Below are positions 1 through 64,000 of a stretch of DNA of 64,000 bases, one piece after another. Origin of the DNA: Actinomycetota bacterium (GTDB lineage Bacteria > Actinomycetota > Thermoleophilia > Solirubrobacterales > 70-9); the NCBI GenBank assembly GCA_018268675.1, contig JAFDWB010000016.1, positions 1 to 64,000 on the forward strand. The letters run 5' to 3'. The translations under genes and the position numbers were made by a program. Below the pieces are notes generated by a model. That model made no database searches. It worked only from the letters and a program-made list of their open reading frames with translations, and was not told the origin of the DNA. How positions within the stretch are numbered: position 1 is the first letter of the stretch; every line of letters begins with the position of its first letter.

Positions 1-1
1 G

Positions 2-502
2 CAGACGACCAACCCGAAGGTCTTCGCGATCGGCGACCTGGTCAACAAGAAGGCACTCGCCCACAAGGCCGAGGAGGAGGGCGTGGTCGCGGTCGAGCGG
101 GCCGGCGGCGTCGATACCCACCCGGTCGACCAGGAGCTCCTGGTCGGCGCCACCTTCACCCACCCGCAGGTGGCGAGCGTCGGCCTCACCGAGGCGCAGG
201 CGGTCGAGGCGGGCCACGAGGTCAAGATCGGCAAACAGAAAATCGCCGGCGAGGGCGCGGGCACCGTCTACGACGACAAAGACGGGATCGTCAAGCTCGT
301 GGTCGACGCCAAGTACGGCGAGATCCTCGGCGCCCACGTGGTCGGCAACCGGGCCTGCGACATGATCGCCGAGCTGGTCGCCGTGATGGCGCTCGAGGGC
401 GGCGCCCAGGAGCTGGCCCGGATCGTGCACCCCCACCCGACGGTCTCGGAGGCGGTCTTGGACGCCGCCCGCGCCGTCGACGGCTGGGCCATCCACGCTT
501 AA
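2..502 (+). CDS. lpdA: dihydrolipoyl dehydrogenase (E3), C-terminal part
   Basis: The gene is cut by the left window edge and runs in frame from base 2 to a TAA at 500-502. E3 is the FAD/NAD flavoprotein that reoxidises the dihydrolipoyl arm of 2-oxoacid dehydrogenase complexes. Visible parts are the FAD-proximal GDLV segment followed by ALAHKAEEEG, then the dimerisation domain with HPQVASVGLTEAQA and the catalytic His-Glu motif HPHPTVSEAVLDAA. The Cys pair that forms the redox disulfide lies upstream of the window. Its place just ahead of the E1/E2 genes and near lipB-lipA fits a dehydrogenase-complex locus. The family call is confident; mercuric reductase relatives are less likely in this context. 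Confidence 0.93.
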   Translation, partial: QTTNPKVFAIGDLVNKKALAHKAEEEGVVAVERAGGVDTHPVDQELLVGATFTHPQVASVGLTEAQAVEAGHEVKIGKQKIAGEGAGTVYDDKDGIVKLVVDAKYGEILGAHVVGNRACDMIAELVAVMALEGGAQELARIVHPHPTVSEAVLDAARAVDGWAIHA

Positions 503-563
503 GCGGCCGAAAATCAAGCAGGTCGAGGGACGCAGGGAGTGAGGCGAGGGGAGCGCACTACCA

Positions 564-1202
564 GTGCGTGACCCGAACCGAATGACCGAGGACCCCGAGA
601 TGCGCCGATTTGCAGGCCGCGCCGTCTTCTACTACGACCTCGGCTCGCCCTACGCCTACCTCGCGGCGGAGCGGATCTCGGGGCTCTTCACCGCGGCCGG
701 GCTGGAGCAGCCGGAGTGGCAGCCGATCCTGCTCGGCGGGCTCTTCCGGCACTTCGACCGCGGGTCGTGGGCGCGGACCGAGGGGCGGGCGGAAGGGATC
801 GACGAGGTCGAGCGCCGCGCCGCCGCCTACGGGCTGCCGCCGCTCGTCTGGCCTGAGGGCTGGCCCGGCGACATGCTCACCGCGATGCGGGTCGCGACCT
901 TCGCCAAGCAGACCGGCCGCACCGTCTCCTTCAGCCTCGCCGCCTTCCGCCAGCAGTTCGCCGCGGGCAAAGATCTGAGCGATCCCGACAACGTGATGAT
1001 CGCCGCCGCGGCCTGCGAGCTCCACCCGCGCGCGCTCGAATCCGCGGTCCGCACGCAGATTGTCAAGGACGGGCTCCGCGAGGCGACCGACGCCGCCGCC
1101 GCGGCCGGGGTCTTCGGCGTCCCCAGCGTGCGGGTCGGCGAGCAGGTCTTCTGGGGGGATGACCGCCTCGAGGACGCGGTGGAGGCGGCGGCCAGAGACT
1201 GA
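564..1202 (+). CDS. DsbA-like / 2-hydroxychromene-2-carboxylate isomerase-family protein
   Basis: A 212-residue thioredoxin-fold protein. The N-terminus has the FYYDLGSPYAYLA strand-turn typical of HCCA isomerase/FrnE-type DsbA relatives. No CxxC active site is seen, and the C-terminus has the cis-Pro loop GVPSV followed by VFWGDDRLEDAV, as in glutathione-dependent isomerases. This argues for an isomerase or GST-like activity rather than disulfide exchange; the substrate is unknown. The GTG at 564 is the first start, but in-frame ATGs at 582 and 600 are alternatives because the first dozen residues are not family-like. It lies between lpdA and the pdh operon on the same strand, and its stop codon overlaps the left arm of a long inverted repeat (1202-1215). 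Confidence 0.8.
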   Translation: MRDPNRMTEDPEMRRFAGRAVFYYDLGSPYAYLAAERISGLFTAAGLEQPEWQPILLGGLFRHFDRGSWARTEGRAEGIDEVERRAAAYGLPPLVWPEGWPGDMLTAMRVATFAKQTGRTVSFSLAAFRQQFAAGKDLSDPDNVMIAAAACELHPRALESAVRTQIVKDGLREATDAAAAAGVFGVPSVRVGEQVFWGDDRLEDAVEAAARD

Positions 1203-1364
1203 GTGACTATCCGGAGACCCCGCGCGCGCCTGGCGGCACCGCACACACATCGCGGGGCGTCGTCCTCGGTCGGCCGAATGGCCCCGCCATTAGGCCGACC
1301 TGCGTCCTACCCCCGCTCGGTGCGGCGCTCGCCAGTCGCACACGCGGTCTTCCGGATAGTCACT
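1202..1364. repeat. long-range inverted repeat flanking a 135-bp spacer
   Basis: The arm at 1202-1215 (AGTGACTATCCGGA) is matched perfectly by its reverse complement at 1351-1364. Just inside, GACC and GGTC also pair after one unmatched base. The left arm starts on the stop codon of the preceding gene and the right arm ends 11 bp before the pdhA start. The 135-bp spacer is GC-rich and carries no convincing gene. This could be a MITE-like remnant or a pair of operator sites framing the pdh promoter. No target-site duplication is evident. Confidence 0.55.
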
Positions 1365-1375
1365 AAGGTGGAGCG

Positions 1376-2569
1376 GTGCCCGATCTCCCGGACGCCGCGA
1401 CCTGTTACGAGCTGCTCGCGCGGATGGCGCTGATCCGGCGCTTCGAGGAGGAGGCCGGGCGCCAGTACCAGCGGGCGAAGGCGGGTGGCTTCCTGCACCT
1501 GGCGATCGGCGAGGAGGCGACGATCGTCGGCACCACCTCGGTGATGCGCGACGAAGACTTCCTGATCGGCACCTACCGCACCCACGGCCACGCGATCGCC
1601 CGCGGCACCGAACCGAACGCGGTGATGGCGGAGCTCTTCGGGCGCGTCGACGGCACCAGCGGCGGGCGCGGCGGCTCGATGCACATCTTCGACGCGGCGC
1701 GCCGCTTCATGGGCGGCTACGGGATCGTCGGCGGCAACCTGCCGATCGCCGCCGGGCTCGCGCTCGCCTCCCAGTACAAGGGCGAAGACGCGGTGACCGT
1801 CTGCATGTTCGGCGACGGCGCCTCCAACGCCGGCAACTTCGGCGAGACGATGAACCTGGCGGCGCTCTGGACACTGCCGATCCTCTTCCTGGTCGAGAAC
1901 AACCTGTACGGGATGGGGACGGCGATCGAGCGGCACTCGGCCCAGACCGACCTCTCGAAGAAGGCGGAGGGCTACGGGGTGCCGGGGACGCGGATCGACG
2001 GCATGGACGTGATCGCGGTGCGCGAGGCGGTCAGCGCGGGGCTGCGCTCGGCCCGGGAGGAAGAACGGCCGACGCTGATCGAGGTCGTCACCTACCGCTA
2101 CCGCGGCCACTCGGCCGCCGACCCGGAGGTCTACCGGGAGCGCGAGGAGGTCGAGGAGTGGCGGCGGCGCGACCCGATCGAGAGCTTCGCCCGGCGCTGC
2201 GTCGAGGCGGGCGTGCTCGGCGAACGCGAGGTCGGCCAGGCGCGCGAGGCGGCCGAGGCGACGGTGCTCGCCGCGGTCGAGTTGGCCGACGCCTCGCCGG
2301 AACCGCCGCTCGACACGATGTACGAGAGCCTCTACGCGCTCACCGACTACCCGGGCGGCTGGTACGCGGTGGACGAGCGCAGCCCCGAGCCCCACCGCGG
2401 CGAGCACGAGGCCGACATGCCCGAGCGGGCGCGCGAGCTCGCCGAGGCGGGCGCCGCCTACGCGGAGGTCGAGGAGGAGGGCGAGCGTCCCAACCCGGCG
2501 CTCGCCGGCGACGCCCAGGACCACACCGCCTCGCGGACCGGGCCCGACCCGGAGGAGCGCGAAGACTGA
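1376..2569 (+). CDS. pdhA: pyruvate/branched-chain 2-oxoacid dehydrogenase E1 component, alpha subunit
   Basis: 397 residues. E1alpha binds thiamine diphosphate and, with E1beta, decarboxylates the 2-oxoacid and reductively acylates the lipoyl arm of E2. The TPP/Mg motif is clear: GDGASNAGNFGE about 30 residues before VENN (GDG...NN). The N-terminal RRFEEEAGRQYQRAKAGGFLHLAIGEEA and the RYRGHSAADPE phosphorylation-loop region are typical. The last 60 residues form an acidic, Glu-rich extension beyond the usual end. Start is GTG at 1376. The stop overlaps the next start (TGATG), so translation is coupled to pdhB. Substrate (pyruvate or branched-chain) cannot be settled from sequence. Confidence 0.93.
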   Translation: MPDLPDAATCYELLARMALIRRFEEEAGRQYQRAKAGGFLHLAIGEEATIVGTTSVMRDEDFLIGTYRTHGHAIARGTEPNAVMAELFGRVDGTSGGRGGSMHIFDAARRFMGGYGIVGGNLPIAAGLALASQYKGEDAVTVCMFGDGASNAGNFGETMNLAALWTLPILFLVENNLYGMGTAIERHSAQTDLSKKAEGYGVPGTRIDGMDVIAVREAVSAGLRSAREEERPTLIEVVTYRYRGHSAADPEVYREREEVEEWRRRDPIESFARRCVEAGVLGEREVGQAREAAEATVLAAVELADASPEPPLDTMYESLYALTDYPGGWYAVDERSPEPHRGEHEADMPERARELAEAGAAYAEVEEEGERPNPALAGDAQDHTASRTGPDPEERED

Positions 2570-3561
2570 TGGCCGAGCTGCGGATGCGGGAGGCACTGCG
2601 CGACGCGATGGCGGAGGAGATGCGGCGCGACGAGTCGGTCTTCGTGATGGGCGAGGACGTCGGCGTCTTCCGCGGCGCCTTCAAGGTGACCGACGGGCTG
2701 CTCGACGAGTTCGGCGAGCGCCGCGTTCGCGACACGCCGATCTCCGAGAACACGATCGTCGGCGCCGGCGTCGGCGCGGCGATGAACGGGCTGCGGCCGA
2801 TCGTCGAGCTGATGACGGTGAACTTCAGCCTCCTGGCGCTCGACCAGATCGTCAACCACGCCGCCGCGATCCCCTACATGTTCAACGGCCAGGCGAAGGT
2901 GCCGATGGTGATCCGCATGCCGGGCGGCGGCGGGCACCAGCTGGGGCCGACCCACTCGCACAGCTTCGAGGCGCTCTACCTCCAGGTGCCGGGGCTGCTG
3001 GTGGCGTGCCCGTCGACCCCGGGCGACGCGAAGGGCCTCTTGAAGTCGGCGATCCGCGACGACAACCCGGTCGTCTTCATCGAGCACGAGAGCCTCTACG
3101 GGGTGCGGGGCGAGGTCGACGACGGCGGCGAGGAGCTGGTGCCGTTCGGCGAGGCGCGGGTGCGGCGCGAGGGAAGCGACGTGACGATCGTCGGCATCCT
3201 CAAGATGGCGAACGTGGCGATGGAAGCGGCGGAGACTTTGGCGCGCGAGCACGGGGTCGAGGCCGAGGTGATCGACCCGCGGACGCTGCGCCCGCTCGAT
3301 CTCGACACGATCCTCGGGTCGGTGGCGAAGACGAACCACGCGGTGATCGTCGAGGAGGGCTGGCCGCACGGCGGCGTCGGCGCGAACCTCTCGGCGCTGA
3401 TCACCGAGCAGGCCTTCGACGACCTCGACGCGCCACCGCAGCGGGTGACCGGCGCCGACGTCCACATGCCCTACTCCAAACGCCTCGAGCAGGCGGCGAT
3501 CCCCCACCAGGAGCACATCGTCAGCGCCGCGCTCGCGACCCTCGAGGGGGCGCGGACCTGA
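2569..3561 (+). CDS. pdhB: 2-oxoacid dehydrogenase E1 component, beta subunit
   Basis: 330 residues, partner of the preceding E1alpha. The transketolase pyrimidine-binding domain starts with LRDAMAEEMRRDESVFVMGEDVG, in which the Glu of GED contacts TPP. The RDTPISENTIVGAGVGAA and PGGGGHQLGPTHSHSFEA segments are diagnostic, and a C-terminal transketolase domain follows (VIDPRTLRPLD, VIVEEGW). Start is the ATG overlapping the pdhA stop by one base; its own stop likewise overlaps the next ATG. Length and order alpha-beta-E2 match actinobacterial and Gram-positive PDH/BCDH operons. Confidence 0.94.
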   Translation: MAELRMREALRDAMAEEMRRDESVFVMGEDVGVFRGAFKVTDGLLDEFGERRVRDTPISENTIVGAGVGAAMNGLRPIVELMTVNFSLLALDQIVNHAAAIPYMFNGQAKVPMVIRMPGGGGHQLGPTHSHSFEALYLQVPGLLVACPSTPGDAKGLLKSAIRDDNPVVFIEHESLYGVRGEVDDGGEELVPFGEARVRREGSDVTIVGILKMANVAMEAAETLAREHGVEAEVIDPRTLRPLDLDTILGSVAKTNHAVIVEEGWPHGGVGANLSALITEQAFDDLDAPPQRVTGADVHMPYSKRLEQAAIPHQEHIVSAALATLEGART

Positions 3562-4769
3562 TGCCCGAGATCGTGATGCCGCGCCTCTCCGACTCGATGG
3601 AGGAGGGGACGATCCTCGGCTGGATGAAGCAGGTGGGGGACGAGGTCGCGGTCGGGGACGAGCTCGTGGAGATCGAGACCGACAAGGCGAACATGGCCTA
3701 CGAGAGCGACGTGGCCGGGACCTTGACGGAGATCCTGGCCAAGGAGGGCGAGACGCTCCCGATCGGCGCGCCGATCGCGGTGGTCGGCGACCCGGGGGAG
3801 GCGCCGACGCGGGTGGTGGAAGAGGAGCGGGAGCCTGCCCCCGAGGTCGACGAAACCGTGCACGAAGAGCCGCTGCCCGTGCGGGAGCCGGCGGCGAATC
3901 AGGACGAGGACCGCGTCAAGGCGTCGCCGCTCGCCCGGCGGATCGCACGGGACACGGGGGTCGACCTGACGACGGTCGAGGGCTCGGGGCCCGGCGGGCG
4001 GATCGTCAAGGCCGACGTGGAGGGCGCGGCTCCGGCGCGTGCCGAGGCCCCTTCGGAGGCTGCCGGGGAGACCGCCAAGGGTCAGACCACCTACGTGGAG
4101 CTGACGAAGCTCCAGCAGGTGGTCTCGCGGCGGATGGCGGAGTCCAAGGCGACGGCGCCCCACTTCTACCTTCAGAGCGAGATCGACATGTCGGCCGCTG
4201 TCGAGGCCCGCGGAAGGCTCAAACGCCTGACGCCCGAGGGGGAGGTCGTGCCCTCCTTCAACGACATGGTGGTGAAGGCCTGTGCGCTGGCGCTGCGGGA
4301 GCATCCGCTCGCCAACGGGGCCTACAGGGACGGGCGCTTCGAGCTCCACTCGCGGGTCAACGTGGGCGTCGCGGTGGCCGCCCAGGACGCGCTCGTGGTG
4401 CCGACGGTCTTCGACGCCGACCGCAAGGGGCTGCGGGAGATCGCGGCGGACACGAGGGCGCTCGCGGCCAAGGTACGGGACGGCTCGATCACCCCGCCCG
4501 AGCTCTCCGGGGGGACCTTCACGGTCTCGAACCTGGGGATGTACGGGGTCACGAACTTCTCCGCCGTGATCAACTCGCCGCAGGCGGCGATCCTCGCGGT
4601 CGGGGCGATCGGCGAGCGGCCCGTGGTGCGTGACGGTCAGATCACGACGGCCCACCTCCTCGGCGTCACCCTGGCCTGCGACCACCGGATCCTCTACGGC
4701 GCCCCGGCGGCGGAGTTCCTGGCAAGGGTGCGGGCGCTGCTGGAAGAGCCGCTGGGCCTGGCGCTGTGA
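3561..4769 (+). CDS. pdhC: dihydrolipoamide acyltransferase (E2)
   Basis: 402 residues forming the core of the complex. Domains in order: one lipoyl domain (about 1-78) with the lipoylated Lys in EIETDKANM; an acidic linker; a peripheral-subunit-binding domain (about 113-150, SPLARRIARDTGVDL...GSGPGGRIVKADV); and a catalytic domain (about 175-402). The catalytic His sits in ACDHRILYGAPAAEF. The usual DHRxxDG Asp is replaced by Tyr, a variant I recall in other actinobacterial E2s, so it need not mean inactivity. Start ATG overlaps the pdhB stop. The lipoyl domain is the presumed client of LipB/LipA encoded 1.7 kb downstream. The gene ends at a strong hairpin. Confidence 0.93.
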   Translation: MPEIVMPRLSDSMEEGTILGWMKQVGDEVAVGDELVEIETDKANMAYESDVAGTLTEILAKEGETLPIGAPIAVVGDPGEAPTRVVEEEREPAPEVDETVHEEPLPVREPAANQDEDRVKASPLARRIARDTGVDLTTVEGSGPGGRIVKADVEGAAPARAEAPSEAAGETAKGQTTYVELTKLQQVVSRRMAESKATAPHFYLQSEIDMSAAVEARGRLKRLTPEGEVVPSFNDMVVKACALALREHPLANGAYRDGRFELHSRVNVGVAVAAQDALVVPTVFDADRKGLREIAADTRALAAKVRDGSITPPELSGGTFTVSNLGMYGVTNFSAVINSPQAAILAVGAIGERPVVRDGQITTAHLLGVTLACDHRILYGAPAAEFLARVRALLEEPLGLAL

Positions 4770-4771
4770 GC

Positions 4772-4810
4772 GTCTGCATCTACCCCTCCTATACGGGGGT
4801 AAATGCAGAC
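4772..4810. terminator. bidirectional terminator-like hairpin between convergent genes
   Basis: A 15-bp stem (4772-4786 with 4796-4810, one mismatch) closes a 9-base loop. It begins 2 bp after the E2 stop codon and ends 2 bp before the stop of the opposite-strand gene. Its placement between converging genes is what a shared terminator needs, although no T-tract follows. Confidence 0.75.
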
Positions 4811-4812
4811 AC

Positions 4813-6450
4813 TCAGCAGGTCTGCTTCGCTCCGGTCACCGCGTTCCAGGCGGCGCCGAGGGAGAAGTCGGCGTCGACGCTGAAGACGCCGGGATGGGGG
4901 ACGCGGGCGATCGTCCAGCTGCCGTGGCGGAGGAGGCAGCCGGAGCCGCGGCCGATCGACCAGTAGGGGGTGAAGTTGACGCGGACGAGGAATTCGCCGG
5001 GCCTGGTGACGTCGAGGGCGAAGCCCTGGCGGCCCACCCGGACGGGGCCGGCGCGACCGGAGCCGAGGGGCTCCACCAGCGGTTTGGGGTCGAGGACTTC
5101 GTAGATGCGCCACTGGGCGGAGCGGAAGCGTTCGCGCAGGTAGGGCGGGGCGGAGAGGATCAGCCTGCGCTCGGCGATCGAGGAGTAGTCGAGCGGCGCG
5201 CGCGGGAGGGCGACGTAGGAGATCGCATTGCCGCGGAGCCAGCGGCCGTAGCTGCGCTCGGTGAGGGCGCCCTGCCGGTAGAAGATGTCGTCGCGGGCGG
5301 TGTCCAGTTGGCGCAGCCAGCCGCGGGCGAGCTCGAACCGCGGCGCCAGGTAGGCCGACTCCCAGTGGTTCGCGGTCGGCGGCACCTCGATGCGGAGGCC
5401 GCGCCCGCCGTGGGCGCCCAGCCAGCGCTCCGCGGGGACGAAGAAGGCTTCTTCGGTCGACGGTTCGCCGACCGAGCGGGCGATCTGGGTGACGCTCGCG
5501 GTCAGCTGCCAGTAGAGGCTGCCCGCGAGGGTGAGGACGAGGACCGCGGTGTAGGCCCAGGCGGGGACGCGGGGACTCGGGCGGGGCACCGGGCGGTGCG
5601 AGAGGAGCACCGCGGCGAGGACCGGGCCGCCGAAGAGCGCGCCTAGCCGCACCGCGTTGCCGCCGAGCGCGTTGGGGACTAGGCAGATCGCCGTCGCCGC
5701 GAGGGCGTAACCGCCGATGGCGCGGCGCAGGCGCCCCTCGCCCTCGGCGCGCCAGACGAGGAAGAGCGCGCCCGCGCACCAAAGCGGGATCGCCACGTAG
5801 GAGGAGAAGACGAAGGGGAAGCGGCCCGGTTCGGGGAAGGCGAGGTTCGGGGCGACGGTGAGGAAGAGCGCGGTCGCGGCGGCGGCGATCGCGGCGCGCC
5901 CCGTGCGCTCGCCGCGTTCCCACGCCCCGGCCGCGAGAACCCCGGCGAGGAAGGCGCCCGCGACCGGGCTCGCCAGCGGGCACACCGCGGCGGCGAGGAT
6001 CGCGAGCGCGCCCCGCCCCACCTGCAGCGAGCGCAGCGACGCCAGCCCGAAGGCGACGCCAAGCGCGAAGGTCAGCTGCCCGTCCGCCAGCAGGGTGACG
6101 ACCCCGGCCGCGAACCAGAGCGTCGCCGGGCGCGCCACCGCCCCCCAACGGTCGCGGACGAGCCGGTCGAAGAGGTAGGAAGAGGCGACCACCGACACCA
6201 TCCCCACCACCTGCGGCCCGACCAGCGCCGCCGCGGGCGGGAAGAAGAAGCTGTAGTTGAGCGTGTAGTGGCCCGCGTACCAGCTGCTGTTCCAGATCGC
6301 CAGGCCGGTGTCCTCGAAGACCTCGGTGTGGAAGACCTGGGCCGCGAGGTCCCCGACCTGGGGGTCCCAGATCAGCATCAGGGCCGCCAGCGCCGAGCTC
6401 AGCGCCACCGCCGGCAGCCATTCGGGGCGGTACGCCTTCGACTGGAGCAT
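4813..6450 (-). CDS. multi-pass membrane protein with large extracytoplasmic C-terminal domain
   Basis: 545 residues. The first two-thirds contain about nine hydrophobic segments (for example LPAVALSSALAALMLIW near the N-terminus and WAYTAVLVLTLAGSLYW near residue 300). A soluble C-terminal domain of about 230 residues follows, ending in SWTIARVPHPGVFSVDADF. The layout, with a long first loop (VFEDTGLAIWNSSWYAGHYTLNYSFFFPP) carrying W and Y, resembles GT-C glycosyltransferase-like or PTPS-related membrane proteins of actinobacteria, but no catalytic motif is certain. It is transcribed divergently from lipB with only 42 bp between starts, and convergently with pdhC. No function is assigned. 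Confidence 0.75.
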   Translation of the reverse strand: MLQSKAYRPEWLPAVALSSALAALMLIWDPQVGDLAAQVFHTEVFEDTGLAIWNSSWYAGHYTLNYSFFFPPAAALVGPQVVGMVSVVASSYLFDRLVRDRWGAVARPATLWFAAGVVTLLADGQLTFALGVAFGLASLRSLQVGRGALAILAAAVCPLASPVAGAFLAGVLAAGAWERGERTGRAAIAAAATALFLTVAPNLAFPEPGRFPFVFSSYVAIPLWCAGALFLVWRAEGEGRLRRAIGGYALAATAICLVPNALGGNAVRLGALFGGPVLAAVLLSHRPVPRPSPRVPAWAYTAVLVLTLAGSLYWQLTASVTQIARSVGEPSTEEAFFVPAERWLGAHGGRGLRIEVPPTANHWESAYLAPRFELARGWLRQLDTARDDIFYRQGALTERSYGRWLRGNAISYVALPRAPLDYSSIAERRLILSAPPYLRERFRSAQWRIYEVLDPKPLVEPLGSGRAGPVRVGRQGFALDVTRPGEFLVRVNFTPYWSIGRGSGCLLRHGSWTIARVPHPGVFSVDADFSLGAAWNAVTGAKQTC

Positions 6451-6492
6451 GCGGACCTAAAGCATATGGGCGCGGCTTGAGACAATTGACCC

Positions 6493-7257
6493 GTGAGTGC
6501 CGAGCTCCTCCTGATCGATTGCGGCACCGTCCCCTACCGCGAGGCCTGGGACCTGCAGCTGGCGCTGGCGGAGCGGCGGGCGGCGGGCGAGGTCCCCGAC
6601 GTCCTGCTGCTGCTCGAGCACCCGCCGGTCTACTCGCGCGGGCGCCGCACCAAGGGCGAGGAACTGCCGATGGGCGACGCCTGGTACGAAGCGCAGGGGA
6701 TCGAAGTCCTCGACACCGACCGCGGCGGGCTCGTCACCTACCACGGGCCGGGGCAGCTGGTCGCCTACCCGATCGTCGATCTCGGGCCGCTCGGCGGCGA
6801 CGTGCACGCCTACGTGCGGGGGCTCGAGCGGGTGATGATCGGGGCGCTGGCCGAGCACGGGGTCGGCGCACAGACGATCGAGGGGCTGACCGGGGTGTGG
6901 ACCGACGGGCCGCCGCCGGTACCGGGGCAGGCGGGCGCGGCGCGGAAGATCGGCTCGATCGGCGTCCACGTCAGCAAGGGGATCACCACGCACGGGCTGG
7001 CGGTGAACGTCGACAACGACCTGCAGCCGTTCGAGTGGGTGATCCCGTGCGGGATCGAGGGGGTGTCGATGACCTCGATCGCGCGCGAGGGCGGGCGTGA
7101 GGCGAGCGTCGCCGCGTTCGGGGCGACGGTCGGGCGGCACTTCGCGACGGTCTTCGAGCGGGCGGCGCGGGGGGCGGGCCTCGACGAGGCGCTCGGCGCG
7201 GCGGCCGCCGGGACCGGCCTGGGAGCGTCGCCCGGTACGCTCCCGGCAGAGCGATGA
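6493..7257 (+). CDS. lipB: lipoyl(octanoyl) transferase
   Basis: 254 residues. LipB moves octanoyl from acyl-carrier protein to the target Lys of lipoyl domains. Diagnostic segments are LLLEHPPVYSRGRRT, the substrate-loop motif RGGLVTYHGPGQLVAYPI, the catalytic Lys in RKIGSIGVHV and the catalytic Cys in VIPCGIEGVSM. The C-terminal 50 residues extend past the usual end and are low-complexity Ala/Gly. Start is a GTG; the upstream gene on the other strand is 42 bp away. It overlaps lipA by 4 bp (ATGA), so the two are translationally coupled and serve the nearby E2. Confidence 0.95.
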   Translation: MSAELLLIDCGTVPYREAWDLQLALAERRAAGEVPDVLLLLEHPPVYSRGRRTKGEELPMGDAWYEAQGIEVLDTDRGGLVTYHGPGQLVAYPIVDLGPLGGDVHAYVRGLERVMIGALAEHGVGAQTIEGLTGVWTDGPPPVPGQAGAARKIGSIGVHVSKGITTHGLAVNVDNDLQPFEWVIPCGIEGVSMTSIAREGGREASVAAFGATVGRHFATVFERAARGAGLDEALGAAAAGTGLGASPGTLPAER

Positions 7258-8222
7258 GCGAGACGACCGAGCGCATCCACGTCACCCGCTCGCGGGCGAA
7301 GCCGGGCGGCACCGCGCAGGCCGACGGCGCGATCCCCTTCAAGCGGGCGCGCAAGCCGCCGTGGCTGAAGGTGCCGGCGCCGGGCGGGCCGAACTACCGC
7401 CGGCTGAAGGAGAAGATCGCGGGCGACAACCTCCACACCGTCTGCGAGGAGGCCAACTGCCCGAACGTCGGCGAGTGCTGGGAGCGCGGTACCGCGACCT
7501 TCATGATCCTCGGCGACGTCTGCACCCGCCGCTGCGGCTTCTGCAACGTGCAGACCGGCAAGCCTTCCTGGAACGACCCGCTGGAGCCGCTGCGGGTCGC
7601 CAACCAGGTGAAGGCGATGGGGCTGCGCCACGCCGTCGTCACCTCGGTCGACCGCGACGACCTCCCCGACTACGGGGCGAGCGCCTTCGTCGGCGTCGTC
7701 CGCTCGATCCGGATGATGGCCCCGGACTGCAAGGTGGAGATCCTGACCCCGGACTTCCGCGGCCAGGAGATGCCGCTGGCGAAGGTGATCCACGAGAAGC
7801 CCGACGTCTTCAACCACAACGTCGAGACGGTGCCGCGCCTCTACCCGATCGCCCGCCGCGGCTCGCAGTTCGCCCGCTCCGCCCGCGTGCTGAAGATGGC
7901 GAAGGAGATGGGCGGCGACGACGTCGTCACCAAGTCGGGGCTGATGGTCGGGCTCGGCGAGTCCTTCGAGGAGATGGTCGAGACCTTCGGCCTCCTGCGC
8001 GAGCACCGCGTCCAGGTCCTCACCGTCGGCCAGTACCTGCGGCCGACCGAGAACCACCTGCCGGTGGTGCGCTACTGGCACCCGGAGGAGTTCGAGGCGC
8101 TGGAGAAGGCGGCCTACGAGCTCGGCTTCGAGTCGGTGGCGGCGGGGCCGCTCGTGCGCTCGAGCTACCACGCCGACCAGAACCTGCCGATCGGGAAGCG
8201 GGCCGAGAGCCTGCTCGCCTGA
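7254..8222 (+). CDS. lipA: lipoyl synthase (radical SAM)
   Basis: 322 residues. LipA inserts two sulfurs into the protein-bound octanoyl chain. Both iron-sulfur cluster sites are intact: the auxiliary-cluster motif Cx4Cx5C (CEEANCPNVGEC) and the radical-SAM motif Cx3Cx2C (CTRRCGFC), plus the C-terminal RSSYHAD whose Ser ligates the auxiliary cluster. The N-terminal 50 residues form the usual basic lead-in. It starts inside the lipB stop. Inverted repeats downstream (8356-8631) could end the transcript. Confidence 0.97.
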   Translation: MSETTERIHVTRSRAKPGGTAQADGAIPFKRARKPPWLKVPAPGGPNYRRLKEKIAGDNLHTVCEEANCPNVGECWERGTATFMILGDVCTRRCGFCNVQTGKPSWNDPLEPLRVANQVKAMGLRHAVVTSVDRDDLPDYGASAFVGVVRSIRMMAPDCKVEILTPDFRGQEMPLAKVIHEKPDVFNHNVETVPRLYPIARRGSQFARSARVLKMAKEMGGDDVVTKSGLMVGLGESFEEMVETFGLLREHRVQVLTVGQYLRPTENHLPVVRYWHPEEFEALEKAAYELGFESVAAGPLVRSSYHADQNLPIGKRAESLLA

Positions 8223-8684
8223 CCCGGCCGTACCGCCGACCGCGCGCTCCTCCCCGAGCCCGCCGCCTGGCGCGCCTTCTACGCAGCCGACTCCGCCCGC
8301 CCCATCGCCGAGCGCGACACCTACAACCTCACCGGAGCGGCCGAGCTGACGCCTCGGACGTTTGGTGAGTTGACCCCGCTGGGGTGTGGTCAACTCACCA
8401 ACCGTCCAGGGGTTTTCAGGGATGGGACGAGGTTCGGGGCGCCTTGCGTGGCCAGCGGGCGCCTCAGACGTTTGCTGAGTTGAGGGCGCCAGGGCACACA
8501 CAACTCAGCAAGCGACGGGGACCCCGCTCACGGAACCGTGACTTCTCCCGCCTTCCGTCACTCCTCCCCACCTCACTTGAGCCGCGGATGCCGGGCCTCA
8601 GCCAGCCCGGGTCGGATCGGCATCCGCGGCTCTCGCAGACCCCCCATCCCGCCTCAACCGAAAGACCAATGCGCATGACAGACG
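8223..8684. repeat. intergenic block with two related, covarying hairpins and a third nested hairpin
   Basis: No complete gene is seen here. Hairpin 1 has 20-bp arms, 8356-8375 with 8388-8407 (one mismatch). Hairpin 2 has perfect 11-bp arms, 8472-8482 with 8501-8511. The left sides of both share GACGTTTGsTGAGTTGA, and the G-to-C difference on the left arm is compensated on the right arm, so structure is conserved rather than sequence. A third hairpin (8580-8592 with 8619-8631, perfect 13 bp, inner stem 8591-8596 with 8605-8610) precedes the convergent Nudix genes and may act as terminator. The stretch 8236-8345 reads in frame 1 like a protein remnant (WRAFYAADSARPIAERDTYN), unidentified. Confidence 0.55.
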
Positions 8685-9179
8685 CTACGAAACCTGGAAG
8701 GCGCCGTCGCGCAGGTGCGCGCGGTAGAGGTCGAGTGCGTAGGCGGCGGGGTCTTCGAGCGGGGACGGCGGCGCGGCCGGGTCGGCCCAGCGCATCGCGG
8801 TGGTCTCGACGCCGTCGGGCTCGGGGTCGCCGCGCCAACGGCGGGCGAGGAAGAGCATCGCGAAGCAGTGGCTGACGTCGCCGCCGGGGTAGGTGATCGT
8901 GTGGAGCTCGGCCTCCGAGAGGCAGGCGAAGGCGACGAGGTCGGCGCGGTCGGCGACGACGCCGGTCTCCTCGCGCAGCTCGCTGATCGCGGTGTCGGCG
9001 AAGCTGCCGCCCTCCTCGGCACCGCCGGCGGGGAGGCACCACTTGCCGTTGTCGGCGCGGCGGGTGAAGAGCACGGCGCCGTCCTCGCGGACGAGGAAGA
9101 CCATCGCACCAGGCACCAGCACGAGGTCGGAGCCGACCTTCTGGCGCAGCCGCCACAGGTATGAGCCCTCGAACGGCAT
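8685..9179 (-). CDS. Nudix hydrolase (downstream copy of a tandem pair)
   Basis: 164 residues. Nudix enzymes cleave nucleoside diphosphates linked to another moiety. The N-terminal FEGSYLWRLRQKVGSDLVLVPGA is followed by the Nudix box region WCLPAGGAEEGGSFADTAISELREETG. The metal-binding REETG end is intact, but the usual GE and RE positions read GG and SE. An acidic C-terminal region follows. It is about half identical to the next gene by eye and of exactly equal length, so the pair is a tandem duplication 6 bp apart. The stop codon lies close to the hairpin cluster. Substrate is unknown. Confidence 0.85.
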   Translation of the reverse strand: MPFEGSYLWRLRQKVGSDLVLVPGAMVFLVREDGAVLFTRRADNGKWCLPAGGAEEGGSFADTAISELREETGVVADRADLVAFACLSEAELHTITYPGGDVSHCFAMLFLARRWRGDPEPDGVETTAMRWADPAAPPSPLEDPAAYALDLYRAHLRDGAFQVS

Positions 9180-9185
9180 CGGCGC

Positions 9186-9680
9186 TCAGGCGACCTGAAA
9201 GTTTCCGGTGCGCAGGTAGGCGAGCAGCAGCTCGACCGCGCGGGCGGTCGAGTCCTCGAAGGGCTGCGGCAGGTCACCGGGGTCGGCGAAGCGCAGCTCG
9301 GTGGTCTCGTGCCCGTCCGGCACCGGCTCCCCCTCCCACTCTCGGACCAGGAAGCACATCGAGAAGTAGTGGGCGACGTCGCCGTTGGGGTAGTGGAGCG
9401 TGTGCCGCTCCGCTTCCGAGAAGCAGGCCACCGGGATCAGGTCGGCCTCCTCCACGACCAGCCCCGTCTCCTCCCGCAGCTCGTCGACCGCGGTCCGCGC
9501 GAAGCTCCCTCCCTCCTCCGCCGCCCCGCCCGGCAGGCACCACGTCCCGTCGTCCCCCCGCCGCGCAAAGAGCACCTTCCCGTCCTCCCGCTGCGCCGCC
9601 ACCGCCGCCCCCGGCACGAGCACGAGGTCGTGCCCGATCTTCCGCCGCAGCCGCCAGAGGTGTGAGCCCTCGAAGGACAA
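9186..9680 (-). CDS. Nudix hydrolase (upstream copy of a tandem pair)
   Basis: 164 residues, sister of the preceding gene with the same FEGSHLWRLRRKIGHDLVLVPGA opening and the same C-terminal ending (FQVA here, FQVS in the sister). The Nudix box reads WCLPGGAAEEGGSFARTAVDELREETG. As in its sister, the canonical Arg-Glu is changed (DE) while ELREETG remains, so catalysis may use a shifted acidic residue. Start is a TTG at 9680; no in-frame ATG or GTG lies just upstream. The gene begins only 44 bp before tRNA-Ala, which is on the opposite strand. Confidence 0.83.
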   Translation of the reverse strand: MSFEGSHLWRLRRKIGHDLVLVPGAAVAAQREDGKVLFARRGDDGTWCLPGGAAEEGGSFARTAVDELREETGLVVEEADLIPVACFSEAERHTLHYPNGDVAHYFSMCFLVREWEGEPVPDGHETTELRFADPGDLPQPFEDSTARAVELLLAYLRTGNFQVA

Positions 9681-9724
9681 GAGGCACCGAAACTTAGAGA
9701 GATGCCCCGTACAATCGTGCGGAC

Positions 9725-9797
9725 GGGGCCATAGCTCAGATGGCAGAGCGCCTGATTTGCATTCAGGAGGTCGCCGGTTCGATTCCGGCTGGCTCCA
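9725..9797 (+). tRNA. tRNA-Ala, anticodon TGC
   Basis: A 73-nt cloverleaf. The acceptor GGGGCCA pairs with TGGCTCC (one G-T), the discriminator is A, and no CCA is encoded. The anticodon stem CCTGA/TCAGG holds the loop TTTGCAT, giving anticodon TGC. The T-arm contains GGTTCGATTCC. A TACAAT hexamer at 9710-9715 could be the -10 box. A broken homing-endonuclease-like gene starts right after the 3' end. Confidence 0.96.
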
Positions 9798-9799
9798 TT

Positions 9800-10002
9800 G
9801 ACGGATCCCGGCTGAAGTCGGGATCCAGGTAGTCGGCGGCGCGGCGGATCCCGAGCGACTGGCCGTTTCGCGCCGGGACCAAGCGAAGCCGCAAGTCAGC
9901 GAGGCCGTCGACGCCGAGTATCCAATAAGCGACGTAGTAGCAGCGATCGGTAGTTACGTCGTAGACGACGACCCAATCGACGGTCTTCGACGTATAGCTC
10001 TT
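9800..10002 (-). pseudogene. C-terminal fragment of a PD-(D/E)XK homing-endonuclease-like protein
   Basis: Read on the minus strand this translates to KSYTSKTVDWVVVYD, then TTDRCYYVAYWILG, then LRLRLVPARNGQSLGIRRAADYL, ending at the tRNA 3' end. These blocks match my memory of the C-terminal half of group I intron-associated PD-(D/E)XK endonucleases (PDDEXK_5-type), which often sit next to tRNA genes. No start codon or N-terminal half is attached on this strand; the missing half is on the plus strand directly adjacent. Confidence 0.6.
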
Positions 10003-10003
10003 G

Positions 10004-10159
10004 GTGTGCTGTGATTACGACTTGGCCGCTGACTACGAGGGCCGACTGCACCGAGTACAGGTCAAATACACGAGATCTGACGGGCGAGTCATCATCGTCC
10101 GTTGTCGTTCGCACTCTTTGACGAAAGGAAAGGTCCGGCAAGGTCGCCTTTCTTCTTGA
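10004..10159 (+). pseudogene. catalytic-core fragment of the same PD-(D/E)XK endonuclease, in opposite orientation
   Basis: On the plus strand the sequence reads CCDYDLAADYEGRLHRVQVKYTR, split here as CDYDLAADYEGRLHRVQ then VKYTRSDGRVIIVRCRSHSL, and stops at TGA 10157-10159. The Asp of DYDL and the QVK motif are the PD-(D/E)XK catalytic signature. It abuts the C-terminal fragment on the other strand, so the gene was split by an inversion with a breakpoint near 10002-10008. Both halves are non-functional as they stand. Confidence 0.58.
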
Positions 10160-10246
10160 GCGCCGCCATCCTCCGACCCTAGGAAGAAAATGCGCGCGCG
10201 TGGTGCGCTGAACTGTGCCGCACTGAAAAAGATACGAGACAGATCT

Positions 10247-10500
10247 GTGAAGCGGATCAACGTGACCCTCGACGAGGCGCATGCGGAGAAGCTCGCGCGG
10301 CTCGCGGAGCGCACGCATGTGCAGGAGGGGACGCTGGCGCGATCGCTGCTCTGCACTGCGCTTGACGACGCCGACCCGGGCGCCGCCCGCATCACCTAGA
10401 TCCTCGACGCGATCCCCGGTGCCCGGGAGCGAACGCGGCAAGGCCTGGCGGAGGCGGCTCGCGGCGAAGGCACGCCGTTGGTCGGCGCTCGGGCTGCCAA
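10247..10500 (+). pseudogene. ribbon-helix-helix (CopG-like) protein gene interrupted by an amber codon
   Basis: From GTG 10247 the reading is VKRINVTLDEAHAEKLARL followed by AERTHVQEGTLARSLLCTAL, a typical ribbon-helix-helix DNA-binding antitoxin or regulator. It stops at TAG 10397-10399 after 50 codons. The same frame continues with ILDAIPGARERTRQGLAEA, which looks like the normal C-terminal helix of this family, so the stop is probably a nonsense mutation. A shortened 50-residue protein could still bind DNA. No PIN or other toxin partner is intact next to it. Confidence 0.5.
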
Positions 10501-10552
10501 GCGACACCTGGCACCTCGGCCACGATGTCGCGACCGTAGACGCGGCGGCGGA

Positions 10553-11320
10553 TCAGCGCACGACGGCGCGTTTGTATCTCGCCACGGCGAGGAAGGCGAA
10601 GACGGCGGCGATGCCGAGGGACCAGGCGACGGCACCCCAGACGGAGTTGCCGGCGGGGTCGCCGATGAAGAGGGCGCGGATCGCGTTGACGGTGGTCGAG
10701 AAGGGGTTGATTTCGGCGAACCACTGGAGGGCGGCGGGCATCGTTTCCGGCGGGACGAAGGCGGAGGAGACGAAGGTGAGCGGGAAGATGATGATGAAGC
10801 CGAGGCTCTGGGCCGCCTCCGGCGATGAGGAAGTGAGACCGATGAAGGCGAAGACCCAGGAGAAGGCGTAGCCGAAGAGGAGCAGGAGGAGGATCCCGGC
10901 GACGACGTGGAGGAAGGTGCTTTCGAAGCCGAAGCCGATGATGATGCCGACCACCAGCATCACGGTGATCGAGATCAGGTTGGTGGCGATGTCGGAGAGG
11001 GTCCGCCCGGCGAGGACCGCGGCGCGCGACATCGGCAGCGAGCGGAAGCGGTCGATCAGGCCTTTGCGCAGGTCCTCGGCGATCCCCATCGCGGTGACGA
11101 AACCGCCGAAGGCCATCGTCTGGACGAGGATCCCGGGGATCAGGAAGTCGATGTAGCTGTGGCCGGGGGTCGGGATCGCGCCGCCGAACACGTAGGCGAA
11201 GAGCAGCACGAACATGATCGGCTGCACGGTGAAGGCGAGCAGCAGGTCGGGCGCCCGCGCGATGCGCAGGAAGTTGCGTTTCGCCAGCACGAGCGTGTCC
11301 GAGATCGCCGAGGCCCTCAT
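10553..11320 (-). CDS. ABC-2 type transporter permease (DrrB-like)
   Basis: 255 residues with six predicted membrane segments (for example LLAFTVQPIMFVLLFAYVF, LISITVMLVVGIIIGFGF and the final WSLGIAAVFAFLAVARY). The conserved ABC-2 segment FGGFVTAMGIAEDLRKGLIDRFRSLPMSR matches DrrB-type drug-export permeases. The ATG at 11320 overlaps the ATPase stop by 4 bp (ATGA), so the two subunits are co-translated. Substrate is unknown; lipophilic drugs or membrane lipids are typical for the family. Confidence 0.92.
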   Translation of the reverse strand: MRASAISDTLVLAKRNFLRIARAPDLLLAFTVQPIMFVLLFAYVFGGAIPTPGHSYIDFLIPGILVQTMAFGGFVTAMGIAEDLRKGLIDRFRSLPMSRAAVLAGRTLSDIATNLISITVMLVVGIIIGFGFESTFLHVVAGILLLLLFGYAFSWVFAFIGLTSSSPEAAQSLGFIIIFPLTFVSSAFVPPETMPAALQWFAEINPFSTTVNAIRALFIGDPAGNSVWGAVAWSLGIAAVFAFLAVARYKRAVVR

Positions 11321-12279
11321 TCCTCCCCCTCCCCGTCCTCCTCGGCGGCGTGCCCGGTCAGGGTGAGGAAGACGTCGTCGAGGGTCGGCCGGTGCATCGA
11401 GATGTCGTCGATCCCGACCCCGGCGTCGTTCAGCCGCTGCACCGCGGCGGCGATCGTCCCTTTGCGCCCGGCCACCGGCACCCGCAGCACGATCCCGTCG
11501 AGCTCCGGCCGCTGCGAGGCGACGCCGTCGAGCGCCGCGACCGCCGCCTCCGCCTGCCCGGCGGCCTCGAGCGTCACTTCCAGCGCCTCGCCGCCGACCT
11601 GGTCCTTCAGCTCGTCCGAGGTCCCCTCGGCGATCACCCGCCCGTGGTCGATCACCGAGATGCGGTCGGCGAGCCGGTCGGCCTCGTCCAGGTACTGGGT
11701 GGTGAGCAGCACCGTCGTCCCCTCGGCGACCCGTCCTTCGATCGTCTCCCACAGCCCGATCCGGCTGCGCGGGTCGAGCCCCGTCGTCGGCTCGTCGAGG
11801 AACAGCACCGGCGGCCGCGCCACCAGCGCCGCGGCGAGGTCGAGCCGCCGCCGCATCCCGCCCGAGTAGGTGCGGACGAGCCGCCCGCCGGCGTCCTCGA
11901 GGTCGAACCGCTCCAGCAGCTCGGTCGCCCGCGCCTTCGGCTCGCCCTTCGGCAGGTGGTAGAGCTGCCCCACCATCTGCAGGTTCTCGAAGCCGGTGAG
12001 GTTTTCGTCGACCGCCGCGTACTGGCCGGCGAGGCCGATGCGGCGGCGGAGCTGCGGCGCTTCGGTGGCGACGTCGATCCCGGCGACCCGGGCGCGGCCC
12101 CCGTCGGCGGGCAGCAGCGTGGTGAGGATGCGCACCGCGGTCGTCTTCCCCGCCCCGTTCGGCCCGAGCAGCCCGAGCACGGTCCCCGCCGGCGCGGTCA
12201 GGTCGACCCCGTCGAGCGCGCGCACGTCGCCGTAGGACTTGACCAAGCCCTCAGCCTCGATCGCGGCTCCCTCCGACAC
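11317..12279 (-). CDS. ABC transporter ATP-binding protein (DrrA-like)
   Basis: About 320 residues. Walker A is GPNGAGKTT, the signature YSGGMRRRLDLAAAL, Walker B VLFLDEPTTGLD, and the H-loop LLTTQYLDEAD. The C-terminal extension (DISMHRPTLDDVFLTLTG) is the DrrA/DUF4162-type domain that mediates permease assembly, ending in an acidic tail. I place the start at GTG 12279 (VSEGAAIEAEGLVKSYG); a TTG three codons earlier at 12288 is an alternative. It forms a two-gene export operon with the permease. Confidence 0.94.
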   Translation of the reverse strand: MSEGAAIEAEGLVKSYGDVRALDGVDLTAPAGTVLGLLGPNGAGKTTAVRILTTLLPADGGRARVAGIDVATEAPQLRRRIGLAGQYAAVDENLTGFENLQMVGQLYHLPKGEPKARATELLERFDLEDAGGRLVRTYSGGMRRRLDLAAALVARPPVLFLDEPTTGLDPRSRIGLWETIEGRVAEGTTVLLTTQYLDEADRLADRISVIDHGRVIAEGTSDELKDQVGGEALEVTLEAAGQAEAAVAALDGVASQRPELDGIVLRVPVAGRKGTIAAAVQRLNDAGVGIDDISMHRPTLDDVFLTLTGHAAEEDGEGEE

Positions 12280-12312
12280 CGGACCCAACCTAGCGATCGG
12301 GCACGGCGGGCG

Positions 12313-13719
12313 TCAGTCGAGGTCGAAATCCTTCGGCGGCTTCTGCTCGAACCAGAGGTCGTCGTCCTCCGGCTGGTCCTCGAGGAAGCGCGGCGTGTCT
12401 TCGAGCACGTCCTCGTGCCCGGTTTCCGGGTCGTAGTCGTACTCGGCTTCCTCGGAGGGCGGCTCGGCGGCGGCGCGCGGCGCTTCCTCGGAGGGGGGTT
12501 CGAACGAGTCGCGCTCGGCTTCCTCGGACGGCGGCTCCGGGGCCGGGCGGGGCGCCTCCTCGGCCGGGCGCTCCTCGTAGGCCTCGCCCTCGGACTCGAA
12601 GTCGAAGATCCCGCCCTGCCCGGGCGCATCTTCGTAGCGCGGCATCGCGATGTGCTCATCGGTAGGCGGCAGCGGCGCCTCGAGCGCCTGGTCGAGCTCG
12701 TCGGAGAGCCGCTGTTCGTTGAAGAAGTCGAATTCGGACGACTCCTCCTCCGGCGCGGCCTCGGGCGGCGGGTGGCCGGCGACCTCGGCGTCGGGGCCGC
12801 GGGTCTCGAGCGGCGGCTGCTCGGGCGGCGCCGCGGCGGCGGGCTCGGCGTCCATCTCCGCCTGCACGTCGAACATCTGCGTCGGCTGGTCGGCGATCGC
12901 GTGGCGCTCGGCGGCGTCGGGGTCGGGGTCGGGCGCGGCGACGATCTCGTGCTCACCCGCCGGGTGCTCCTCCTCGATCGGCGCCTCGTCGGTCGGCGGG
13001 GCGACGTCGGTCGGCGGCGCCGGGTCCGCGGGCGGCGGCGCGTCGGCGGAGTCGTCTTCCGTCGTCGCCTCGAAGTCGAACAGGGCCCCGGCGGCAGGCG
13101 CCGCGTCGGCGCGCGCTCCGTCGACAGGCGCCTCGGCAGGCGTTTCGCCCGTGGGCGGGGCGAGGTCCGCCGGGACGGCTCCCGCCGGCGGAGGCGGCGG
13201 CGCGTCGGGCGCGGCGGCGGGGCTCGGCGGTGGGGCGTCGTCGGGAGCGGCCGCGAGCTCGTCGCGCGGGGCGGGCGGCGGGTGGCCGGCGACCTCGGCG
13301 TCGGGGCCGCGGGTCTCGAGCGGCGGCTGCTCGACCTCCTCCGGCGCGCGCCCCTCGACCTCCGGCCCGCGCTCCTCGACCTCGGGCGCCGGCGGGGCGT
13401 CGGCGGGGGCAGGCGCCTCGTCGGCGGGCGGCGCCTCCGGCGGCACCGGGACCTCGGTCGGCGGGCCCTCCTGCAGGTCGGTGATGTTGGGACGACGACC
13501 GCTGCGCGCGGCTTCGTCGCCGACCTCGGGGACCGCCGCCGCGGTCTCCTCCGGCGAGAGCAGGAACTCGGTCGGCGCCTCGGCGAAGGGATCGATCTCG
13601 TCCGGACGCTGGGGCGGGCCGAACGCCTCGTCCTCGAGTCGCTGCAGCTCCCCCTCGTCGGCGCCGTGCGCACGCTTCAGTTCCAGGTGCTCTCGGATTG
13701 CGTCGTCAAGAATGCTCAT
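12313..13719 (-). CDS. long acidic, proline-rich repeat protein of unknown function
   Basis: 468 residues. A short ordered N-terminus (MSILDDAIREHLELKRAHG...LQRLEDEAFG, probably a helix) is followed by about 400 residues of disordered Pro/Glu/Ala sequence. The block PPLETRGPDAEVAGHPP occurs twice, encoded by a 61-bp exact DNA repeat (12763-12823 and 13273-13333). A PPSEEAxR motif recurs three times near the C-terminus, which ends in an acidic/aromatic tail (DDDLWFEQKPPKDFDLD). No signal peptide or membrane segment is seen, so it is probably cytoplasmic. I recall similar N-termini in other Thermoleophilia proteins of unknown role. Confidence 0.72.
   Translation of the reverse strand: MSILDDAIREHLELKRAHGADEGELQRLEDEAFGPPQRPDEIDPFAEAPTEFLLSPEETAAAVPEVGDEAARSGRRPNITDLQEGPPTEVPVPPEAPPADEAPAPADAPPAPEVEERGPEVEGRAPEEVEQPPLETRGPDAEVAGHPPPAPRDELAAAPDDAPPPSPAAAPDAPPPPPAGAVPADLAPPTGETPAEAPVDGARADAAPAAGALFDFEATTEDDSADAPPPADPAPPTDVAPPTDEAPIEEEHPAGEHEIVAAPDPDPDAAERHAIADQPTQMFDVQAEMDAEPAAAAPPEQPPLETRGPDAEVAGHPPPEAAPEEESSEFDFFNEQRLSDELDQALEAPLPPTDEHIAMPRYEDAPGQGGIFDFESEGEAYEERPAEEAPRPAPEPPSEEAERDSFEPPSEEAPRAAAEPPSEEAEYDYDPETGHEDVLEDTPRFLEDQPEDDDLWFEQKPPKDFDLD
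12763..13333. repeat. pair of 61-bp exact direct repeats inside a coding region
   Basis: Copies at 12763-12823 and 13273-13333 are identical base for base and lie exactly 510 bp (170 codons) apart, so both are read in the same frame of the acidic protein. Perfect identity including third codon positions points to recent duplication or gene conversion. Confidence 0.85.
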
Positions 13720-13890
13720 CTGGAGTTCCCCGGGAGAGTTCCAAAGACTAGGCGCTATTCCTTGGCCGTGCGATGAGGTGGGCACAACTTCCCAGCCCGT
13801 CCTCCACCTTGCGTCCGCTCCCAGGGGCAAACCGCCGCGCGAGGCTCCTCGACCGCGGCGGCAAGCTCCGCCGGCCCTCCGACCGGCCCC

Positions 13891-14178
13891 CTAGTCGGCG
13901 GTGAGCTCGAGCCTCACCTCGCACATGTCGACCGATGCGCGGGTGCCCGGCGTCTCCCCGGGATCCATCGCCTCGAACGCCCGGGCGCCGGCCTCCATGT
14001 CCTCCGCGCTGGCGAAGTACTGGAGCACCACCGCGGTCCCCTGGGCACCGTCGGCGAGGATCGTGAGACCGGTGGCGGGGATGTCCGGGGGCGGCCCGTC
14101 GGACTCCTCGATGCGAGCGAGGAGCTGCTCCATCCGCTCAGCTGACACGTCGGTGAACCTGACGGCACGTACGTACAT
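13891..14178 (-). CDS. small dimeric alpha/beta-barrel (antibiotic-biosynthesis-monooxygenase-like) protein
   Basis: 95 residues, MYVRAVRFTDVSAERMEQLL..., with the central ATGLTILADGAQGTAVVLQYF strands and C-terminal SVDMCEVRLEL. The beta-alpha-beta pattern and the terminal strand match ABM/EthD-type ferredoxin-like folds. No catalytic residue can be named. The ATG at 14178 is preceded by a GAGGAGG-like ribosome site. It is divergent from the NAD-binding protein gene (112 bp apart), suggesting a shared promoter region. Confidence 0.7.
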   Translation of the reverse strand: MYVRAVRFTDVSAERMEQLLARIEESDGPPPDIPATGLTILADGAQGTAVVLQYFASAEDMEAGARAFEAMDPGETPGTRASVDMCEVRLELTAD

Positions 14179-14289
14179 GGCCAAACCCTCCTCGAGTCGT
14201 GTGGGACGAACATATCCCGCTGCCTGGCCCCGCGCCACGATCGGAGGGGCGCCGCGTCGCGGGCGCCCCCGCCGTCGTATCCTGGCGGG

Positions 14290-15048
14290 ATGGCGCTGCG
14301 GGTCGCGATCGCGGGAGGGACCGGAGTCGTCGGCCGTCACGCGGTCGAGGGGGCCCGCCGGCGCGGCCACGAGGTCGTGGTGCTGAGCCGCTCCCAGGGG
14401 GTCGACCTCCTGGACGCCGACTCGCTCGCCCGCGCCCTGGACGGGGTCGACGCGATCGTCGACGCCTCCAACCCCGAATCGACCGAGGAGGAGCCGGCGA
14501 CCGAGTTCTTCACCGCGGTGACCGGGAACCTCCAGCGCGAGGGAGCCCGGGCCGGGGCCGGCCACCTGGTGACGCTCTCGATCATCGGTATCGACGCGGT
14601 CCCCGTCGGCTACTACGCGGCCAAGCTCGCCCAGGAGCGGGCCGCCGCTGCGGGCCCCGTCCCGCTCTCGATCCTCCGCACCTCCCCCTTCCACGAGTTC
14701 GCCGCCCAGATGGTCTCCTGGACCCGTGAAGGATCGCGGGCGAAGATCCTCGACCTGCGCCTCCAGACCGTGGCCGCGAGGACGGTCGGCACGGCCCTGG
14801 TCGAGATCGCCGAAGCGGACCCGGTCGGGAGGGCGGCGGACCTGGCCGGCCCCGAGGCGGACGACCTCGTCGACCTCGCCCGCAGGCTGGTCGAGCGGCG
14901 CGAGGCGGAGATCGAGGTCGAGGCCGACACGGACGGCCTCGAAGGGATCCCCCGCGACGCCTTCCTCCCGGGCGAGGGTGCCCGGATCGAGGGCCCGACC
15001 TTCGGCGACTGGCTGGCGAGCGAGGACGCGCTCGCGGTGCCGCTCTAG
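14290..15048 (+). CDS. NAD(P)-binding atypical SDR / NmrA-like protein
   Basis: 252 residues. The Rossmann glycine motif is right at the N-terminus (VAIAGGTGVVGRHAVEGARRRG). HLVTLSIIGIDAVPVGYYAAKLAQE follows, carrying Tyr and Lys in the atypical-SDR YxxxK arrangement, and then LSILRTSPFHEF. This is the NmrA/NAD-dependent-epimerase-like layout used by redox sensors or quinone/flavin reductases. Substrate is unknown. It is divergent from the small barrel protein, which may be functionally linked. Confidence 0.85.
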   Translation: MALRVAIAGGTGVVGRHAVEGARRRGHEVVVLSRSQGVDLLDADSLARALDGVDAIVDASNPESTEEEPATEFFTAVTGNLQREGARAGAGHLVTLSIIGIDAVPVGYYAAKLAQERAAAAGPVPLSILRTSPFHEFAAQMVSWTREGSRAKILDLRLQTVAARTVGTALVEIAEADPVGRAADLAGPEADDLVDLARRLVERREAEIEVEADTDGLEGIPRDAFLPGEGARIEGPTFGDWLASEDALAVPL

Positions 15049-15117
15049 GCGAAGGGCGAAAGCGGGCCGGGCCGCGGATCTCCTCGCGACCCGACCCTTG
15101 CCGATCGGCCTACCGCC

Positions 15118-16278
15118 TCAGCATTCAGGGTATTCGGGGGTTTCCATCGACCCGGGGACCAGGCGGGCGCCGATCCGCTCGAAGATCCGCGAGAAGACCG
15201 ACAGCCGACCCGTCTGCAGGGTCTCCATGCCCGCGATGACCGTCCCCGTCTGCGGTTCGTACATCGTCTCGGTGCCGTAGCCGGGCACCGACCCGTCGTG
15301 TCCCAGCCAGGTCCCGAAGCTGATCAGGCCGAGCCCGTAGCCGAACTTCGACGGGCCTTCGAACGGGTACGGGACCGGGCAGAACTGCGTCCGCTGGGCG
15401 AACATCGCCGGGCTCAGCAACGCCCCCGTCCCCAGGTCCCGGCCGTACTTGGCCAGGTCGCCGATCGTCGAGATCATCGCCCCGTCGGTGAAGAAGACTT
15501 CGGGGCTGAAGGCGCTGCAGTCTTCGAGCGCCCCGGCCACACCACAGTAGCCGTGGGCGAACGGCACGGGCATCTGCGCGCTGGGCGGGAAGCTCGTCTG
15601 GTTGAGCCCGAGCGGTTTGATCACTTCCCTGGTGATCACGGCGGTCGCGCTTTCGCCGGTCACCTGTTCGAGGATGATGCCGAGCAGGAAGTAGTTCGAG
15701 TTCGTGTACACGGTGTGTTCGTCGGGCGCGGATGCGGGTTCGTGCTCGCGCAGGATCTGGAGGAATTCTTCGTTGCTGAACGTGGCCACCGGGTTTTCGG
15801 TGAACCGCTGCTGGAACCCGGGGTCGAGCTGGTATTCGAAGAGCCCGGACCGCATCGCCAGCAGATCGTGGATGGTGATCTCGTTGCCGTAGGGGATGCC
15901 GCTCACCCACTTGCTCACGGTGTCGGAGAACGACATGTGACCCTGTTCGATCTGCCGCAGGATCGCGGTCCCGGTGAAGGTCTTGGTGATGCTGCCGATG
16001 CGGAAGTGGGCTCCCACGCTGAGCGGCGCCCGGTTGCCTAGTTCGCGCACGCCGTAGGTCTGCGTGTAGCTGCCGGCCGGGCCGCCGATCGAGATCACGA
16101 CGCCGGGCTGCCCTTCTTCTCGCATCGCCGCTTCCACGGTTTCGTCGACGAACTGGCGATCGGCGCTCGACAGGGGCTTCGCCTGCGCCTGGGCGACCAG
16201 GCCGAGCAGCGCCAGGAACACGACCAAGAACGGAACGATCCGCGCGCGGCGGATCGCAGGAGCGAACGGCTTCGACAT
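15118..16278 (-). CDS. secreted serine hydrolase, beta-lactamase/DD-peptidase family
   Basis: 386 residues from ATG 16278, which has a good GGAGGAGAG ribosome site; an upstream in-frame start at 16317 is less likely. The signal peptide is clear (VPFLVVFLALLGLVAQAQA). Class C beta-lactamase/DD-peptidase motifs are SITK (nucleophile Ser and Lys), YTNSNY (YxN) and GHDGSVPG (HxG). Four Cys near residues 250-310 may form disulfides outside the cell. Probable role is hydrolysis of a cell-wall peptide or ester; true beta-lactamase activity cannot be inferred. Confidence 0.9.
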   Translation of the reverse strand: MSKPFAPAIRRARIVPFLVVFLALLGLVAQAQAKPLSSADRQFVDETVEAAMREEGQPGVVISIGGPAGSYTQTYGVRELGNRAPLSVGAHFRIGSITKTFTGTAILRQIEQGHMSFSDTVSKWVSGIPYGNEITIHDLLAMRSGLFEYQLDPGFQQRFTENPVATFSNEEFLQILREHEPASAPDEHTVYTNSNYFLLGIILEQVTGESATAVITREVIKPLGLNQTSFPPSAQMPVPFAHGYCGVAGALEDCSAFSPEVFFTDGAMISTIGDLAKYGRDLGTGALLSPAMFAQRTQFCPVPYPFEGPSKFGYGLGLISFGTWLGHDGSVPGYGTETMYEPQTGTVIAGMETLQTGRLSVFSRIFERIGARLVPGSMETPEYPEC

Positions 16279-16334
16279 GACTCTCCTCCGTCTACGTGAA
16301 TGACAGTCGTCGGACAAGACTCCGGCTGCCGAGC

Positions 16335-16604
16335 CTATTGAAGCGTTTTAACGTTGTCAACCTCGAGATCCGGATCCTGGCCGGGAGGGACGAGGGCGTA
16401 GACGTCGCGGGTCGGGATCTCGCCGTCGACAGGACGGATCGCGAAGCCGGGATGGTCGTCGGCCAGGAGACCGGGAATCCAGCCGACGCCGATGCCGCGG
16501 GCGATCAGGCCGTGGGTGGCGACGGGGTCCTGGGTGGTCGCCACCACCCGCGGCTCGAAGCCCGCCGCCCGCAACGAACCGGCCAGGAACCCTGAGGCGA
16601 CCAC
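16335..16604 (-). pseudogene. C-terminal remnant of a LysR-type regulator
   Basis: The minus-strand reading VVASGFLAGSLRAAGFEPRV, then GLIARGIGVGWIPGLLADD, then IPTRDVYALVPPG is the last third of a LysR substrate-binding domain. It has no HTH domain or start and is joined abruptly near 16605 to an unrelated small gene. The C-terminal tail (DLEVDNVKTLQ) also departs from the family. Confidence 0.6.
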
Positions 16605-16606
16605 GC

Positions 16607-16798
16607 TTAGACTCCGAAATCGTTCACTTTCGCCCACCTCCGCATCAGGTAGCGGAAGCTTTCCGTCGTGCTCCGGTGGTCCTCGCCGCGGACGAACTGC
16701 CAGGTCCGTCCGTCGGCCCATCTGCTGAAGTCGATACGCGACCCGTCCCGGCCGTGAGGGCAGTACGTCTTCGAGTAGCTCCGGCATAATTGACCCAC
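16607..16798 (-). CDS. small basic protein of unknown function
   Basis: 63 residues from GTG 16798, rich in Trp, Arg and Asp (RIDFSRWADGRTWQFVRGED then STTESFRYLMRRWAKVNDFGV). The codon third positions are G/C-rich as in neighbours, which favours a real gene. The short Trp-rich C-terminal half resembles small mobile-element proteins, but I do not recognise a family. It ends 2 bp before the LysR remnant and appears to have replaced that gene's 5' part. Confidence 0.4.
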   Translation of the reverse strand: MGQLCRSYSKTYCPHGRDGSRIDFSRWADGRTWQFVRGEDHRSTTESFRYLMRRWAKVNDFGV

Positions 16799-16895
16799 CC
16801 GCCGGCTCCGCCCCTCCGTGAACCCGACACCTACTCCCGACCCCTGTTGACGGCGCTATAAAAGGAGATGGAAGCTCTGAGGAAGGAGGGCTGAA

Positions 16896-17090
16896 GTGTC
16901 GATAACCCTTACCCCCGCACAGGCGGTCGCCTTGGGACCGATCGCCGACGAGGCCCGCAACCCGCTCCGGCTCCACCAGATCGGCGAGGACCCTGACGTC
17001 CTCATCACCTGGGGCGAGACCGGGGAGCCGCGGCTTCTGCTCCGTGCCGACGGCGCCGCGGAGCCGATCGACCCGCATCCGATCGGCTGA
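16896..17090 (+). CDS. small hypothetical protein
   Basis: 64 residues, MSITLTPAQAVALGPIADEA then RNPLRLHQIGEDPDVLITWG. Start is GTG 16896 with a good AGGAGGG ribosome site about 6 bp upstream, which supports expression. The sequence suggests a compact alpha/beta protein. No family recognised, and no operon partner. Confidence 0.45.
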   Translation: MSITLTPAQAVALGPIADEARNPLRLHQIGEDPDVLITWGETGEPRLLLRADGAAEPIDPHPIG

Positions 17091-17148
17091 CACGTCGGGA
17101 GCCGACGGATCTCAACAGCGGAACGCGATCCCGGCGGCGTCGACCCGG

Positions 17149-17244
17149 TCAGTCCTTGCAGAGGCGCCCGACCACCGACGCCGAGCGCTCGCGGGCGTCC
17201 TGTAGGTCCTCGGCATCGAAGACCTCCCGCAGGACGGCAGCGGG
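17149..17244 (-). pseudogene. possible transposase-like fragment
   Basis: The minus frame reads PAAVLREVFDAEDLQDARERS followed by ASVVGRLCKD and a stop. This resembles the helical segment near the C-terminal third of IS256-type (mutator) transposases, but it is only about 30 residues and has no start. It begins directly at the stop codon of the dehydrogenase-like gene. Low certainty. Confidence 0.2.
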
Positions 17245-18462
17245 CTAGCCACGCGACTCGACGGTCTCCCAGGTGCGGATGCCGCGCGCTTCGACGGCGG
17301 CAAGGATCTCGCGCCACTCGCTGAGGGCACCGACCCCGACCACGCCCTTGTCGCTGATCTCACCCGCGCCGAGCATCGGCAGCAGCACCACCGGCGTCGT
17401 GCCCGAGGTGGCGAGGACCATGTGGGTGCCCCAGGGCACGGCCGCCCGGGCCTCGGCCAGCGTCACGATCAGCCCCTGGGTGTGGCAGATCTCACGCCCC
17501 TCGTGGCTGCCGTTCACCTCGACGCAGACGGCGAAGGCGCCTTCGCTGACGATGCCCTCGGCCAGCGCCTCCTCGTAGCGCTCCGGCGGCACGAAGGAGC
17601 GGCCCAGGATCGTCGCCAGGTCGCCCTCGCCCGGCTCCTCGACCGCCAGCTGCTTGCGCATCGCCTCGATCCAGATGTCGCGCGAAGAACGCCAGCGGCC
17701 GTTGGAGAGGCCGCTCTTCACCTCGATCCGCTCGACCTCGACCCCGAGGTTGAGCATCGTCCGCATCTCCGGGTGCATGAAGCCGGTGAAGACCGAGATC
17801 GGCCCCAGCTCCGGCCAGTCGTAGACCTCCTCGCAGTCGAGCGGATCGACGGTCACCACCTCGCCGTTCTCCCAGCGCATCGGGGTCGGCATGTTGAAGT
17901 AGGGGATCAGGCTCGGCCCCACCGTGGAGACGAGGTCGCTGCCGTCGTTGCGCTCGACCCAGCGCACGGTGATGCTTTGCACCGCGGTCATCCCCTCGGT
18001 CGCCCGCCGCGCCGCCAGGTCGACCCAGCCAGGCGCCACGCCGGCGCAGGAGATCGCGGTCAGCTGGGCCGCGGCGAAACGTTCGTCGAGCTCGAACTGG
18101 GCGTCGATCGTGTCCGCGTAGGGGATCATCCCTTCGACCTCGAACGGCCCCGAGTTGAGGTCCATGTAGTGAGCGCCGCCGGCCAGGCAGCCCTCCATCA
18201 CCGCGAGGTTCAGGTGCGGGATCGTGGCGTTGACGACGGCGTCGAGATCGCCGGCCCAGGCAGCCACCGCCTCGCTGTCGCCGGCGTCGAGCACCGCGGT
18301 GGTCAGCCCGACCGCGCTGTCGAGGCCGGCGAAGCGGTCGCGGGCGAGGCTGAGCCGGCCCTCGTCGACGTCCGCCAGCGCGATCGCGTCCACTGCGGTT
18401 TTGGCGAGCAGGGCGGAAAGACCACTCCCCTCCGCGCCCGCGCCGAGGATCCCGAGCCTCAT
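17245..18462 (-). CDS. saccharopine dehydrogenase-like NAD(P)-binding protein
   Basis: 405 residues. The N-terminal Rossmann fold is MRLGILGAGAEGSGLSALLAK, followed by ADVDEGRL and the VVNATIPHLNLAVMEGCLAGGAHYMDLN segment typical of saccharopine-reductase/carboxynorspermidine-dehydrogenase families. The C-terminal domain includes SCAGVAPGWVDLAARRA and WGTHMVLATSGTTPVVLLPML. Substrate (an amino acid-2-oxoacid adduct or other) is unknown. A perfect palindrome lies 19 bp upstream of the start and probably controls it. Confidence 0.85.
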   Translation of the reverse strand: MRLGILGAGAEGSGLSALLAKTAVDAIALADVDEGRLSLARDRFAGLDSAVGLTTAVLDAGDSEAVAAWAGDLDAVVNATIPHLNLAVMEGCLAGGAHYMDLNSGPFEVEGMIPYADTIDAQFELDERFAAAQLTAISCAGVAPGWVDLAARRATEGMTAVQSITVRWVERNDGSDLVSTVGPSLIPYFNMPTPMRWENGEVVTVDPLDCEEVYDWPELGPISVFTGFMHPEMRTMLNLGVEVERIEVKSGLSNGRWRSSRDIWIEAMRKQLAVEEPGEGDLATILGRSFVPPERYEEALAEGIVSEGAFAVCVEVNGSHEGREICHTQGLIVTLAEARAAVPWGTHMVLATSGTTPVVLLPMLGAGEISDKGVVGVGALSEWREILAAVEARGIRTWETVESRG

Positions 18463-18480
18463 GGGGCGAACCTAACAAAA

Positions 18481-18499
18481 ACTAGACAGAGTGTCTAGT
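18481..18499. promoter_or_regulatory. perfect palindromic operator candidate
   Basis: ACTAGACA-GAG-TGTCTAGT is an exact 8-bp inverted repeat with a 3-base spacer, 19 bp upstream of the dehydrogenase-like gene. The TAGACAnnnTGTCTA form is what TetR- or GntR-type repressors bind. No such regulator is adjacent, so the controlling protein is unknown. Confidence 0.6.
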
Positions 18500-18529
18500 C
18501 GTCGCGGAGATCTCCTGGCGGAGCGTCCC

Positions 18530-19576
18530 TCAGCCCAGCCGCACCGTGATCGTCGTCCCAGCCGCGAGCACCGTTCCGGGCCTCGGCACCTGCTTGATCA
18601 CCTTGCCGCTCTTCGCGTCGACCCCGTGCCTCCTGGTCACCTTCCCCACCTTGCAGTCGCCCGCCCGTGCCCGGCGCTTGGCCACCTTCAACTTGACCCC
18701 CTTCAGCTTGGGAACGAGGCAGAGCGATTGGGCCGGCGGTTCGGGTGACGAAGTCTGGGTCGGGGCCGCAACCGGGGCTTCGTAGTCGAAAACCGACGCC
18801 GCCGTGCCGGCCGGGGTGGTGACCGTGAGCGGCACGGCCCCCGCCGCGCCTGCCGACGGCGCGACCGCGGTGATCTGGGTGTCGGAGTCGACTCGGAAGG
18901 CGGCCGCGGGCACGGCGCCGAACTGGACGCTGCCGGCGCCGCTGAAATCGTGGCCGCTGATCGTGATCGTGGTGCCGCCGGCCGGCGGTCCGCGGGGCGG
19001 GGAGACGGAATCGATCCCCGGCGGCGGCTGGACGTCGGCGTTGAGGAGCAGCTCGAATTCGTTGTAGACGTTGTTTGGCGCCCGTTCTTCGCCGCCCAGC
19101 AGCGACGGCGTCCAGCTCGAGACGGCGAAGCCGGCGGGACGGGCGACGCCGACGTCGCTGACGAATCCGGCCGGCAGATCGACCCCGATCCGCTGCCCGG
19201 CTTTGATCGGGATATCGGCGGGGAAGGTTTCGAGCGATTCCGAGGCCGGACGCTCGGTTTCCCCCGTCAAGCCACCGGTGTTGCCCGTGATCACCCTCAA
19301 GGTGAGGGGACCATGGCCGCGCAAGACGCGCCAGCGAACGATCGTGCCGTCGATCGGGGAGACATAGCTCGGCGATTCCTGCGAGTACGTGCAGCCCCCT
19401 GGGACGTTGCAGCTGAAGGTGTTCACCCCGACCGCGGTGGTGAGGTCTGGGCCTAGCGTCACGGTGGCGCCACGCGCGGTGGTGGCGAACGCAGCGAAGG
19501 CACAAATGAAGCCGACCACGGCGAGGACGAGTCGGGGAGTCAGCCGAGAGAGCGGTTTCCGGGTCGAGAGGTCCAT
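18530..19576 (-). CDS. secreted protein with IPT/TIG and PASTA-like domains
   Basis: 348 residues. The N-terminal signal peptide (LVLAVVGFICAFAAFATTARG) is followed by a beta-rich domain of about 150 residues with LRVITGNTGGL and IKAGQRIGVDLP. Next is an IPT/TIG immunoglobulin-like domain (about 185-270: IDSVSPPRGPPAGGTTITISG...VPLTVTTPAG), and a C-terminal PASTA-like repeat (VPKLKGVKLKVAKRRARAGDC...KQVPRPGTVLAAGTTITVRLG). Such proteins are exported and may bind peptidoglycan or polysaccharide. It stands alone, facing the same way as the dehydrogenase-like gene. Confidence 0.82.
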   Translation of the reverse strand: MDLSTRKPLSRLTPRLVLAVVGFICAFAAFATTARGATVTLGPDLTTAVGVNTFSCNVPGGCTYSQESPSYVSPIDGTIVRWRVLRGHGPLTLRVITGNTGGLTGETERPASESLETFPADIPIKAGQRIGVDLPAGFVSDVGVARPAGFAVSSWTPSLLGGEERAPNNVYNEFELLLNADVQPPPGIDSVSPPRGPPAGGTTITISGHDFSGAGSVQFGAVPAAAFRVDSDTQITAVAPSAGAAGAVPLTVTTPAGTAASVFDYEAPVAAPTQTSSPEPPAQSLCLVPKLKGVKLKVAKRRARAGDCKVGKVTRRHGVDAKSGKVIKQVPRPGTVLAAGTTITVRLG

Positions 19577-19760
19577 CGGACGACGCTATTCGCCAAAGCA
19601 CCAGGCGGCAAGCCGTGAGGATCGAGAATCGTCACATCGTCCAGATTCCCCACCCACCTCCTGCAGGAAGCCGAGCCGACCTCCGATAGGCGGGCGCCGC
19701 TGTCACCTCTGACCAGGCTCATCGCCGGGAGTCGGCCTCCCGACTTCGGACCGCTCGGGC

Positions 19761-19895
19761 TCAGCCCGGCCCGCCGACGAAGACGCGCCCGGCACCCTCC
19801 CCGGCCAGCATCAACACGCCTTCGCGTGGGCCGCGCTCGACGAGGCGGCGTTCGAAGAGGCGGCGGCGGGCGACATCCACGTCGGCCTGCCATCG
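19761..19895 (-). pseudogene. C-terminal remnant of a possible MBL-fold metallohydrolase
   Basis: The minus frame WQADVDVARRRLFERRLVER then GPREGVLMLAGEGAGRVFV resembles the end of metallo-beta-lactamase-fold proteins (helix RRRLLE followed by LVLGxHFPGxGRV). The metal ligands would lie upstream and are absent. Weak similarity by memory only. Confidence 0.25.
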
Positions 19896-20010
19896 CAGGG
19901 CTCCCGCCGCGGTCCGACGGGCGGCGGCGCAGGCGAACGGCGGCGGCGCCTCCCGGCGCCCCGACCTATCGGATCGGTCCGCCGCTCGACCCGCAGCTGG
20001 ACCCGCCGAG

Positions 20011-20160
20011 AGACGCAGGCTGATCGCCTCGCTCTTCGAGGGCGGCTGGAAGGACGAGGGGACGATCGTCGCCGTCAGGCCGCGCAAGCCGTTGCTGCAG
20101 GTGAACGCGGCCTATGAGGCCGGGCCGACCGGGGGTCCGACGATCGGGTTCGTCCTATCT
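20011..20160 (+). pseudogene. tail of a serine-recombinase-like protein
   Basis: The plus frame reads RRLIASLFEGGWKDEGTIVAV followed by RPRKPLLQV, like the last strand-helix of large serine recombinases, whose genes often abut tRNA genes. It reads on without a clear end towards the tRNA. No catalytic domain is present. Confidence 0.3.
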
Positions 20161-20249
20161 TGCACGCGAGACCTCGGGGGGCGAGCCAGAGGGGGACCAA
20201 GGGTAGAATCGGAAATCCGCGAGGGGCAGCCCACGCGGTCCGAGCACAC

Positions 20250-20322
20250 GGGGCTATAGCTCAGCTGGCAGAGCGCCTGGTTCGCAATCAGGAGGTCGGC
20301 GGTTCGATCCCGCCTAGCTCCA
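20250..20322 (+). tRNA. tRNA-Ala, anticodon CGC (first copy)
   Basis: 73-nt cloverleaf with acceptor GGGGCTA/TAGCTCC and discriminator A. The anticodon stem CCTGG/TCAGG has a terminal G-T pair, with loop TTCGCAA and anticodon CGC. T-arm GGCGG-TTCGATC-CCGCC. A second CGC copy lies 227 bp downstream with a different anticodon-loop context. Confidence 0.93.
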
Positions 20323-20417
20323 TGATCGGGCGTCGCGATACGGACGGATCGGGCCGAAGGAGCCGGGTGCCTCCCCCGCCCGCCCTCAGTTGGCCGAGGG
20401 CTTGGATCGGCGGTCAA

Positions 20418-20449
20418 GTTCTGCCATCGGATCCCCCGAGTGGCAGAAC
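20418..20449. repeat. hairpin between the two tRNA genes
   Basis: GTTCTGCCA (20418-20426) pairs perfectly with TGGCAGAAC (20441-20449), and inner TCGG/CCGA can extend the stem past a one-base bulge. The spacer 20323-20548 holds no gene. Another imperfect inverted repeat, 20507-20517 with 20533-20544, sits just before the second tRNA. Either could be transcript end or processing structure. Confidence 0.5.
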
Positions 20450-20548
20450 ACCCGACACATCGCCACATACCCACGCCCATCCGCCGATAGACTGGTAATC
20501 CGATTACAAGCTGTTCCGGCGGCTTATCCCCTGGAAACAGCTTGATAC

Positions 20549-20621
20549 GGGGCTATAGCTCAGCTGGCAGAGCGCCTGGATCGCACCCAGGAGGTCGGCG
20601 GTTCGAATCCGCCTAGCTCCA
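20549..20621 (+). tRNA. tRNA-Ala, anticodon CGC (second copy); likely ICE insertion site
   Basis: 73-nt cloverleaf with acceptor GGGGCTA/TAGCTCC, anticodon stem CCTGG/CCAGG, loop ATCGCAC (anticodon CGC) and T-arm GGCGG-TTCGAAT-CCGCC. The integrative element genes start about 350 bp downstream, so this tRNA is the natural candidate for the attachment site. I did not find a second copy of its 3' end by eye within the window. Confidence 0.93.
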
Positions 20622-20698
20622 TCGAGTCGAACGCCCTGCAAACGCGGCGTTTCGCATTCCGGCAGTTCATTTGAACCACCCCCCTCTCCGGCCCCACT

Positions 20699-20718
20699 TT
20701 TGGGCACTAGTGCCCAAA
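20699..20718. promoter_or_regulatory. 20-bp perfect palindrome downstream of tRNA-Ala
   Basis: TTTGGGCACTAGTGCCCAAA is a perfect palindrome. It is followed at once by two tandem copies of GATATGCGCC (20727-20746) and two of GATTCCG (20747-20753, 20758-20764). Inverted plus direct repeats next to a tRNA are typical of integrase/excisionase or operator sites at an element end. Confidence 0.55.
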
Positions 20719-20815
20719 GTCCCGCGGATATGCGCCGATATGCGCCGATTCCGGTCCGATTCCGACTCGCTTGGTCGCCCAGCCAGAGCTACGGTCGCGC
20801 CGCCGCATCGCCGGA

Positions 20816-20913
20816 GGGACCCCGGCCGATCGCCATCGGCGGCCGGGGTCCCGAAGGCGCAGCCAATGCGATTCGGGCTTCCCGCCTTCCTAGGTCGGGT
20901 GCCCCTGCACCCG
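20816..20913 (+). promoter_or_regulatory. two leader hairpins before the ICE regulatory operon
   Basis: Hairpin one is a perfect 12-bp stem, 20816-20827 with 20841-20852. Hairpin two, 20896-20902 with 20907-20913, is a 7-bp stem with a CCCT loop. They lie 64-160 bases before the response-regulator start in an otherwise gene-free 355-bp stretch (20622-20976). They could attenuate read-through from the tRNA or regulate the operon leader. Confidence 0.4.
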
Positions 20914-20976
20914 AGGAGGACGTCCTATGCCAAGACGCGGAGCCAGGCACCCGGAAGCCGAGGGGGGTGGTCGACG

Positions 20977-21690
20977 GTGGCGCAGGTAGAAGAGATCGCG
21001 ACCGTCCTCATCTGCGAAAAGGACGAGCGCACCCTCGAGATGCTCGCCGACCACCTCGTCGCGGACTATTTCGAGGTCCTGCCGGCATCGACGGGCGCCG
21101 ACGCACTTCGATTCTGCCGTTACAACAGCCCCGATGTCCTGGTCCTCTCGCTCGATCTGCCGGACATGCCCGGCCTCGAGGTCATCAGGACGATCCGCGA
21201 GGCCGACGGAGTCGAAGACCGTTTCGATCCGAACCTGGCGATCATTGCCCTCGTAGGCGACACCGGCGACCGGGCGCGCGTGATCCAGCTGGGCGCCGAC
21301 GACTACCTGGCACGGCAGCCCTACTCCTACGATGACCTAAAAGAGCGCATCAAGGCGATCCTGCGACGGCGTCACAACCGCCAGGCGAAACCGACCCGGG
21401 TGGGGGAGCTGCTGATCGATCCTGCGCGGCGGAAGGTCACGGTCGGCGAGCGGGAGGTCCATCTCGCGAAAAAAGAGTTCGTCCTCCTGCTCGTCCTCGC
21501 CGAGGATCCGACGCGGGTGTTCTCGAAGGACGAACTCCTCCGGGACGTCTGGGGCTTCAAGGCTCCCGCGGGCAAGACCCGGACCCTCGACAGCCATGCC
21601 AGTCGACTGCGAAGGAAGCTCGACCCCGACGACGAGAAGAAGTACGTCGTCAACTCCTGGGGCATCGGCTACAGCCTGGTGGCGCCATGA
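20977..21690 (+). CDS. OmpR/PhoB-type response regulator with non-phosphorylatable pseudo-receiver
   Basis: 237 residues from GTG 20977. The receiver domain (about 8-128) aligns with PhoB, but the phospho-acceptor Asp is Ser (PDVLVLSLDLPDMPG), the acidic pair is EK, the Thr is Val, and DYLARQPYS replaces DYxxKPF. It therefore cannot work by the usual Asp phosphorylation. The winged-helix DNA-binding domain (about 140-235, VGELLIDPARRKVTV...DSHASRLRRKLDPDDEKKYVVNSWGIGYSL) is intact. It heads a seven-gene overlapping operon; its stop overlaps the next start by 4 bp. Probably a master regulator of the element controlled by something other than a histidine kinase. Confidence 0.85.
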   Translation: MAQVEEIATVLICEKDERTLEMLADHLVADYFEVLPASTGADALRFCRYNSPDVLVLSLDLPDMPGLEVIRTIREADGVEDRFDPNLAIIALVGDTGDRARVIQLGADDYLARQPYSYDDLKERIKAILRRRHNRQAKPTRVGELLIDPARRKVTVGEREVHLAKKEFVLLLVLAEDPTRVFSKDELLRDVWGFKAPAGKTRTLDSHASRLRRKLDPDDEKKYVVNSWGIGYSLVAP

Positions 21691-22496
21691 TCTCCGCCCG
21701 CCAGATGGTCGAAGCGACGGGAGGCACCGCGGCCGCGCACGACCAAACCGCCTCGCCGGGGGATCAGCTTCGAAGGGCGCGCACCGCGATCTCGGTTGCA
21801 TTCGGCCGGGCCGCCGACCTCTTCCAGCCGTCCGCCGTAGCCGGGGGCGCCGAGAGCCGATCGGGACGCCTCGATCCGGCAGCGCGACGGCGGGTCGGCG
21901 AGAGCCTCGAAGGCGAGCTCTCCGACATGCTGGAGGACGCCGCCCAGCGCGGACTCTCCGAACAGGGAGCAAGGGCGCTCCTGCTCACCGCCGACATCGT
22001 GCGCTGGCTCCGGGAGGGCGAAGACCTCCCCGGCGACGGGGGCGACGGGGCGATCGGGTTGCTGGAAATCCACGTCGCGATCTTCAACGGCGCCCCCCAC
22101 GAGGAGGAACGCCGGTCCCAGCGGGATCTCCTCGCCGTCCTCCTGGCCCTCGTCGATGCGCAGGCCAGGGAGATCCACGGCGGTCGATGGCGATACCGGC
22201 GGGTAAACGCCGAGGCGGCCGAGAACCGCGAACGCCGGAAGTTCGGGGACGAGGTCGACCGCCTGCGCGAGTCGCTCGATCTCACCATCGGGGAGCTGGC
22301 GACGCGGGCCGATCTTGAGGTGCTGGCCGTCGTCGAACTGATCTACGCGGCAAGGGAGGCCGGCTCCTCCGAGATCCGCCTGCTCGCCGGCGCGCTCGAT
22401 GTCGAGCCGGGCGCCTTCTTCTCCGATCCCCCGGACGGTGCCGCAGGAGCCTCGTCCGGGCCGGACGCCGCCGCCGAGGACGGATGCGGCGGATGA
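21687..22496 (+). CDS. ICE protein with C-terminal helix-turn-helix
   Basis: 269 residues. The N-terminal 180 residues are helical and unassigned (SLEGELSDMLEDAAQRGLSE, then ARALLLTADIVRWLREGEDL). The C-terminus (about 190-250) reads FGDEVDRLRESLDLTIGELA and ALDVEPGAFFSDPP, an XRE-like HTH with the spacing of the other XRE domains in this element but lacking their Trp tag. ATG overlaps the regulator stop (ATGA), and its stop overlaps the next gene. A DNA-binding accessory role is inferred from the domain and the operon only. Confidence 0.72.
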   Translation: MISARQMVEATGGTAAAHDQTASPGDQLRRARTAISVAFGRAADLFQPSAVAGGAESRSGRLDPAARRRVGESLEGELSDMLEDAAQRGLSEQGARALLLTADIVRWLREGEDLPGDGGDGAIGLLEIHVAIFNGAPHEEERRSQRDLLAVLLALVDAQAREIHGGRWRYRRVNAEAAENRERRKFGDEVDRLRESLDLTIGELATRADLEVLAVVELIYAAREAGSSEIRLLAGALDVEPGAFFSDPPDGAAGASSGPDAAAEDGCGG

Positions 22497-23125
22497 GCGA
22501 CATGGATCCGCGGCCCAATAGCGAACTCGGCCCGTCGGGTCCGGTGTCCGACGACGCGGTGCTCGCGGCCGTCGCCCGCGCCGAGCGGATCGAGAGAAGG
22601 CATACGGGCGTCAGGCAGATCGCCGAACACCTCGGGTGGCGCTACAGCGGCCGGGCCACCTCCCGCCTCCGCCCTCCTCTCGCGCGCCTGGTCGACTCGG
22701 GTCTCCTCGACTCGGCCGAGGTTCCGCGCCGGAAGATCCGCTCGAAGGAATGGAAGACCACCGAGGCCGGCCGGCGGCACCTCGCCGCCGTCGGCCCGAT
22801 CGACCTCCCCGAGTCCCCGCAGCACCGGCGCTGGCGACAGGACCGCGACGTGGCCCTCTGGGCGAGGGACGCCGTCCGCGCCGAGGCGCTGATGGTCGTC
22901 GATCAGGCGTACGACCTCCTCCGGGATCCGCCGGCCAGCGGTCCCCTCACCGAAGGCGAACGCCTGAGGCTCACGCGCCGGTTCGAAGCCGCGATGAAAG
23001 CCCACACCCTGGCGAGATGGATGTGCGAGTGCTGGACGGAGCCCACCGACGACGCCCGCGGCGAGGACCCGGACAGCGTGACGCAGCTTCTTCCCCACCT
23101 ACCCGAACGACAAAGGAGTGCTTGA
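22493..23125 (+). CDS. ICE winged-helix protein of unknown function
   Basis: 210 residues from ATG 22493 (overlapping the previous stop); an earlier in-frame ATG at 22484 is possible. Residues about 20-100 look like a winged helix (RQIAEHLGWRYSGRATSRLRP, LVDSGLLDSAEVPRRK, TTEAGRRHLAAVG). A helical C-terminal half follows, with Trp/Cys-containing MKAHTLARWMCECWTEP. No family recognised beyond the wHTH. It ends with TGATG overlap to the next gene, which has an AAAGGAG ribosome site. Confidence 0.65.
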   Translation: MSDMDPRPNSELGPSGPVSDDAVLAAVARAERIERRHTGVRQIAEHLGWRYSGRATSRLRPPLARLVDSGLLDSAEVPRRKIRSKEWKTTEAGRRHLAAVGPIDLPESPQHRRWRQDRDVALWARDAVRAEALMVVDQAYDLLRDPPASGPLTEGERLRLTRRFEAAMKAHTLARWMCECWTEPTDDARGEDPDSVTQLLPHLPERQRSA

Positions 23126-23547
23126 TGGGACAGACGACGACCCTGGACCGCGACGCCAGGGACACCTTGGTCGACCTGATGGTCTACCGCTACTTCGTCA
23201 GCGCCGACCTCCGGGTCATGCGCGAGTGCGAGCGGGGTATCAGCGACGAGCTCGTCGCGGCCTGGTTCGCCGACGACAGGGCTCTGATGCTGGATCTCGA
23301 CTGGCTCAAACGATGGTGCCTCGGCATCCTCGGCCTGCCAGGCGACGAGGAGAACGAGTTCGAGTTGCGCCGTCTCCCCGCCGAGCGGCTGCGCCCCGCG
23401 ATCGAGCGAGCGCTGGCGGACGCCAAGGCGGCATCAGCCGCGGGCGAGTCCCCGCTCGACGGCAGCCCCGACGACCTATTCGACCGGGCCGCGCAGGTCT
23501 GCGAAGCCCTTCTGGAAGAAATCGACAAGACGGAAGCCTCAGCATGA
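23125..23547 (+). CDS. ICE protein of paralogous family A (copy 1)
   Basis: 140 residues. It is a clear paralogue of the minus-strand gene at 28526-28924. Both have RxxRxxLVxLMxYRxFV near the N-terminus, LMxDLxWLxRWxLxxLGxP in the middle, EFxxxxxPxRLRxA, and a C-terminal ExL/LEE helix. No known domain is recognised; the Trp- and Leu-rich core suggests a small all-helical soluble protein. It is coupled by overlap on both sides. Two copies on opposite arms of the element suggest they act as partners or antagonists. Confidence 0.65.
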   Translation: MGQTTTLDRDARDTLVDLMVYRYFVSADLRVMRECERGISDELVAAWFADDRALMLDLDWLKRWCLGILGLPGDEENEFELRRLPAERLRPAIERALADAKAASAAGESPLDGSPDDLFDRAAQVCEALLEEIDKTEASA

Positions 23548-23951
23548 GCACCAAGAACGACTCGAAAGCGAAACCGCAGACCAAGAGCAGTCCGAAAGCG
23601 AAACCGCGGACCAAGCCGGCGAAGTCGAAAGGCGGCCGATCGGCGGGCAGGAGTCCGGCCAAATCCAAGGCGGCCAGGGCGAAACCCGCGAAGCCGCAGA
23701 CGAACCGCGCCGGATCCAAGAGGCTCCGGCCGGGGGAACTCGATGGCCTCGTCATCGACTACATGCGGAAAAGCGAGGACGCCCTCCCGCTTGGCGCCAG
23801 CGCCATCGCCAAGGCCATCGACCGCTCGTCGGGGGCGGTGGCAAACTGCCTCGAGCGCAAGGCAAACGCCGACGACAGCCCGGTCAGGCGGGCCAAGGAC
23901 AAGCCGCGCGCATACGACCTGAAAGGCGAGCCGGCCGAGAAGCCGTCGTGA
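23544..23951 (+). CDS. Lys-rich tail plus winged-helix DNA-binding protein
   Basis: 135 residues. The first 65 are a Lys/Ala/Ser/Pro tail resembling histone H1 or Lsr2/HU extensions (KPQTKSSPKAKPRTKPAK). The rest is a winged-helix-like domain (LDGLVIDYMRKSEDALPLGA then SAIAKAIDRSSGAVANCLER). It is probably a nucleoid-type or sequence-tolerant DNA-binding protein of the element. ATG overlaps the previous stop; the next gene begins with GTG overlapping this stop. Confidence 0.7.
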   Translation: MSTKNDSKAKPQTKSSPKAKPRTKPAKSKGGRSAGRSPAKSKAARAKPAKPQTNRAGSKRLRPGELDGLVIDYMRKSEDALPLGASAIAKAIDRSSGAVANCLERKANADDSPVRRAKDKPRAYDLKGEPAEKPS

Positions 23952-25672
23952 CCGAAGCGCCCGATCCGGCCGAGACCCCCGAGGTCGACACCGACCTCGT
24001 CCAGTCCGTCGTCGACGATCCCGACGACGGACACCTCGAGCCGGGCCAGCTCGTCCCCACCGGCGGCGTCCCACTTCAGCTCGGCGGCAACATCGCCGAG
24101 CTACGCCGAGCGGCGGGCGTCACGCAGGGGGAACTCGCCGCGAGGTCCGGCATCACGCAGGCAGCCGTCAACTACTTCGAGGCCGGGCGCCATATCCCGA
24201 CCCTCCTCGTCGCCTTGAAGATCGCGGGTTCCCTCGACACCGGGATCGACCGACTCACCGCCGGGATCTTCTGGAATCCCGGCCGGCTGGGCTCCGACCG
24301 CTCGGCCTCGGGACTTCGGGCGGTTCGGTCCCAGGGCTACTTCTCCACCCGTCCTGCCCATCTGCGGGCGGACGTGCCCTCCCTCCCGGTCTTCAGCCAG
24401 GACGAGGTCGCGGCCGTCATCGGCCACAACGTCAGGGCGGCGAGGCGTAGCCGCCATATCTCCCAGAGGGACCTCGGGCCCACCATCGGACTGGAACAGA
24501 CCCACGTCTCGAAGATCGAGCTCGGTCAGATCGAACCGACGTTGACGACGGTGATCGCGCTCGCGCGGGAGTTCGAGGTGGCGGTCGGAGCCCTGCTCGA
24601 CGGCATGCATTGGGGCGAGGTCGGTCCGGCCGACGCATGGGGGGAGGCGGCGGGCCGCCGTGGGCGGACGCGCGAGCTTCACTCGCTCGACGCCCTGGTC
24701 CTTCGAGGATGCCGCGAAGGAAAGGCGCCGTCGACGATCGCCAGAGAAGCATCCGCCGATGAGCCGACGGTGCGCAGATGCATCGAACGGCTACGCAGGA
24801 AGGGCCGCAGCCTGGACGCCGACCCCGCCACCTGGACGGAGGAGGATCTCGCGGACGAACTGGCACTCCGGCACGAGGAAGAGCTGCGTGCGAGCGATCC
24901 AATCGAGGAGAAGGACGCCGCGAAGGTCGTGGCGGGACACCTCCGCCGCCACCGTCGTAAGCAGGGCATCAGGCAGGAACCGCTCGGTGCATTGGGCGGG
25001 TTCTTCTCCGCCAACTCGGTTTCCCAATTCGAGAGGTTCGGCCCGAACTTCTTCCTCACGCATCTCGTCCGCCTCGCCGCCTCGCTGCGGGTGCCCTGCT
25101 CGGCTTTGACGGCGGGGCTGCGATGGGACCACTTCGCTGGGTCCTTCCTGCTCGCCCGCCACCCGCGGCTCCCGGACCGCTCGCCCGCAGCGGTGACCGG
25201 TAGGAACGCCCGGCGGATCCGACAGTCGGCGCGTCTCGCCGAAACCACGGTCGCCCGCCGTGTCAACCGGCGAAGCAACTACTTCAACGCCCTGGAGCAC
25301 GGCCGGAGCACGCCCCGCCCGATCTCCTTGTTGATGCTGGCCCGGGCGCTCGAGGTGGAGGTCGAGGACCTTCTCGAGGGCGTGCGCGACTGGTACGTGC
25401 GGCCCCTCCTCCCCCTCGCGATGACGGAGGCCGAGGAGGCCGCCGAGACGGCCTCGCGGCAGGAACAGCTCCTGCGACTCTGGAACCAAAACGTCGACCT
25501 TCGCGGCATCGCCGACGCCCTCGAGATGAAACCGCAGACCGTATTCGCGGTGGTCAACAGGCTGCGGGATGTGGGGGTCGACGTGCCCTACAGGAAGGCG
25601 CCGTTGACCCCCGCGCGGCTCTCAGAAAGGCTGCGGCGGCGGCGGGCGAGCCGAGCCCTGGTCACCCGCTGA
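23948..25672 (+). CDS. giant regulator with four XRE helix-turn-helix domains (copy 1)
   Basis: 574 residues. XRE domains lie at about 47-112, 157-224, 328-396 and 416-484. Two further HTH-like segments lie at about 243-285 (APSTIAREASADEPTVRRCI) and 497-550 (LRGIADALEMKPQTVFAVV). Each XRE domain ends in a variant of LxxGxxW (LTAGIFWNPG, LLDGMHWGE, LTAGLRWDH, LLEGVRDWYV). The overall layout is repeated in the next gene. Four tandem XRE units in one chain could bind four operator half-sites and bridge or loop DNA. GTG start overlaps the previous stop; the next gene starts 8 bp on. Confidence 0.82.
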   Translation: MTEAPDPAETPEVDTDLVQSVVDDPDDGHLEPGQLVPTGGVPLQLGGNIAELRRAAGVTQGELAARSGITQAAVNYFEAGRHIPTLLVALKIAGSLDTGIDRLTAGIFWNPGRLGSDRSASGLRAVRSQGYFSTRPAHLRADVPSLPVFSQDEVAAVIGHNVRAARRSRHISQRDLGPTIGLEQTHVSKIELGQIEPTLTTVIALAREFEVAVGALLDGMHWGEVGPADAWGEAAGRRGRTRELHSLDALVLRGCREGKAPSTIAREASADEPTVRRCIERLRRKGRSLDADPATWTEEDLADELALRHEEELRASDPIEEKDAAKVVAGHLRRHRRKQGIRQEPLGALGGFFSANSVSQFERFGPNFFLTHLVRLAASLRVPCSALTAGLRWDHFAGSFLLARHPRLPDRSPAAVTGRNARRIRQSARLAETTVARRVNRRSNYFNALEHGRSTPRPISLLMLARALEVEVEDLLEGVRDWYVRPLLPLAMTEAEEAAETASRQEQLLRLWNQNVDLRGIADALEMKPQTVFAVVNRLRDVGVDVPYRKAPLTPARLSERLRRRRASRALVTR

Positions 25673-25680
25673 GGATCTTG

Positions 25681-27462
25681 ATGCACGCCGAAAGCGGCCA
25701 GGCCGAAGTGCTCGACGGCGATGGAGGCGTCATCGCGGTCGAGGCTCAGTCGGAGGAGGAAGCGCAGGAGACCGGGGCCGGGAGTCCTGCCTTCCGGCGC
25801 CTCGGCTCGAACCTCCTCGGTCTGCGGGAGGCCGCGGGGAAGACGCAGGAATCGCTCGCCGCCAAGGTGGGCGGCCCCGACAGTCACCTCGGGTCGTCCT
25901 GGGTATCGCAGCTGGAGGCGGGGAGGGCCCAGACCGGAATCCTGCAGGGCCTGCGGCTGGCGGCGGCGCTCGACTCCTCCATCGACGAGCTGCTGGAGGG
26001 GATCTTCTGGAATCCCGGGGAGATCGCCCGCAAGCCAAGAGAGAAGAAACCCGACGCCGAACGTCTGGCGGGCTACCTCACGGTCCTGCCGCCGGGTGAG
26101 CCCGCCTTCGAAGAAGCCCCCGAGGTGGTAACCGTCGAGGACCGCAAGGACGTGGCCGCGGTCATAGCCCGGAACGTCAGGGACGCACGGACCCGTCGAC
26201 ACCTTCGACAGCGCGATCTCGGACTGGCCGACACCTCGGCGGCGGGACTGATCGAGTCCGGCATCCGCCAACCTGAGCTGCAGGGCCTGCTGACGATCGC
26301 CCGCTCCCTCGAGGTGCCCACCGAGTTCCTCCTGCGAGGGATGAGGTGGGAGCCACCCGATCTGAACCCGGGGATCGCGAGGGGGCGCGGGCGACGCCAC
26401 GACTTCCACGCCCACGACGAGGCGGTCACGAGACTCTGGCGCGACGACCTGACGGCGGCCGAGATCGCCGTCGAGATCGGCATCACCCAGCCCTCGGTGG
26501 AAGGCATCGTCCGTCGGCTTCGCGCGCGGGGCATCTACCTTCCCTCCCGGGTGGCCGGACGCCGCTCCGCGGGCGCCGCCCCGGCGGAGGACGCATCGGG
26601 GTTCCACCGTCGCCCGGCGCCCGACGCCGAAGACGTCGGCAGGCTGCATGACCGGATAGCGGCCAACCTGAAACGGCACCGCCTCGCCGCCGGCCTCAGC
26701 CTCGAACAACTCGCCGAAGCGACCGAGATGAGGCTGGACAACATCTGGCGCGCAGAGACCCAGCGGTCCGAACCGAGGCTGATGACGGCCGTCCGCCTCG
26801 CGGCGGGACTCCGGGTTCCGCTCGCGGCGATCACCCGAGGAATCACCTGGGACCCGGCGACCGACGCTCTCGGGCTCGAGGGCCAGGCGGAAGGATCGGA
26901 GCCGAGGTTCGGACCGAGGCTGGGGGCGAACATCCGCCGGCACCGGCGCCGGCTCGGCCTCTCACAGGAGGAGGTCGCGGCCAGGACCGGCATCTTCCGC
27001 CGGCACTTCAGCGCGATCGAGTCGGGTGCCGCCCTGCCCCGACCGATGAACCTTCTGGTCCTGGCCCACGGCCTCGAGGCCGACCTCGCCACGCTGCTCG
27101 CCGGAACCTGTGACTGGTATGTGCGGCCCCTGCCGCCGCCCGAATACGCCGACGGCGAGGGGCCGCCGACGAAGGCGGAGCGACAGGAGCGCCTCCTGCG
27201 CATGTGGGGCCAGGGGGCGAGCACGCGGTCGATCGCGGACGCCCTGGACCTGACGCCCTCGGCCGTCGGCGGGGTGATCAACGAAATGCGCGCGGTCGGG
27301 ATCGACGTGCCCTACCGCCACCCACCGACCAGCGCGGCCCAACTGTCGGGCCGGCTGCGCCGCCGCCGACGTGCCCGGCGACGGCCGGCGGTGGCGGCGA
27401 TGAGCGCGCCTCCTCCGAAGGCTCCGCCCAAATCAGCCGATCCGGGCGGGTGGCCGGCGTGA
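25681..27462 (+). CDS. giant regulator with four XRE helix-turn-helix domains (copy 2)
   Basis: 593 residues from ATG 25681 (GAGGA ribosome site 5 bp upstream; a TTG one codon earlier is possible). It has the same architecture as the preceding gene: XRE, XRE, HTH (TAAEIAVEIGITQPSVEGIV), XRE, XRE, C-terminal HTH (TRSIADALDLTPSAVGGVI). XRE tails read LLEGIFWNPG, LLRGMRWEP, ITRGITWDP and LLAGTCDWYV. The C-terminal DWYVRPLPPPE and VGIDVPYRHPP blocks are nearly shared with copy 1, so the two genes arose by tandem duplication and then diverged. Last gene of the plus-strand operon, followed by hairpins. Confidence 0.82.
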   Translation: MHAESGQAEVLDGDGGVIAVEAQSEEEAQETGAGSPAFRRLGSNLLGLREAAGKTQESLAAKVGGPDSHLGSSWVSQLEAGRAQTGILQGLRLAAALDSSIDELLEGIFWNPGEIARKPREKKPDAERLAGYLTVLPPGEPAFEEAPEVVTVEDRKDVAAVIARNVRDARTRRHLRQRDLGLADTSAAGLIESGIRQPELQGLLTIARSLEVPTEFLLRGMRWEPPDLNPGIARGRGRRHDFHAHDEAVTRLWRDDLTAAEIAVEIGITQPSVEGIVRRLRARGIYLPSRVAGRRSAGAAPAEDASGFHRRPAPDAEDVGRLHDRIAANLKRHRLAAGLSLEQLAEATEMRLDNIWRAETQRSEPRLMTAVRLAAGLRVPLAAITRGITWDPATDALGLEGQAEGSEPRFGPRLGANIRRHRRRLGLSQEEVAARTGIFRRHFSAIESGAALPRPMNLLVLAHGLEADLATLLAGTCDWYVRPLPPPEYADGEGPPTKAERQERLLRMWGQGASTRSIADALDLTPSAVGGVINEMRAVGIDVPYRHPPTSAAQLSGRLRRRRRARRRPAVAAMSAPPPKAPPKSADPGGWPA

Positions 27463-27760
27463 AACGTCGCCGTGTCCGGCCTCCTGTGGGCCTGCGAGGC
27501 AGGCCCGAGGGGTTACGGTCGCAATCGGGGGTGCAGGCCACACGTGGCCGGACAAGGGCGCGCCCGCCAGATAGGCGGGCGCGGGGGAAGCGCCGGACCT
27601 CGATACCTCGACTTGCGGCGACTCGCGAGGATCGGCCTGCTGAGGTCGCCCGCTAGCTCCACTCGTAGCCTTCGCTGCGGGCCTTCAGGCGGTCGGCAGT
27701 GTTAGCTCTGGTCGCGCGACAGAGTCAAGTCGCCATCCCCGCGCCCCGTCGCCCTCGGCC
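27463..27760. terminator. intergenic block with two strong hairpins between convergent operons
   Basis: GGGCCTGC-GAG-GCAGGCCC (27488-27506) is 25 bp after the regulator stop and probably ends the plus-strand operon. A 10-bp perfect stem with AGATA loop (27559-27583) follows. No convincing gene lies here, although a promoter-like pair on the minus strand (27699-27728) points into this block, so a short untranslated RNA is possible. Confidence 0.5.
27699..27728 (-). promoter_or_regulatory. promoter-like element firing into the intergenic block
   Basis: On the minus strand TTGACT (27723-27728), an 18-base spacer, then TAACAC (27699-27704). The spacer ends in CCAGAGC, exactly as in the promoter at 31035-31064, which has the same 18-base spacing. 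Nothing annotated lies downstream before the 3' end of the plus operon. Confidence 0.45.
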
Positions 27761-28021
27761 TCATCTCTTCTTCCGCCGGCCCCGGTCACGCTCCCGTCGC
27801 CCTTCCGCCATTTCGCGGTCCAACCTTTCCCGGTCGCTGTAGATCACGAAGAGCCAGTCCAGGATCTCGACGACGATGTAGGCGACGACGTAACCGAGGA
27901 CGAAGCCGGCGACCGCGCCGGCCACGCTTGGCGTCCATGCGTAGCCACCGGCGAGGCCGCCCGCGAAGGCCAGGGCGACCTCAAGGGCCAAGGTCAGCCC
28001 GACGTAGTGGTCCACCTTCAC
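27761..28021 (-). CDS. small membrane protein
   Basis: 86 residues from GTG 28021 with an AGGAG site. Two or three hydrophobic segments (VGLTLALEVALAFAGGLAGG, VAGAVAGFVLGYVVAYIVVE) are followed by a strongly charged Arg/Lys tail (RREMAEG-type, ending RGRRKKR) that should lie in the cytoplasm. Last gene of the small-protein operon. No family recognised; a membrane anchor or holin-like role cannot be judged. Confidence 0.6.
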   Translation of the reverse strand: MKVDHYVGLTLALEVALAFAGGLAGGYAWTPSVAGAVAGFVLGYVVAYIVVEILDWLFVIYSDRERLDREMAEGRRERDRGRRKKR

Positions 28022-28062
28022 GGTCCAACTCCTACTTCGCGGTGCCGGCCGGGCGCCACCGC

Positions 28063-28458
28063 TCAGGCCGGCCCCCGCCGGCAGATCAACTCGGTGGGGT
28101 CGAGCAGCTCCTCCCCGCGGGTGAGCCAACGGGCGACGAGGGACGCCGAGTCGGGTCCCGTCAGCTCGATCCTGCCCTCGGCGGGATCGAAGGTGCCGAC
28201 CGCGATGACCGCGTCCTGCGGCACCACCATCCTCGCCGCCGTCGGGTAGTTCTCCGCCAGCCGGCCATATGCGTGCGCGACGCGGTCGGCCAGGCTCGCC
28301 ATGTTGACCTGGTCGTATATGCCACCCTCGAAGTAGATCTCCGTCAGGCCCGATCCGTCGGGCCGGCCGACGATGCCCGACGCGGGCGCGATCGATCCGG
28401 TCGCCGGATGGTCGCCTGCGGGGACGTAGACGACCGGGTCGGTGGCGATCAAGAACAT
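28063..28458 (-). CDS. ICE protein of unknown function
   Basis: 131 residues from ATG 28458 with a GGGAGGG ribosome site. The N-terminus is beta-rich (MFLIATDPVVYVPAGDH), with GLTEIYFEGGIYDQVNMASLA in the middle and a C-terminal half (AVIAVGTFDPAEGRIELTG) that looks like a small beta-sandwich. No motif recognised. Gaps of 41 bp downstream and 67 bp upstream make it the least tightly packed gene of the operon. Confidence 0.55.
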   Translation of the reverse strand: MFLIATDPVVYVPAGDHPATGSIAPASGIVGRPDGSGLTEIYFEGGIYDQVNMASLADRVAHAYGRLAENYPTAARMVVPQDAVIAVGTFDPAEGRIELTGPDSASLVARWLTRGEELLDPTELICRRGPA

Positions 28459-28525
28459 CCCTCCCCGCCTTCGCCGGCCTGCGACCCAATGTGGCAGGCC
28501 TTCGGCCCCCGCTCGGTCCTGATCC

Positions 28526-28924
28526 TCATCTCTCTCCTCCTCGTTCCAGTTCTTCGAGGACCCGCGAGCAGGATCTTCCGGCCTGCTCGAAGACCTCGCG
28601 CTGCTCGTCGTCGACGCTCGGATCGCACCGGCAGGCCTCCTCGGCGTAGCGGGCCACCCGCCTGAGCGCCCGCCGCAGCCGATCAGGCTCCAGCGAGAAG
28701 CCGAACTCGGCCTGGTCGGCCTCGGGCATCCCAAGCTCGATCAGCCACCATCGAGGCAACCAGGCGAGGTCGGTCATCAACTGGAGATCGTCCCGGTAGC
28801 GGGCGATCGGCGCTTCGTCGGGATACTCGTCGTCGAGCCCGGTCTCGCCTCCCACGAAGAACCGATAACCCATCAACTCCACCAGCGCGTTTCGGCCCTC
28901 TCGGTCGATGGTCGGCGCGCTCAT
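28526..28924 (-). CDS. ICE protein of paralogous family A (copy 2)
   Basis: 132 residues, paralogue of the plus-strand gene at 23125-23547: TIDREGRNALVELMGYRFFV, then LMTDLAWLPRWWLIELGMP, then LEPDRLRRALRRVARYAEEA. It has an extra acidic insertion (GLDDEYPDEAP) after the first block. Function unknown. ATG overlaps the stop of the upstream gene (ATGA). Confidence 0.65.
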   Translation of the reverse strand: MSAPTIDREGRNALVELMGYRFFVGGETGLDDEYPDEAPIARYRDDLQLMTDLAWLPRWWLIELGMPEADQAEFGFSLEPDRLRRALRRVARYAEEACRCDPSVDDEQREVFEQAGRSCSRVLEELERGGER

Positions 28925-29238
28925 CGCGGTCCGCCTTCTTCGGTCGCGTCGCGGTAGGCATCAATCATCGCGCCCGCGACGTAGATCCAGTCAGGGGTCC
29001 TGACGGCCGCGAGGAGTTCCTCATGCAGCCGGGGCAGGAGCTTGGCGACCCGCGAGATGTCGAGGTGGCCGTCTTTTGCCAGATCGTCCAGCCTCTCGAC
29101 CACGACATCGTGGAGGGCGTCGTGGCGCAGGCAGGTGAGCAGGAAGTCCCGAGGCACAGCTCCCGAGATCTTGTCGCCGTCCCCGACCTCGCGAACATCG
29201 CAGCGGGCGGCTCGCGCCTCCTGCGAGGTCATCCTCAT
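28921..29238 (-). CDS. ICE protein of paralogous family B (DW-LI motif)
   Basis: 105 residues. The core FLLTCLRHDALHDVVVERL, GHLDISRVAKLLPRLHEELL and DWIYVAGAMID aligns with the proteins at 31343-31645 and 30398-30964. The family signature is a LRHDxL helix, then an LxPxLxExL helix, then DWxxxAxxLI. No known domain is recognised. Coupled by ATGA overlaps on both sides, so it is made stoichiometrically with its neighbours. Confidence 0.62.
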   Translation of the reverse strand: MRMTSQEARAARCDVREVGDGDKISGAVPRDFLLTCLRHDALHDVVVERLDDLAKDGHLDISRVAKLLPRLHEELLAAVRTPDWIYVAGAMIDAYRDATEEGGPR

Positions 29239-29615
29239 GCCTCCTCCGAGGGCGTGCTGCTTGCGCTCTCGGCAGTTGCCTCTACGACTTGGCCGTCGGG
29301 GTCCACGCCGAGGACGGCGAGCGCCCACGGCTCCTCGACTGTCGGGGAGTAGAAGTGCTGCATGGATCCGCGCACCGGCTTCTGGTCGACCAGCGCCACG
29401 GCCCCGTGGTCGGCAAGCACGCGGACGTGGTAGCTGACGTTCGAGAGCGGCTCTTTCAGCACTTCCGACAACCGGCGGGGGCTGATCGCGGCGCCCTCCT
29501 CGAACATCGCCCGGAGGATCTGCCTCCGCAGCTCATGGCGCAACGCGACGAGCAGGTCGGCCTCGGCCTGCCCGCCACCCGCACCGCGCACGACGACCTG
29601 TTTCCCTTCACCCAT
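29235..29615 (-). CDS. ArsR-like winged-helix regulator in the ICE
   Basis: 126 residues from ATG 29615. The winged helix is clear: ALRHELRRQILRAMFEEGAA, ISPRRLSEVLKEPLSNVSYHV, RVLADHGAVALVDQ, and a wing ending RGSMQHFY. No Cys metal site is seen. Stand-alone HTH of this form usually represses its own operon. It overlaps the XRE gene by 8 bp and the next gene by 4 bp. Confidence 0.8.
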   Translation of the reverse strand: MGEGKQVVVRGAGGGQAEADLLVALRHELRRQILRAMFEEGAAISPRRLSEVLKEPLSNVSYHVRVLADHGAVALVDQKPVRGSMQHFYSPTVEEPWALAVLGVDPDGQVVEATAESASSTPSEEA

Positions 29616-29925
29616 CCTGACCGCCTCCCGTGGTCGTCCAACCCGCCCCGCCCTCGGCGGACGGGTCCCACCTGATTCCGTCGAAGAGGTCCTCGACTTC
29701 GACGCCGAGCGCGCCTGCGAGCAGGTAGATGACGTCCACCTCCACCTTGCGCCGGCCGTCCAGAAGTTCGTCCAGTTCCCCGAGGTCGAGTTTCGCGCGG
29801 GCCGCGAGCGTCTCCTTCGAGTACCCGCGCTCGCGTCGCAGCGATTCAACCCTCTCGGAGAAGTTGACGCGGGCGGGCGGCACGGGTCCCTCGACCCTGC
29901 ATCCCGGATTCGGTGACACGCTCAT
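29608..29925 (-). CDS. single-domain XRE regulator with GIRWDP tail
   Basis: 105 residues. The XRE HTH lies at about 20-88 (FSERVESLRRERGYSKETLA, KLDLGELDELLDGRRKVEVD) and ends VEDLFDGIRWDP, the same tail as the eight XRE units of the giant regulators. The C-terminal 17 residues are Gly-rich. Probably a local regulator or heterotypic partner of the giants. Overlaps both neighbours. Confidence 0.8.
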   Translation of the reverse strand: MSVSPNPGCRVEGPVPPARVNFSERVESLRRERGYSKETLAARAKLDLGELDELLDGRRKVEVDVIYLLAGALGVEVEDLFDGIRWDPSAEGGAGWTTTGGGQDG

Positions 29926-30398
29926 CCGGCGCCCGCCGCCTCGATCAACGCGGGTCCCCAGTCCTCGTCCGGCGCCCTGTCGGCGGCGATGTTGCCGATC
30001 CGCTCGACCTTCGCGGTGAGGGCGCGGATGCGCTCCTCGGGCGTCAGCAGCGTCTGCCCGGCCGGGATCTTCGCCACCTCGCGGATCTGGTCGAGCGCCT
30101 GCGATTCGGGTGACCTCGAACCCCGTTCGAAGGCGAGGGCCGCCGCGATGATCTCCACCTGTAGCGCCTCCACCATTTCGCCGCTCGGGGCGCCGTCTGG
30201 AGCGAGGTAGCCGCAGTCGGGATCGCGGGTGTAGCCGAAGGCCTCAAGCGCCCGCCAGACGAAGCGGATCGGCATGTAGATCCGCTCCGCGAGATCGGGT
30301 TCGGCAAAGAAGTGGTCCGCTCGCACCCTGCGGGCCTCCTCGCGCTCGGCCTCCGTGACGCAGGCGGGGACGGCGGCGGCTTCGCCTCGGCTGGCCAT
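29922..30398 (-). CDS. ICE protein of unknown function, DW-LI C-terminus
   Basis: 158 residues. A helical N-terminus (TEAEREEARRVRADHFFAEP), then FVWRALEAFGYTRDPDCGYL, and a long helix rich in Arg/Glu (RIRALTAKVERIGNIAADRA). It ends DEDWGPALIEAAGAG, which matches the DWxxxAxxLI end of the family B proteins although the rest differs. No domain recognised. TGATG overlap to the upstream gene. Confidence 0.58.
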   Translation of the reverse strand: MASRGEAAAVPACVTEAEREEARRVRADHFFAEPDLAERIYMPIRFVWRALEAFGYTRDPDCGYLAPDGAPSGEMVEALQVEIIAAALAFERGSRSPESQALDQIREVAKIPAGQTLLTPEERIRALTAKVERIGNIAADRAPDEDWGPALIEAAGAG

Positions 30399-30964
30399 CA
30401 GGACGCTCCCCCCTTCGCGGCCGGCCCGGTCACGTCGCGGGCCTCCGCGATCAACTGGCCGGCGATGATGTTCCAGTCCTCTTCGGTGCCCGAGCGCAGG
30501 GCGTCGAGGATCTCCTCCTTCACCGCTCCTCCTCGGTAGGCGGGGTCGAAGCCTCGCCTGCCGATCTCCGGCCTCCGTTGGAGTCGCTCGCCGACGAACG
30601 GGTCGTCGGCAAGGGCGCGGAGGAACGCTCGGATCATGGAGATCTCGAACACGTTCTCCTGCTCGGAGCGGCGCGATCCGTCTGCTTCGACGGGGGGCGC
30701 CTCGGGGTCGAGGACGTGTTCCGCGACGGCCGCCCAGTCGGCCTCGTCGGCCACGTCGGTGGCCTCGCTGAGGAAGGGCGCCAGCGAGTTGGCGACGACC
30801 GTCCAATGGTATTTGCCGAGGACCACGTGCTCGAAGAGCAGCTCGGTGACGGCGTCGTCGACCGTGTCGTGGGCCAGCGCGACCATCAGGAAGCGGCGGC
30901 GCTCCTCGTCCGCCGCGACCCAGGCCGCGGCAGTTTCGACTGGCTCTGGAAGCGTGGTGTTCAT
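30398..30964 (-). CDS. ICE protein of paralogous family B, duplicated (first gene of the operon)
   Basis: 188 residues. The N-terminal half (RRFLMVALAHDTVDDAVTEL, VVANSLAPFLSEATDVADEADW) and the C-terminal end (EEDWNIIAGQLIAEARD) each carry the family B signature, so this member may be a fused duplication. ATG 30964 has a strong GGGGGGAG ribosome site. It is the first gene after the promoter at 31035-31064 and leads an eight-gene minus-strand operon ending at 27761. Confidence 0.62.
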   Translation of the reverse strand: MNTTLPEPVETAAAWVAADEERRRFLMVALAHDTVDDAVTELLFEHVVLGKYHWTVVANSLAPFLSEATDVADEADWAAVAEHVLDPEAPPVEADGSRRSEQENVFEISMIRAFLRALADDPFVGERLQRRPEIGRRGFDPAYRGGAVKEEILDALRSGTEEDWNIIAGQLIAEARDVTGPAAKGGAS

Positions 30965-31034
30965 GGTCTCCCCCCTCAAAGGGTCTTTTCGTCGTTTTTT
31001 GGCTCTGTATAAGGCGTTCAACTGATGCCCACAC

Positions 31035-31064
31035 GTGATAGCTCTGGGTCGGCCCACCAGTCAA
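31035..31064 (-). promoter_or_regulatory. promoter of the small-protein operon
   Basis: Minus strand TTGACT (31059-31064), 18-base spacer, TATCAC (31035-31040), with the transcript starting about 65 bases before the 30964 start codon. The sequence around it is shared with 27699-27728 (TTGACT, CCAGAGC just before the -10). Confidence 0.55.
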
Positions 31065-31118
31065 GTCGCCCACCGACACCCGACAGGCAACGACGCCGCG
31101 CGGACCCGCCGCAGGCCG

Positions 31119-31346
31119 TCATTCAGGCGCACGGCGCCTCCGGCGGTCCAGCGGGCCGGAACTCCCGAGCCACAGCATCAGGGCGCCCAGCGCCGCGATC
31201 AGCAGGCCCAGGGGTTCGCCCCGGACGGCCGCCCCGAGGAGGCCGAGGACGACGGCCACCCGGCCCGCCAGCCGCAGGATGAATCCGCCGGCGACCACGG
31301 TCGCGAGGACGATCAGGACCGCGGCGCCGAGGGCCGAGACGATCAT
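31119..31346 (-). CDS. small membrane protein
   Basis: 75 residues with two or three hydrophobic segments (LGAAVLIVLATVVAGGFIL, VAVVLGLLGAAV, LLIAALGALMLWLG) and a basic tail (RRRRRAPE). ATG overlaps the stop of the upstream gene (ATGA). It ends 54 bp before the -35 box of the next operon. No family recognised. Confidence 0.55.
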   Translation of the reverse strand: MIVSALGAAVLIVLATVVAGGFILRLAGRVAVVLGLLGAAVRGEPLGLLIAALGALMLWLGSSGPLDRRRRRAPE

Positions 31347-31645
31347 GCGGCCCGCCTCCTCGCGTCTGGGGGTATGCGCCGGGCGATGGCTGGGGGCATC
31401 TCGACCGAGGCGGCTCCGTCATCTTCGATCAGGCAGAGGGCGGCGAGCTGCCAGTCCTCGACCGAGGTGGCGTCGAGCGCCTCCTCGATCAATGGCCGAA
31501 GCTCGTCCCCCAGGCTGACCGGGTCGAGGGTTCCGTCGGAGCGGTGCCCGGCGATCACCTCCTCAAGCCTGGGGCGCAACACGTGGTGCCGGAGCACACT
31601 CAGCGCGTAGTCGGTGTTCGGATCACCTGCGGCGACATCGCTCAT
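31343..31645 (-). CDS. ICE protein of paralogous family B (DW-LI motif)
   Basis: 100 residues from ATG 31645 (AGGAG site 8 bp upstream); GTG 31654 is an alternative. DYALSVLRHHVLRPRLEEV, then LDPVSLGDELRPLIEEAL, then VEDWQLAALCLIEDD aligns along its length with the gene at 28921-29238. It lies downstream of the integrase on the same strand, so family B flanks the integrase side of the operon. Function unknown. Confidence 0.62.
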   Translation of the reverse strand: MSDVAAGDPNTDYALSVLRHHVLRPRLEEVIAGHRSDGTLDPVSLGDELRPLIEEALDATSVEDWQLAALCLIEDDGAASVEMPPAIARRIPPDARRRAA

Positions 31646-31859
31646 CGACGTCACTCCTCTCGTTCGGGTTTGGGTCCCCCGCCCGCGGGCTTCGCGGGAT
31701 GCGGGGGCGTTGGTTCTTCTTCTTGGAGATGGTCGAGGTCCGCCTTTCGGGGGCGGAGAGCGTCGGGCCCCATCTGGTGCTCCTCACCCGGGGGCTCAAC
31801 TCCGGCGAGAGCCGCCGCGACGAGGGTTCAGGCCCGCCTCCTCGCATCAGGAGGGTCAT
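31623..31859 (-). CDS. possible small basic protein coupled to the integrase
   Basis: The ATG at 31859 overlaps the integrase stop by 4 bp, the same coupling seen throughout the element. The frame runs 78 codons (MTLLMRGGGPEPSSRRLSPE, then TSTISKKKNQRPRIPRSP) and overlaps the start of the next gene by 23 bp. The peptide is very basic and disordered. Excisionase genes are often small and basic, but no HTH or fold is visible, so this is only a candidate gene. Confidence 0.33.
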   Translation of the reverse strand: MTLLMRGGGPEPSSRRLSPELSPRVRSTRWGPTLSAPERRTSTISKKKNQRPRIPRSPRAGDPNPNERSDVDERCRRR

Positions 31860-33559
31860 GCGACAAGCCTCAACTTGCGCTCGATCTGTTGCGGCTCGGC
31901 GGCAGCGGGTGGCGCCTCGGCCAGGCGGGGAGTCGTGATCTTGGCCACCGGAGACCGCGCGAGTTTCGCCCTCCCGATCTTCGTTAGCTTCCACTCGCCC
32001 CGGCCGCCGCCGGCTTCGATCCAGCCCTTCTGCGTGACGCCTATCCAGGCCTTGCCGACGCGCGGTTTCCATCGCGGCTGCCCGCTCGGGAGCTTCTCCA
32101 GATCCCGGGTGCCGTGGCGGCCGTCGAATTCCTCGCCGATGGCCCTGACGACTTCGCGCTTCTGGGCTCGGCCGCCCAGCTCGGCGAGCCCCCGCAGGAT
32201 CGGTACCTCGTAGTCGTCGAGGGCGACCACTTCGGGGAGCGGCGCCTCGACCGTGAGTACCCGTTCACCGGCGACCAGGGCCTTGAGGCGCCTGCGCTCA
32301 TCGTCGCCGCGCGCCATCATGTGGGTGTAGACCTTCAGCGTGAACTTGGGGTCGGTGTGCCCGAGCGCTTCCATCACCGTCTTCGGGTCCTTGCCGATCG
32401 CGACGAGGATCGAGGCGAAGGTGTGGCGGAGCTTGTGCGGGGTGACGCCGAGCGGCAGGGGCAGGTGGTCGCGTTCGAGGAGGACCTGATCGGCGCGGCG
32501 CAGCGCGGCGGCGATGACGCGGTTACGCAGGTTGTCCTTGTCGCGCCTGCCGCCGGTCCCGGTCGGGAAGACGAGATCGTCGGGTCCGGTGCGATAGGCC
32601 CGCGCCTTGTGAGCGACCAGCCTCTTCCGCAGGGCCGGCAGCATCGGGATCTCCCGGAGACCGGCAGCGGTCTTCGAGCGGCCGATGAAGATCCTCTCGT
32701 TCAGCAGGTCGACGTCGCGCCAGAGGAGGTTGCCGAGCTCATGGGCGCGGGGGCCGGCGAAGAGCAGCGTCGCGACCATCGCCTCGCGTTCGGAGCAGTG
32801 ATAGCGCGGCTCGCGGTCCAGCTCGGCGCAGGCGACGAGGAGGCCGTCGATCTGCTCGGCCGTATCGAGATGGACGGGCCGCTTCTCCGGCTCGACCAGC
32901 CGGCGGGCTTTTCCGGCCGCTTCATTTTCGGTGACCCCGGTCTGCTTCTTGTATTCGACCGCGATCCCGAGGATCCATTGGAGGATGTCGACGGTCTTGT
33001 TGATCGACGCCGGCGCCAACGGCTTGCGGACCTGTCCGCGGCCGTCGCGCAGCGGACGGCCACGGTCGACGGCCGCCGCGAATCGCTCGGACTCCTTGAC
33101 CTTGTGGGCGACGTAGGCGTCGACCAGGACGTTGTCGATGTCGAGGAGGTAGTCCTCGCCGAAGAACGGGATGAGGTGTCTCAGCCCCCATTCCCGGTAG
33201 TCGTGCTGGCTCTCGGAGACCCGGCCCTTCCTGTCTGCGACGACGCCCTTCGCGAAAGGTCCGAAGAGGATCGGCTCGTCGTCGTCGCCCTCGCTGATCT
33301 GAAGGCCTCCGACCAGCGTCGTCGCCGCGCTCTTCTTCTTCGTCTTCGGCGGCGGGGTCCAGAGGTTGCGCCGGACGTCGGCAAGTGTGTTGTCGAGGAT
33401 TTCGCCCGCGCGCTCGTCGTCGAGCGGCGGCGTGCCCTCGCCTTCGTAGCCGAGGGTCAGGTAGCGGCGCTCGCCGTAGGCGCGGAAGCGGAGCGCGAAT
33501 TTGCGACCCTTCCTATTTTCCCGGACGATGACCTCGCCTTCCTTCTGGCGCCTAGCCAT
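31856..33559 (-). CDS. int: tyrosine recombinase (ICE integrase) with extra C-terminal winged-helix-like domain
   Basis: 567 residues. An AP2-like N-terminal arm-binding part (FALRFRAYGERRYLTLGYEGEG) is followed by a SAM-like core-binding domain (about 105-235) and a catalytic domain (about 245-420). The catalytic set is Arg in AGPRAHELGNLLW, Lys in SKTAAGLREIP, His-x-x-Arg in HKLRHTFAS, His in GHTDPKF, and the nucleophile Tyr in LKVYTHMM. Unusually, about 110 residues follow, containing KREVVRAIGEEFDG, GQPRWKPRVGKAWIGVTQKGWI and GEWKLTKIGRAKL, which resemble the Mrr N-terminal winged helix. It overlaps the upstream XRE gene by 8 bp. It should integrate the element, probably at a tRNA. Confidence 0.92.
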   Translation of the reverse strand: MARRQKEGEVIVRENRKGRKFALRFRAYGERRYLTLGYEGEGTPPLDDERAGEILDNTLADVRRNLWTPPPKTKKKSAATTLVGGLQISEGDDDEPILFGPFAKGVVADRKGRVSESQHDYREWGLRHLIPFFGEDYLLDIDNVLVDAYVAHKVKESERFAAAVDRGRPLRDGRGQVRKPLAPASINKTVDILQWILGIAVEYKKQTGVTENEAAGKARRLVEPEKRPVHLDTAEQIDGLLVACAELDREPRYHCSEREAMVATLLFAGPRAHELGNLLWRDVDLLNERIFIGRSKTAAGLREIPMLPALRKRLVAHKARAYRTGPDDLVFPTGTGGRRDKDNLRNRVIAAALRRADQVLLERDHLPLPLGVTPHKLRHTFASILVAIGKDPKTVMEALGHTDPKFTLKVYTHMMARGDDERRRLKALVAGERVLTVEAPLPEVVALDDYEVPILRGLAELGGRAQKREVVRAIGEEFDGRHGTRDLEKLPSGQPRWKPRVGKAWIGVTQKGWIEAGGGRGEWKLTKIGRAKLARSPVAKITTPRLAEAPPAAAEPQQIERKLRLVA

Positions 33560-33878
33560 TCTGGTCCGACCCCCCCGGCACGGCCACCTTCAGTCCCCCG
33601 CTGATGGCGACGATCGGGTCCCAGGTGATCCCGGCGACTAGGTCGTTCGGGGTGACCCCGAGAGCGCCGGCAAGTTTCACCACAGTTTCGAACCGCGGCA
33701 GCCTGTTCCCGTTCTCGAGGAGGCTGATCCGCGTCCGATGGATTGCCGACCGGAACGCCAGCTCTTCCTGGGAGAGGCCCCCCTCTTGGCGGAGGCGGCG
33801 GAGATTCGCGGCGAAGCGGTCCGCCATTGCCAGCGGAGCCGCACGCCGTTCTTGGCCTGGCGCAGCCCTACCCTCCAT
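33552..33878 (-). CDS. XRE regulator with GITWDP tail, upstream of the integrase
   Basis: 108 residues from ATG 33878 (GAGGAGG site); ATG 33827 is a shorter alternative. The HTH domain FAANLRRLRQEGGLSQEELA, FRSAIHRTRISLLENGNRLP ends NDLVAGITWDP as in the other XRE proteins here. Its stop overlaps the integrase start, so it is probably the switch controlling integration and excision. Confidence 0.85.
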   Translation of the reverse strand: MEGRAAPGQERRAAPLAMADRFAANLRRLRQEGGLSQEELAFRSAIHRTRISLLENGNRLPRFETVVKLAGALGVTPNDLVAGITWDPIVAISGGLKVAVPGGSDQNG

Positions 33879-33972
33879 CGCCTACCTCCTCGCTCGACGG
33901 CGTCCGCGCGGCGGGCAGCATCGATCGGGCCCTCTAGGAGTAGCCTCGGTCCTGCGCCCCCCGTCGGGCGCC

Positions 33973-34008
33973 TGTCGGGGGCGCGCCTTCACCGCGCCGC
34001 CCCCGACA
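33973..34008. terminator. hairpin at the end of the transfer operon
   Basis: TGTCGGGGGCG (33973-33983) pairs perfectly with CGCCCCCGACA (33998-34008). It overlaps the stop codon of the last transfer-operon gene (33989-33991) and lies about 95 bp before the XRE start, so it may both end the long operon and separate it from the integrase operon. Confidence 0.5.
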
Positions 34009-34396
34009 CACTTTCTCTTGGCGCGTTGACGTTAGCTCTGGTTCGCGACGAAAGCGAGTCGGAATTGCGGGAGGCGTTGATCCAGCGTGAGCGCGGGAGA
34101 TCGGTCCTCGCCCGACGCTCGCAATCGGGCGGCCCGAGGCGACGGATGAGGACTTTCACGTCGAACCGCAGACGTGGCCGGGGCCCGTCCCCGAGCGGGA
34201 TCGCACCCAGCTCGTCGGCGTGCTCATAGACCCAACGGCGCTGCACGCCCCAGCGACGGGAGACCTCCGCGGCGGGGATGATCTCGGGTTCGTCGAGGAG
34301 GTGGCCGTCCTTGATGAGCTCGGCCAGGCGGACCGCGAGGGCCTCGATCGACTCCGGCGCCAGTCGCAGCTCGGTGGGTGCGCCCGCGGCGCTCAT
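33989..34396 (-). CDS. small HTH (excisionase-like) protein, last gene of the transfer operon
   Basis: 135 residues from ATG 34396, overlapping the methyltransferase stop. The core (PEIIPAAEVSRRWGVQRRWV then YEHADELGAIPLGDGPRPRL) is a MerR/excisionase-type winged helix, a form common in actinobacterial mobile elements. The C-terminal 35 residues are basic and probably disordered. A promoter-like sequence for the XRE-integrase genes seems to lie inside its 3' end (34029-34058). Confidence 0.72.
   Translation of the reverse strand: MSAAGAPTELRLAPESIEALAVRLAELIKDGHLLDEPEIIPAAEVSRRWGVQRRWVYEHADELGAIPLGDGPRPRLRFDVKVLIRRLGPPDCERRARTDLPRSRWINASRNSDSLSSRTRANVNAPRESVSGAAR
34029..34058 (-). promoter_or_regulatory. 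weak third copy of the ICE promoter motif
   Basis: The minus strand has CCAGAGC directly before TAACGT (34029-34034), as in the copies at 27699 and 31035, but the -35 position reads CTCGCT instead of TTGACT. Its place fits the XRE-integrase transcript. Poor -35 match suggests activator dependence or no function. Confidence 0.3.
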
Positions 34397-35544
34397 CTTC
34401 GCGGTTGGCCCGCTGGAGCGCGCCGGGAGCGGGTACGGGGTGGCCGCGCCGAAGAGCTCGCGGCGCACGGCGACCCATTCGCGCCCAACCCTCCCCAGTG
34501 CCGGATCCTGGCGGCGGCGATCCCGAGGTAGTTCTTGTCAATCTCGATCCCGCAGAAGCGCCGGTCCTCGAGGGTGGCCGCCACCCCGGTGGTGCCGCTG
34601 CCCATGAACGGGTCGAGGACGAGGCCGCCTCCAGGGCAGGCGAGGCGCACGAGCCACCTCATCAGGTCGATCGGCTTCAAGGTCGGGTGCGGATTCGTGA
34701 CCATCCCGCCCCGGCTCGCGTTCGGAAGCAGGTTCAGGAAGGTCTCGGGGAGGTCCTCGCAGCCGGCGTCGCGCTCGGCGCGGGTCGGCTTCGGGCAGTA
34801 GAGAAAACGCGAGGGGGCGAGCTGGGGCACGGTTCCCCCCTCCCCTCCTTCGGCCGCGACGTCGAGCAGCCCCACGGCGCAACCCGGGGCGCAGGACCCC
34901 TCGGCGCAGCCGGGGTCGTGTGAGATGAGGCCGTTGCCAGGGAGTCGGCCCTCGACCCGACAGGCCTCGGCCTCGAGGGCGCCGGTCCCGTGGACGGCGA
35001 TCGTCTCCTCGGTGGTGCCGTCGAGTGGCCGGCGCGCCAGGACTATCGGCTCGAGGACCGGCTTCAGGGCGGTGCGGCGGCCGTCTGGGTAGCGACGCGA
35101 CTTCGCCATCCCCGACGAGTAGAGCCACATCAGGGTGTCCCGGATCTCAAGGCCCGCGTCCTCGAGGCCGGCGGCCAGACGGTGATACGTCCTGGGTGAG
35201 CCGAAGGCGAGAAGGAAGGCACCCGGTTTCATCGCCCGCAGGCAACCCGCCCCCCACAGGGAGCACCAGACCTCGAACGCCTCCGGCTTCGAGAGCCGGC
35301 CGTGTCCGTGGCGGGCCGCGGCCTCGCGGATCGCGCCGGCGTCCCAGCTCTCGTTCTGCCAGCCGATCGCGTAGGGCGGGTCGCAGACGACCGCGTCGAC
35401 GCTTCCCTCCTCCAGTCCCGAGAGCACCTCGATGCAGTCGCCCTGGATCAGGCGCGGTCCACGGGCGCCCGTGCTGGCCCGTCCGCAGACAGCTCCCCGG
35501 CGCCGCTTCCCCGCGGGTCGACGTTCGTTCCTCGTGGCCGCCAC
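34393..35544 (-). CDS. DNA methyltransferase of the transfer operon
   Basis: 383 residues from GTG 35544 with a GGAGGG site. Motif IV is DPPYAIGWQNESWD at about residue 45, and motif I (DPFMGSGTTGVAATL) is near the C-terminus, the beta-class order of N6-adenine/N4-cytosine methyltransferases such as HinfI. The target-recognition part between them includes a Cys-rich loop (CAEGSCAPGCAVG). No restriction enzyme is adjacent, so it may protect transferred DNA from host restriction or act in regulation. The end overlaps the next gene by 4 bp. Confidence 0.88.
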   Translation of the reverse strand: MAATRNERRPAGKRRRGAVCGRASTGARGPRLIQGDCIEVLSGLEEGSVDAVVCDPPYAIGWQNESWDAGAIREAAARHGHGRLSKPEAFEVWCSLWGAGCLRAMKPGAFLLAFGSPRTYHRLAAGLEDAGLEIRDTLMWLYSSGMAKSRRYPDGRRTALKPVLEPIVLARRPLDGTTEETIAVHGTGALEAEACRVEGRLPGNGLISHDPGCAEGSCAPGCAVGLLDVAAEGGEGGTVPQLAPSRFLYCPKPTRAERDAGCEDLPETFLNLLPNASRGGMVTNPHPTLKPIDLMRWLVRLACPGGGLVLDPFMGSGTTGVAATLEDRRFCGIEIDKNYLGIAAARIRHWGGLGANGSPCAASSSARPPRTRSRRAPAGQPRR

Positions 35545-35546
35545 CT

Positions 35547-36446
35547 TCAGCCCTCCTCTTCTCGTTTGCCAAGCCAGTCGACCGTCTGCCCCGGGTCGCG
35601 GAGCGAGCGGAAGATCGGTGCAAAGGGGCCGCGCGCGACCAGCTCCCCCAGCAGGCAGACCCGGACCTCTACCTCCGGGGTCCGGGTCAGCTGCGGTTCT
35701 GCGCGTAGCAGCGCGAGCGCGGTGTCCCGGCGGCGTCTCAGCACCTCGCGGTCTCCTCCTGCGAGCACGCAGACGACGCTCGGGAAGGTCGGATAGCGCG
35801 AACGCCAGACCGGCCCGGCCTCCTCGTCCCCCGCCCTGAAGAGGTCGGCGTAGCGGGCCAGCTCGGCGGCCATCGCGTCGACCGGCAGGGTCGCCCGGTC
35901 GAGCTCGAGGAAGCGCTGCTCGACGAAGACTTTCCCGCCCGCGCTCCTTATATAGGTGAGGAGAGCGTCGGAGATGACCGAGCGCGAGCGCCGGCGACGG
36001 CCGCCGTCGAGGAAGGAGTGGGCGACCTCGTTGCGCCAGGCCAGGGGGCCGAAGTCGTCGCCCTCGCGCCGGGCGGCGCGGAGGAAGCTGATCGCCGCCT
36101 CGTTGACAGCCACCGTGTGTGCCTGCAGAGGTCCGACCACCTCCCCGGCCTCGAAGACGCGGGGCATGCGCGGCAGCGCGCCCAGCCCGACGGCCGCCCG
36201 CGCGCCTGCCTCGGTCGCGAACCAGAGCCGCTGCGGGGAGCCGCCCGCCGTGCGTACGTGGTCGATCAGGCCGGCGGCCGCGATCCGCCCGAGGACCCGG
36301 CGCGACCACCGGGCACCCGTGCCGGGCATGTGCATCTCGCCGATCTGCTCCCTGGAGAGCGCTCGGTGGGCGGCGACCGAGGCGACGATCTCGATCGCCG
36401 CCCTCGGCAGGCCTCCTCCTCCCCCCGACTGGGGTCCGCTCGTCAC
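35547..36446 (-). CDS. replication-relaxation family protein
   Basis: 299 residues. The N-terminal winged helix (EIVASVAAHRALSREQIGEM, ARWSRRVLGRIAAAGLIDHV, SPQRLWFATEAGARAAVGLG) and the following HTVAVNEAAISFLRAAR and LAWRNEVAHSF segments match the replication-relaxation (Replic_Relax) family known from actinobacterial and firmicute ICEs and plasmids. It is thought to act at oriT or replication start with a relaxase. GTG overlaps the coupling-protein stop. No separate relaxase is seen in the window, so this protein may take part of that role. Confidence 0.8.
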   Translation of the reverse strand: MTSGPQSGGGGGLPRAAIEIVASVAAHRALSREQIGEMHMPGTGARWSRRVLGRIAAAGLIDHVRTAGGSPQRLWFATEAGARAAVGLGALPRMPRVFEAGEVVGPLQAHTVAVNEAAISFLRAARREGDDFGPLAWRNEVAHSFLDGGRRRRSRSVISDALLTYIRSAGGKVFVEQRFLELDRATLPVDAMAAELARYADLFRAGDEEAGPVWRSRYPTFPSVVCVLAGGDREVLRRRRDTALALLRAEPQLTRTPEVEVRVCLLGELVARGPFAPIFRSLRDPGQTVDWLGKREEEG

Positions 36447-39097
36447 GAGGACTCGACCTCCACCTCGAAGCCGCTGGCCGCGGCGGGTCTCCTCCCGGTC
36501 TCGTGGACGTCGCCACGCCGCCGAGGACGGGTCCTGCCCTCATGCCGCGCGGCCGAACGGCGGTGGTTCCGCAGCGAGTGGCCGATCCGCTCGTCGAGCG
36601 TGTCGCGCTCGGCGAGCACCTCCGCGCCGCGGCGCCGCCTCCCCGAGCACTCCATCGCCGCCTCGAGGCGCTCGAGGCCACCGGCGGGTGGAGCCCCGAG
36701 CGCGTCCTCGACTCTGACACCCCCGAGGGCGAACGGCCGCGACAGCTCGCCGTGGTGGGTGACCTGGCCGAGGAAGCGGTAGCGCGGGAGCCTGGTGATC
36801 GCCTCGGGCCGAGGTTCGCCCGCCCACTCTTTCGTCACCAGCCCCGCCGCCTTCGCGTTCAACGCCGAGACCAACATCTGACTGCGGTTGGTCATCAGGG
36901 AGTTGAGCGTCTCGGCACGCAGACGTTCCGGGTTCTGGTTGATGAAGATGCCCCGCAGGCCGAACTTCGCCCCCTGCTCGGGGATCGCGGTCATGGTGCC
37001 GCTGTCGTAGCTCTGGGCCTCGTCACAGACCGGCCAGAAGAGGCGCCTGTCCCCGGGCGCCAGCTCGCCGCGCGAGCGGGCGCTGTAGTAGGCGTCGAAG
37101 AGGGCGAAGTTCGCGGTGAGGCGCTCGCGCGTGCCGCCGGCCCCAGAGCAGAAGAGGACGATCAGCCCGAGGTCCATCGATTCGCGCAGGCTGAAGGTGC
37201 CGCGGCTCCCGCCGAGGAGAGCGCTCATCTTCCGCGAGGCGGCCACACGGTCGACCAGGTTGGTCAGCGGCGTCACCGCCTCCTCGGAGAGCCGGGGGAA
37301 CCGCTCGCGCCAGAAGCCCTGCGAGGCCGCGGGGACGAAGGGCAGGACCGACTCACGCCAGGCGTCGTCGGTCAGGAGGGTCGGGATCTGGAAGATCGTC
37401 GGCGCCAGCTCCGGCGGCAGCACCTTGGCGATCGAGGCGAGCGCCGTGGTCGCCTGGGTCAGCAGGTTGATCGCCCTGGTCGAGCGCTCTCCCCAACCCA
37501 TCGCCGTGGCGAAGGCGTCGACGACCACCTCGACCCGGGCCTCCGGGTCCTCGCCGCCCAGCTCGAAGAGGTTCCAGCAGGGCTGGTCCTCGCCGCCGCC
37601 GGGACCGAGATCCACCTCGATCACCCGCTCGGCGACGCCGGGCTCGCCGAGGTAGGGCTTGATCCGCTTCAGCGCGTCGCCGTGGGGATCGATGAAGAGT
37701 CCCCCGTGGCCCGAGCGGGCGAGGTGGGTGAACATGGTGATAGCCGCCTCCGTCTTCCCCCAGCGCGAGCGGCCGGCGACGTAGGTGAAGAAGGTCTCCT
37801 CGACCCGCACGCCGACGATGCGCTCGCCGCGCTCGTCGGCCACCCGCCCGATCGGGATCAGGTCCGCGCGGTCGGGATCGAACTCCGGCAGCTCCGGCGG
37901 CGGCGCGAGGAGCGTGCCGGAGCGCAGCACGTTCTCCGAGCGGCAGTTCTCGGTCGGCGGCTTCAGCAGACCGGCGATCTCCACCGTGGTGAGGATGCTG
38001 CGCCGCGACGGCCGGAAGAGGCCCGTCTCGAGGCGGCGGTCGAATCGGCGGCGGCGACCGCGACGGTCGGAGCCCAGGAACGCGAGGCCGGCCAACTGCA
38101 GGCCGGAGGCCCGGAGCCAGTTGCGATCCGAGAAGGGACCGAAGGCTGCGAGCAGGCCGCGCATCACGCCTTCGGCGCGGCGCCTCTCCGGCGCCCGGGT
38201 GCGGAGGAGGATCTGCGCCTCGAAGAGCGGGGCACCGCCGCGCAGCTTGACGTCGAGGCCGCGGCCGAGGTCGCGGCGCTCGGCCATCTCGCCGGGATCG
38301 ACCCGACCCTGACGTTCGCCGCCGAGACCGCTGCTCGGGAGTTCGACGACCTCGTTGCGCCGAATGGCCTGGCGACGCATGAACCACCGGCGCCAGAGGA
38401 CCCGGAGGCCGCCGACGGGAAGGAGGTCGATGCAGACCTCGGCCCCCTCGCCCCGGGCCCGGTCGAGGCCGGCCAGGGCCGCCGCGAAGGGAGAGAGCGG
38501 ATCGGGATCGAGCGGCAGCCGGGCGAGCGGCTCCACATACGGACGGGCGAGGACCAGCTCGGTGCGGAGGATCTCCTCCCCGCCGACGGGAGTCGCGGCC
38601 TCGCCGAGGACGTCGACCGGATCGCGCAGCTCGACCCCCCGGTAGGACCGGAGCGCCCCACGGAGCATGGACAGGTCGCGCTCGGCGACGTCGAGGAGGT
38701 AGACGAGGCGGCCGTCCTCATCGTTGGTGAGACGGATCCGGAACGCCGAGGCGGGGCGATCCCACCAGCCGCCGATGCGACGACCGGAGCGGGCGAGCTG
38801 GGCGGCGAAGCTGACGACGGAGTCCGGCGAGGCGTCGAACTCGTCCGCCGGGACGACCGCGACCGAGAGCCGCGAGGCGAGCGTGCGGCGGGTGGCGATG
38901 TGGCGTTGCCTAGCCAGCGCGGAGGCGATCAGGACGACGCCGGCTGCGATTGCGACGGTCGATGCTCGAGGCTGGATATTCGATAGCCGGCCAGGATCGA
39001 GGCTGCGCGCGAGCCGCAGCGCGGCGTACCCGGCGATGCAGGCGACGAGAGCGAGGAGTGATCTCGCGTCGTTGGAGCCTCGATCACGCCGATTCAC
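36443..39097 (-). CDS. type IV coupling protein / TraG-VirD4-like ATPase
   Basis: 884 residues. An N-terminal membrane segment pair (LLALVACIAGYAALRL, TVAIAAGVVLIASALA) is followed by a large accessory region and the ATPase domain: Walker A AGRSRWGKTEAA near residue 445, LFIDPHGDALKRIKPYL, and Walker B LFWPVCDEAQ near 690. Such proteins bring the relaxosome DNA to the transfer channel and drive it. The C-terminal tail is Arg-rich. It is coupled on both sides by 4-bp overlaps. Confidence 0.9.
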   Translation of the reverse strand: MNRRDRGSNDARSLLALVACIAGYAALRLARSLDPGRLSNIQPRASTVAIAAGVVLIASALARQRHIATRRTLASRLSVAVVPADEFDASPDSVVSFAAQLARSGRRIGGWWDRPASAFRIRLTNDEDGRLVYLLDVAERDLSMLRGALRSYRGVELRDPVDVLGEAATPVGGEEILRTELVLARPYVEPLARLPLDPDPLSPFAAALAGLDRARGEGAEVCIDLLPVGGLRVLWRRWFMRRQAIRRNEVVELPSSGLGGERQGRVDPGEMAERRDLGRGLDVKLRGGAPLFEAQILLRTRAPERRRAEGVMRGLLAAFGPFSDRNWLRASGLQLAGLAFLGSDRRGRRRRFDRRLETGLFRPSRRSILTTVEIAGLLKPPTENCRSENVLRSGTLLAPPPELPEFDPDRADLIPIGRVADERGERIVGVRVEETFFTYVAGRSRWGKTEAAITMFTHLARSGHGGLFIDPHGDALKRIKPYLGEPGVAERVIEVDLGPGGGEDQPCWNLFELGGEDPEARVEVVVDAFATAMGWGERSTRAINLLTQATTALASIAKVLPPELAPTIFQIPTLLTDDAWRESVLPFVPAASQGFWRERFPRLSEEAVTPLTNLVDRVAASRKMSALLGGSRGTFSLRESMDLGLIVLFCSGAGGTRERLTANFALFDAYYSARSRGELAPGDRRLFWPVCDEAQSYDSGTMTAIPEQGAKFGLRGIFINQNPERLRAETLNSLMTNRSQMLVSALNAKAAGLVTKEWAGEPRPEAITRLPRYRFLGQVTHHGELSRPFALGGVRVEDALGAPPAGGLERLEAAMECSGRRRRGAEVLAERDTLDERIGHSLRNHRRSAARHEGRTRPRRRGDVHETGRRPAAASGFEVEVESS

Positions 39098-39525
39098 GAG
39101 TCGGCCTCGAGGTCAGGGTTTGATCTAGGCGTTTTCGATCCGCCGCGATCCGGCCTGTGCCGCGGAGCGTCGGGCCGGTCGCCGCCTCGGCGCCGGGCCG
39201 CCGGGCGGGTCTGACGGCGGGCCTCGTGGTGGGCCTCGGGGCGGAACTGAGGGCGCCTCGCCGGCGCTGCCTCCGCCGCGCGCGAGCATTCGTCGGCGGG
39301 TCGATCCGGCGATCCCTGAGGCGGGTCGGTTTCGAGAGGAAGAGGACGGTCGAGCACCTCGGATGCCCGAGTTTGACCTCGCGATGGGAGGACGACGCCG
39401 GAATCGGTGCCGCCGGAGAAGAGAGAGACGGTCCGCGGCGGCGACCAGCGCCTCTTGGTGGCCGCGATCAGTGCGTCGGGCGCCTGTATCGCCGTTGGGC
39501 CAGGCCCGGCTCGGAACTCAGCCAC
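39094..39525 (-). CDS. transfer-operon protein, Pro/Arg-rich
   Basis: 143 residues from GTG 39525. A short ordered N-terminus (VAEFRAGPGPTAIQAPDALI) leads into a disordered, strongly basic Pro/Arg/Asp-rich remainder. No domain recognised. It is kept as a gene because it overlaps both neighbours in the coupled manner of the operon (8 bp upstream, 4 bp downstream). The basic tail could bind DNA or the coupling protein. Confidence 0.5.
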   Translation of the reverse strand: MAEFRAGPGPTAIQAPDALIAATKRRWSPPRTVSLFSGGTDSGVVLPSRGQTRASEVLDRPLPLETDPPQGSPDRPADECSRAAEAAPARRPQFRPEAHHEARRQTRPAARRRGGDRPDAPRHRPDRGGSKTPRSNPDLEADS

Positions 39526-40009
39526 GACCGCCCGCTCCCTTGAAGACCGGGAGATAGGCCTCGCCGCCGTCCCGGAAGCGTTCGAGGAATAGCTGCCATG
39601 CTCGCCTCGCCGCGGGCACGGTGCCCGCCTCGATCCGTATGACGGCCTTGGGCCCGCGGGCGCCGACCATCTCCATCGACACGTCGCCGGACCGGAAGGG
39701 GAGGTGTTGAAGGGCGCGGTGTGAAGCCAGCTCGGCGGCGGCCCGGCGATGCGCCGCCGTACCGATCCGATCCTGCGGATCCTGCTCAGGCATCTCCGAC
39801 AGCCCGCGACCGGCAACACTTCCGGCCGCCCTTCGCCCGGCTGCGTGCGCGTGGACGGCGACCGTCGTGCCCGATGCGCCGTCGCCGATGCCGCCGAGGA
39901 CCGCGACGACGACGAGACCGAGCGCGATAGAGAGCGCGAGCAGCGTCACCGCCCTTGCAATCTCAGGGTCCAGAGGTCGATCGAGCAGGGCCCGGAATCG
40001 CTCAATCAC
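39518..40009 (-). CDS. transfer-operon membrane protein with small C-terminal domain
   Basis: 163 residues from GTG 40009. One transmembrane helix near the N-terminus (AVTLLALSIALGLVVVAVLGG), a linker, and a C-terminal domain (SMEMVGARGPKAVIRIEAGT, ARRAWQLFLERFRDGGEAYL) that looks like a small alpha/beta fold. Type: bitopic protein with extracytoplasmic C-terminus. No family recognised. Confidence 0.6.
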   Translation of the reverse strand: MIERFRALLDRPLDPEIARAVTLLALSIALGLVVVAVLGGIGDGASGTTVAVHAHAAGRRAAGSVAGRGLSEMPEQDPQDRIGTAAHRRAAAELASHRALQHLPFRSGDVSMEMVGARGPKAVIRIEAGTVPAARRAWQLFLERFRDGGEAYLPVFKGAGGRG

Positions 40010-41249
40010 CGCCGACCCCCATCAGGCTGGGAAGGAACCCGGGTGGCTCGGCGTAAGCGTAGATTTCAGCCGGCTCACCTTCGGCGTGCGCCTTGCCCGG
40101 ATAAAAAGGCCCGACCCTCGACACCCTGTCGCCGAAGTTGCCGTCGATCGTCACGATCGTTCCGGCGAAGACCGATTCGACGATCGCGACATGGTCCATA
40201 TGGGCGGCCGTCCCGAACATCACCGCGTCGCCCGGCGAGGGGGTCGCGGTCGGCGGGAGGTCCCTCCCGCCGTGTTCTTTGACCCAGCCGTAGAAGGAGC
40301 CCGAGTATGCGTAGGGGGTCGTCCCGCCGGCCATCTGGACCCCGGCGTGCTGCCAGACCCAGGAGACGAAGAGAGCGCACCATTCGACGCAGGGCCCGTA
40401 CTTGGTGCAGTTGGAGCCGAGCGGAGACTCGGCTTCCCCTAGCTGGCTGCGGGCGATGCGGACGATCTCTTCGCCGGACGCGCCGCCGGTCGTCGACGAC
40501 CTCGGCGCCGCTTCCCCGCAGGCAGGCCCCTGCGGGCCGGCGGCCTGGGAGATCTTCCGGTGGTGGCGGTTCGACCTGGTCTTCAGCGCCACCGGCGCGG
40601 CCGCTTCGGCGCGGCCCGCCGGCGGCGCGGCGCCTTCGTGACCGAAGCCGAATTCGACCGCCCGGCCCATCACTTCGTCGGCGTAGTCGGCGACCCCGTC
40701 GGCGCAGGCGCCGTAGTAGTTGCAGGCCGCTTCATGGTAGGCCGCGTAGGAGCCACCCGTCGGCGGCGCCCCCATCGTCTTGCGCAGGATCCGCGCCGCG
40801 GTGAAGATCGCGTCGGCGGGGTCGAAGATGCTCGCCCCGCCGCCGTCGGCGTCGACCTTGTAGGTCTCCCAGATCGTCGGCACCGAGGGGTCCGGGCTGC
40901 ATTCGGAGCCGCGTACGTAGGCGATCTCCATCACCCCTGCGCAGCCCGACGGGGCGACGCCACAGTGCCCGTCGTAGCCGCACTCCTGAACCCCGATCGA
41001 GGCAAGGAACGGCCAGGAGATGTCGAACCTACGGGCCGCCCCCATGAAGATGTGCAGGCGGGCGGGCGGGAACTGCTTCGCGGCGCCGGTCACCCTCGGC
41101 CCCGAGGCGGAGGCGCTCCCGCCGCCGACGAGGCAGGGAGCGGTAGCGCCGACCAGGCCGGCGACCGCGGCGACCACCACCGCGGCAACGGTTGCCGGGA
41201 CCGCCAGCAATGCCAGTGGCAGAAGCCGACCTCCGGACCGTGCGCTCAT
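40002..41249 (-). CDS. secreted peptidoglycan hydrolase: transglycosylase plus CHAP domain
   Basis: 415 residues. A signal/anchor helix (LPLALLAVPATVAAVVVAAVAG) precedes a lysozyme-like transglycosylase domain (about 65-200; catalytic Glu probably in ASIGVQECGYDGHCG). A basic linker follows, then a CHAP amidase/endopeptidase domain (about 265-400) with Cys in CVEWCALFVSW and His in HMDHVAIVE. This is the TcpG/VirB1-type enzyme that opens the cell wall for the mating channel. Overlaps its neighbours. Confidence 0.9.
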   Translation of the reverse strand: MSARSGGRLLPLALLAVPATVAAVVVAAVAGLVGATAPCLVGGGSASASGPRVTGAAKQFPPARLHIFMGAARRFDISWPFLASIGVQECGYDGHCGVAPSGCAGVMEIAYVRGSECSPDPSVPTIWETYKVDADGGGASIFDPADAIFTAARILRKTMGAPPTGGSYAAYHEAACNYYGACADGVADYADEVMGRAVEFGFGHEGAAPPAGRAEAAAPVALKTRSNRHHRKISQAAGPQGPACGEAAPRSSTTGGASGEEIVRIARSQLGEAESPLGSNCTKYGPCVEWCALFVSWVWQHAGVQMAGGTTPYAYSGSFYGWVKEHGGRDLPPTATPSPGDAVMFGTAAHMDHVAIVESVFAGTIVTIDGNFGDRVSRVGPFYPGKAHAEGEPAEIYAYAEPPGFLPSLMGVGGD

Positions 41250-43900
41250 CGGCCGTCGTCCTTCTCGGCGTCGGCGCCCGCGTCGGTGTCCGCGTCGGCG
41301 GTCTCCGCGCTTTCAAGCTCGCGCTGGCGCGCCTCACCTCGCTCGGTGAGGCCCCAGACTCTGCGCCGAGGGTCGAAGCTGACATGGCCGCCGTCGAGGA
41401 GCCGGCGCCGGCGCGCCCGTAGGCGAGCGGTCCACAGTTCCCCTCCGGCGGGGTCGACCGCGCGATCGGCGTCGCTGAACCGCGCCTTCATCAGCTCGCC
41501 GACCGAGTCCTCGACCGGGCGGCCGCCCTCACGCCGCTCCCCGGCGTAGGCCTTAAGGATCGGGAGTTCGTACTCGGACTCCGACAACGGAGCGCGGGTC
41601 TGGCTGCCACCGGGCGCTGCGGGCCGCAGCGAGAGATCGGCGCCGTGAACGGCCCGGGTCGGGGGCGGCGCTGCGGGGGCCGGTTTCGCCGCAGGGGGCA
41701 CCGGCCGCGTGCCGCGCCTCCTCCGCTGATCGTCCTCGAGCGCGTCGGCGAGGTCCGGCGCCTGCGGGTCGCGCCGGGAGACTGCCGGCCTCCTCTCGGG
41801 CTCGGGGCGGGCCGGACGGGTCCTCCGCGGCGTCGCTGACGACTGGGGCGTCTTGGCCTCGGCGCCAGGCCGAGGATGAGGAGGCCCATTGGTCGACGCG
41901 GTCGCCGAAGCCGCCGGACGGCCGCCTCTGCGCCCTGCGCCCCGCCACCAGCCCGCGCGGCCGGTTCCGCGCCACCTCGGAACTCGCCGTACCGGACGGC
42001 CGCCGCCCTCCTCGGGACGACGACGGTCCTCGTCGTGGTCCTGAGACTGCGGCCGTTCGGGACGATCCGCCGGTCGGCGGCGCCCTCGATCGGGATCTTT
42101 CGCCCGGTCTCCCGGTCGCCTCTCCGGCCGCCAGCGCGTCCGGTCCTGCCGGTGCTCGTCTCGCCGATCGGCGTCGCCGCGGCCGCCACCGAGCTCGGTG
42201 TGGACCTTCTTGCCGCCGAGCGGCACGCCCGGCGCCCGCACCGGCGCGACCGGGTCCTGCCCGCCCGTGCCGCGGCCCCGTCCGAGGAAGGTGCTCCCGG
42301 CCCAGGCGAGGCCGCGGCCGGCCCCCCGTCCGGCCCGCGCGGCGGGCCGTAGGAGAGTACGGCTGCCGACCCGCGCACCGGCATAGAGGGCGAGGAGGCT
42401 CAGAGCCCGGTCGCGCCCGGGGGCGTCCGGTCCCGTGACCGCACCGATCAGCCCGTCGGTCAGCGAGCGACGCCGCAGGAACACCGTCCAGAAGAAGGCG
42501 CACTGCAGCCCGAAGGAGAACAGCCAGCCAAGCTCCGAGGTCGCCTCGGAGATCGCCGCGCAGACCGCCAGCAGGATCGCGAGGATCAGCGAGTAGGCCG
42601 CCTTACGCAGCAGCAGGCCCGCCAGCTTCGCCAGCCAGCCCTTGAAGAACTGATGCCCGCGTCCGGGGACCACCGCCGCCACCAACGCGACCGGCGCGAA
42701 GGCGAGCATCAACAGCAGCTCGACCTGGGCGACGATGACCCCGAGCGAGAGGCCGCCGAGAAGGAAGAAGGCGCCCAGCTCGGCGAGCAGGATCACGAAG
42801 CCGACCAGCAGGCGCTGGTACTGGCCGCCCTTTTCCATCGACGCCGCGGCCGGTTCGTCCTGCGGCCCCAGTTCGTAGGAGCCGTTTTCCTTGCCCGGGT
42901 CGGAGTCGGGCAGCTTCGAGGTGTCGCCGTCTTCGAGGGCTTCGACCTCGCCCTTTCGTTCCTTGGAGCCCGGCGGCATCCGCAGGAAGTGCGGCCCGTA
43001 CTTCTTCAGGTTGTTGATGCAGGTCTTGCCGCCCGAGGTGACCGTCTGGCCGGATTCGAGGCCGCGCGAAGCCGAAGGCGCGAGCGGCTGGACCGATACC
43101 GATTCCGGTTCGTCGCCTTCTGACCCCGACTTGACGCAGTGCTCGAGGCCGCCGAACTCGAGCACCGCCCAGGGCTGGGCGACGAGCAGGCCGAAGAGCT
43201 GGTCGGCGCCCGCTTCCTTGGCTTCCGCCTGGCTCGTCGGCTCGCCGTTCTTGGCGATCGAGAGGAACGCAGTCGACATCTCGTTCGTCAGATGCGAGGC
43301 GGCGCCGATCGTCTGCCCCGGCTGGAGCACGAAGAAGAAGGCGGCGCAGACATATATGAGGGAGAGGGCCAGCTGGGCGGCGGTCTCCGCGTAGCGGCGC
43401 TGTACCAGCGCCTTCCACATCGCCCAGAGCGCCGCGACCGAGACGGCGAGCACCATCCAGGGTCCGCCGAAGGCGGTGGTGTAGATGGTCTGGATCGCCC
43501 GGGAGACCGGCCCGAGCGCCCCGGCGCCGCCGGTCGCCCCCGACCCGTTGACGAGATCGAGGCTGAAGGCGAAGCCGAAGAGTTCGATCAGCAGGTTGGC
43601 GAACCAGGAGGTGCCGAGCCAGATGACGTTCGCGAAGAAGAACGCGATCATCGGCAGGAACCCGGAGACGTCGACCCCGGAGAGGACCCCCGCCGAGATC
43701 ATCGAGAAGTTCTCGTCGAGTTCGTAGGCGCCGAGGGTCCAGCCGCCCTTCAGCCCCGACAGGGACCGGCCGGGCCCGACGTTGGCCCAGACATCGGCGT
43801 GGGCCGCCGGCGCCGCCAGGCCGAGGAGCGCCAGGCCGAGGCCGGACGCGATCAGGACCGCCCGCCGGTGGCCGGAGAGGATCGCGACGAGGCGCCTCAC
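41246..43900 (-). CDS. VirB6/TcpH-like polytopic transfer channel protein
   Basis: 884 residues from GTG 43900. A signal peptide (AVLIASGLGLALLGLAAPAA) is followed by two clusters of membrane segments (about 70-200 and 370-530: FVILLAELGAFFLLGGLSL, LLLMLAFAPVALVAAVVPG), separated by an extracytoplasmic loop with Cys residues. A disordered Arg/Pro region of about 230 residues comes next, then a C-terminal winged-helix-like module (about 790-870: LWTARLRARRRRLLDGGHV, RRVWGLTERGEARQRELE). The inner-membrane channel role follows from position between VirB4 and the hydrolase. GTG overlaps the VirB4 stop. Confidence 0.85.
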   Translation of the reverse strand: MRRLVAILSGHRRAVLIASGLGLALLGLAAPAAHADVWANVGPGRSLSGLKGGWTLGAYELDENFSMISAGVLSGVDVSGFLPMIAFFFANVIWLGTSWFANLLIELFGFAFSLDLVNGSGATGGAGALGPVSRAIQTIYTTAFGGPWMVLAVSVAALWAMWKALVQRRYAETAAQLALSLIYVCAAFFFVLQPGQTIGAASHLTNEMSTAFLSIAKNGEPTSQAEAKEAGADQLFGLLVAQPWAVLEFGGLEHCVKSGSEGDEPESVSVQPLAPSASRGLESGQTVTSGGKTCINNLKKYGPHFLRMPPGSKERKGEVEALEDGDTSKLPDSDPGKENGSYELGPQDEPAAASMEKGGQYQRLLVGFVILLAELGAFFLLGGLSLGVIVAQVELLLMLAFAPVALVAAVVPGRGHQFFKGWLAKLAGLLLRKAAYSLILAILLAVCAAISEATSELGWLFSFGLQCAFFWTVFLRRRSLTDGLIGAVTGPDAPGRDRALSLLALYAGARVGSRTLLRPAARAGRGAGRGLAWAGSTFLGRGRGTGGQDPVAPVRAPGVPLGGKKVHTELGGGRGDADRRDEHRQDRTRWRPERRPGDRAKDPDRGRRRPADRPERPQSQDHDEDRRRPEEGGGRPVRRVPRWRGTGRAGWWRGAGRRGGRPAASATASTNGPPHPRPGAEAKTPQSSATPRRTRPARPEPERRPAVSRRDPQAPDLADALEDDQRRRRGTRPVPPAAKPAPAAPPPTRAVHGADLSLRPAAPGGSQTRAPLSESEYELPILKAYAGERREGGRPVEDSVGELMKARFSDADRAVDPAGGELWTARLRARRRRLLDGGHVSFDPRRRVWGLTERGEARQRELESAETADADTDAGADAEKDDGR

Positions 43901-46464
43901 GCCTCGGCCTCCGTCTGCTCCCGACCTCTGCCGCCCGCGCCGTCGTGGCCTCGGCGCCGCGCCCGCCTGGCGGGTCGCCCTCCTGCCGGGTGCTCGCCGC
44001 GGTTCCTGCCCGCCGCTCCCTCGTCGACATGGTCGCGCGGCGAGCGCCTGCCGGGGGTGGTGTCTAGTTCGGAGAGGAGGCTCGGGTCGGGGTCGACCTG
44101 CACCTCTCCCCAGCGGCCCTCGAGGTCCCGCTGGAGACCGCGCCCGCGCCGGTATTCGGTGAGGCGCGAGGCGAGGCCCCCCTCCTCTGGATCGAGGCCG
44201 AACTCCTCGAGGCCACGGGCGGCCGCGCGCGGGGAGTCCTGGCCGAAGAGGAACGTGGTACCCACGAGCTGGGCCAGCTCGCCCAGGTCCTCGACCTGTT
44301 GGGTCGCCAGCAGGACGGTGGCGTTGAACGCCCTCCCGAGGCGGATCAGCTTGTTCAGCAGGGCCCGCCCCTGCGAGGAGGCGAAGAACACCCACCCCTC
44401 GTCGAGCAGGACGATCTTGTGGCGCTCCCGGTCGCCGGAGATCAGCTTCAGCGTCGAGGCGGCGACCAGCGCCAGGGTCGCCACCGAGACCCGCTCGCTG
44501 CGGGTGTAGGCGGCGCGGTCGGCCCCGGGATCGGGCAGGTTCAGTCCCGGCATCCGGATCGTGATCAGGCTCGGGCCGGCACCTTCGTCCAGAAGTTGCG
44601 CGTCGTCGTCATCGGGCCGCGAGAATCCGAGGCGGGCGAGGCCGAAGTCGGCGACGACCTCGAGTGCCTCGGCGGCGTCCTTCGCCCCCGCCGCCTCGGA
44701 GTCGTGCATCCTGGCGACGACCCCGTGCAGGCTCCGCTCGTCCTGGCGGACCGCGTCGCGCACCGCCCGGTCTATCGCCACCTCCCAGGAGGAGTGGGGG
44801 TCGCGGAGCAGCTCGAGCAGATAGGAGGAGGCGAGTTCCTCGCGCAGCTCAGGGAGCCCGATCCGCAGTGGATCGAGTTTGCCCCGGTGGACGGGGTCGG
44901 CGGAGAGCTCGAGGATCTCGACCTCCTCGTGCCCGAGTCCCGACAGCTCCGCGAGCCGGTGGTCGGGCTTCGGGTCGAAGTCGATAACCAGGCTCCCTCG
45001 CAGGAGACCGGCGTGTGCGATCACCTGGGCGGCGATCGTCTTCCCCGAGCCGGGGGTCCCCGAGAAGAGGACCGCCGAGGGACGCGAGTCGCGGGGCGCC
45101 TCGGTGGGGTCGAAACGGACCGGCCGGCCGGCCACCGGGTCGTAGCCGAGATAGACACCTTCGGCCGATCCGACCGCGGCGGTCGCGATCGGCACGCTCG
45201 CCGCCACCTGCTCGGTGGTCATCTGCCGTCGGTAGTCGGGGACGGCCCCCCCGTCGGGCCGCGGCAGATGATCGAGAAAGAGGGCGTGCTGGAGACCCCG
45301 CGGTCGGTGGAGGGCGACCTCGCCGTAGCGCTCTCGGAGAAGCGTGATGCGAGCCTCGAGCGTCTCGGCGTCCGGGGCGCCGACGGCCAGCGAGATCGAG
45401 GCCCGCAGCATCGGCGGCCGCGCCACCGAGGAGAGGATCGCCTCGTACTCGCGCGCCAGCTCCCGGTCCTCCTCGGCGAGCGCGCCGGGGCCGGTCGGCG
45501 AGCCGGTGAGCTGCTCTCTATATGAGTGCTCGACGTCGAGCACGCGGCGGCGGACCTGAGCGAGCGCCTCGCGGTTCCCGACGAGATCGGCATGGAGCAC
45601 CGCGTCGACCGGGCCCGCCCCTTCGAGCGGCGCGAAGAGGATCTCCGCGGCGCCCGGGAATTCCGCCTCCTCGGCCAGCGAGCCGAGGCAGAGGAAGGCC
45701 TGGTGGGAGTCGCCCACCTCCGACTCGACCACCAGGGAGGGCGGTCGACCGGGCTCCTCGCGCATCGGCGCGTTGACCGGCTCCCACAGATCGGCTTCGA
45801 GCGGCTCGTAGAGGACCTCCTCGCCCTCGCCGCCGAGGATCAGCGCGTCGGGCTGCCAGTGGCGTTCGAGCCCGGGATCGCCGAGTCCGCGGACGGCTGC
45901 GCGGCGGAGCAGCCACTGGAGATCCTCGGTGCCCGCGCGTCGCAGCTCGACCACGGAGGCCGCCCTGCCGAAGGCGCGGCGCTCGGCCTCGGCGAGCGTG
46001 TGCAGCTCGGCGCCCGAGATCGGGCTCGCGGCACCGACGCCCGCCAGGTCCTCGAGGCGGCGGCGCGCCCGCCCGAGCGAGCGCAGGGCGCCGCCGGCCC
46101 GACGACCCTTGGTGAGGGAGATCGCCAGGTAGATCTCGGGAAGGTGGGAGTCGAGCGAGGCAAGCCGCTCCTGCTGGCCCTCCAGATATGCCCGCCAGCG
46201 GGCGCGGTCGGCATGCTTTCGATCGGCCAGCCAGGCGAGCTCGGCCGCGTAGCGCTCGGCCGGATAGGGTCGCGCGACCCGATAGATCGAGAGGTCCGCG
46301 CCGACCACCGCGATCAGCCGCTCGAGCCGCTGGAGGAGTCCCCACTTCTCGGCGACCGAGAGGAACGGATAGGAGCGCGACCCGACCCGGTAGAGGCCGG
46401 CGGCCTCACCGCCCGGTCCGATCAGAACGTTCGCCCGCGCGTAGCGCAGCGGGAAGCGGATCAC
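43897..46464 (-). CDS. VirB4/TcpF-like transfer ATPase
   Basis: 855 residues. Walker A FSGTPGSGKTIAAQVI near 465, VIDFDPKPDH, Walker B KIVLLDEGWVFF near 700, and the conserved LATQQVEDLGELAQLVGTTF. The N-terminal 400 residues form the usual VirB4/TraC substrate-side region. The C-terminal 60 residues are disordered and basic. This is the motor of pilus or channel assembly and one of the most diagnostic conjugation genes here. Confidence 0.93.
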   Translation of the reverse strand: MIRFPLRYARANVLIGPGGEAAGLYRVGSRSYPFLSVAEKWGLLQRLERLIAVVGADLSIYRVARPYPAERYAAELAWLADRKHADRARWRAYLEGQQERLASLDSHLPEIYLAISLTKGRRAGGALRSLGRARRRLEDLAGVGAASPISGAELHTLAEAERRAFGRAASVVELRRAGTEDLQWLLRRAAVRGLGDPGLERHWQPDALILGGEGEEVLYEPLEADLWEPVNAPMREEPGRPPSLVVESEVGDSHQAFLCLGSLAEEAEFPGAAEILFAPLEGAGPVDAVLHADLVGNREALAQVRRRVLDVEHSYREQLTGSPTGPGALAEEDRELAREYEAILSSVARPPMLRASISLAVGAPDAETLEARITLLRERYGEVALHRPRGLQHALFLDHLPRPDGGAVPDYRRQMTTEQVAASVPIATAAVGSAEGVYLGYDPVAGRPVRFDPTEAPRDSRPSAVLFSGTPGSGKTIAAQVIAHAGLLRGSLVIDFDPKPDHRLAELSGLGHEEVEILELSADPVHRGKLDPLRIGLPELREELASSYLLELLRDPHSSWEVAIDRAVRDAVRQDERSLHGVVARMHDSEAAGAKDAAEALEVVADFGLARLGFSRPDDDDAQLLDEGAGPSLITIRMPGLNLPDPGADRAAYTRSERVSVATLALVAASTLKLISGDRERHKIVLLDEGWVFFASSQGRALLNKLIRLGRAFNATVLLATQQVEDLGELAQLVGTTFLFGQDSPRAAARGLEEFGLDPEEGGLASRLTEYRRGRGLQRDLEGRWGEVQVDPDPSLLSELDTTPGRRSPRDHVDEGAAGRNRGEHPAGGRPARRARRRGHDGAGGRGREQTEAEA

Positions 46465-47168
46465 GGCCGCACCTCCAGGGTCTGGCCGTCCCGGAGCACG
46501 ACCCGGTGGCGAAGGCGCGACCGGCGGCTCAGGAGGCCCGGTTCGCGGACGACGAGCCCGCTCCCGAGGAGACGACGCTTGACCACCACCGGCTCGACGA
46601 AGCCGACCGACCCGGGGCCGGTGAGACGGGCATGTCGCAGTCGCAGCCCCGTCGCGTCCGGGGCGACCCAGATCCGCGCGCCGGCGCCCCGGCGCGCGCC
46701 CGGGGCGGGCAGGCCGCGGCCGAGCGACCGCCGCAGGGGCGCCAGCCGAAGCGCCGCCCAGGAGAAGGCGAAGCGCTCCGGCCGGCGGCCGTCCGGGGTC
46801 GCCTGGGTGGCGAGAGTCGCCACCGCCATCGGAGCGACGACCAGCCTGAAGGGCCAGTCAAGCGCTCCCAGGAGGACCCCGAGGATCAGCGTCCCTGCGG
46901 CTGCCGCGGTGGCGGCGAGGAGCCCGGCGGTCCTGTCTCCGATCGCGAGGCCGCCTGCTCCGGCCGCCACCGCCGCGGCCACAGGGACGAAGAGGGAGCC
47001 CGAACCGACGGCGAGGACCGCCACGACGGTGCCGAGCATCCAGCCCAGCCACCGCAGCGGCACTCCGCCGGGGACCGGCAGCGGCCGGCCCTCCACCTGG
47101 TGGATCCGACGTTCGGGCGAGAAGATCCGCTGGTAGGAGCGGACCCCGACAGGGCGACCGTCGCTCAC
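46461..47168 (-). CDS. TcpE-like conjugation membrane protein
   Basis: 235 residues from GTG 47168. The N-terminus RSYQRIFSPERRIHQVEGRP, then LPVPGGVPLRWLGWMLGTVV is the hallmark of TcpE/PrgI-like proteins of Gram-positive conjugation systems, followed by four or so membrane segments and a soluble C-terminal region with VGFVEPVVVKRRLLG. It probably anchors the ATPase at the membrane. Overlaps neighbours by 4 bp on each side. Confidence 0.8.
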   Translation of the reverse strand: MSDGRPVGVRSYQRIFSPERRIHQVEGRPLPVPGGVPLRWLGWMLGTVVAVLAVGSGSLFVPVAAAVAAGAGGLAIGDRTAGLLAATAAAAGTLILGVLLGALDWPFRLVVAPMAVATLATQATPDGRRPERFAFSWAALRLAPLRRSLGRGLPAPGARRGAGARIWVAPDATGLRLRHARLTGPGSVGFVEPVVVKRRLLGSGLVVREPGLLSRRSRLRHRVVLRDGQTLEVRP

Positions 47169-47473
47169 GGCAGCACCTGGTGGGCGATGGCTTTCGCCGC
47201 GTCGGCGACCTGGCCGGGGGCGAAGACGAACCAGCCGACGACGATCGCCGCGACGAAGAACATCATCAACTCGGTGAAGCGACGGTTGACGAGGAAGAAG
47301 AGCGCGAAGATCGCGACGATCCCGGTGTAGAGCTCGCCGGCGTATTCGCGCAGCAGCCCGGCGAGGTTCGACCCGACCGAGTTGCCGCCGGCCGCCAGCG
47401 CCGCGGCGGGCACCATCAGCGTGACCGCGATGACGGTGGCCGCCGTGAGTGCGATCCGAGCTAGCCGCTTCAT
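47165..47473 (-). CDS. small pilin-like (VirB2/TcpD-type) membrane protein
   Basis: 102 residues. A signal peptide with AxA end (IAVTLMVPAAALAAG) is followed by two hydrophobic helices (LYTGIVAIFALFFLV, ELMMFFVAAIVVGWFVFAPG), the layout of VirB2/TrbC-type pilins and of small tcp-operon proteins. Family assignment is by topology and position only. Confidence 0.7.
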   Translation of the reverse strand: MKRLARIALTAATVIAVTLMVPAAALAAGGNSVGSNLAGLLREYAGELYTGIVAIFALFFLVNRRFTELMMFFVAAIVVGWFVFAPGQVADAAKAIAHQVLP

Positions 47474-48360
47474 GCGACCGCCCCCTCGATGCCGGCGACA
47501 TACCAGCGCCCGGCACGCTCCACCGCCCGCAGGCGGTAGGCGACCGGGTAGACCGCGCCGGTGTCCGGATCGCGGAGTCGGGCGGCGACCGTGACGTCGC
47601 GCTCGGGACCTTCGGAGCCGTCGAGCTGCGAGGCGTCGCCGACCGAAGCGACTTCCAGCCCGCCTCCGAGGGGCACCACCATCGACCCCGGGGCGACCAG
47701 ATAGGCGAGGTCCGACGCCTTCCCGGCCGAGACATAGGCCGGGATGAACTTCGCCGCCAGTTCGCCGATGGCTCCGGCGTCTGCTCCGGCGATCGGCCGG
47801 GGCCGCTCAGGGTCGGCCCCGGCCGGCGCCGGCACCGCGACGATGGAGGGCGCGCCCAGGGCCGCCACCTCGCCCGCCTCCTGACGGACGATCGGGACGG
47901 CCAGATCGAGGGTGCGCGCGTCGCGGAGATCGCAGGAGACGGTGAGGACCCAGCGGCTCGCGCCGACCTTGGTGCTCTTCACCACCTCCGCCTGGGCCAC
48001 GCCGCCGCCGGCCGTCGGCCGGTGCCCGGCGCCGAGGTGCGCGCCGTCGGCGAGATAGGCCCGAAGATCGTTCGGGGCGGGCGATTCGAGGTAGGCCCGC
48101 GCGTAGCCGACAGCGAGCGCCTCCGCCGCCCGCCCGGGCCCCGCCGCGCCGGCGGGGGCGAGTGCCGCGGGACTGTGTTCAGGCGATTCGAGGATCGCCG
48201 CCCCGCCCCGGATCAGCAGGATCGCCAGGACCGCCCAGATGGCGACCCGGCCGACCGGGCGCAGCGCGGCGCCCAGCGGCCGTCGGGACTCGACCTCCTT
48301 TCCGGCCTCTCGTGAAAAACGTGGAAATGACACCTGACCCACACCTCCGTGGTCCTCCAT
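47470..48360 (-). CDS. TcpC/VirB8-like conjugation scaffold protein
   Basis: 296 residues. One membrane helix (VAIWAVLAILLIRGGAAIL) is followed by two NTF2-like domains, typical of TcpC (ARAYLESPAPNDLRAYLADG in the first; AKFIPAYVSAGKASDLAYLV and RAVERAGRWYVAGIEGAV in the second). It is first in the transfer operon. ATG 48360 is the long start; a GTG about 11 codons later (VSFPRF) preceded by GGAGG is plausible. Forms the periplasm-side scaffold of the channel. Confidence 0.82.
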   Translation of the reverse strand: MEDHGGVGQVSFPRFSREAGKEVESRRPLGAALRPVGRVAIWAVLAILLIRGGAAILESPEHSPAALAPAGAAGPGRAAEALAVGYARAYLESPAPNDLRAYLADGAHLGAGHRPTAGGGVAQAEVVKSTKVGASRWVLTVSCDLRDARTLDLAVPIVRQEAGEVAALGAPSIVAVPAPAGADPERPRPIAGADAGAIGELAAKFIPAYVSAGKASDLAYLVAPGSMVVPLGGGLEVASVGDASQLDGSEGPERDVTVAARLRDPDTGAVYPVAYRLRAVERAGRWYVAGIEGAVA

Positions 48361-48618
48361 GTCCGCCTTCTCGGCGGCTGTCGGAGGAACAGAGGGACGG
48401 GATCAGGAAGTGGTCACAAACGTACTCATCACCGTTTGTGTCTCGAAGAGGACGAGGTGGAGAACGCCGGATGGCCTGGACGCGAGAGTGTCTCTGCTCG
48501 CTCCAGGTCACACCTTTGACCTCAAAGGTCATGGCTAAAGTCACATCTCATGTCATCTCCACCAAAGGTGTCATTGGCCTCTGGAGAGTGATGCGCGTCG
48601 CTGCTACTGTCGCCAGGG
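48361..48618. promoter_or_regulatory. divergent control region of the transfer operon
   Basis: 258 bp between oppositely directed genes. It holds CACAAACG/CGTTTGTG (48415-48422 with 48433-48440), a perfect palindrome ACCTTTGA-CC-TCAAAGGT (48512-48529), and a further half-site CAAAGGTG at 48563-48570. GTCA-containing steps recur between 48507 and 48575. The base composition drops compared with flanking genes. These are good candidates for operators controlling both directions. Confidence 0.6.
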
Positions 48619-49272
48619 ATGGCGCTCGGAGGTAACAGTACTCTCGCTCAACTCGAAGAGGGTATGGTCATCGGACACGGATCCCGCGTCCGCCGCCCGC
48701 GCTCCGAAAAATGGTCGCGGCTGGCTAACCTCGTCCTCGGAAGGGTTCTCGAGAGGGCTCAGGACCACCAGCCTCCGAGCCGGTCTATGGAGACGATCCG
48801 ATCCGCCGCCGCAGAAGGATTCGACGAGATCGCCGACGACGAAGTAACCGAGCTGCTCGTCTACCTCGCCTTCCTCGGCTACCTCGGTCGCGAGGTCGAG
48901 GAAGACTGGAAATGGACCGAAATCGGCTCCGACTGGATCCGCCGCGTCCTGGCGACCGGCAGCGAGGTTGCAGGTACGAAGACGAACATCTTCGAGGAGA
49001 TGACCTCCTGGATCGCGGTCCATGCCTGCGACCGAACGCGCGTGCATGAGCCGCCGGGATTCTGTGTCGATGCCATCGATGCTCCGCTGTGGGCGGTGAG
49101 AGACTTCGTCATGGCCCGCTTCTGCCAGATTCAGATCGAAGTCGGCGCCCATCATGGCCTCAGCGGAGCGGACCGCCTGCCGGCGGGAACCGAGATGGGA
49201 GACTTCATGGCAGCATGGCGGATCGGCGTGCTGGTGCGTGCCACGGAGCAGTCGGCGCTCGTTCCGGCCTAG
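48619..49272 (+). CDS. putative regulator divergent from the transfer operon
   Basis: 217 residues. The N-terminal half (SEKWSRLANLVLGRVLERAQ, VTELLVYLAFLGYLGREVEE, WKWTEIGSDWIRRVL) may be a winged helix, and the C-terminal half is helical with several Trp/Met. No known family. Codon use is less GC-extreme than in the transfer genes. Its position across the palindrome-rich region is that of a transfer regulator. Start ATG 48619 lacks a strong ribosome site; ATG 48664 is an alternative. Confidence 0.55.
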   Translation: MALGGNSTLAQLEEGMVIGHGSRVRRPRSEKWSRLANLVLGRVLERAQDHQPPSRSMETIRSAAAEGFDEIADDEVTELLVYLAFLGYLGREVEEDWKWTEIGSDWIRRVLATGSEVAGTKTNIFEEMTSWIAVHACDRTRVHEPPGFCVDAIDAPLWAVRDFVMARFCQIQIEVGAHHGLSGADRLPAGTEMGDFMAAWRIGVLVRATEQSALVPA

Positions 49273-49307
49273 CGACGCCGGCCTGCACGGGCGTGGAGCG
49301 GACCGGC

Positions 49308-49673
49308 TCACGATTGGAGTCCGTCGGCGAGTTGATGAAGCAGCCACGGCCCTATCCAGTCCCGGAGCTCGTAGTGGACCCAGACACCTTCCCGGCTGCG
49401 GCTCACGATCCCCGCCGCGCGGAGGATCCCGAGTTGATGCGACACGCTCTGCTGGGTCACCGGCAGCAACGAGGTGAGTGCGCTGACGGTCGAGCGACCG
49501 TGGCGCTCGAGTGCGTCTATCAGACGTATCCGGGTCGGATCGGCCAGGATTCGGAGCATCTCGGCGAGATCGTCGACATTGTCGATTGCGCCTGCGCCCT
49601 CGGGCGGCTGAACCTCTCGATCCGCGACGGCAGAGCGCTGTTTGACGACGGTGGCCGGCATCTCTCTCTGCAC
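49308..49673 (-). CDS. ArsR-family transcriptional regulator
   Basis: 121 residues. The winged helix LAEMLRILADPTRIRLIDAL, STVSALTSLLPVTQQSVSHQ, LGILRAAGIVSRSREGVWVHY is a typical ArsR domain. It has no Cys/His metal site, so it may sense something else. GTG 49673 is the long start; ATG 49661 is a possible shorter one. It lies alone, 35 bp from the end of the ICE regulator gene and converging with it. Confidence 0.85.
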   Translation of the reverse strand: MQREMPATVVKQRSAVADREVQPPEGAGAIDNVDDLAEMLRILADPTRIRLIDALERHGRSTVSALTSLLPVTQQSVSHQLGILRAAGIVSRSREGVWVHYELRDWIGPWLLHQLADGLQS

Positions 49674-49762
49674 AGACAGAGTGAGAACGAGAAGAACTGG
49701 CCCCCCAAGTTAGAAACTCTCCTTGGATAGGCGAGTAAGTCAAGAATCAGCGGAGAAAGAGA

Positions 49763-49795
49763 GCCGCGCGGCTCCCTGATCGGGACCCGCGCGGC
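49763..49795 (-). terminator. rho-independent terminator of the surface-protein operon
   Basis: A 14-pair stem with one C-C mismatch (GCCGCGCGG-C-TCCC, loop TGATC, GGGA-C-CCGCGCGGC) is followed on the minus strand by TCTCTTTCTCC. It lies 26 bp downstream of the stop of the last operon gene. Confidence 0.8.
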
Positions 49796-49820
49796 CATTG
49801 CACCTACTCCGACTACGACT

Positions 49821-50711
49821 TCAGGAGAGTCGAAGTTCGACCCCGACCGGCAGGACATCGGGGTCGCCGGTACCGATCCGGCCAGAGTTGATCCGCCAGA
49901 GTTGGTGAACCTCGGCGGCGATCTGGGCGTTGGAGGCGCCTGCGGGGAGTGCCGCCGCCGCGATCAACCAAAGGCACTCGCCCGCGGCGACGAGGTGAGT
50001 CTTCCTGCCGACGAAGCTCCCCGGTCGATCGGATGCCGCGCCAGGGACCACGGCAGACGGGGACCCGAGTGGTTGCGGAGCGACAGGAGCGACCGGTTCG
50101 GGTTCGGGATCAACTGCGGCCGACGGAGCGGCCCGGGCGGTCGAGTGCGCGCTCTTCTTCGCCGAGGCCTGGTGCCGCGGCGCGGGCCCGACGATCGTTT
50201 CGTGCTGGACCACCGCTTCGGCGCTCGGCGGCGGAGTGCTCGGAGCGGGTTCGTAGGACGGTGGCGATTCTTCTACTCCGTAGGCCGGGGCTTCGACAGG
50301 GGGCGTCGTCGGAGTTTCGGACGTCGGAGGCGGCGCTTCTGCCGGTACTGGAGCCGCAGCTTCTGGCGGAAGGGGCACCGTCGGCGCCGTCGGCGAGGTT
50401 TCGACGCTTTCCGGTTCCGGTCCTTCGACTTCTGGCGCCGGGACTTCTTCTTCGACTTCGGATTCTTCCGGGCCGACGGATTCTTCCGACAGCGCGGTTT
50501 CTTCCCCGGAGGGTTGTTGCCCGACACCGATTTCCAGGCCGGGTAGGGCGCCCGGCGCCGAAGTCCCTTCACCTTCGGTGTCGTGTTCGTGCTTCGCCAA
50601 TGCGAGCGGCGGCGCCAGGCTGCCGAAGACGAGCAGAGACCCCAGGAGCGCGGCGGTCGCCCGGACAGTCCGCCTACGGCGGCCACCGGGCGCGAGGTTC
50701 GGTTTTCGCAT
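49821..50711 (-). CDS. secreted Pro-rich protein with C-terminal LysM-like domain
   Basis: 296 residues from ATG 50711 (AAGGAG site); ATG 50729 is an upstream option. After a signal peptide (ATAALLGSLLVFGSLAPPLALA) come about 170 residues of Pro/Glu/Thr-rich spacer. The C-terminal 60 residues are a LysM-like peptidoglycan-binding domain (THLVAAGECLWLIAAAALPA, IAAEVHQLWRINSGRIGTGD, LPVGVELRLS). Probably a cell-wall attached surface protein. Last gene of the operon led by the sigma factor. Confidence 0.78.
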   Translation of the reverse strand: MRKPNLAPGGRRRRTVRATAALLGSLLVFGSLAPPLALAKHEHDTEGEGTSAPGALPGLEIGVGQQPSGEETALSEESVGPEESEVEEEVPAPEVEGPEPESVETSPTAPTVPLPPEAAAPVPAEAPPPTSETPTTPPVEAPAYGVEESPPSYEPAPSTPPPSAEAVVQHETIVGPAPRHQASAKKSAHSTARAAPSAAVDPEPEPVAPVAPQPLGSPSAVVPGAASDRPGSFVGRKTHLVAAGECLWLIAAAALPAGASNAQIAAEVHQLWRINSGRIGTGDPDVLPVGVELRLS

Positions 50712-50731
50712 CTCGGACTCCTTCTCCATTT

Positions 50732-51337
50732 TCAGTTCCTCGGATCTACGACACAGCGGTAGGAGTGGGGATCGGCGGCGTTGTCAGGCGTCAGCGCGAC
50801 CCCACCGGTCGGCGTGGTGACGAGAAGCGCTTCGACCTGGCCCGGCGACGCGGCGGAGGGATACACCTGACTCGTCAGCTCGCCTCCCGCGGACAGCCCG
50901 ATCTCGGAGTGCGTCAGCGCTGCCGCGAGCTCTGCGTAGGTCGGGAGCCGCCTCCCCGGACCTCCAGGTTGGCTTTCGATCGCGGCGCATTCGTGGAGAG
51001 CGGCGCTGAAGTAGGCAGGAGCGTGCGCTTGGGTTTCGATACAGGTGTCGGAAACGGCGAGCGTCCCTTCGGGGCAGCGGATGAAGAGCGCTTCTGCCGT
51101 GACTCCGTTCAGATGCTCAGCCTCCACCGCCTGCGGGACCTTCGAAAGAGTGCTCTCCCTGATGGCACTGCCGGTCACCGAGTTCTTGTGGAAGTTCCGG
51201 GCGGTCAGGGAGTGTGCTTGCAGATCCTTCCCCGTCAGCTTCGCCGCTGCATATGAGGTGCCGCCGATGGCGACGAAAACTGCGATCGTCGCCATCACGT
51301 TTGCGTAGGAGAGGTGACGGCGTAGTCGATCCTTCAT
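50732..51337 (-). CDS. surface protein with YANVMATIAVF leader
   Basis: 201 residues. The N-terminal helix (LSYANVMATIAVFVAIGGTS) followed by YAAAKLTGKDLQAHSLTARN is a leader type I associate with Thermoleophilia surface proteins. The C-terminal 120 residues contain four Cys and a strand-rich domain (GRRLPTYAELAAALTHSEIG, VALTPDNAADPHSYRC). Function unknown. 20 bp from its downstream neighbour on the same transcript. Confidence 0.75.
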   Translation of the reverse strand: MKDRLRRHLSYANVMATIAVFVAIGGTSYAAAKLTGKDLQAHSLTARNFHKNSVTGSAIRESTLSKVPQAVEAEHLNGVTAEALFIRCPEGTLAVSDTCIETQAHAPAYFSAALHECAAIESQPGGPGRRLPTYAELAAALTHSEIGLSAGGELTSQVYPSAASPGQVEALLVTTPTGGVALTPDNAADPHSYRCVVDPRN

Positions 51338-51362
51338 TTGCGATCTCCTTTTTCTGCTTGGT

Positions 51363-53645
51363 TCAGGCCGTCGGACATGGTCTACCTCTTACGGTGACGC
51401 CGATCACGTGGCTCTGGCCTGGCTCGAGGGGGAACCCTCCCTCTCCCGGAAGCCGCGCCCGGAACTTGTATTCCTCCCTGCCGCAGGTCCGTTTGAAGGG
51501 ATATTCGATGCTCCATTGGCCTTCCGGGTCGGTTCGGATCGTGCGGAAGGTCGACCATTCGTGGGTGAGCCGGACCTGTAGCTCGACCAGCTTCCCAGCC
51601 GCCGGTAGAGGTCTCCCCTGCACTTCTCCGCTGAACGTGACCGAGCCGCCGTTGAGGACGTGCTTCGGGGTGACCTTGACCGTGCTGGCGGAGTGGACGA
51701 GGACTTCCGCGCTCCCTTCGGCGGGGAGGCTGGTCGCGGTCCCCGAGTAGACGAAGCGGAGGTGTCGCGAGGATTCCGGAGTGACTTCGTAGGCAAAGCC
51801 GCCGTCGGACCCGGTGGTGAGCGTCGCGACCTGGGTTTCGCCCTGCTCTTCGGGGATGGCCTGCCAGACCGCGATCGAGGCGCCTGCCATCGGATTGCCT
51901 GATTTGTCGAGCAGGTGACCGGAGAATTGAGCCTTCGAACCGAATTCGATCGTCGCCTGCGAGCCGGTTTCGCTTACTTCGTGCTTCTTGACGCGCCTCT
52001 TGCCGTGGCGGTGGACGACCTTGGTCACCACATGGTGGGCGAGGACGCCGGCGTCGACCGTCGTCGGCACCCGCAGGGGCAGGTTTATCTTCATCGGCTG
52101 GCCGTCGATCCGATTTTCCGAGCTGGCCTGGTTCCCGGCGTGGTCGGTGGCGGTGGCTCGCAGCTGGTATTCACCGGCGGGCAGGCTCGCATCGTCGATG
52201 CGGGTGACCAGTTCGTCACCTTCGAGCGAGCTGGTCAATGGTTGCCAGACACCGGAACCGACCCGGCTCATCTCCATTTCCCCGCCTTGGATGCCGGAGA
52301 GCTTGTCGGCGAGATGCACCGCGATCCGCGTCGGGTCCTGGGCGGCGATCGGCTCGAATCCGACTTCGGGCGGTTCAGGATCGAAGCGCAACCGCGCCGG
52401 CACCGAAGCGTTCTGCGGCTGGGTGTTCCCGGCCGCGTCCCGGCGCCACATCTGCACTTCCCATTCCCCGGGACCGGGGACCCCGAGGCCGCCGATCGCC
52501 GCCACCGAGGGCCCGTTCGCGGTGCCCGTGAGGCATTCCTGCGTACCCACGCGGCAGACCCGCCAGTGCGCGGCGACGATCGGGGCCCGGTCGCCTTCGT
52601 CGGGATTGACCCAGCCGACTGCGAATGCGTCGTGGTTCCGCCACGCTTCCCCGCCTTCGACGGCGACCGGCACCGCACCAGGCGGGGTGTTGTCGATCCG
52701 CACCGTCACCGGGTTGGATTCAGCCTGGTTGCCGGCTGCGTCGGTCGCAAGCAATTGGAGTTGCTGGGTGCCTTCGCCGAGCTTGGTGGTGTCGACGTTG
52801 ATGGAGCCCGAACCGCTCGGACAGGGAACGCGCTGGGTGTAATCGCAGGTGTTTTCACTTACCCCAGCCGAGGCGCCGCCGACCGATCCTTGGACGCTCT
52901 TAATGCCCGTGTTGTCGGAGGCTTCGTACCCGACGCCCTGGGTGCCTGCGGTCCATTCGCCGCCGAGAAATCCTCCGCCGCCTGCCACCGAGATCGACGG
53001 CGCGGTGTCGTCGACGACCGTCGCTTCCGAAGTGAAGGTCTCGAGATAGTTCTGCCCTTTACCGGAGCAGTATTCGGCCTTCGGGGCACCCATGCACACG
53101 ACGCGCTGGACCAACTTCGTCGCCCCTCCCAGTTCGTAGAGGGTCGGCCGCGGCCAGCTCGCCCCCTGAGCTGCCTTCGCGGTCTTCGGGCACTTCTGGT
53201 TCGCCATGACGTTACGGATCGCATCCGAGCCGCCGTCGGGTCGGACGGCGTAGAGCTGCAACGCATACCGGCAGTCGCGCCGATGAGCCTCGCCCGACCA
53301 CTTGAGGTTCGAGAAGGTCGTTCCCGGCGGCGCTTCGAGGACGAAGGCGGACTGTGAGCCGACCGCGACATGCCCTTCCCGAGGGACATTCGCCGTGACG
53401 AGGCCACGGAGTCCTGGCCCAAGCGGGTTGCAGGCGCGCCGCCACTTCATCCCCCTGGTGGCGAAGTTTTCGAACGCCCCCGAGGAGAATTCGCCGTTGG
53501 CCTGGCAGGAGGAGATGGTGAATTCTCCGGCCAGGGCCGGCGAGGGCGAGATCGCGCCGAAGGCGGCCGGGACGAGCGCGACCAGGACGACGGCGATCGA
53601 CGACGCAAGTCTGCGGGAGCGGACATTGTGGCTGTGGAACTGCAT
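51363..53645 (-). CDS. large secreted immunoglobulin-like surface protein
   Basis: 760 residues. A signal peptide (SIAVVLVALVPAAFGAISPSPALA) leads to a beta-rich N-terminal region with paired Cys and several Ig/Big-like modules that carry the ATDAAGNQA and ATDHAGNQA signatures (about residues 300 and 500). Two C-terminal carboxypeptidase-regulatory-like or Big_1 modules follow (QFSGHLLDKSGNPMAGASIA, VTFSGEVQGRPLPAAGKLVE). No catalytic site seen; adhesion or stalk role likely. 3 bp downstream of the sigma-factor gene. Confidence 0.78.
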   Translation of the reverse strand: MQFHSHNVRSRRLASSIAVVLVALVPAAFGAISPSPALAGEFTISSCQANGEFSSGAFENFATRGMKWRRACNPLGPGLRGLVTANVPREGHVAVGSQSAFVLEAPPGTTFSNLKWSGEAHRRDCRYALQLYAVRPDGGSDAIRNVMANQKCPKTAKAAQGASWPRPTLYELGGATKLVQRVVCMGAPKAEYCSGKGQNYLETFTSEATVVDDTAPSISVAGGGGFLGGEWTAGTQGVGYEASDNTGIKSVQGSVGGASAGVSENTCDYTQRVPCPSGSGSINVDTTKLGEGTQQLQLLATDAAGNQAESNPVTVRIDNTPPGAVPVAVEGGEAWRNHDAFAVGWVNPDEGDRAPIVAAHWRVCRVGTQECLTGTANGPSVAAIGGLGVPGPGEWEVQMWRRDAAGNTQPQNASVPARLRFDPEPPEVGFEPIAAQDPTRIAVHLADKLSGIQGGEMEMSRVGSGVWQPLTSSLEGDELVTRIDDASLPAGEYQLRATATDHAGNQASSENRIDGQPMKINLPLRVPTTVDAGVLAHHVVTKVVHRHGKRRVKKHEVSETGSQATIEFGSKAQFSGHLLDKSGNPMAGASIAVWQAIPEEQGETQVATLTTGSDGGFAYEVTPESSRHLRFVYSGTATSLPAEGSAEVLVHSASTVKVTPKHVLNGGSVTFSGEVQGRPLPAAGKLVELQVRLTHEWSTFRTIRTDPEGQWSIEYPFKRTCGREEYKFRARLPGEGGFPLEPGQSHVIGVTVRGRPCPTA

Positions 53646-53648
53646 CTC

Positions 53649-55121
53649 TCAGGGACCTCCAAATTGCGTTGCTTCGTTCTTCGGCACCGGGGCGGGCTTG
53701 GCCGCCGCCGACGATTCCGATCCGGATGAGGAAGTGGACGGGGACGACGAGGAGCTGGACGACGACGAGCTCGAGGAGGATTCGACCGCCGGGTATTCCG
53801 GTGAGGCGGGTTCGAAGCTCTGTTCCGCCGGCGGCGGGGAGGCTTCTTCGACGACGACTTCTTCGGGTTCGCTGACCGCCGGTTCGACTGCGGGCTGTTC
53901 GTGTTCCTTCGGCGACGATTCGTCGCGAGGCTGAGTTTCCGGGGGCGTCGACGTCGATGGTTGCGATTCGGTGGCTTCTTCCGTGCCGTAGACGGGGCCG
54001 ACGACCGATTCTTCGGCAGGTTCTTCGGCCGCCGGAGGAGCCGCTGCTTCTTCGGCCTTCGGCGGCGTCGGTTCCTTCGCAGCTTCTTCGGAGGTGCCCG
54101 AGATGAGTTCCTTCGCCGCCCCGAGGGGGTCGACGCCCGGCTGCGAGCAGATGGTCGCCGCCCCGCCCCCGATGGCGAGACAGCCGGCGACGACCGCCGC
54201 CACCGTGCCGGGACGCGTCCCGATCAGGGGCGTCGGATCCGGGGTCCGGCCGTACGTCGCCAAGGTCGCCTGCTGCTTTATCTGCGAACCGCCGCCGAGG
54301 ACGTGTCGCTTCGCCGAGCCGACGGCTTCGCCCACCCGGCCCACCGCCCGCCCCAGCAGACCCGGGCGTGCGACTTCGATGGCGACCGGAGGAAGCACCG
54401 CCGGCACCTTTTCCTTCCAGGCGACGAGCTCCTCGGAGAAGGTCGAGCAGCGACCGCAGTGCTGGAGATGAAGACGGGCCCGGACCTCCTCCCCGGCCAC
54501 GGCAAGCCCACAGGTCAGTCGCAACACCAGCGACTCGCCCTCTGCACAACCTCCGCCGGTCCGGCTGGTCAGGACCTCGCGGGCGCTCCGCATCACCTCC
54601 TCGAGGGCCTTCTTCACGGCGCGGTCACTGAGACCGAGCTGTTCCGCGATCTCCGGCCGCTTCCGCCCTGCGGCCCAGAGCGCGAAGACTCTCCGGCGCG
54701 AATCCGAGAGCTTCGATGACACCTCCTCCACGAGGATCTCGAGCTCGGTCTGCTCCTCGATCTCCATCAGCTCGGCGACCGGACCGGGTTGATCGGATGC
54801 CTCGCCTTCGAAAAGGGAGCCGGTCGGATCCGCTGCGATCGTCCTCGTCTGGCCTTCGAGCTCGTGCACCATCTCCCGGTAGGCGGCCGTCCGAAGCCAG
54901 GCGTACGCGCGAGCCGGCTCGGTGAATCCGGCGGCGTCGGCGTCGCCGAGGAATCTCTGACATGCCGTCTGCACCGCATCCTCGACCTCGTCTGCCGGGC
55001 GTCTCGGAAAGCGCTCCGCGAGTTGCCGCCTGAGCCTCTGCCCCCGCTGACGACCCGGTCCGAACTGCTCGAGCAGGAGTGCGGGCCGACGCAGGTCCGA
55101 CGCGTGACTGTGAGAGGTCAT
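53649..55121 (-). CDS. ECF sigma factor fused to zinc-finger, transmembrane and extracellular tail
   Basis: 490 residues from ATG 55121 (GGAGGGG site). Residues about 30-90 look like sigma region 2 (PADEVEDAVQTACQRFLGDA), and about 135-190 are region 4 (SDSRRRVFALWAAGRKRPEI, LGLSDRAVKKALEEVMRSAR). A CHCC/anti-sigma-like zinc motif follows (RARLHLQHCGRCSTFSEEL), then a transmembrane helix (about 305-325, GTVAAVVAGCLAIGGGAATI). A 165-residue Glu/Pro/Ser tail includes a run of Ser and would be outside the cell. So sigma factor and membrane anchor are one chain. It heads the operon of three surface proteins, probably its own targets. Confidence 0.82.
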   Translation of the reverse strand: MTSHSHASDLRRPALLLEQFGPGRQRGQRLRRQLAERFPRRPADEVEDAVQTACQRFLGDADAAGFTEPARAYAWLRTAAYREMVHELEGQTRTIAADPTGSLFEGEASDQPGPVAELMEIEEQTELEILVEEVSSKLSDSRRRVFALWAAGRKRPEIAEQLGLSDRAVKKALEEVMRSAREVLTSRTGGGCAEGESLVLRLTCGLAVAGEEVRARLHLQHCGRCSTFSEELVAWKEKVPAVLPPVAIEVARPGLLGRAVGRVGEAVGSAKRHVLGGGSQIKQQATLATYGRTPDPTPLIGTRPGTVAAVVAGCLAIGGGAATICSQPGVDPLGAAKELISGTSEEAAKEPTPPKAEEAAAPPAAEEPAEESVVGPVYGTEEATESQPSTSTPPETQPRDESSPKEHEQPAVEPAVSEPEEVVVEEASPPPAEQSFEPASPEYPAVESSSSSSSSSSSSSPSTSSSGSESSAAAKPAPVPKNEATQFGGP

Positions 55122-55390
55122 CACCCCTCCAGAGCGGCGAGGTCCAAAAGTGGCCCCCCTCGTTGACAACCCGAGTCTTCGCAACTTCCTTCTCCTTGAA
55201 GGACGGCCTCCCATGCCGCCTCAGCAGTCAACGATTTCCCACATATGGGAGATTGCAAACCGTTCTGCCGAACCAAGAACGATTGAGAAAACCTGAGTTT
55301 GGGCCTCCAGGACACAAGCCGCTCCCGCATGTCGTCGTTGCGCCTCAGACGAGAGAGGGCGCCCGATAAAGCGTCTTGACGACAGACGCC
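55122..55390. promoter_or_regulatory. upstream region of the sigma operon with near-palindrome
   Basis: No gene is seen. TCCCACATATGGGA at 55237-55250 is symmetric at 12 of 14 positions and may be an operator or activator site. A clear sigma-type -35/-10 pair is not obvious, as expected if an ECF sigma factor drives its own operon. Confidence 0.35.
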
Positions 55391-55588
55391 TCAGCCGGCG
55401 ACGCCGGGCAGCGACGGATCCGCTTTCCCTGCAGTTTCGTAGCAGCGCTCGTGGGAGCGACGGACGCCTACCTCGTTGCGGTGAGGTGTCCCTTCGGTCA
55501 CCACCGTTGCCAGACCGTCGCGCACGACCACAACGGGCCGGAAATATTGGCCGACATGACCGCATCCGGCGCAGCGCATCCCGCTCAT
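55391..55588 (-). CDS. small zinc-ribbon-like protein
   Basis: 65 residues. MSGMRCAGCGHVGQYFRPVV at the N-terminus (CxxC) and RRSHERCYETAGKAD later, giving a possible C-C-H-C metal site. The ATG overlaps the stop of the preceding gene by 4 bp, so the two are co-translated. No family name can be given. Confidence 0.5.
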   Translation of the reverse strand: MSGMRCAGCGHVGQYFRPVVVVRDGLATVVTEGTPHRNEVGVRRSHERCYETAGKADPSLPGVAG

Positions 55589-55812
55589 CCTCTGACCAGC
55601 TCGTCGTAGTGGACCGCGGCACGGGTAGGAGTGACGGTCCCGTCCCCGGCACCGATGAGCAGTCCGGCCCTCGCCAGCCACTTGACGACATCTCCGTCCT
55701 CCGCCTCGACCCGTAGCGCCGTCGGTCGGCTGGCGATGGCGGCGTCGAGAAGCGCGAGTTTGTCCTTGGCCGAGGACACGAACATATGTTCGCAAACGTC
55801 AGCCCGCGCCAC
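55585..55812 (-). CDS. small winged-helix-like protein under a LexA-type box
   Basis: 75 residues from GTG 55812; ATG 55785 and GTG 55779 are later in-frame options. The region KDKLALLDAAIASRPTALRV, then DGDVVKWLARAGLLIGAGDG, then TPTRAAVHYDELVRG is compatible with a degenerate winged helix. It is coupled to the zinc-ribbon gene. A perfect LexA-type palindrome overlaps its 5' end, so a later start is likely if the site is an operator. Confidence 0.48.
   Translation of the reverse strand: MARADVCEHMFVSSAKDKLALLDAAIASRPTALRVEAEDGDVVKWLARAGLLIGAGDGTVTPTRAAVHYDELVRG
55779..55792. promoter_or_regulatory. LexA/SOS-box candidate
   Basis: CGAACATATGTTCG is a perfect 14-bp palindrome that fits the Gram-positive/actinobacterial LexA consensus CGAACrnryGTTyG at every position. 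It overlaps the beginning of the two small minus-strand genes, suggesting DNA-damage control of them. Confidence 0.6.
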
Positions 55813-55900
55813 AAGCGCGTCGGCTTTTATGGCGCGAGCCGAAGTGGCTCGGAATTGGGCTCATCCAAAGTCTCTTCTTTTCAGGAGCTCGGCAGCGACG

Positions 55901-56677
55901 TCATGAGCCGGTCCACCGCGGCTCTCGCTTATCTGCGAAAGCCTGCGCGCCCTCCTTCGCGTCCCTTGAAGCGAAGACGGGATCCGCCACAGCTTCCTGA
56001 AAGGACCAGAACTCCGCATCGGCTAGGTCGTGCTGGCGGTCGAGGATCCGCTTGGTGGCAAGAACTGCCAAGGGCGCGGCCCTTCCGATCGACTGTGCCA
56101 GGCCCATCGCCGCGTCTGCGGCCATCCCGTCCTCTACGACCTCCTCGACAAGACCGATCCGCTGTCCATCAGCGGCGGAAATCAGGTCCCCGCTTAGGGC
56201 CAGCCGCTTGGTGAGACCCGGGCCGATGCGATCTGGCAGGCGACGCAGCGCTCCGCCGATCGCGACCAAGGAGCGCTGTACCTCCGGCACTCCAAATTTC
56301 GCCGAACGTCCGGAGACAATGAAGTCGCAGGCCAGAGCCAGCTCCAGCCCACCCGCTACGGCGAAACCCTCGATCGCGGCGATCACAGGCTTCGTCGCCA
56401 TCGGCTCGGTAAGTACGCGTTTAAGGCCGGGACCATCAGCACCGCCCTCCCATACCGGCTCTCCGTCACCGAAGGCCTTCAGGTCCATCCCCGCACAGAA
56501 GCCCGGACCCGCGCCCGTGAGTACCGCTGTTCGTAGCGTCGGATCAGCGTCGAGGCGCTCGAGCGAGTCGCAGAGCCCACTCACCAGCTCAAGGTTCAAT
56601 GCATTTCGAGCCTCTGGACGATTCAGGGTCACGAGGAGCACCGCCCCGCGTACCTCGGTCGCGATTGCTTTGGACAT
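55901..56677 (-). CDS. enoyl-CoA hydratase/isomerase (crotonase) family protein
   Basis: 258 residues. Crotonase landmarks: VTLNRPEARNALNLELVSGL, the oxyanion-hole segment GFCAGMDLKAFGD, KPVIAAIEGFAVAGGLELAL and ACDFIVSGRSAKFGVPEVQR (Glu position present). It hydrates or isomerises enoyl-CoA in beta-oxidation-like breakdown. Divergent from the SDR gene across 99 bp containing a palindrome. Last gene on this strand before the small SOS-box genes. Confidence 0.92.
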   Translation of the reverse strand: MSKAIATEVRGAVLLVTLNRPEARNALNLELVSGLCDSLERLDADPTLRTAVLTGAGPGFCAGMDLKAFGDGEPVWEGGADGPGLKRVLTEPMATKPVIAAIEGFAVAGGLELALACDFIVSGRSAKFGVPEVQRSLVAIGGALRRLPDRIGPGLTKRLALSGDLISAADGQRIGLVEEVVEDGMAADAAMGLAQSIGRAAPLAVLATKRILDRQHDLADAEFWSFQEAVADPVFASRDAKEGAQAFADKREPRWTGS

Positions 56678-56712
56678 GAGTCGAGAGCCTCCAGTTCGCT
56701 GAACAATACTTC

Positions 56713-56730
56713 AGTACGTTATATAGTACT
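56713..56730. promoter_or_regulatory. operator candidate between enoyl-CoA hydratase and SDR genes
   Basis: AGTAC (56713-56717) and GTACT (56726-56730) flank GTTATATA, inside an A/T-rich stretch serving both divergent genes. GTAC half-sites also occur in the other palindromes of this cluster. Confidence 0.4.
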
Positions 56731-56776
56731 ATCGAGAGGTTACTTCCCAGAGCAGAGTTCGCGAGACAGGAGAGCG

Positions 56777-57541
56777 ATGAACGTCCATGGAGCTACAGCC
56801 ATCGTCTTCGGTGGTGCGTCCGGCCTCGGCGAAGCGACGGCTCGCCACCTGGCGGCCAGCGGTGCAGAGGTGGTGATTGCCGATCTGGACGGAGAGCGTG
56901 CTGAGATGGTCGCGGAGGGGTTCGGCGCGCGCGCAGTTCAGTGCGATGTCACTGACACCGAGGCAGTCGGCGTTGCGGTGGACGACTGTGGGCGATCGGC
57001 CGAGCACGGACTGCGTATCGCCGTCATCTGTGCTGGCTTGGCCACCCCAGCGAAGCTCGTCGGCCGAGAAGGGCCGACCCCGCTCGAGCGGTTTAGCAAG
57101 GTGATCGAGGTTAATCTCCTCGGTACGATCAACGTGCTTCGTCTCGCCGCTGCCGCGATGATCGAGAACGCGCCTGACGACAGCGGCGAGCGCGGCGTCT
57201 GCGTCAACACCGCCTCGATCGCCGCCTTCGACGGCCAGATAGGTCAGGTCGCCTATGCGGCCTCGAAGGCGGGGATCGCTGGACTGACGCTGCCGGTCGC
57301 CCGCGAGCTCGCCGGCAGTGGAGTGCGGGTGATGACGATCGCGCCGGGCGTGTTCGATACGCCGATGCTCGCGGGCCTCCCGGACTCCGCACGCGCGGCG
57401 CTCGGAAGCGTCACGCCGTTTCCGTCGCGCCTCGGTAAGGGACAGGAGTACGCCGATCTGGTCGAGCACATCGTGGCCAACCCGATGCTGAACGGTGAGG
57501 TGATCCGGCTCGATGGCGCTCTTCGCCTGGCGCCGAAGTGA
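56777..57541 (+). CDS. short-chain dehydrogenase (3-hydroxyacyl-CoA dehydrogenase type 2-like)
   Basis: 254 residues. N-terminal cofactor motif VFGGASGLGEATARHLAASG and ADLDGERAEM (Asp suggests NAD). Catalytic Ser in NTASIAAFDGQ, YxxxK in YAASKAGIAGL, and APGVFDTPML as in HSD17B10-type enzymes that oxidise 3-hydroxy-2-methylacyl-CoA. With hydratase, thiolase and acyl-CoA dehydrogenase nearby, a beta-oxidation step is likely. Start ATG has a GGAGAGCG site. Confidence 0.9.
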   Translation: MNVHGATAIVFGGASGLGEATARHLAASGAEVVIADLDGERAEMVAEGFGARAVQCDVTDTEAVGVAVDDCGRSAEHGLRIAVICAGLATPAKLVGREGPTPLERFSKVIEVNLLGTINVLRLAAAAMIENAPDDSGERGVCVNTASIAAFDGQIGQVAYAASKAGIAGLTLPVARELAGSGVRVMTIAPGVFDTPMLAGLPDSARAALGSVTPFPSRLGKGQEYADLVEHIVANPMLNGEVIRLDGALRLAPK

Positions 57542-57571
57542 CCGCGCCGCCGATCTCCCGTCGACTTCAGG

Positions 57572-58153
57572 TCAGGATGCGTCGGTCCGGATGCCCCTGA
57601 GAATCAATTCCGCGAGCTCATCGTAGGCCTCTGCGGCACTGAGTCCGGTTGCCGCCAGCACGTGCCCTTTGTGGATGCGCCGCATCGTGGCCGTGACGGT
57701 ATCCGCGACAAACGCCGCATGGACATGACGAAAATGCCCGCTCGACACCCCTTCGTCGATCAGCCCGGCGACGCGTTCCGACGCCACTTGAGTGTTCCGG
57801 TCATACACCCTTGCGGCTGGCGGCAGCGCTGCCAGATCAGCGACGAATGCGGCCGAGGCCGGCCGTAGTGCGTCCGCGACAGCCCGAAGGTAGGCGACGA
57901 TCCGTTCCGGCGGGTCGCCGCCTTCGGCCCGACGCTCCACCTCCTCGGCCGAACGCTGGAAAAAGTGCTTGACGGCGTTAACGGTCACCTGCTCCTTGCT
58001 TCCCCCGAGCGCGTAGAGCGTCGTCTTGGAGCAGTGAAGCCGTGAAGCCAGGTCGTCGAGGGTGAACTGCAGAAATCCTTCGGCGAGGATCAGATCGACG
58101 AGGTCATCGAGTAGCTGGGCCTGCCTGTTGGTGGCTACAGGGACCATCTGCAC
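57572..58153 (-). CDS. TetR-family regulator of the acyl-CoA cluster
   Basis: 193 residues from GTG 58153 (ATG 58147 is two codons later). The N-terminal HTH is FTLDDLASRLHCSKTTLYAL, and the C-terminal ligand-binding part is all-helical (FVADTVTATMRRIHKGHVL). It is divergent from thiolase with 56 bp between. It probably represses the cluster and responds to an acyl-CoA. Inverted repeats with TACCGA/TCGGTA or GTAC half-sites at several promoters here are candidate operators. Confidence 0.88.
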   Translation of the reverse strand: MQMVPVATNRQAQLLDDLVDLILAEGFLQFTLDDLASRLHCSKTTLYALGGSKEQVTVNAVKHFFQRSAEEVERRAEGGDPPERIVAYLRAVADALRPASAAFVADLAALPPAARVYDRNTQVASERVAGLIDEGVSSGHFRHVHAAFVADTVTATMRRIHKGHVLAATGLSAAEAYDELAELILRGIRTDAS

Positions 58154-58209
58154 AGTGTAGACCTGTCCTACTTATCGTACTTGGGTATTACCTTTAGTAT
58201 CATCTGTCC
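58154..58209. promoter_or_regulatory. TetR-thiolase intergenic control region
   Basis: 56 bp, A/T-rich for this genome, with GGTATTACC (58184-58192) and TATCGTAC (58173-58180). No perfect long palindrome is visible, so the TetR operator here is degenerate or asymmetric. Confidence 0.3.
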
Positions 58210-59397
58210 ATGACCGATGATGCGATTCGCACCGTTATCCTCGCCGCTGCTCGCACGCCGATAGGCAAGCTCGGCGGCAGCCTTTCGGCTCTTCCAGCCC
58301 CGGACCTTGGGGCGGTAGCGATCAGAGGGGCGTTGGATCGCGCCGCCGTAGATGGCGAGGACGTCGATCACGTGTTGGTAGGCACCGTCGTACAGGCGGG
58401 CCAAGGAGCCGTTCCGTCCCGTCAAGCTCAGCTCGCAGCCGGCATCTCGCGCGATGTCTCTTCAGAGACGATCAATAAGGCGTGCGCCTCCGGCCTTCGC
58501 GCAGCGGCGATCGCGGATCAGGCGATCCGAGGTGGCGACGTGCAACTCGCGGTCGCAGCCGGCATGGAGTCGATGTCAAAGGCCCCATATTTGCTGCCGG
58601 ATGCCCGCTTCGGATTACGGATGGGGGATGCGACCGTCCTCGACTCCATGCTGTGCGACGCGCTGCGGAGTCCGTATAGCGGTAGGCAGATGTACGAGGA
58701 GGCGAGCGCCGTCGCCGACCGTCTCAACCTCGAGCGAACCGAACTCGACAAGTGGGCGTTGCGATCGCATAAGCGCGCCATCGCCGCCACTGATGAGGGC
58801 CGTATGGCGGAGGAAATCGAGCCGATCACGGTAAGTGGCCGTGGGGCCGATGTTCTCGTCCAACATGACGAGATGCCACGGCGGGATACGACGGCAGCTG
58901 CCCTGGCGAGGCTGCCAGGTCTGGTCGGCGCCGACGGATCCCATACCGCCGGAAATTCGCCCGGGGTCAACGATGGCGCAGCCGCCCTCGTCGTGGCGTC
59001 CGACCGCTGGGCTCGGACCCATCGCCGTGAGCCCCTCGCCGAAATCGTCGGCCATGCACAGGTTGCCGGACAAACCGACGTCATCGCGACGATGCCGGCG
59101 GTCGCCGCCGAGAGAGCGCTCGAGCGAGCGGGGATTCGCCCAGACGAGGTCGATCTCTGGGAGATCAATGAGGCCTTCGCCTCGGTCGTCGTGAATTCGA
59201 TCCGTCAGCTCGATATCGATCCGGAGTGCGTCAACGTGAACGGTGGCGCTATAGCCCTCGGGCACCCCGTCGGTGCCTCGGGCGCGAGGATCGTCGGTGC
59301 GCTCGTCCACGAGCTTCGTCGCCGAGGCGGCGGCATCGGTGTCGCTGCCATCTGTTCCGCGGGCGGCCAGGGCGACGCCCTCATCGTCCGAGTCTGA
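58210..59397 (+). CDS. thiolase (acetyl-CoA acyltransferase)
   Basis: 395 residues. Nucleophile Cys in INKACASGLRAAA, GMESMSKAPYLL, the NEAFASVVVN segment, catalytic His in GGAIALGHPVGASG and the second Cys in CSAGGQGDALI. All thiolase sites are intact. It cleaves 3-oxoacyl-CoA (or condenses two acyl-CoAs). Start ATG follows the TetR intergenic region. Confidence 0.94.
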   Translation: MTDDAIRTVILAAARTPIGKLGGSLSALPAPDLGAVAIRGALDRAAVDGEDVDHVLVGTVVQAGQGAVPSRQAQLAAGISRDVSSETINKACASGLRAAAIADQAIRGGDVQLAVAAGMESMSKAPYLLPDARFGLRMGDATVLDSMLCDALRSPYSGRQMYEEASAVADRLNLERTELDKWALRSHKRAIAATDEGRMAEEIEPITVSGRGADVLVQHDEMPRRDTTAAALARLPGLVGADGSHTAGNSPGVNDGAAALVVASDRWARTHRREPLAEIVGHAQVAGQTDVIATMPAVAAERALERAGIRPDEVDLWEINEAFASVVVNSIRQLDIDPECVNVNGGAIALGHPVGASGARIVGALVHELRRRGGGIGVAAICSAGGQGDALIVRV

Positions 59398-59465
59398 GGC
59401 CCGACGCCCGGTTCAGAAACCGGAACCCCGGGGGTTCTGCGCTTCTGAAAGATGATGATCCGATC

Positions 59466-59485
59466 TGTATCGTTCGGTCGGTACA
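59466..59485. promoter_or_regulatory. 20-bp operator candidate upstream of acyl-CoA dehydrogenase
   Basis: TGTATCGTTCGGTCGGTACA: TGTA/TACA outer arms and symmetric CG steps around a 6-base centre. It contains TCGGTA, which also occurs at 63402-63407 and as CGGTAC at 63499-63504. The 59398-59612 stretch has no gene otherwise; a GAACCCC/GGGGTTC repeat at 59423-59437 could help end the thiolase transcript. Confidence 0.45.
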
Positions 59486-59612
59486 TTGCCCAGAAGAGCC
59501 AGACGTACCCGCACAACGTTCCGCAGGGGAAGGCCGGTGGATCGGCGGGCGAAGGCACTGGCAGGCACGGCGATGACCGCCAAGCCACCCTTACAACAGA
59601 AATGGAGACCAG

Positions 59613-60794
59613 ATGGAGACGGCCGAGTACCTCGCGTTTCGCACAAATCTCTTCGAGGCGCTCTGGCGAGATATCGCCCCCCTCGAAGAGGAGATCGAGA
59701 CGAACGAGCACATCCCGCAAGACATCGTGTGGAAAGCGTTGCGCGAGATGACTGCACTTGGTCTCTTGGTTCCGACCGAGTACGGCGGCGCCGGGCTCTC
59801 CGTAACGCAGTACCTGCCGATCATCGCCGAGTTCGCGAAGGCACACGGCGGTGTGCGCGCGCTTGTGCATGTCCATAACTCGTTCGCTCATGCGGTAGCC
59901 GAACTTGGGACCGACGACCAACGGGCGGAACTGCTGCCGGCCGTCGCCCGCGGAGATGCTTCGGTCGCCTTCGCGCTGACCGAGCCTGATCATGGCACCG
60001 GACTGGACCTCGGTACGACGGCACGGTTGGAGAATGGTCATTACGTGATCGACGGCCGTAAGTGGCTGATCACCAACTCGAACTTCGCCAGCCATTTCAT
60101 CGTTCTTGCCCGCACCGGTAAGGCAGCGTCGGATTCTCTTTCGGCCATCTTGGTCGAGCGCGACGCGCCTGGTCTCACGATCGAGGCGTTGCCTGAGACG
60201 ATGGGATGCAAGGGTGGCGAGCACGGGCGGCTCACGTTCGAGAATGTGAGGGTCCCCACCGACTCGATCCTGGGCGGCGAACCAGGAAAGGGCGAGCATC
60301 AGCTCGAGCACGCACTTGAGATCAGTCGGCTCTTGGTCGCGGGGAGCTCCCTTGGCACGGCGGAACAGGCGCTATCGCTCTCCATCGACCGGTCGCAGTC
60401 TCGAGTCACCTTCGGTCGCCCTATCGCCTCCCGACAGGCAATCCAGCGCTACTTGGCCGAGATGGCCACCGACGTCTACGCCCTTCGCACGATGTTGCAG
60501 CACGCAGCACGAAAATGGGATCGTGGAGAGCGGATACCGGCCGAGGCATCGATGTGCAAGTTGTTCGGCCTGGAAGCTGTTGGCAGAGTCACCGATCGCG
60601 CTTTGCTCGTCTTCGGGGGTGCGGGCTACATCCGCGAGCACAGCATCGAGAGGCTCTATCGAGACGCGCGACTGAACTGGATCGAGGAGGGAACGCCGAC
60701 GATCCAATATCTGACGGCGGCACGGGCGCTGCTTGATGGTCACGAGTGGGACGAGTTCGCCGAAACGGACACTCCGTCGGCGAGGGCGAGCTGA
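59613..60794 (+). CDS. acyl-CoA dehydrogenase
   Basis: 393 residues. Typical ACAD three-domain layout: an N-terminal helical domain, a middle beta domain (FALTEPDHGTGLDLGTTARL, WLITNSNFASHFIVLARTGK) and a C-terminal helical domain (QSRVTFGRPIASRQAIQRYL, LVFGGAGYIREHSIERLYRD). The probable catalytic Glu is in NWIEEGTPTIQYL. It introduces the 2,3-double bond using FAD. Start ATG 59613; probably its own promoter with the palindrome at 59466. Confidence 0.93.
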   Translation: METAEYLAFRTNLFEALWRDIAPLEEEIETNEHIPQDIVWKALREMTALGLLVPTEYGGAGLSVTQYLPIIAEFAKAHGGVRALVHVHNSFAHAVAELGTDDQRAELLPAVARGDASVAFALTEPDHGTGLDLGTTARLENGHYVIDGRKWLITNSNFASHFIVLARTGKAASDSLSAILVERDAPGLTIEALPETMGCKGGEHGRLTFENVRVPTDSILGGEPGKGEHQLEHALEISRLLVAGSSLGTAEQALSLSIDRSQSRVTFGRPIASRQAIQRYLAEMATDVYALRTMLQHAARKWDRGERIPAEASMCKLFGLEAVGRVTDRALLVFGGAGYIREHSIERLYRDARLNWIEEGTPTIQYLTAARALLDGHEWDEFAETDTPSARAS

Positions 60795-60899
60795 GGACCG
60801 CCGGGTCGTTCGGCAATCAAGGAGACACCTTGCGCAACGAGTCTCCGATGTGATCCGGTCCTGCCCGCTTTCCCTTGCGGGATCGAGTCGTTCGAGGCC

Positions 60900-61191
60900 C
60901 TGCTGGTGCGCCGCGAGGCGCTCGAGCCTACGCGGCATCGACCCCCTCTCGGCGCTCGGTCTCTGCGCCGAGGTCGGTGACTTCGAGCGCTTCGCCCGCC
61001 CGGCGCGGCTGATGAGCTACCTCGGCCTGGCGCCCTCGCAGGACTCGAGCGGTGAGCGCGGTCGGCAGGGCTCGATCACCAAGTCGGGCTCCCGCCACGC
61101 CCGCCGCCTGCTGGTCGAGGCGGCCTGGCACTACCCCCGGGCGCCGCGCAAAGGCCGCGATCTGCGCCGGGCCTGGTTGGCAGTCCAGTAG
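60900..61191 (+). pseudogene. C-terminal fragment of an IS110-family transposase
   Basis: The plus frame reads GIDPLSALGLCAEVGDFERF, ARPARLMSYLGLAPSQDSSG, ERGRQGSITKSGSRHARRLL, VEAAWHYPR, ending at TAG 61189-61191. This is the transposase_20 domain of IS110/IS116 elements. The N-terminal RuvC-like half is missing, and the tail after about 61140 is scrambled. Confidence 0.75.
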
Positions 61192-61194
61192 CTC

Positions 61195-61365
61195 TCCCGA
61201 GTCCGAGGCCCAGACCGTCGCCGACTTCCTCCGGCAGATCTCGATCGGGAGAGAGTGGGCGAAGCGCATAGGCCCACTTCCGCATCAGGGCCTGGTGGAA
61301 ACGCTCCACATTCCCGTCCGTGCGGGGTGTGTAGGGCCTGATCAGCAGGCGGGAGACGGCCCTGG
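61195..61365 (-). pseudogene. fragment of an IS481-type (DDE integrase) transposase
   Basis: On the minus strand RLLIRPYTPRTDGNVERFHQ, then ALMRKWAYALR is the end of the DDE catalytic core (the third acidic residue in NVERFHQ). It loses homology at about 61240 and abuts the IS110 fragment head-on. Its 5' side stops 9 bp from the acetyl-CoA synthetase stop codon. Confidence 0.6.
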
Positions 61366-61373
61366 GACGGTAG

Positions 61374-63374
<2,001 letters not shown>

Positions 63375-63401
63375 TGGTTTCCCCTCTCTCGGTACTCATT
63401 A

Positions 63402-63421
63402 TCGGTAGTAAATCGTACCGA
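63402..63421. promoter_or_regulatory. operator candidate upstream of acetyl-CoA synthetase
   Basis: TCGGTA (63402-63407) and TACCGA (63416-63421) form a perfect 6-bp inverted repeat with an 8-base spacer, 28 bp before the acsA start codon, in an A/T-rich promoter stretch (63375-63513). Confidence 0.45.
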
Positions 63422-63486
63422 CCGATCTATATCTTAGCTGTTTGGGGCTTTATCTCCCTGGCGGAGTCCACTAACGAAATGGGCAA

Positions 63487-63504
63487 GTACCGATCGTACG
63501 GTAC
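63487..63504. promoter_or_regulatory. 18-bp operator candidate upstream of the CoA-transferase gene
   Basis: GTACCGATCGTACGGTAC: perfect GTACCG/CGGTAC arms around ATCGTA, ending 9 bp before the ATG at 63514. It shares the TACCGA half-site with the element at 63402-63421. Confidence 0.5.
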
Positions 63505-63513
63505 AGTAGGAAC

Positions 63514-64000
63514 ATGTCGCCTAGGCACAGCGATCGGGCGGAACACTCTCGTGTCAACCACTCCGCTCGAGGACAAAGGGACGACCTCGGGAACGCCGAT
63601 CAGCGGCCGTTCAACGGGGTCACCGCCGTGGAAATGGCTGGCATCGGACCCGGGCCATTCGCTGGAATGATGTTGAGCGATTTCGGAGCAGAGGTCATCC
63701 GGATAGATCGCACTGACAGAGTCGGCGTCGACCATCCCTTGATGGGACCATCCAAAACCGACGTAATGTCACGAGGACGTCGATCGATCGCCCTCGATCT
63801 GAAGCGGCCCGAGGGTATGCAACTGGCCATCCAACTGATCTCGCAAGCGGATGTTTTGATCGATCCGTTCCGCCCCGGAGTGATGGAGCGTCTGGGTCTT
63901 GCGCCTCACGAGTGCATGAGGAGAAAACCAGACCTGATCGTCGCGCGCGTCACCGGATGGGGTCAGACAGGGCCGCGAGCCAAATTTCCGGGCCACGACA
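63514..64000 (+). CDS. CaiB/BaiF-type CoA-transferase or acyl-CoA racemase, N-terminal part
   Basis: An open frame from ATG 63514 runs off the right edge (162 codons, no stop). After about 32 variable residues the family III CoA-transferase fold is clear: FNGVTAVEMAGIGPGPFAGM, MLSDFGAEVIRIDRTD, SRGRRSIALDLKRPEGMQLA, ISQADVLIDPFRPGVMERLG and VARVTGWGQTGP. Alpha-methylacyl-CoA racemase is the closest subtype by these motifs. The catalytic Asp lies beyond the window. It fits the acyl-CoA cluster, possibly for branched-chain or isoprenoid acids. Confidence 0.88.
   Translation, partial: MSPRHSDRAEHSRVNHSARGQRDDLGNADQRPFNGVTAVEMAGIGPGPFAGMMLSDFGAEVIRIDRTDRVGVDHPLMGPSKTDVMSRGRRSIALDLKRPEGMQLAIQLISQADVLIDPFRPGVMERLGLAPHECMRRKPDLIVARVTGWGQTGPRAKFPGHD

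What the first reader, a model, noticed from the sequence alone, without database searches (positions are those of the whole stretch)
23948..27462. Tandem giant regulators, each with four XRE domains and two more HTH segments
Two adjacent genes (574 and 593 codons) share the order XRE-XRE-HTH-XRE-XRE-HTH. Single-chain proteins with four XRE units are rare. They could bind arrays of operators or bridge distant sites such as the hairpin and palindrome regions at both element ends. This looks like an undescribed class of ICE regulator.
Basis: partly seen in the sequence, partly recalled or inferred. Interest (0 to 1): 0.8.

Follow-up and report, generated by a model that had tools for sequence, protein, structure and literature searches.

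The report
Fused multi-XRE regulators of mobile elements
Two neighbouring genes of a conjugative mobile element in an actinobacterium each encode a protein carrying four DNA-binding-type (XRE) units plus two other helix-turn-helix units, and they appear to be fused versions of the rows of separate small XRE regulators that related elements carry at the same place.

Summary
Both ORFs (574 and 593/594 aa) are real, sit in one tightly overlapping operon and share the order XRE-XRE-HTH-XRE-XRE-HTH plus an Arg-rich tail. A model trained without them finds exactly four XRE units in each (39-63 bits; best of 1000 shuffles 6.1), and AlphaFold2 models agree. The same tandem pair lies in a second ICE of this genome; fragments of two more copies occur in a congener, Solirubrobacterales bacterium 70-9. 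Nothing comparable turned up in the ~1,000 genomes searched, in two scans of 84,980 genomes, or in viral, phage and plasmid collections.

The new point is their origin. Related elements carry, after the same response-regulator genes, arrays of 3-5 separate, overlapping ~100-aa single-XRE genes. The giants look like fused arrays: each unit position forms its own supported group and different positions are only ~25% identical. Not all units look canonical: the first protein keeps strong units 1-2, the second strong units 3-4.

Most likely they are multivalent regulators of the ICE, but DNA binding is inferred. Bridging the two cited DNA regions is not supported: 48.4 kb is not an element end, and the left palindrome is an integration-site feature also present in elements where no giant was found.

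The parts
23948..25672 (+). giant regulator 1 (P1), 574 aa, XRE-XRE-HTH-XRE-XRE-HTH plus Arg-rich tail
24065..24289 (+). P1 XRE unit 1 (res 40-114), canonical, HTH_3 47.1 bits
24395..24625 (+). P1 XRE unit 2 (res 150-226), canonical, HTH_3 44.4 bits
24665..24823 (+). P1 HTH segment 1 (res 240-292), winged-HTH-like in the model
24899..25141 (+). P1 XRE unit 3 (res 318-398), weak in Pfam (15.8 bits), fold kept in model
25172..25411 (+). P1 XRE unit 4 (res 409-488), 22.7 bits, ends in the DWYVRPL motif
25415..25606 (+). P1 HTH segment 2 (res 490-553)
25678..27462 (+). giant regulator 2 (P2), 594 aa from TTG (593 from ATG 25681), same architecture
25786..26025 (+). P2 XRE unit 1 (res 37-116), insertion within the HTH, 29.9 bits
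26140..26352 (+). P2 XRE unit 2 (res 155-225), short deletion inside the HTH, 13.9 bits
26392..26550 (+). P2 HTH segment 1 (res 239-291)
26632..26865 (+). P2 XRE unit 3 (res 319-396), 37 bits
26902..27135 (+). P2 XRE unit 4 (res 409-486), 46 bits, ends in CDWYVRPLPP
27139..27330 (+). P2 HTH segment 2 (res 488-551)
27331..27387 (+). Arg-rich C-terminal segment (RLRRRRRARRR), conserved in all copies
20977..21690 (+). OmpR-type response regulator, first gene of the operon (ORF open from 20671; start uncertain)
21687..22496 (+). operon gene 2; homologue also precedes a single-XRE array on contig C89
22493..23125 (+). operon gene 3, PadR-like winged helix (weak Pfam match); homologue also precedes an XRE array in genome G031
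23125..23547 (+). operon gene 4, 'LVDLMxYRFF' protein of unknown function
23544..23951 (+). operon gene 5, Lys-rich protein (winged-helix-like by sequence inspection)

Best explanation
The two genes encode paralogous, multi-unit regulators of an ICE family in Solirubrobacterales. Each is a covalent fusion of four already diverged XRE units with two extra HTH modules and an Arg-rich tail. Related elements encode the same kind of XRE units as 3-5 separate overlapping genes behind the same response-regulator genes. Most likely the two proteins are made together from the ICE regulatory operon and bind composite operators of the element through whichever units remain competent: mainly units 1-2 in the first protein and 3-4 in the second. 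The remaining units, the conserved post-XRE motifs (IFWNPG, DWYVRPL) and the HTH modules would serve pairing, spacing or weaker contacts. The result would be cooperative, probably repressive, control of the operon and of transfer or excision, set by the response regulator. Shown by computation: architecture, operon, conservation in ICEs with a shared backbone, purifying selection, position-specific units, equivalence to arrays. Inferred: DNA binding, the operators, the repressive sign, hetero-assembly, and fusion rather than fission.
For: Four XRE units per chain, tested with a non-circular model and AlphaFold2. Operon with 4-bp overlaps running from an OmpR-type response regulator into the giants. 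The same tandem pair in a second ICE on contig C55 with shared integrase (66%), relaxase (72%), coupling-type protein (76%) and VirB4-type ATPase (87%); the end of a second-type giant on two contigs of G011. Purifying selection on the P2 C-terminal part against G011: dN/dS 0.27 (NG86) or 0.085 (YN00). Arrays of 3-5 adjacent single-XRE genes in relatives, several with a response regulator 49-62% identical to the window's and one next to related relaxase and coupling genes, G003:C146. Each unit position is its own supported group in a 90-row tree, and mean identity is 40% at the same position against 25% between positions. Arg-rich tails are conserved. The host element encodes integrase, Replic_Relax, AAA_10/VirB4 type, TcpC and CHAP proteins.
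Against: No binding, expression or genetic data. Several units are degenerate, so the XREs could be mainly protein-protein modules. The complementary pattern of the window pair is not repeated in the C55 pair. No candidate operator was found only in ICEs with giants: both conserved sites have other plausible owners. The unit tree is short and its root arbitrary, so fusion versus fission rests on distribution. The 74 single units were collected with a profile of the giants, so the array sample is not unbiased.
Confidence: 0.58

Rival explanations
1. DNA-compacting or silencing proteins: with several weak DNA-binding units and an Arg-rich tail, encoded next to a Lys-rich protein, they coat or bridge ICE DNA with little sequence preference.
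For: Arg-rich tails; Lys-rich neighbour gene conserved with the pair in the C55 ICE; degenerate units.
Against: Most XRE units carry little net positive charge (-4 to +9); strong canonical units remain; relatives use discrete single-XRE genes that look like specific regulators.
Confidence: 0.17
2. Scaffolds or decoys: the XRE units act mainly as dimerisation modules that capture the single-XRE regulators of the same or competing elements, with little direct DNA binding.
For: Insertions or deletions inside HTH motifs of several units; post-XRE motifs IFWNPG and DWYVRPL are better conserved than the HTH motifs; the ICE also encodes single-XRE proteins (29608-29925, 33552-33878).
Against: Each giant of the window keeps two well-scoring XRE units and two HTH modules; no interaction data.
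Confidence: 0.15
3. The giants bridge the palindrome at 20699-20718 and the palindrome region at 48415-48570 as the two element ends.
For: Both stretches contain inverted repeats; the operon starts just downstream of the first.
Against: 48.4 kb is not an element end; the two palindromes differ in sequence; palindrome 48512-48529 is absent in the C55 and G011 ICEs; the left palindrome occurs in several elements of genomes where no giant was found.
Confidence: 0.05
4. Assembly or annotation artefact: separate genes joined by sequence errors.
For: Draft assembly; single-XRE arrays exist in relatives.
Against: Two ICEs on separate contigs of this assembly carry two such genes each with the same architecture, plus ends in another assembly; HTH modules and linkers are conserved; purifying selection.
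Confidence: 0.02

Closest known systems
Single-XRE (Cro/C1-type, Pfam HTH_3/HTH_31) regulators in tandem gene arrays of the same genus and family
   Same: Same unit (five helices followed by an L..G..W.P motif), same position behind the response-regulator genes, similar number of units
   Different: Separate ~100-aa proteins, no intervening HTH modules and no Arg-rich tail in the array genes read
Two-domain HTH_XRE regulators of phage WO (Wmk family), which exist as single-domain genes in other WO variants (PMC9203015)
   Same: Adjacent single-XRE genes of a mobile element fused into one chain in relatives
   Different: Two units rather than four, no extra HTH modules, unrelated hosts, best NCBIfam score far below cut-off (32 against 300 bits)
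Controller proteins C.AhdI, C.BclI, C.Esp1396I; SinR, DdrO and ImmR DNA-binding domains
   Same: Fold of the individual XRE units
   Different: One XRE per chain; known (from general knowledge) to act as dimers or tetramers of identical chains
GcrA-type / homeodomain-like HTH
   Same: Weak profile match of the HTH segments of P2 (Pfam GcrA; PDB 7ye1)
   Different: Only the first ~60 residues match and isolated segments score below the Pfam cut-off
HEPD/MPnS dioxygenases, which appear in the fold search with matches spanning two XRE units
   Same: Two XRE-like folds in one chain, seen in fold search
   Different: Enzymes with cupin domains; poor overall superposition (rmsd 12-14)

Membership tests
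XRE / Cro-C1 (Pfam HTH_3, HTH_31) | sequence profile above the Pfam cut-off | tested here: met
   Whole proteins 104 and 77 bits for HTH_3 against a cut-off of 23; as isolated units, met for P1 units 1-2 and P2 units 1, 3, 4; not for P1 units 3-4 and P2 unit 2
XRE / Cro-C1 (Pfam HTH_3, HTH_31) | five-helix fold | tested here: met
   AlphaFold2 models and structural alignment of each P1 unit
XRE / Cro-C1 (Pfam HTH_3, HTH_31) | specific DNA binding | not testable with these tools
   needs binding experiments
Wmk family (two-domain HTH_XRE of phage WO) | NCBIfam NF047948 cut-off (300 bits) | tested here: not met
   32.4 and 14.3 bits
RstR-type single-XRE repressors | NCBIfam NF041951 cut-off (80 bits) | tested here: not met
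   78.4 and 68.7 bits summed over units; length and architecture also differ
GcrA | Pfam GcrA score and full-length match | tested here: inconclusive
   P2 whole protein 28.2 bits against 26.9, but only ~60 of 155 positions; isolated segments 17.0 and 14.4 bits
Fused XRE arrays of this ICE family (proposed here) | four position-specific XRE units plus two HTH modules in one chain | tested here: met
   P1, P2 and the C55 pair
Fused XRE arrays of this ICE family (proposed here) | located in a response-regulator operon of a conjugative element | tested here: met
   window and C55; upstream part not assembled in G011

The most novel reading that the evidence does not exclude
A pair of regulators in which an operon of distinct XRE subunits has been welded into two chains that divide the work: the first reads DNA mainly with its N-terminal XRE pair, the second with its C-terminal pair. 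Together they would act as a multi-site operator reader controlled by a response regulator, a multivalent kind of ICE switch not described before.
Probability: 0.25. Interest if true: 0.65.

Novelty: new variant of a known kind. Interest (0 to 1): 0.52.

Why it matters
XRE repressors normally work as dimers or tetramers of one small protein. Here a mobile-element family shows both states side by side: rows of separate, diverged XRE genes, and chains in which four such units are covalently linked. That makes it directly testable whether these arrays work as hetero-oligomers, and what is gained by fusing them. It also gives a first view of regulation in conjugative elements of Solirubrobacterales, for which one literature search found nothing relevant.

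Tried and rejected
Bridging of the palindromes 20699-20718 and 48512-48529: different sequences, the second is not conserved and is not an element end. The CACTAGTG palindrome as the giants' operator: also present in elements with no XRE operon next to them and in genomes without detected giants. The conserved site 48411-48439 as a giant-specific operator: also upstream of TcpC in G008:C9, a genome where no giant was detected, and an ArsR-type gene lies next to it in the four ICEs with giants. Origin by duplication of an XRE-XRE-HTH half: units 1/3 and 2/4 are hardly more alike than other pairings (25.0% and 27.3% against 23.2-26.8%). Wider distribution: plasmids, phages, IMG/VR and two scans of 84,980 genomes gave only a contig of Solirubrobacterales bacterium 70-9; 400-genome samples of the class and phylum gave at most two XRE units per chain. 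Literature searches for multi-XRE proteins found only the two-domain phage WO case as relevant. BFVD lists phage 'repressor' models of 247-430 aa aligning over several HTHs; their sequences could not be read, so multi-HTH chains elsewhere are not excluded.
Full report
What was checked. The window is part of contig C7 of a 4.2-Mb draft genome. One pattern scan of 84,980 genomes named the only other carrier found: Solirubrobacterales bacterium 70-9, whose contig (number 278, 27,886 bp) matches contig C278 of genome G011, a member of the window's genus. The two ORFs of the finding are exactly where stated and close an operon whose genes overlap by about 4 bp: response regulator, a 269-aa protein, a PadR-like protein, an 'LVDLMxYRFF' protein, a Lys-rich protein, giant 1, giant 2.

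Architecture. Pfam hits HTH_3/HTH_31 several times in each chain. To avoid circularity I trained an HMM on 74 single-XRE units from relatives only; it finds exactly four units in both proteins and in the C55 pair, 19.6-63.1 bits, against at most 6.1 bits in 1000 shuffles. AlphaFold2 models (mean pLDDT 66.8 and 68.6) show four five-helix bundles, two three-helix HTH segments and a C-terminal helix, joined by low-confidence linkers. In giant 1, structural alignment puts solved XRE proteins on all four units and winged-helix proteins on the first HTH; these Z-scores (7-8) are moderate. In giant 2 the listed matches fall almost entirely on unit 4, so its other units rest on sequence and the model.

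Not all units are equal. Scored alone, units 1 and 2 of giant 1 are canonical (47 and 44 bits) while 3 and 4 are weak (16 and 23). In giant 2 units 3 and 4 are strong (37 and 46), unit 1 has an insertion (30) and unit 2 a deletion in the HTH (14). The homologous pair on C55 is degenerate in a different pattern. The claim 'four DNA-binding units' is therefore shown for the fold, not for function.

Where else. A second ICE in the same genome (C55) carries the same tandem pair and neighbours. G011 has the end of a second-type giant on two contigs, each followed by ICE genes in the same order. The four elements share integrase, relaxase, coupling-type, VirB4-type and (in three read here; the fourth) TcpC proteins at 66-94% identity. 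Giant 2 and its G011 counterpart are 76% identical with dN/dS 0.27 (NG86) or 0.085 (YN00), so the protein is under purifying selection. In 50 family, 399 class and 396 phylum genomes nothing else approaches these proteins; the best others are two-XRE chains.

Fused arrays. Many loci of the genus and family carry 2-5 adjacent single-XRE genes on one strand, often overlapping by 4 bp. Several follow the same genes as the giants do: C89 of this genome (response regulator 49%, second operon gene 41%, four XREs), G008:C189 (response regulator 62%, four units in three genes), G003:C146 (response regulator 57%, at least five XRE genes, on an element with related relaxase and coupling genes), G031:C142 (PadR-like 40%, four XREs). 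In a tree of 90 units each of the four giant positions forms its own supported group, and different positions within one protein are as far apart (25.3%) as different positions in different proteins (25.1%). So the chain was most simply assembled once, from diverged units, before the pair duplicated and the ICE lineages split. Fusion rather than fission is inferred from the wide occurrence of the single state and the narrow occurrence of the giants. Phage WO offers a parallel: single-domain HTH_XRE genes in some variants, fused two-domain genes in others (PMC9203015).

The proposed targets. The 20-bp perfect palindrome 20699-20718 lies ~78 bp inside the tRNA-Ala 3' end. Palindromes with the same CACTAGTG core and symmetrically changed arms lie at a similar distance from tRNA-Ala, -Thr, -Gly and -His 3' ends in elements of this and related genomes, including elements with no regulator operon beside them. 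This is best read as part of an attachment region. The 48.4-kb stretch is the upstream region of the transfer operon; further attachment cores are at C7:78150 and C7:85625. Within it, 48411-48439 is strongly conserved in ICEs with giants, but a form of it also lies upstream of TcpC in a genome where no giant was found, and an ArsR-type gene is its neighbour in the ICEs with giants. Neither site can be assigned to the giants.

Mechanism. The best-supported reading is a multivalent ICE regulator made from fused XRE units and set by the response regulator of the same operon. DNA binding, targets and sign are inferred. Compaction and scaffold models remain possible.

Limits. Draft MAG-type assemblies; the G011 copies are truncated at contig ends; the genus is thinly sampled; the array survey started from hits to the giants; structures have modest confidence from shallow alignments (4-5 sequences).

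Noticed in passing
window 20549-20764; also C7:78150-78300, C55:24115-24260, C55:42573-42770, L086, L082, L083, L084: A ~200-bp left-end module shared by elements in tRNA-Ala, -Thr, -Gly and -His genes: tRNA 3' end, a GAAG.CCCTGCAAA-like block, ~80 bp on a perfect palindrome with constant CACTAGTG centre and symmetrically changing arms (7-16 bp), then GGATA/GCGGAT-like repeats in most. Probably an integrase/excisionase attachment region.
   Followed up: partly
window 48411-48439: Strongly conserved 29-bp site (TGGTCACAAACGTAC...TTTGT) upstream of TcpC and the transfer operon in three ICEs, with variant forms in G011:C82 and G008:C9; candidate operator, possibly of the adjacent ArsR-type gene.
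   Followed up: partly
C7:20549 to C7:78150 and C7:85625 (beyond the window): The mobile element probably extends past the window to ~78 kb and is followed by a second smaller element using the same tRNA-Ala core.
   Followed up: partly
window 31856-33559 (-): Tyrosine recombinase with a C-terminal Mrr_N domain, located inside the element ~11 kb from the left end.
   Followed up: no
window 34393-36720 (-): 775-aa frame matching a DNA methylase (N6_N4_Mtase) that overlaps the relaxase gene in another frame; one of the two readings needs care.
   Followed up: no
L029:12690-15386 (-) and L031:1475-4066 (-): An 863-898-aa protein without Pfam match, conserved (78%) beside the giants in the C55-type ICEs and not found in the window ICE.
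   Followed up: no
window 23125-23547 (+) and 28526-28924 (-): Paralogous 'LVDLMxYRFF' proteins of unknown function on both sides of the giant genes; a homologue lies in the C55 regulatory operon.
   Followed up: partly
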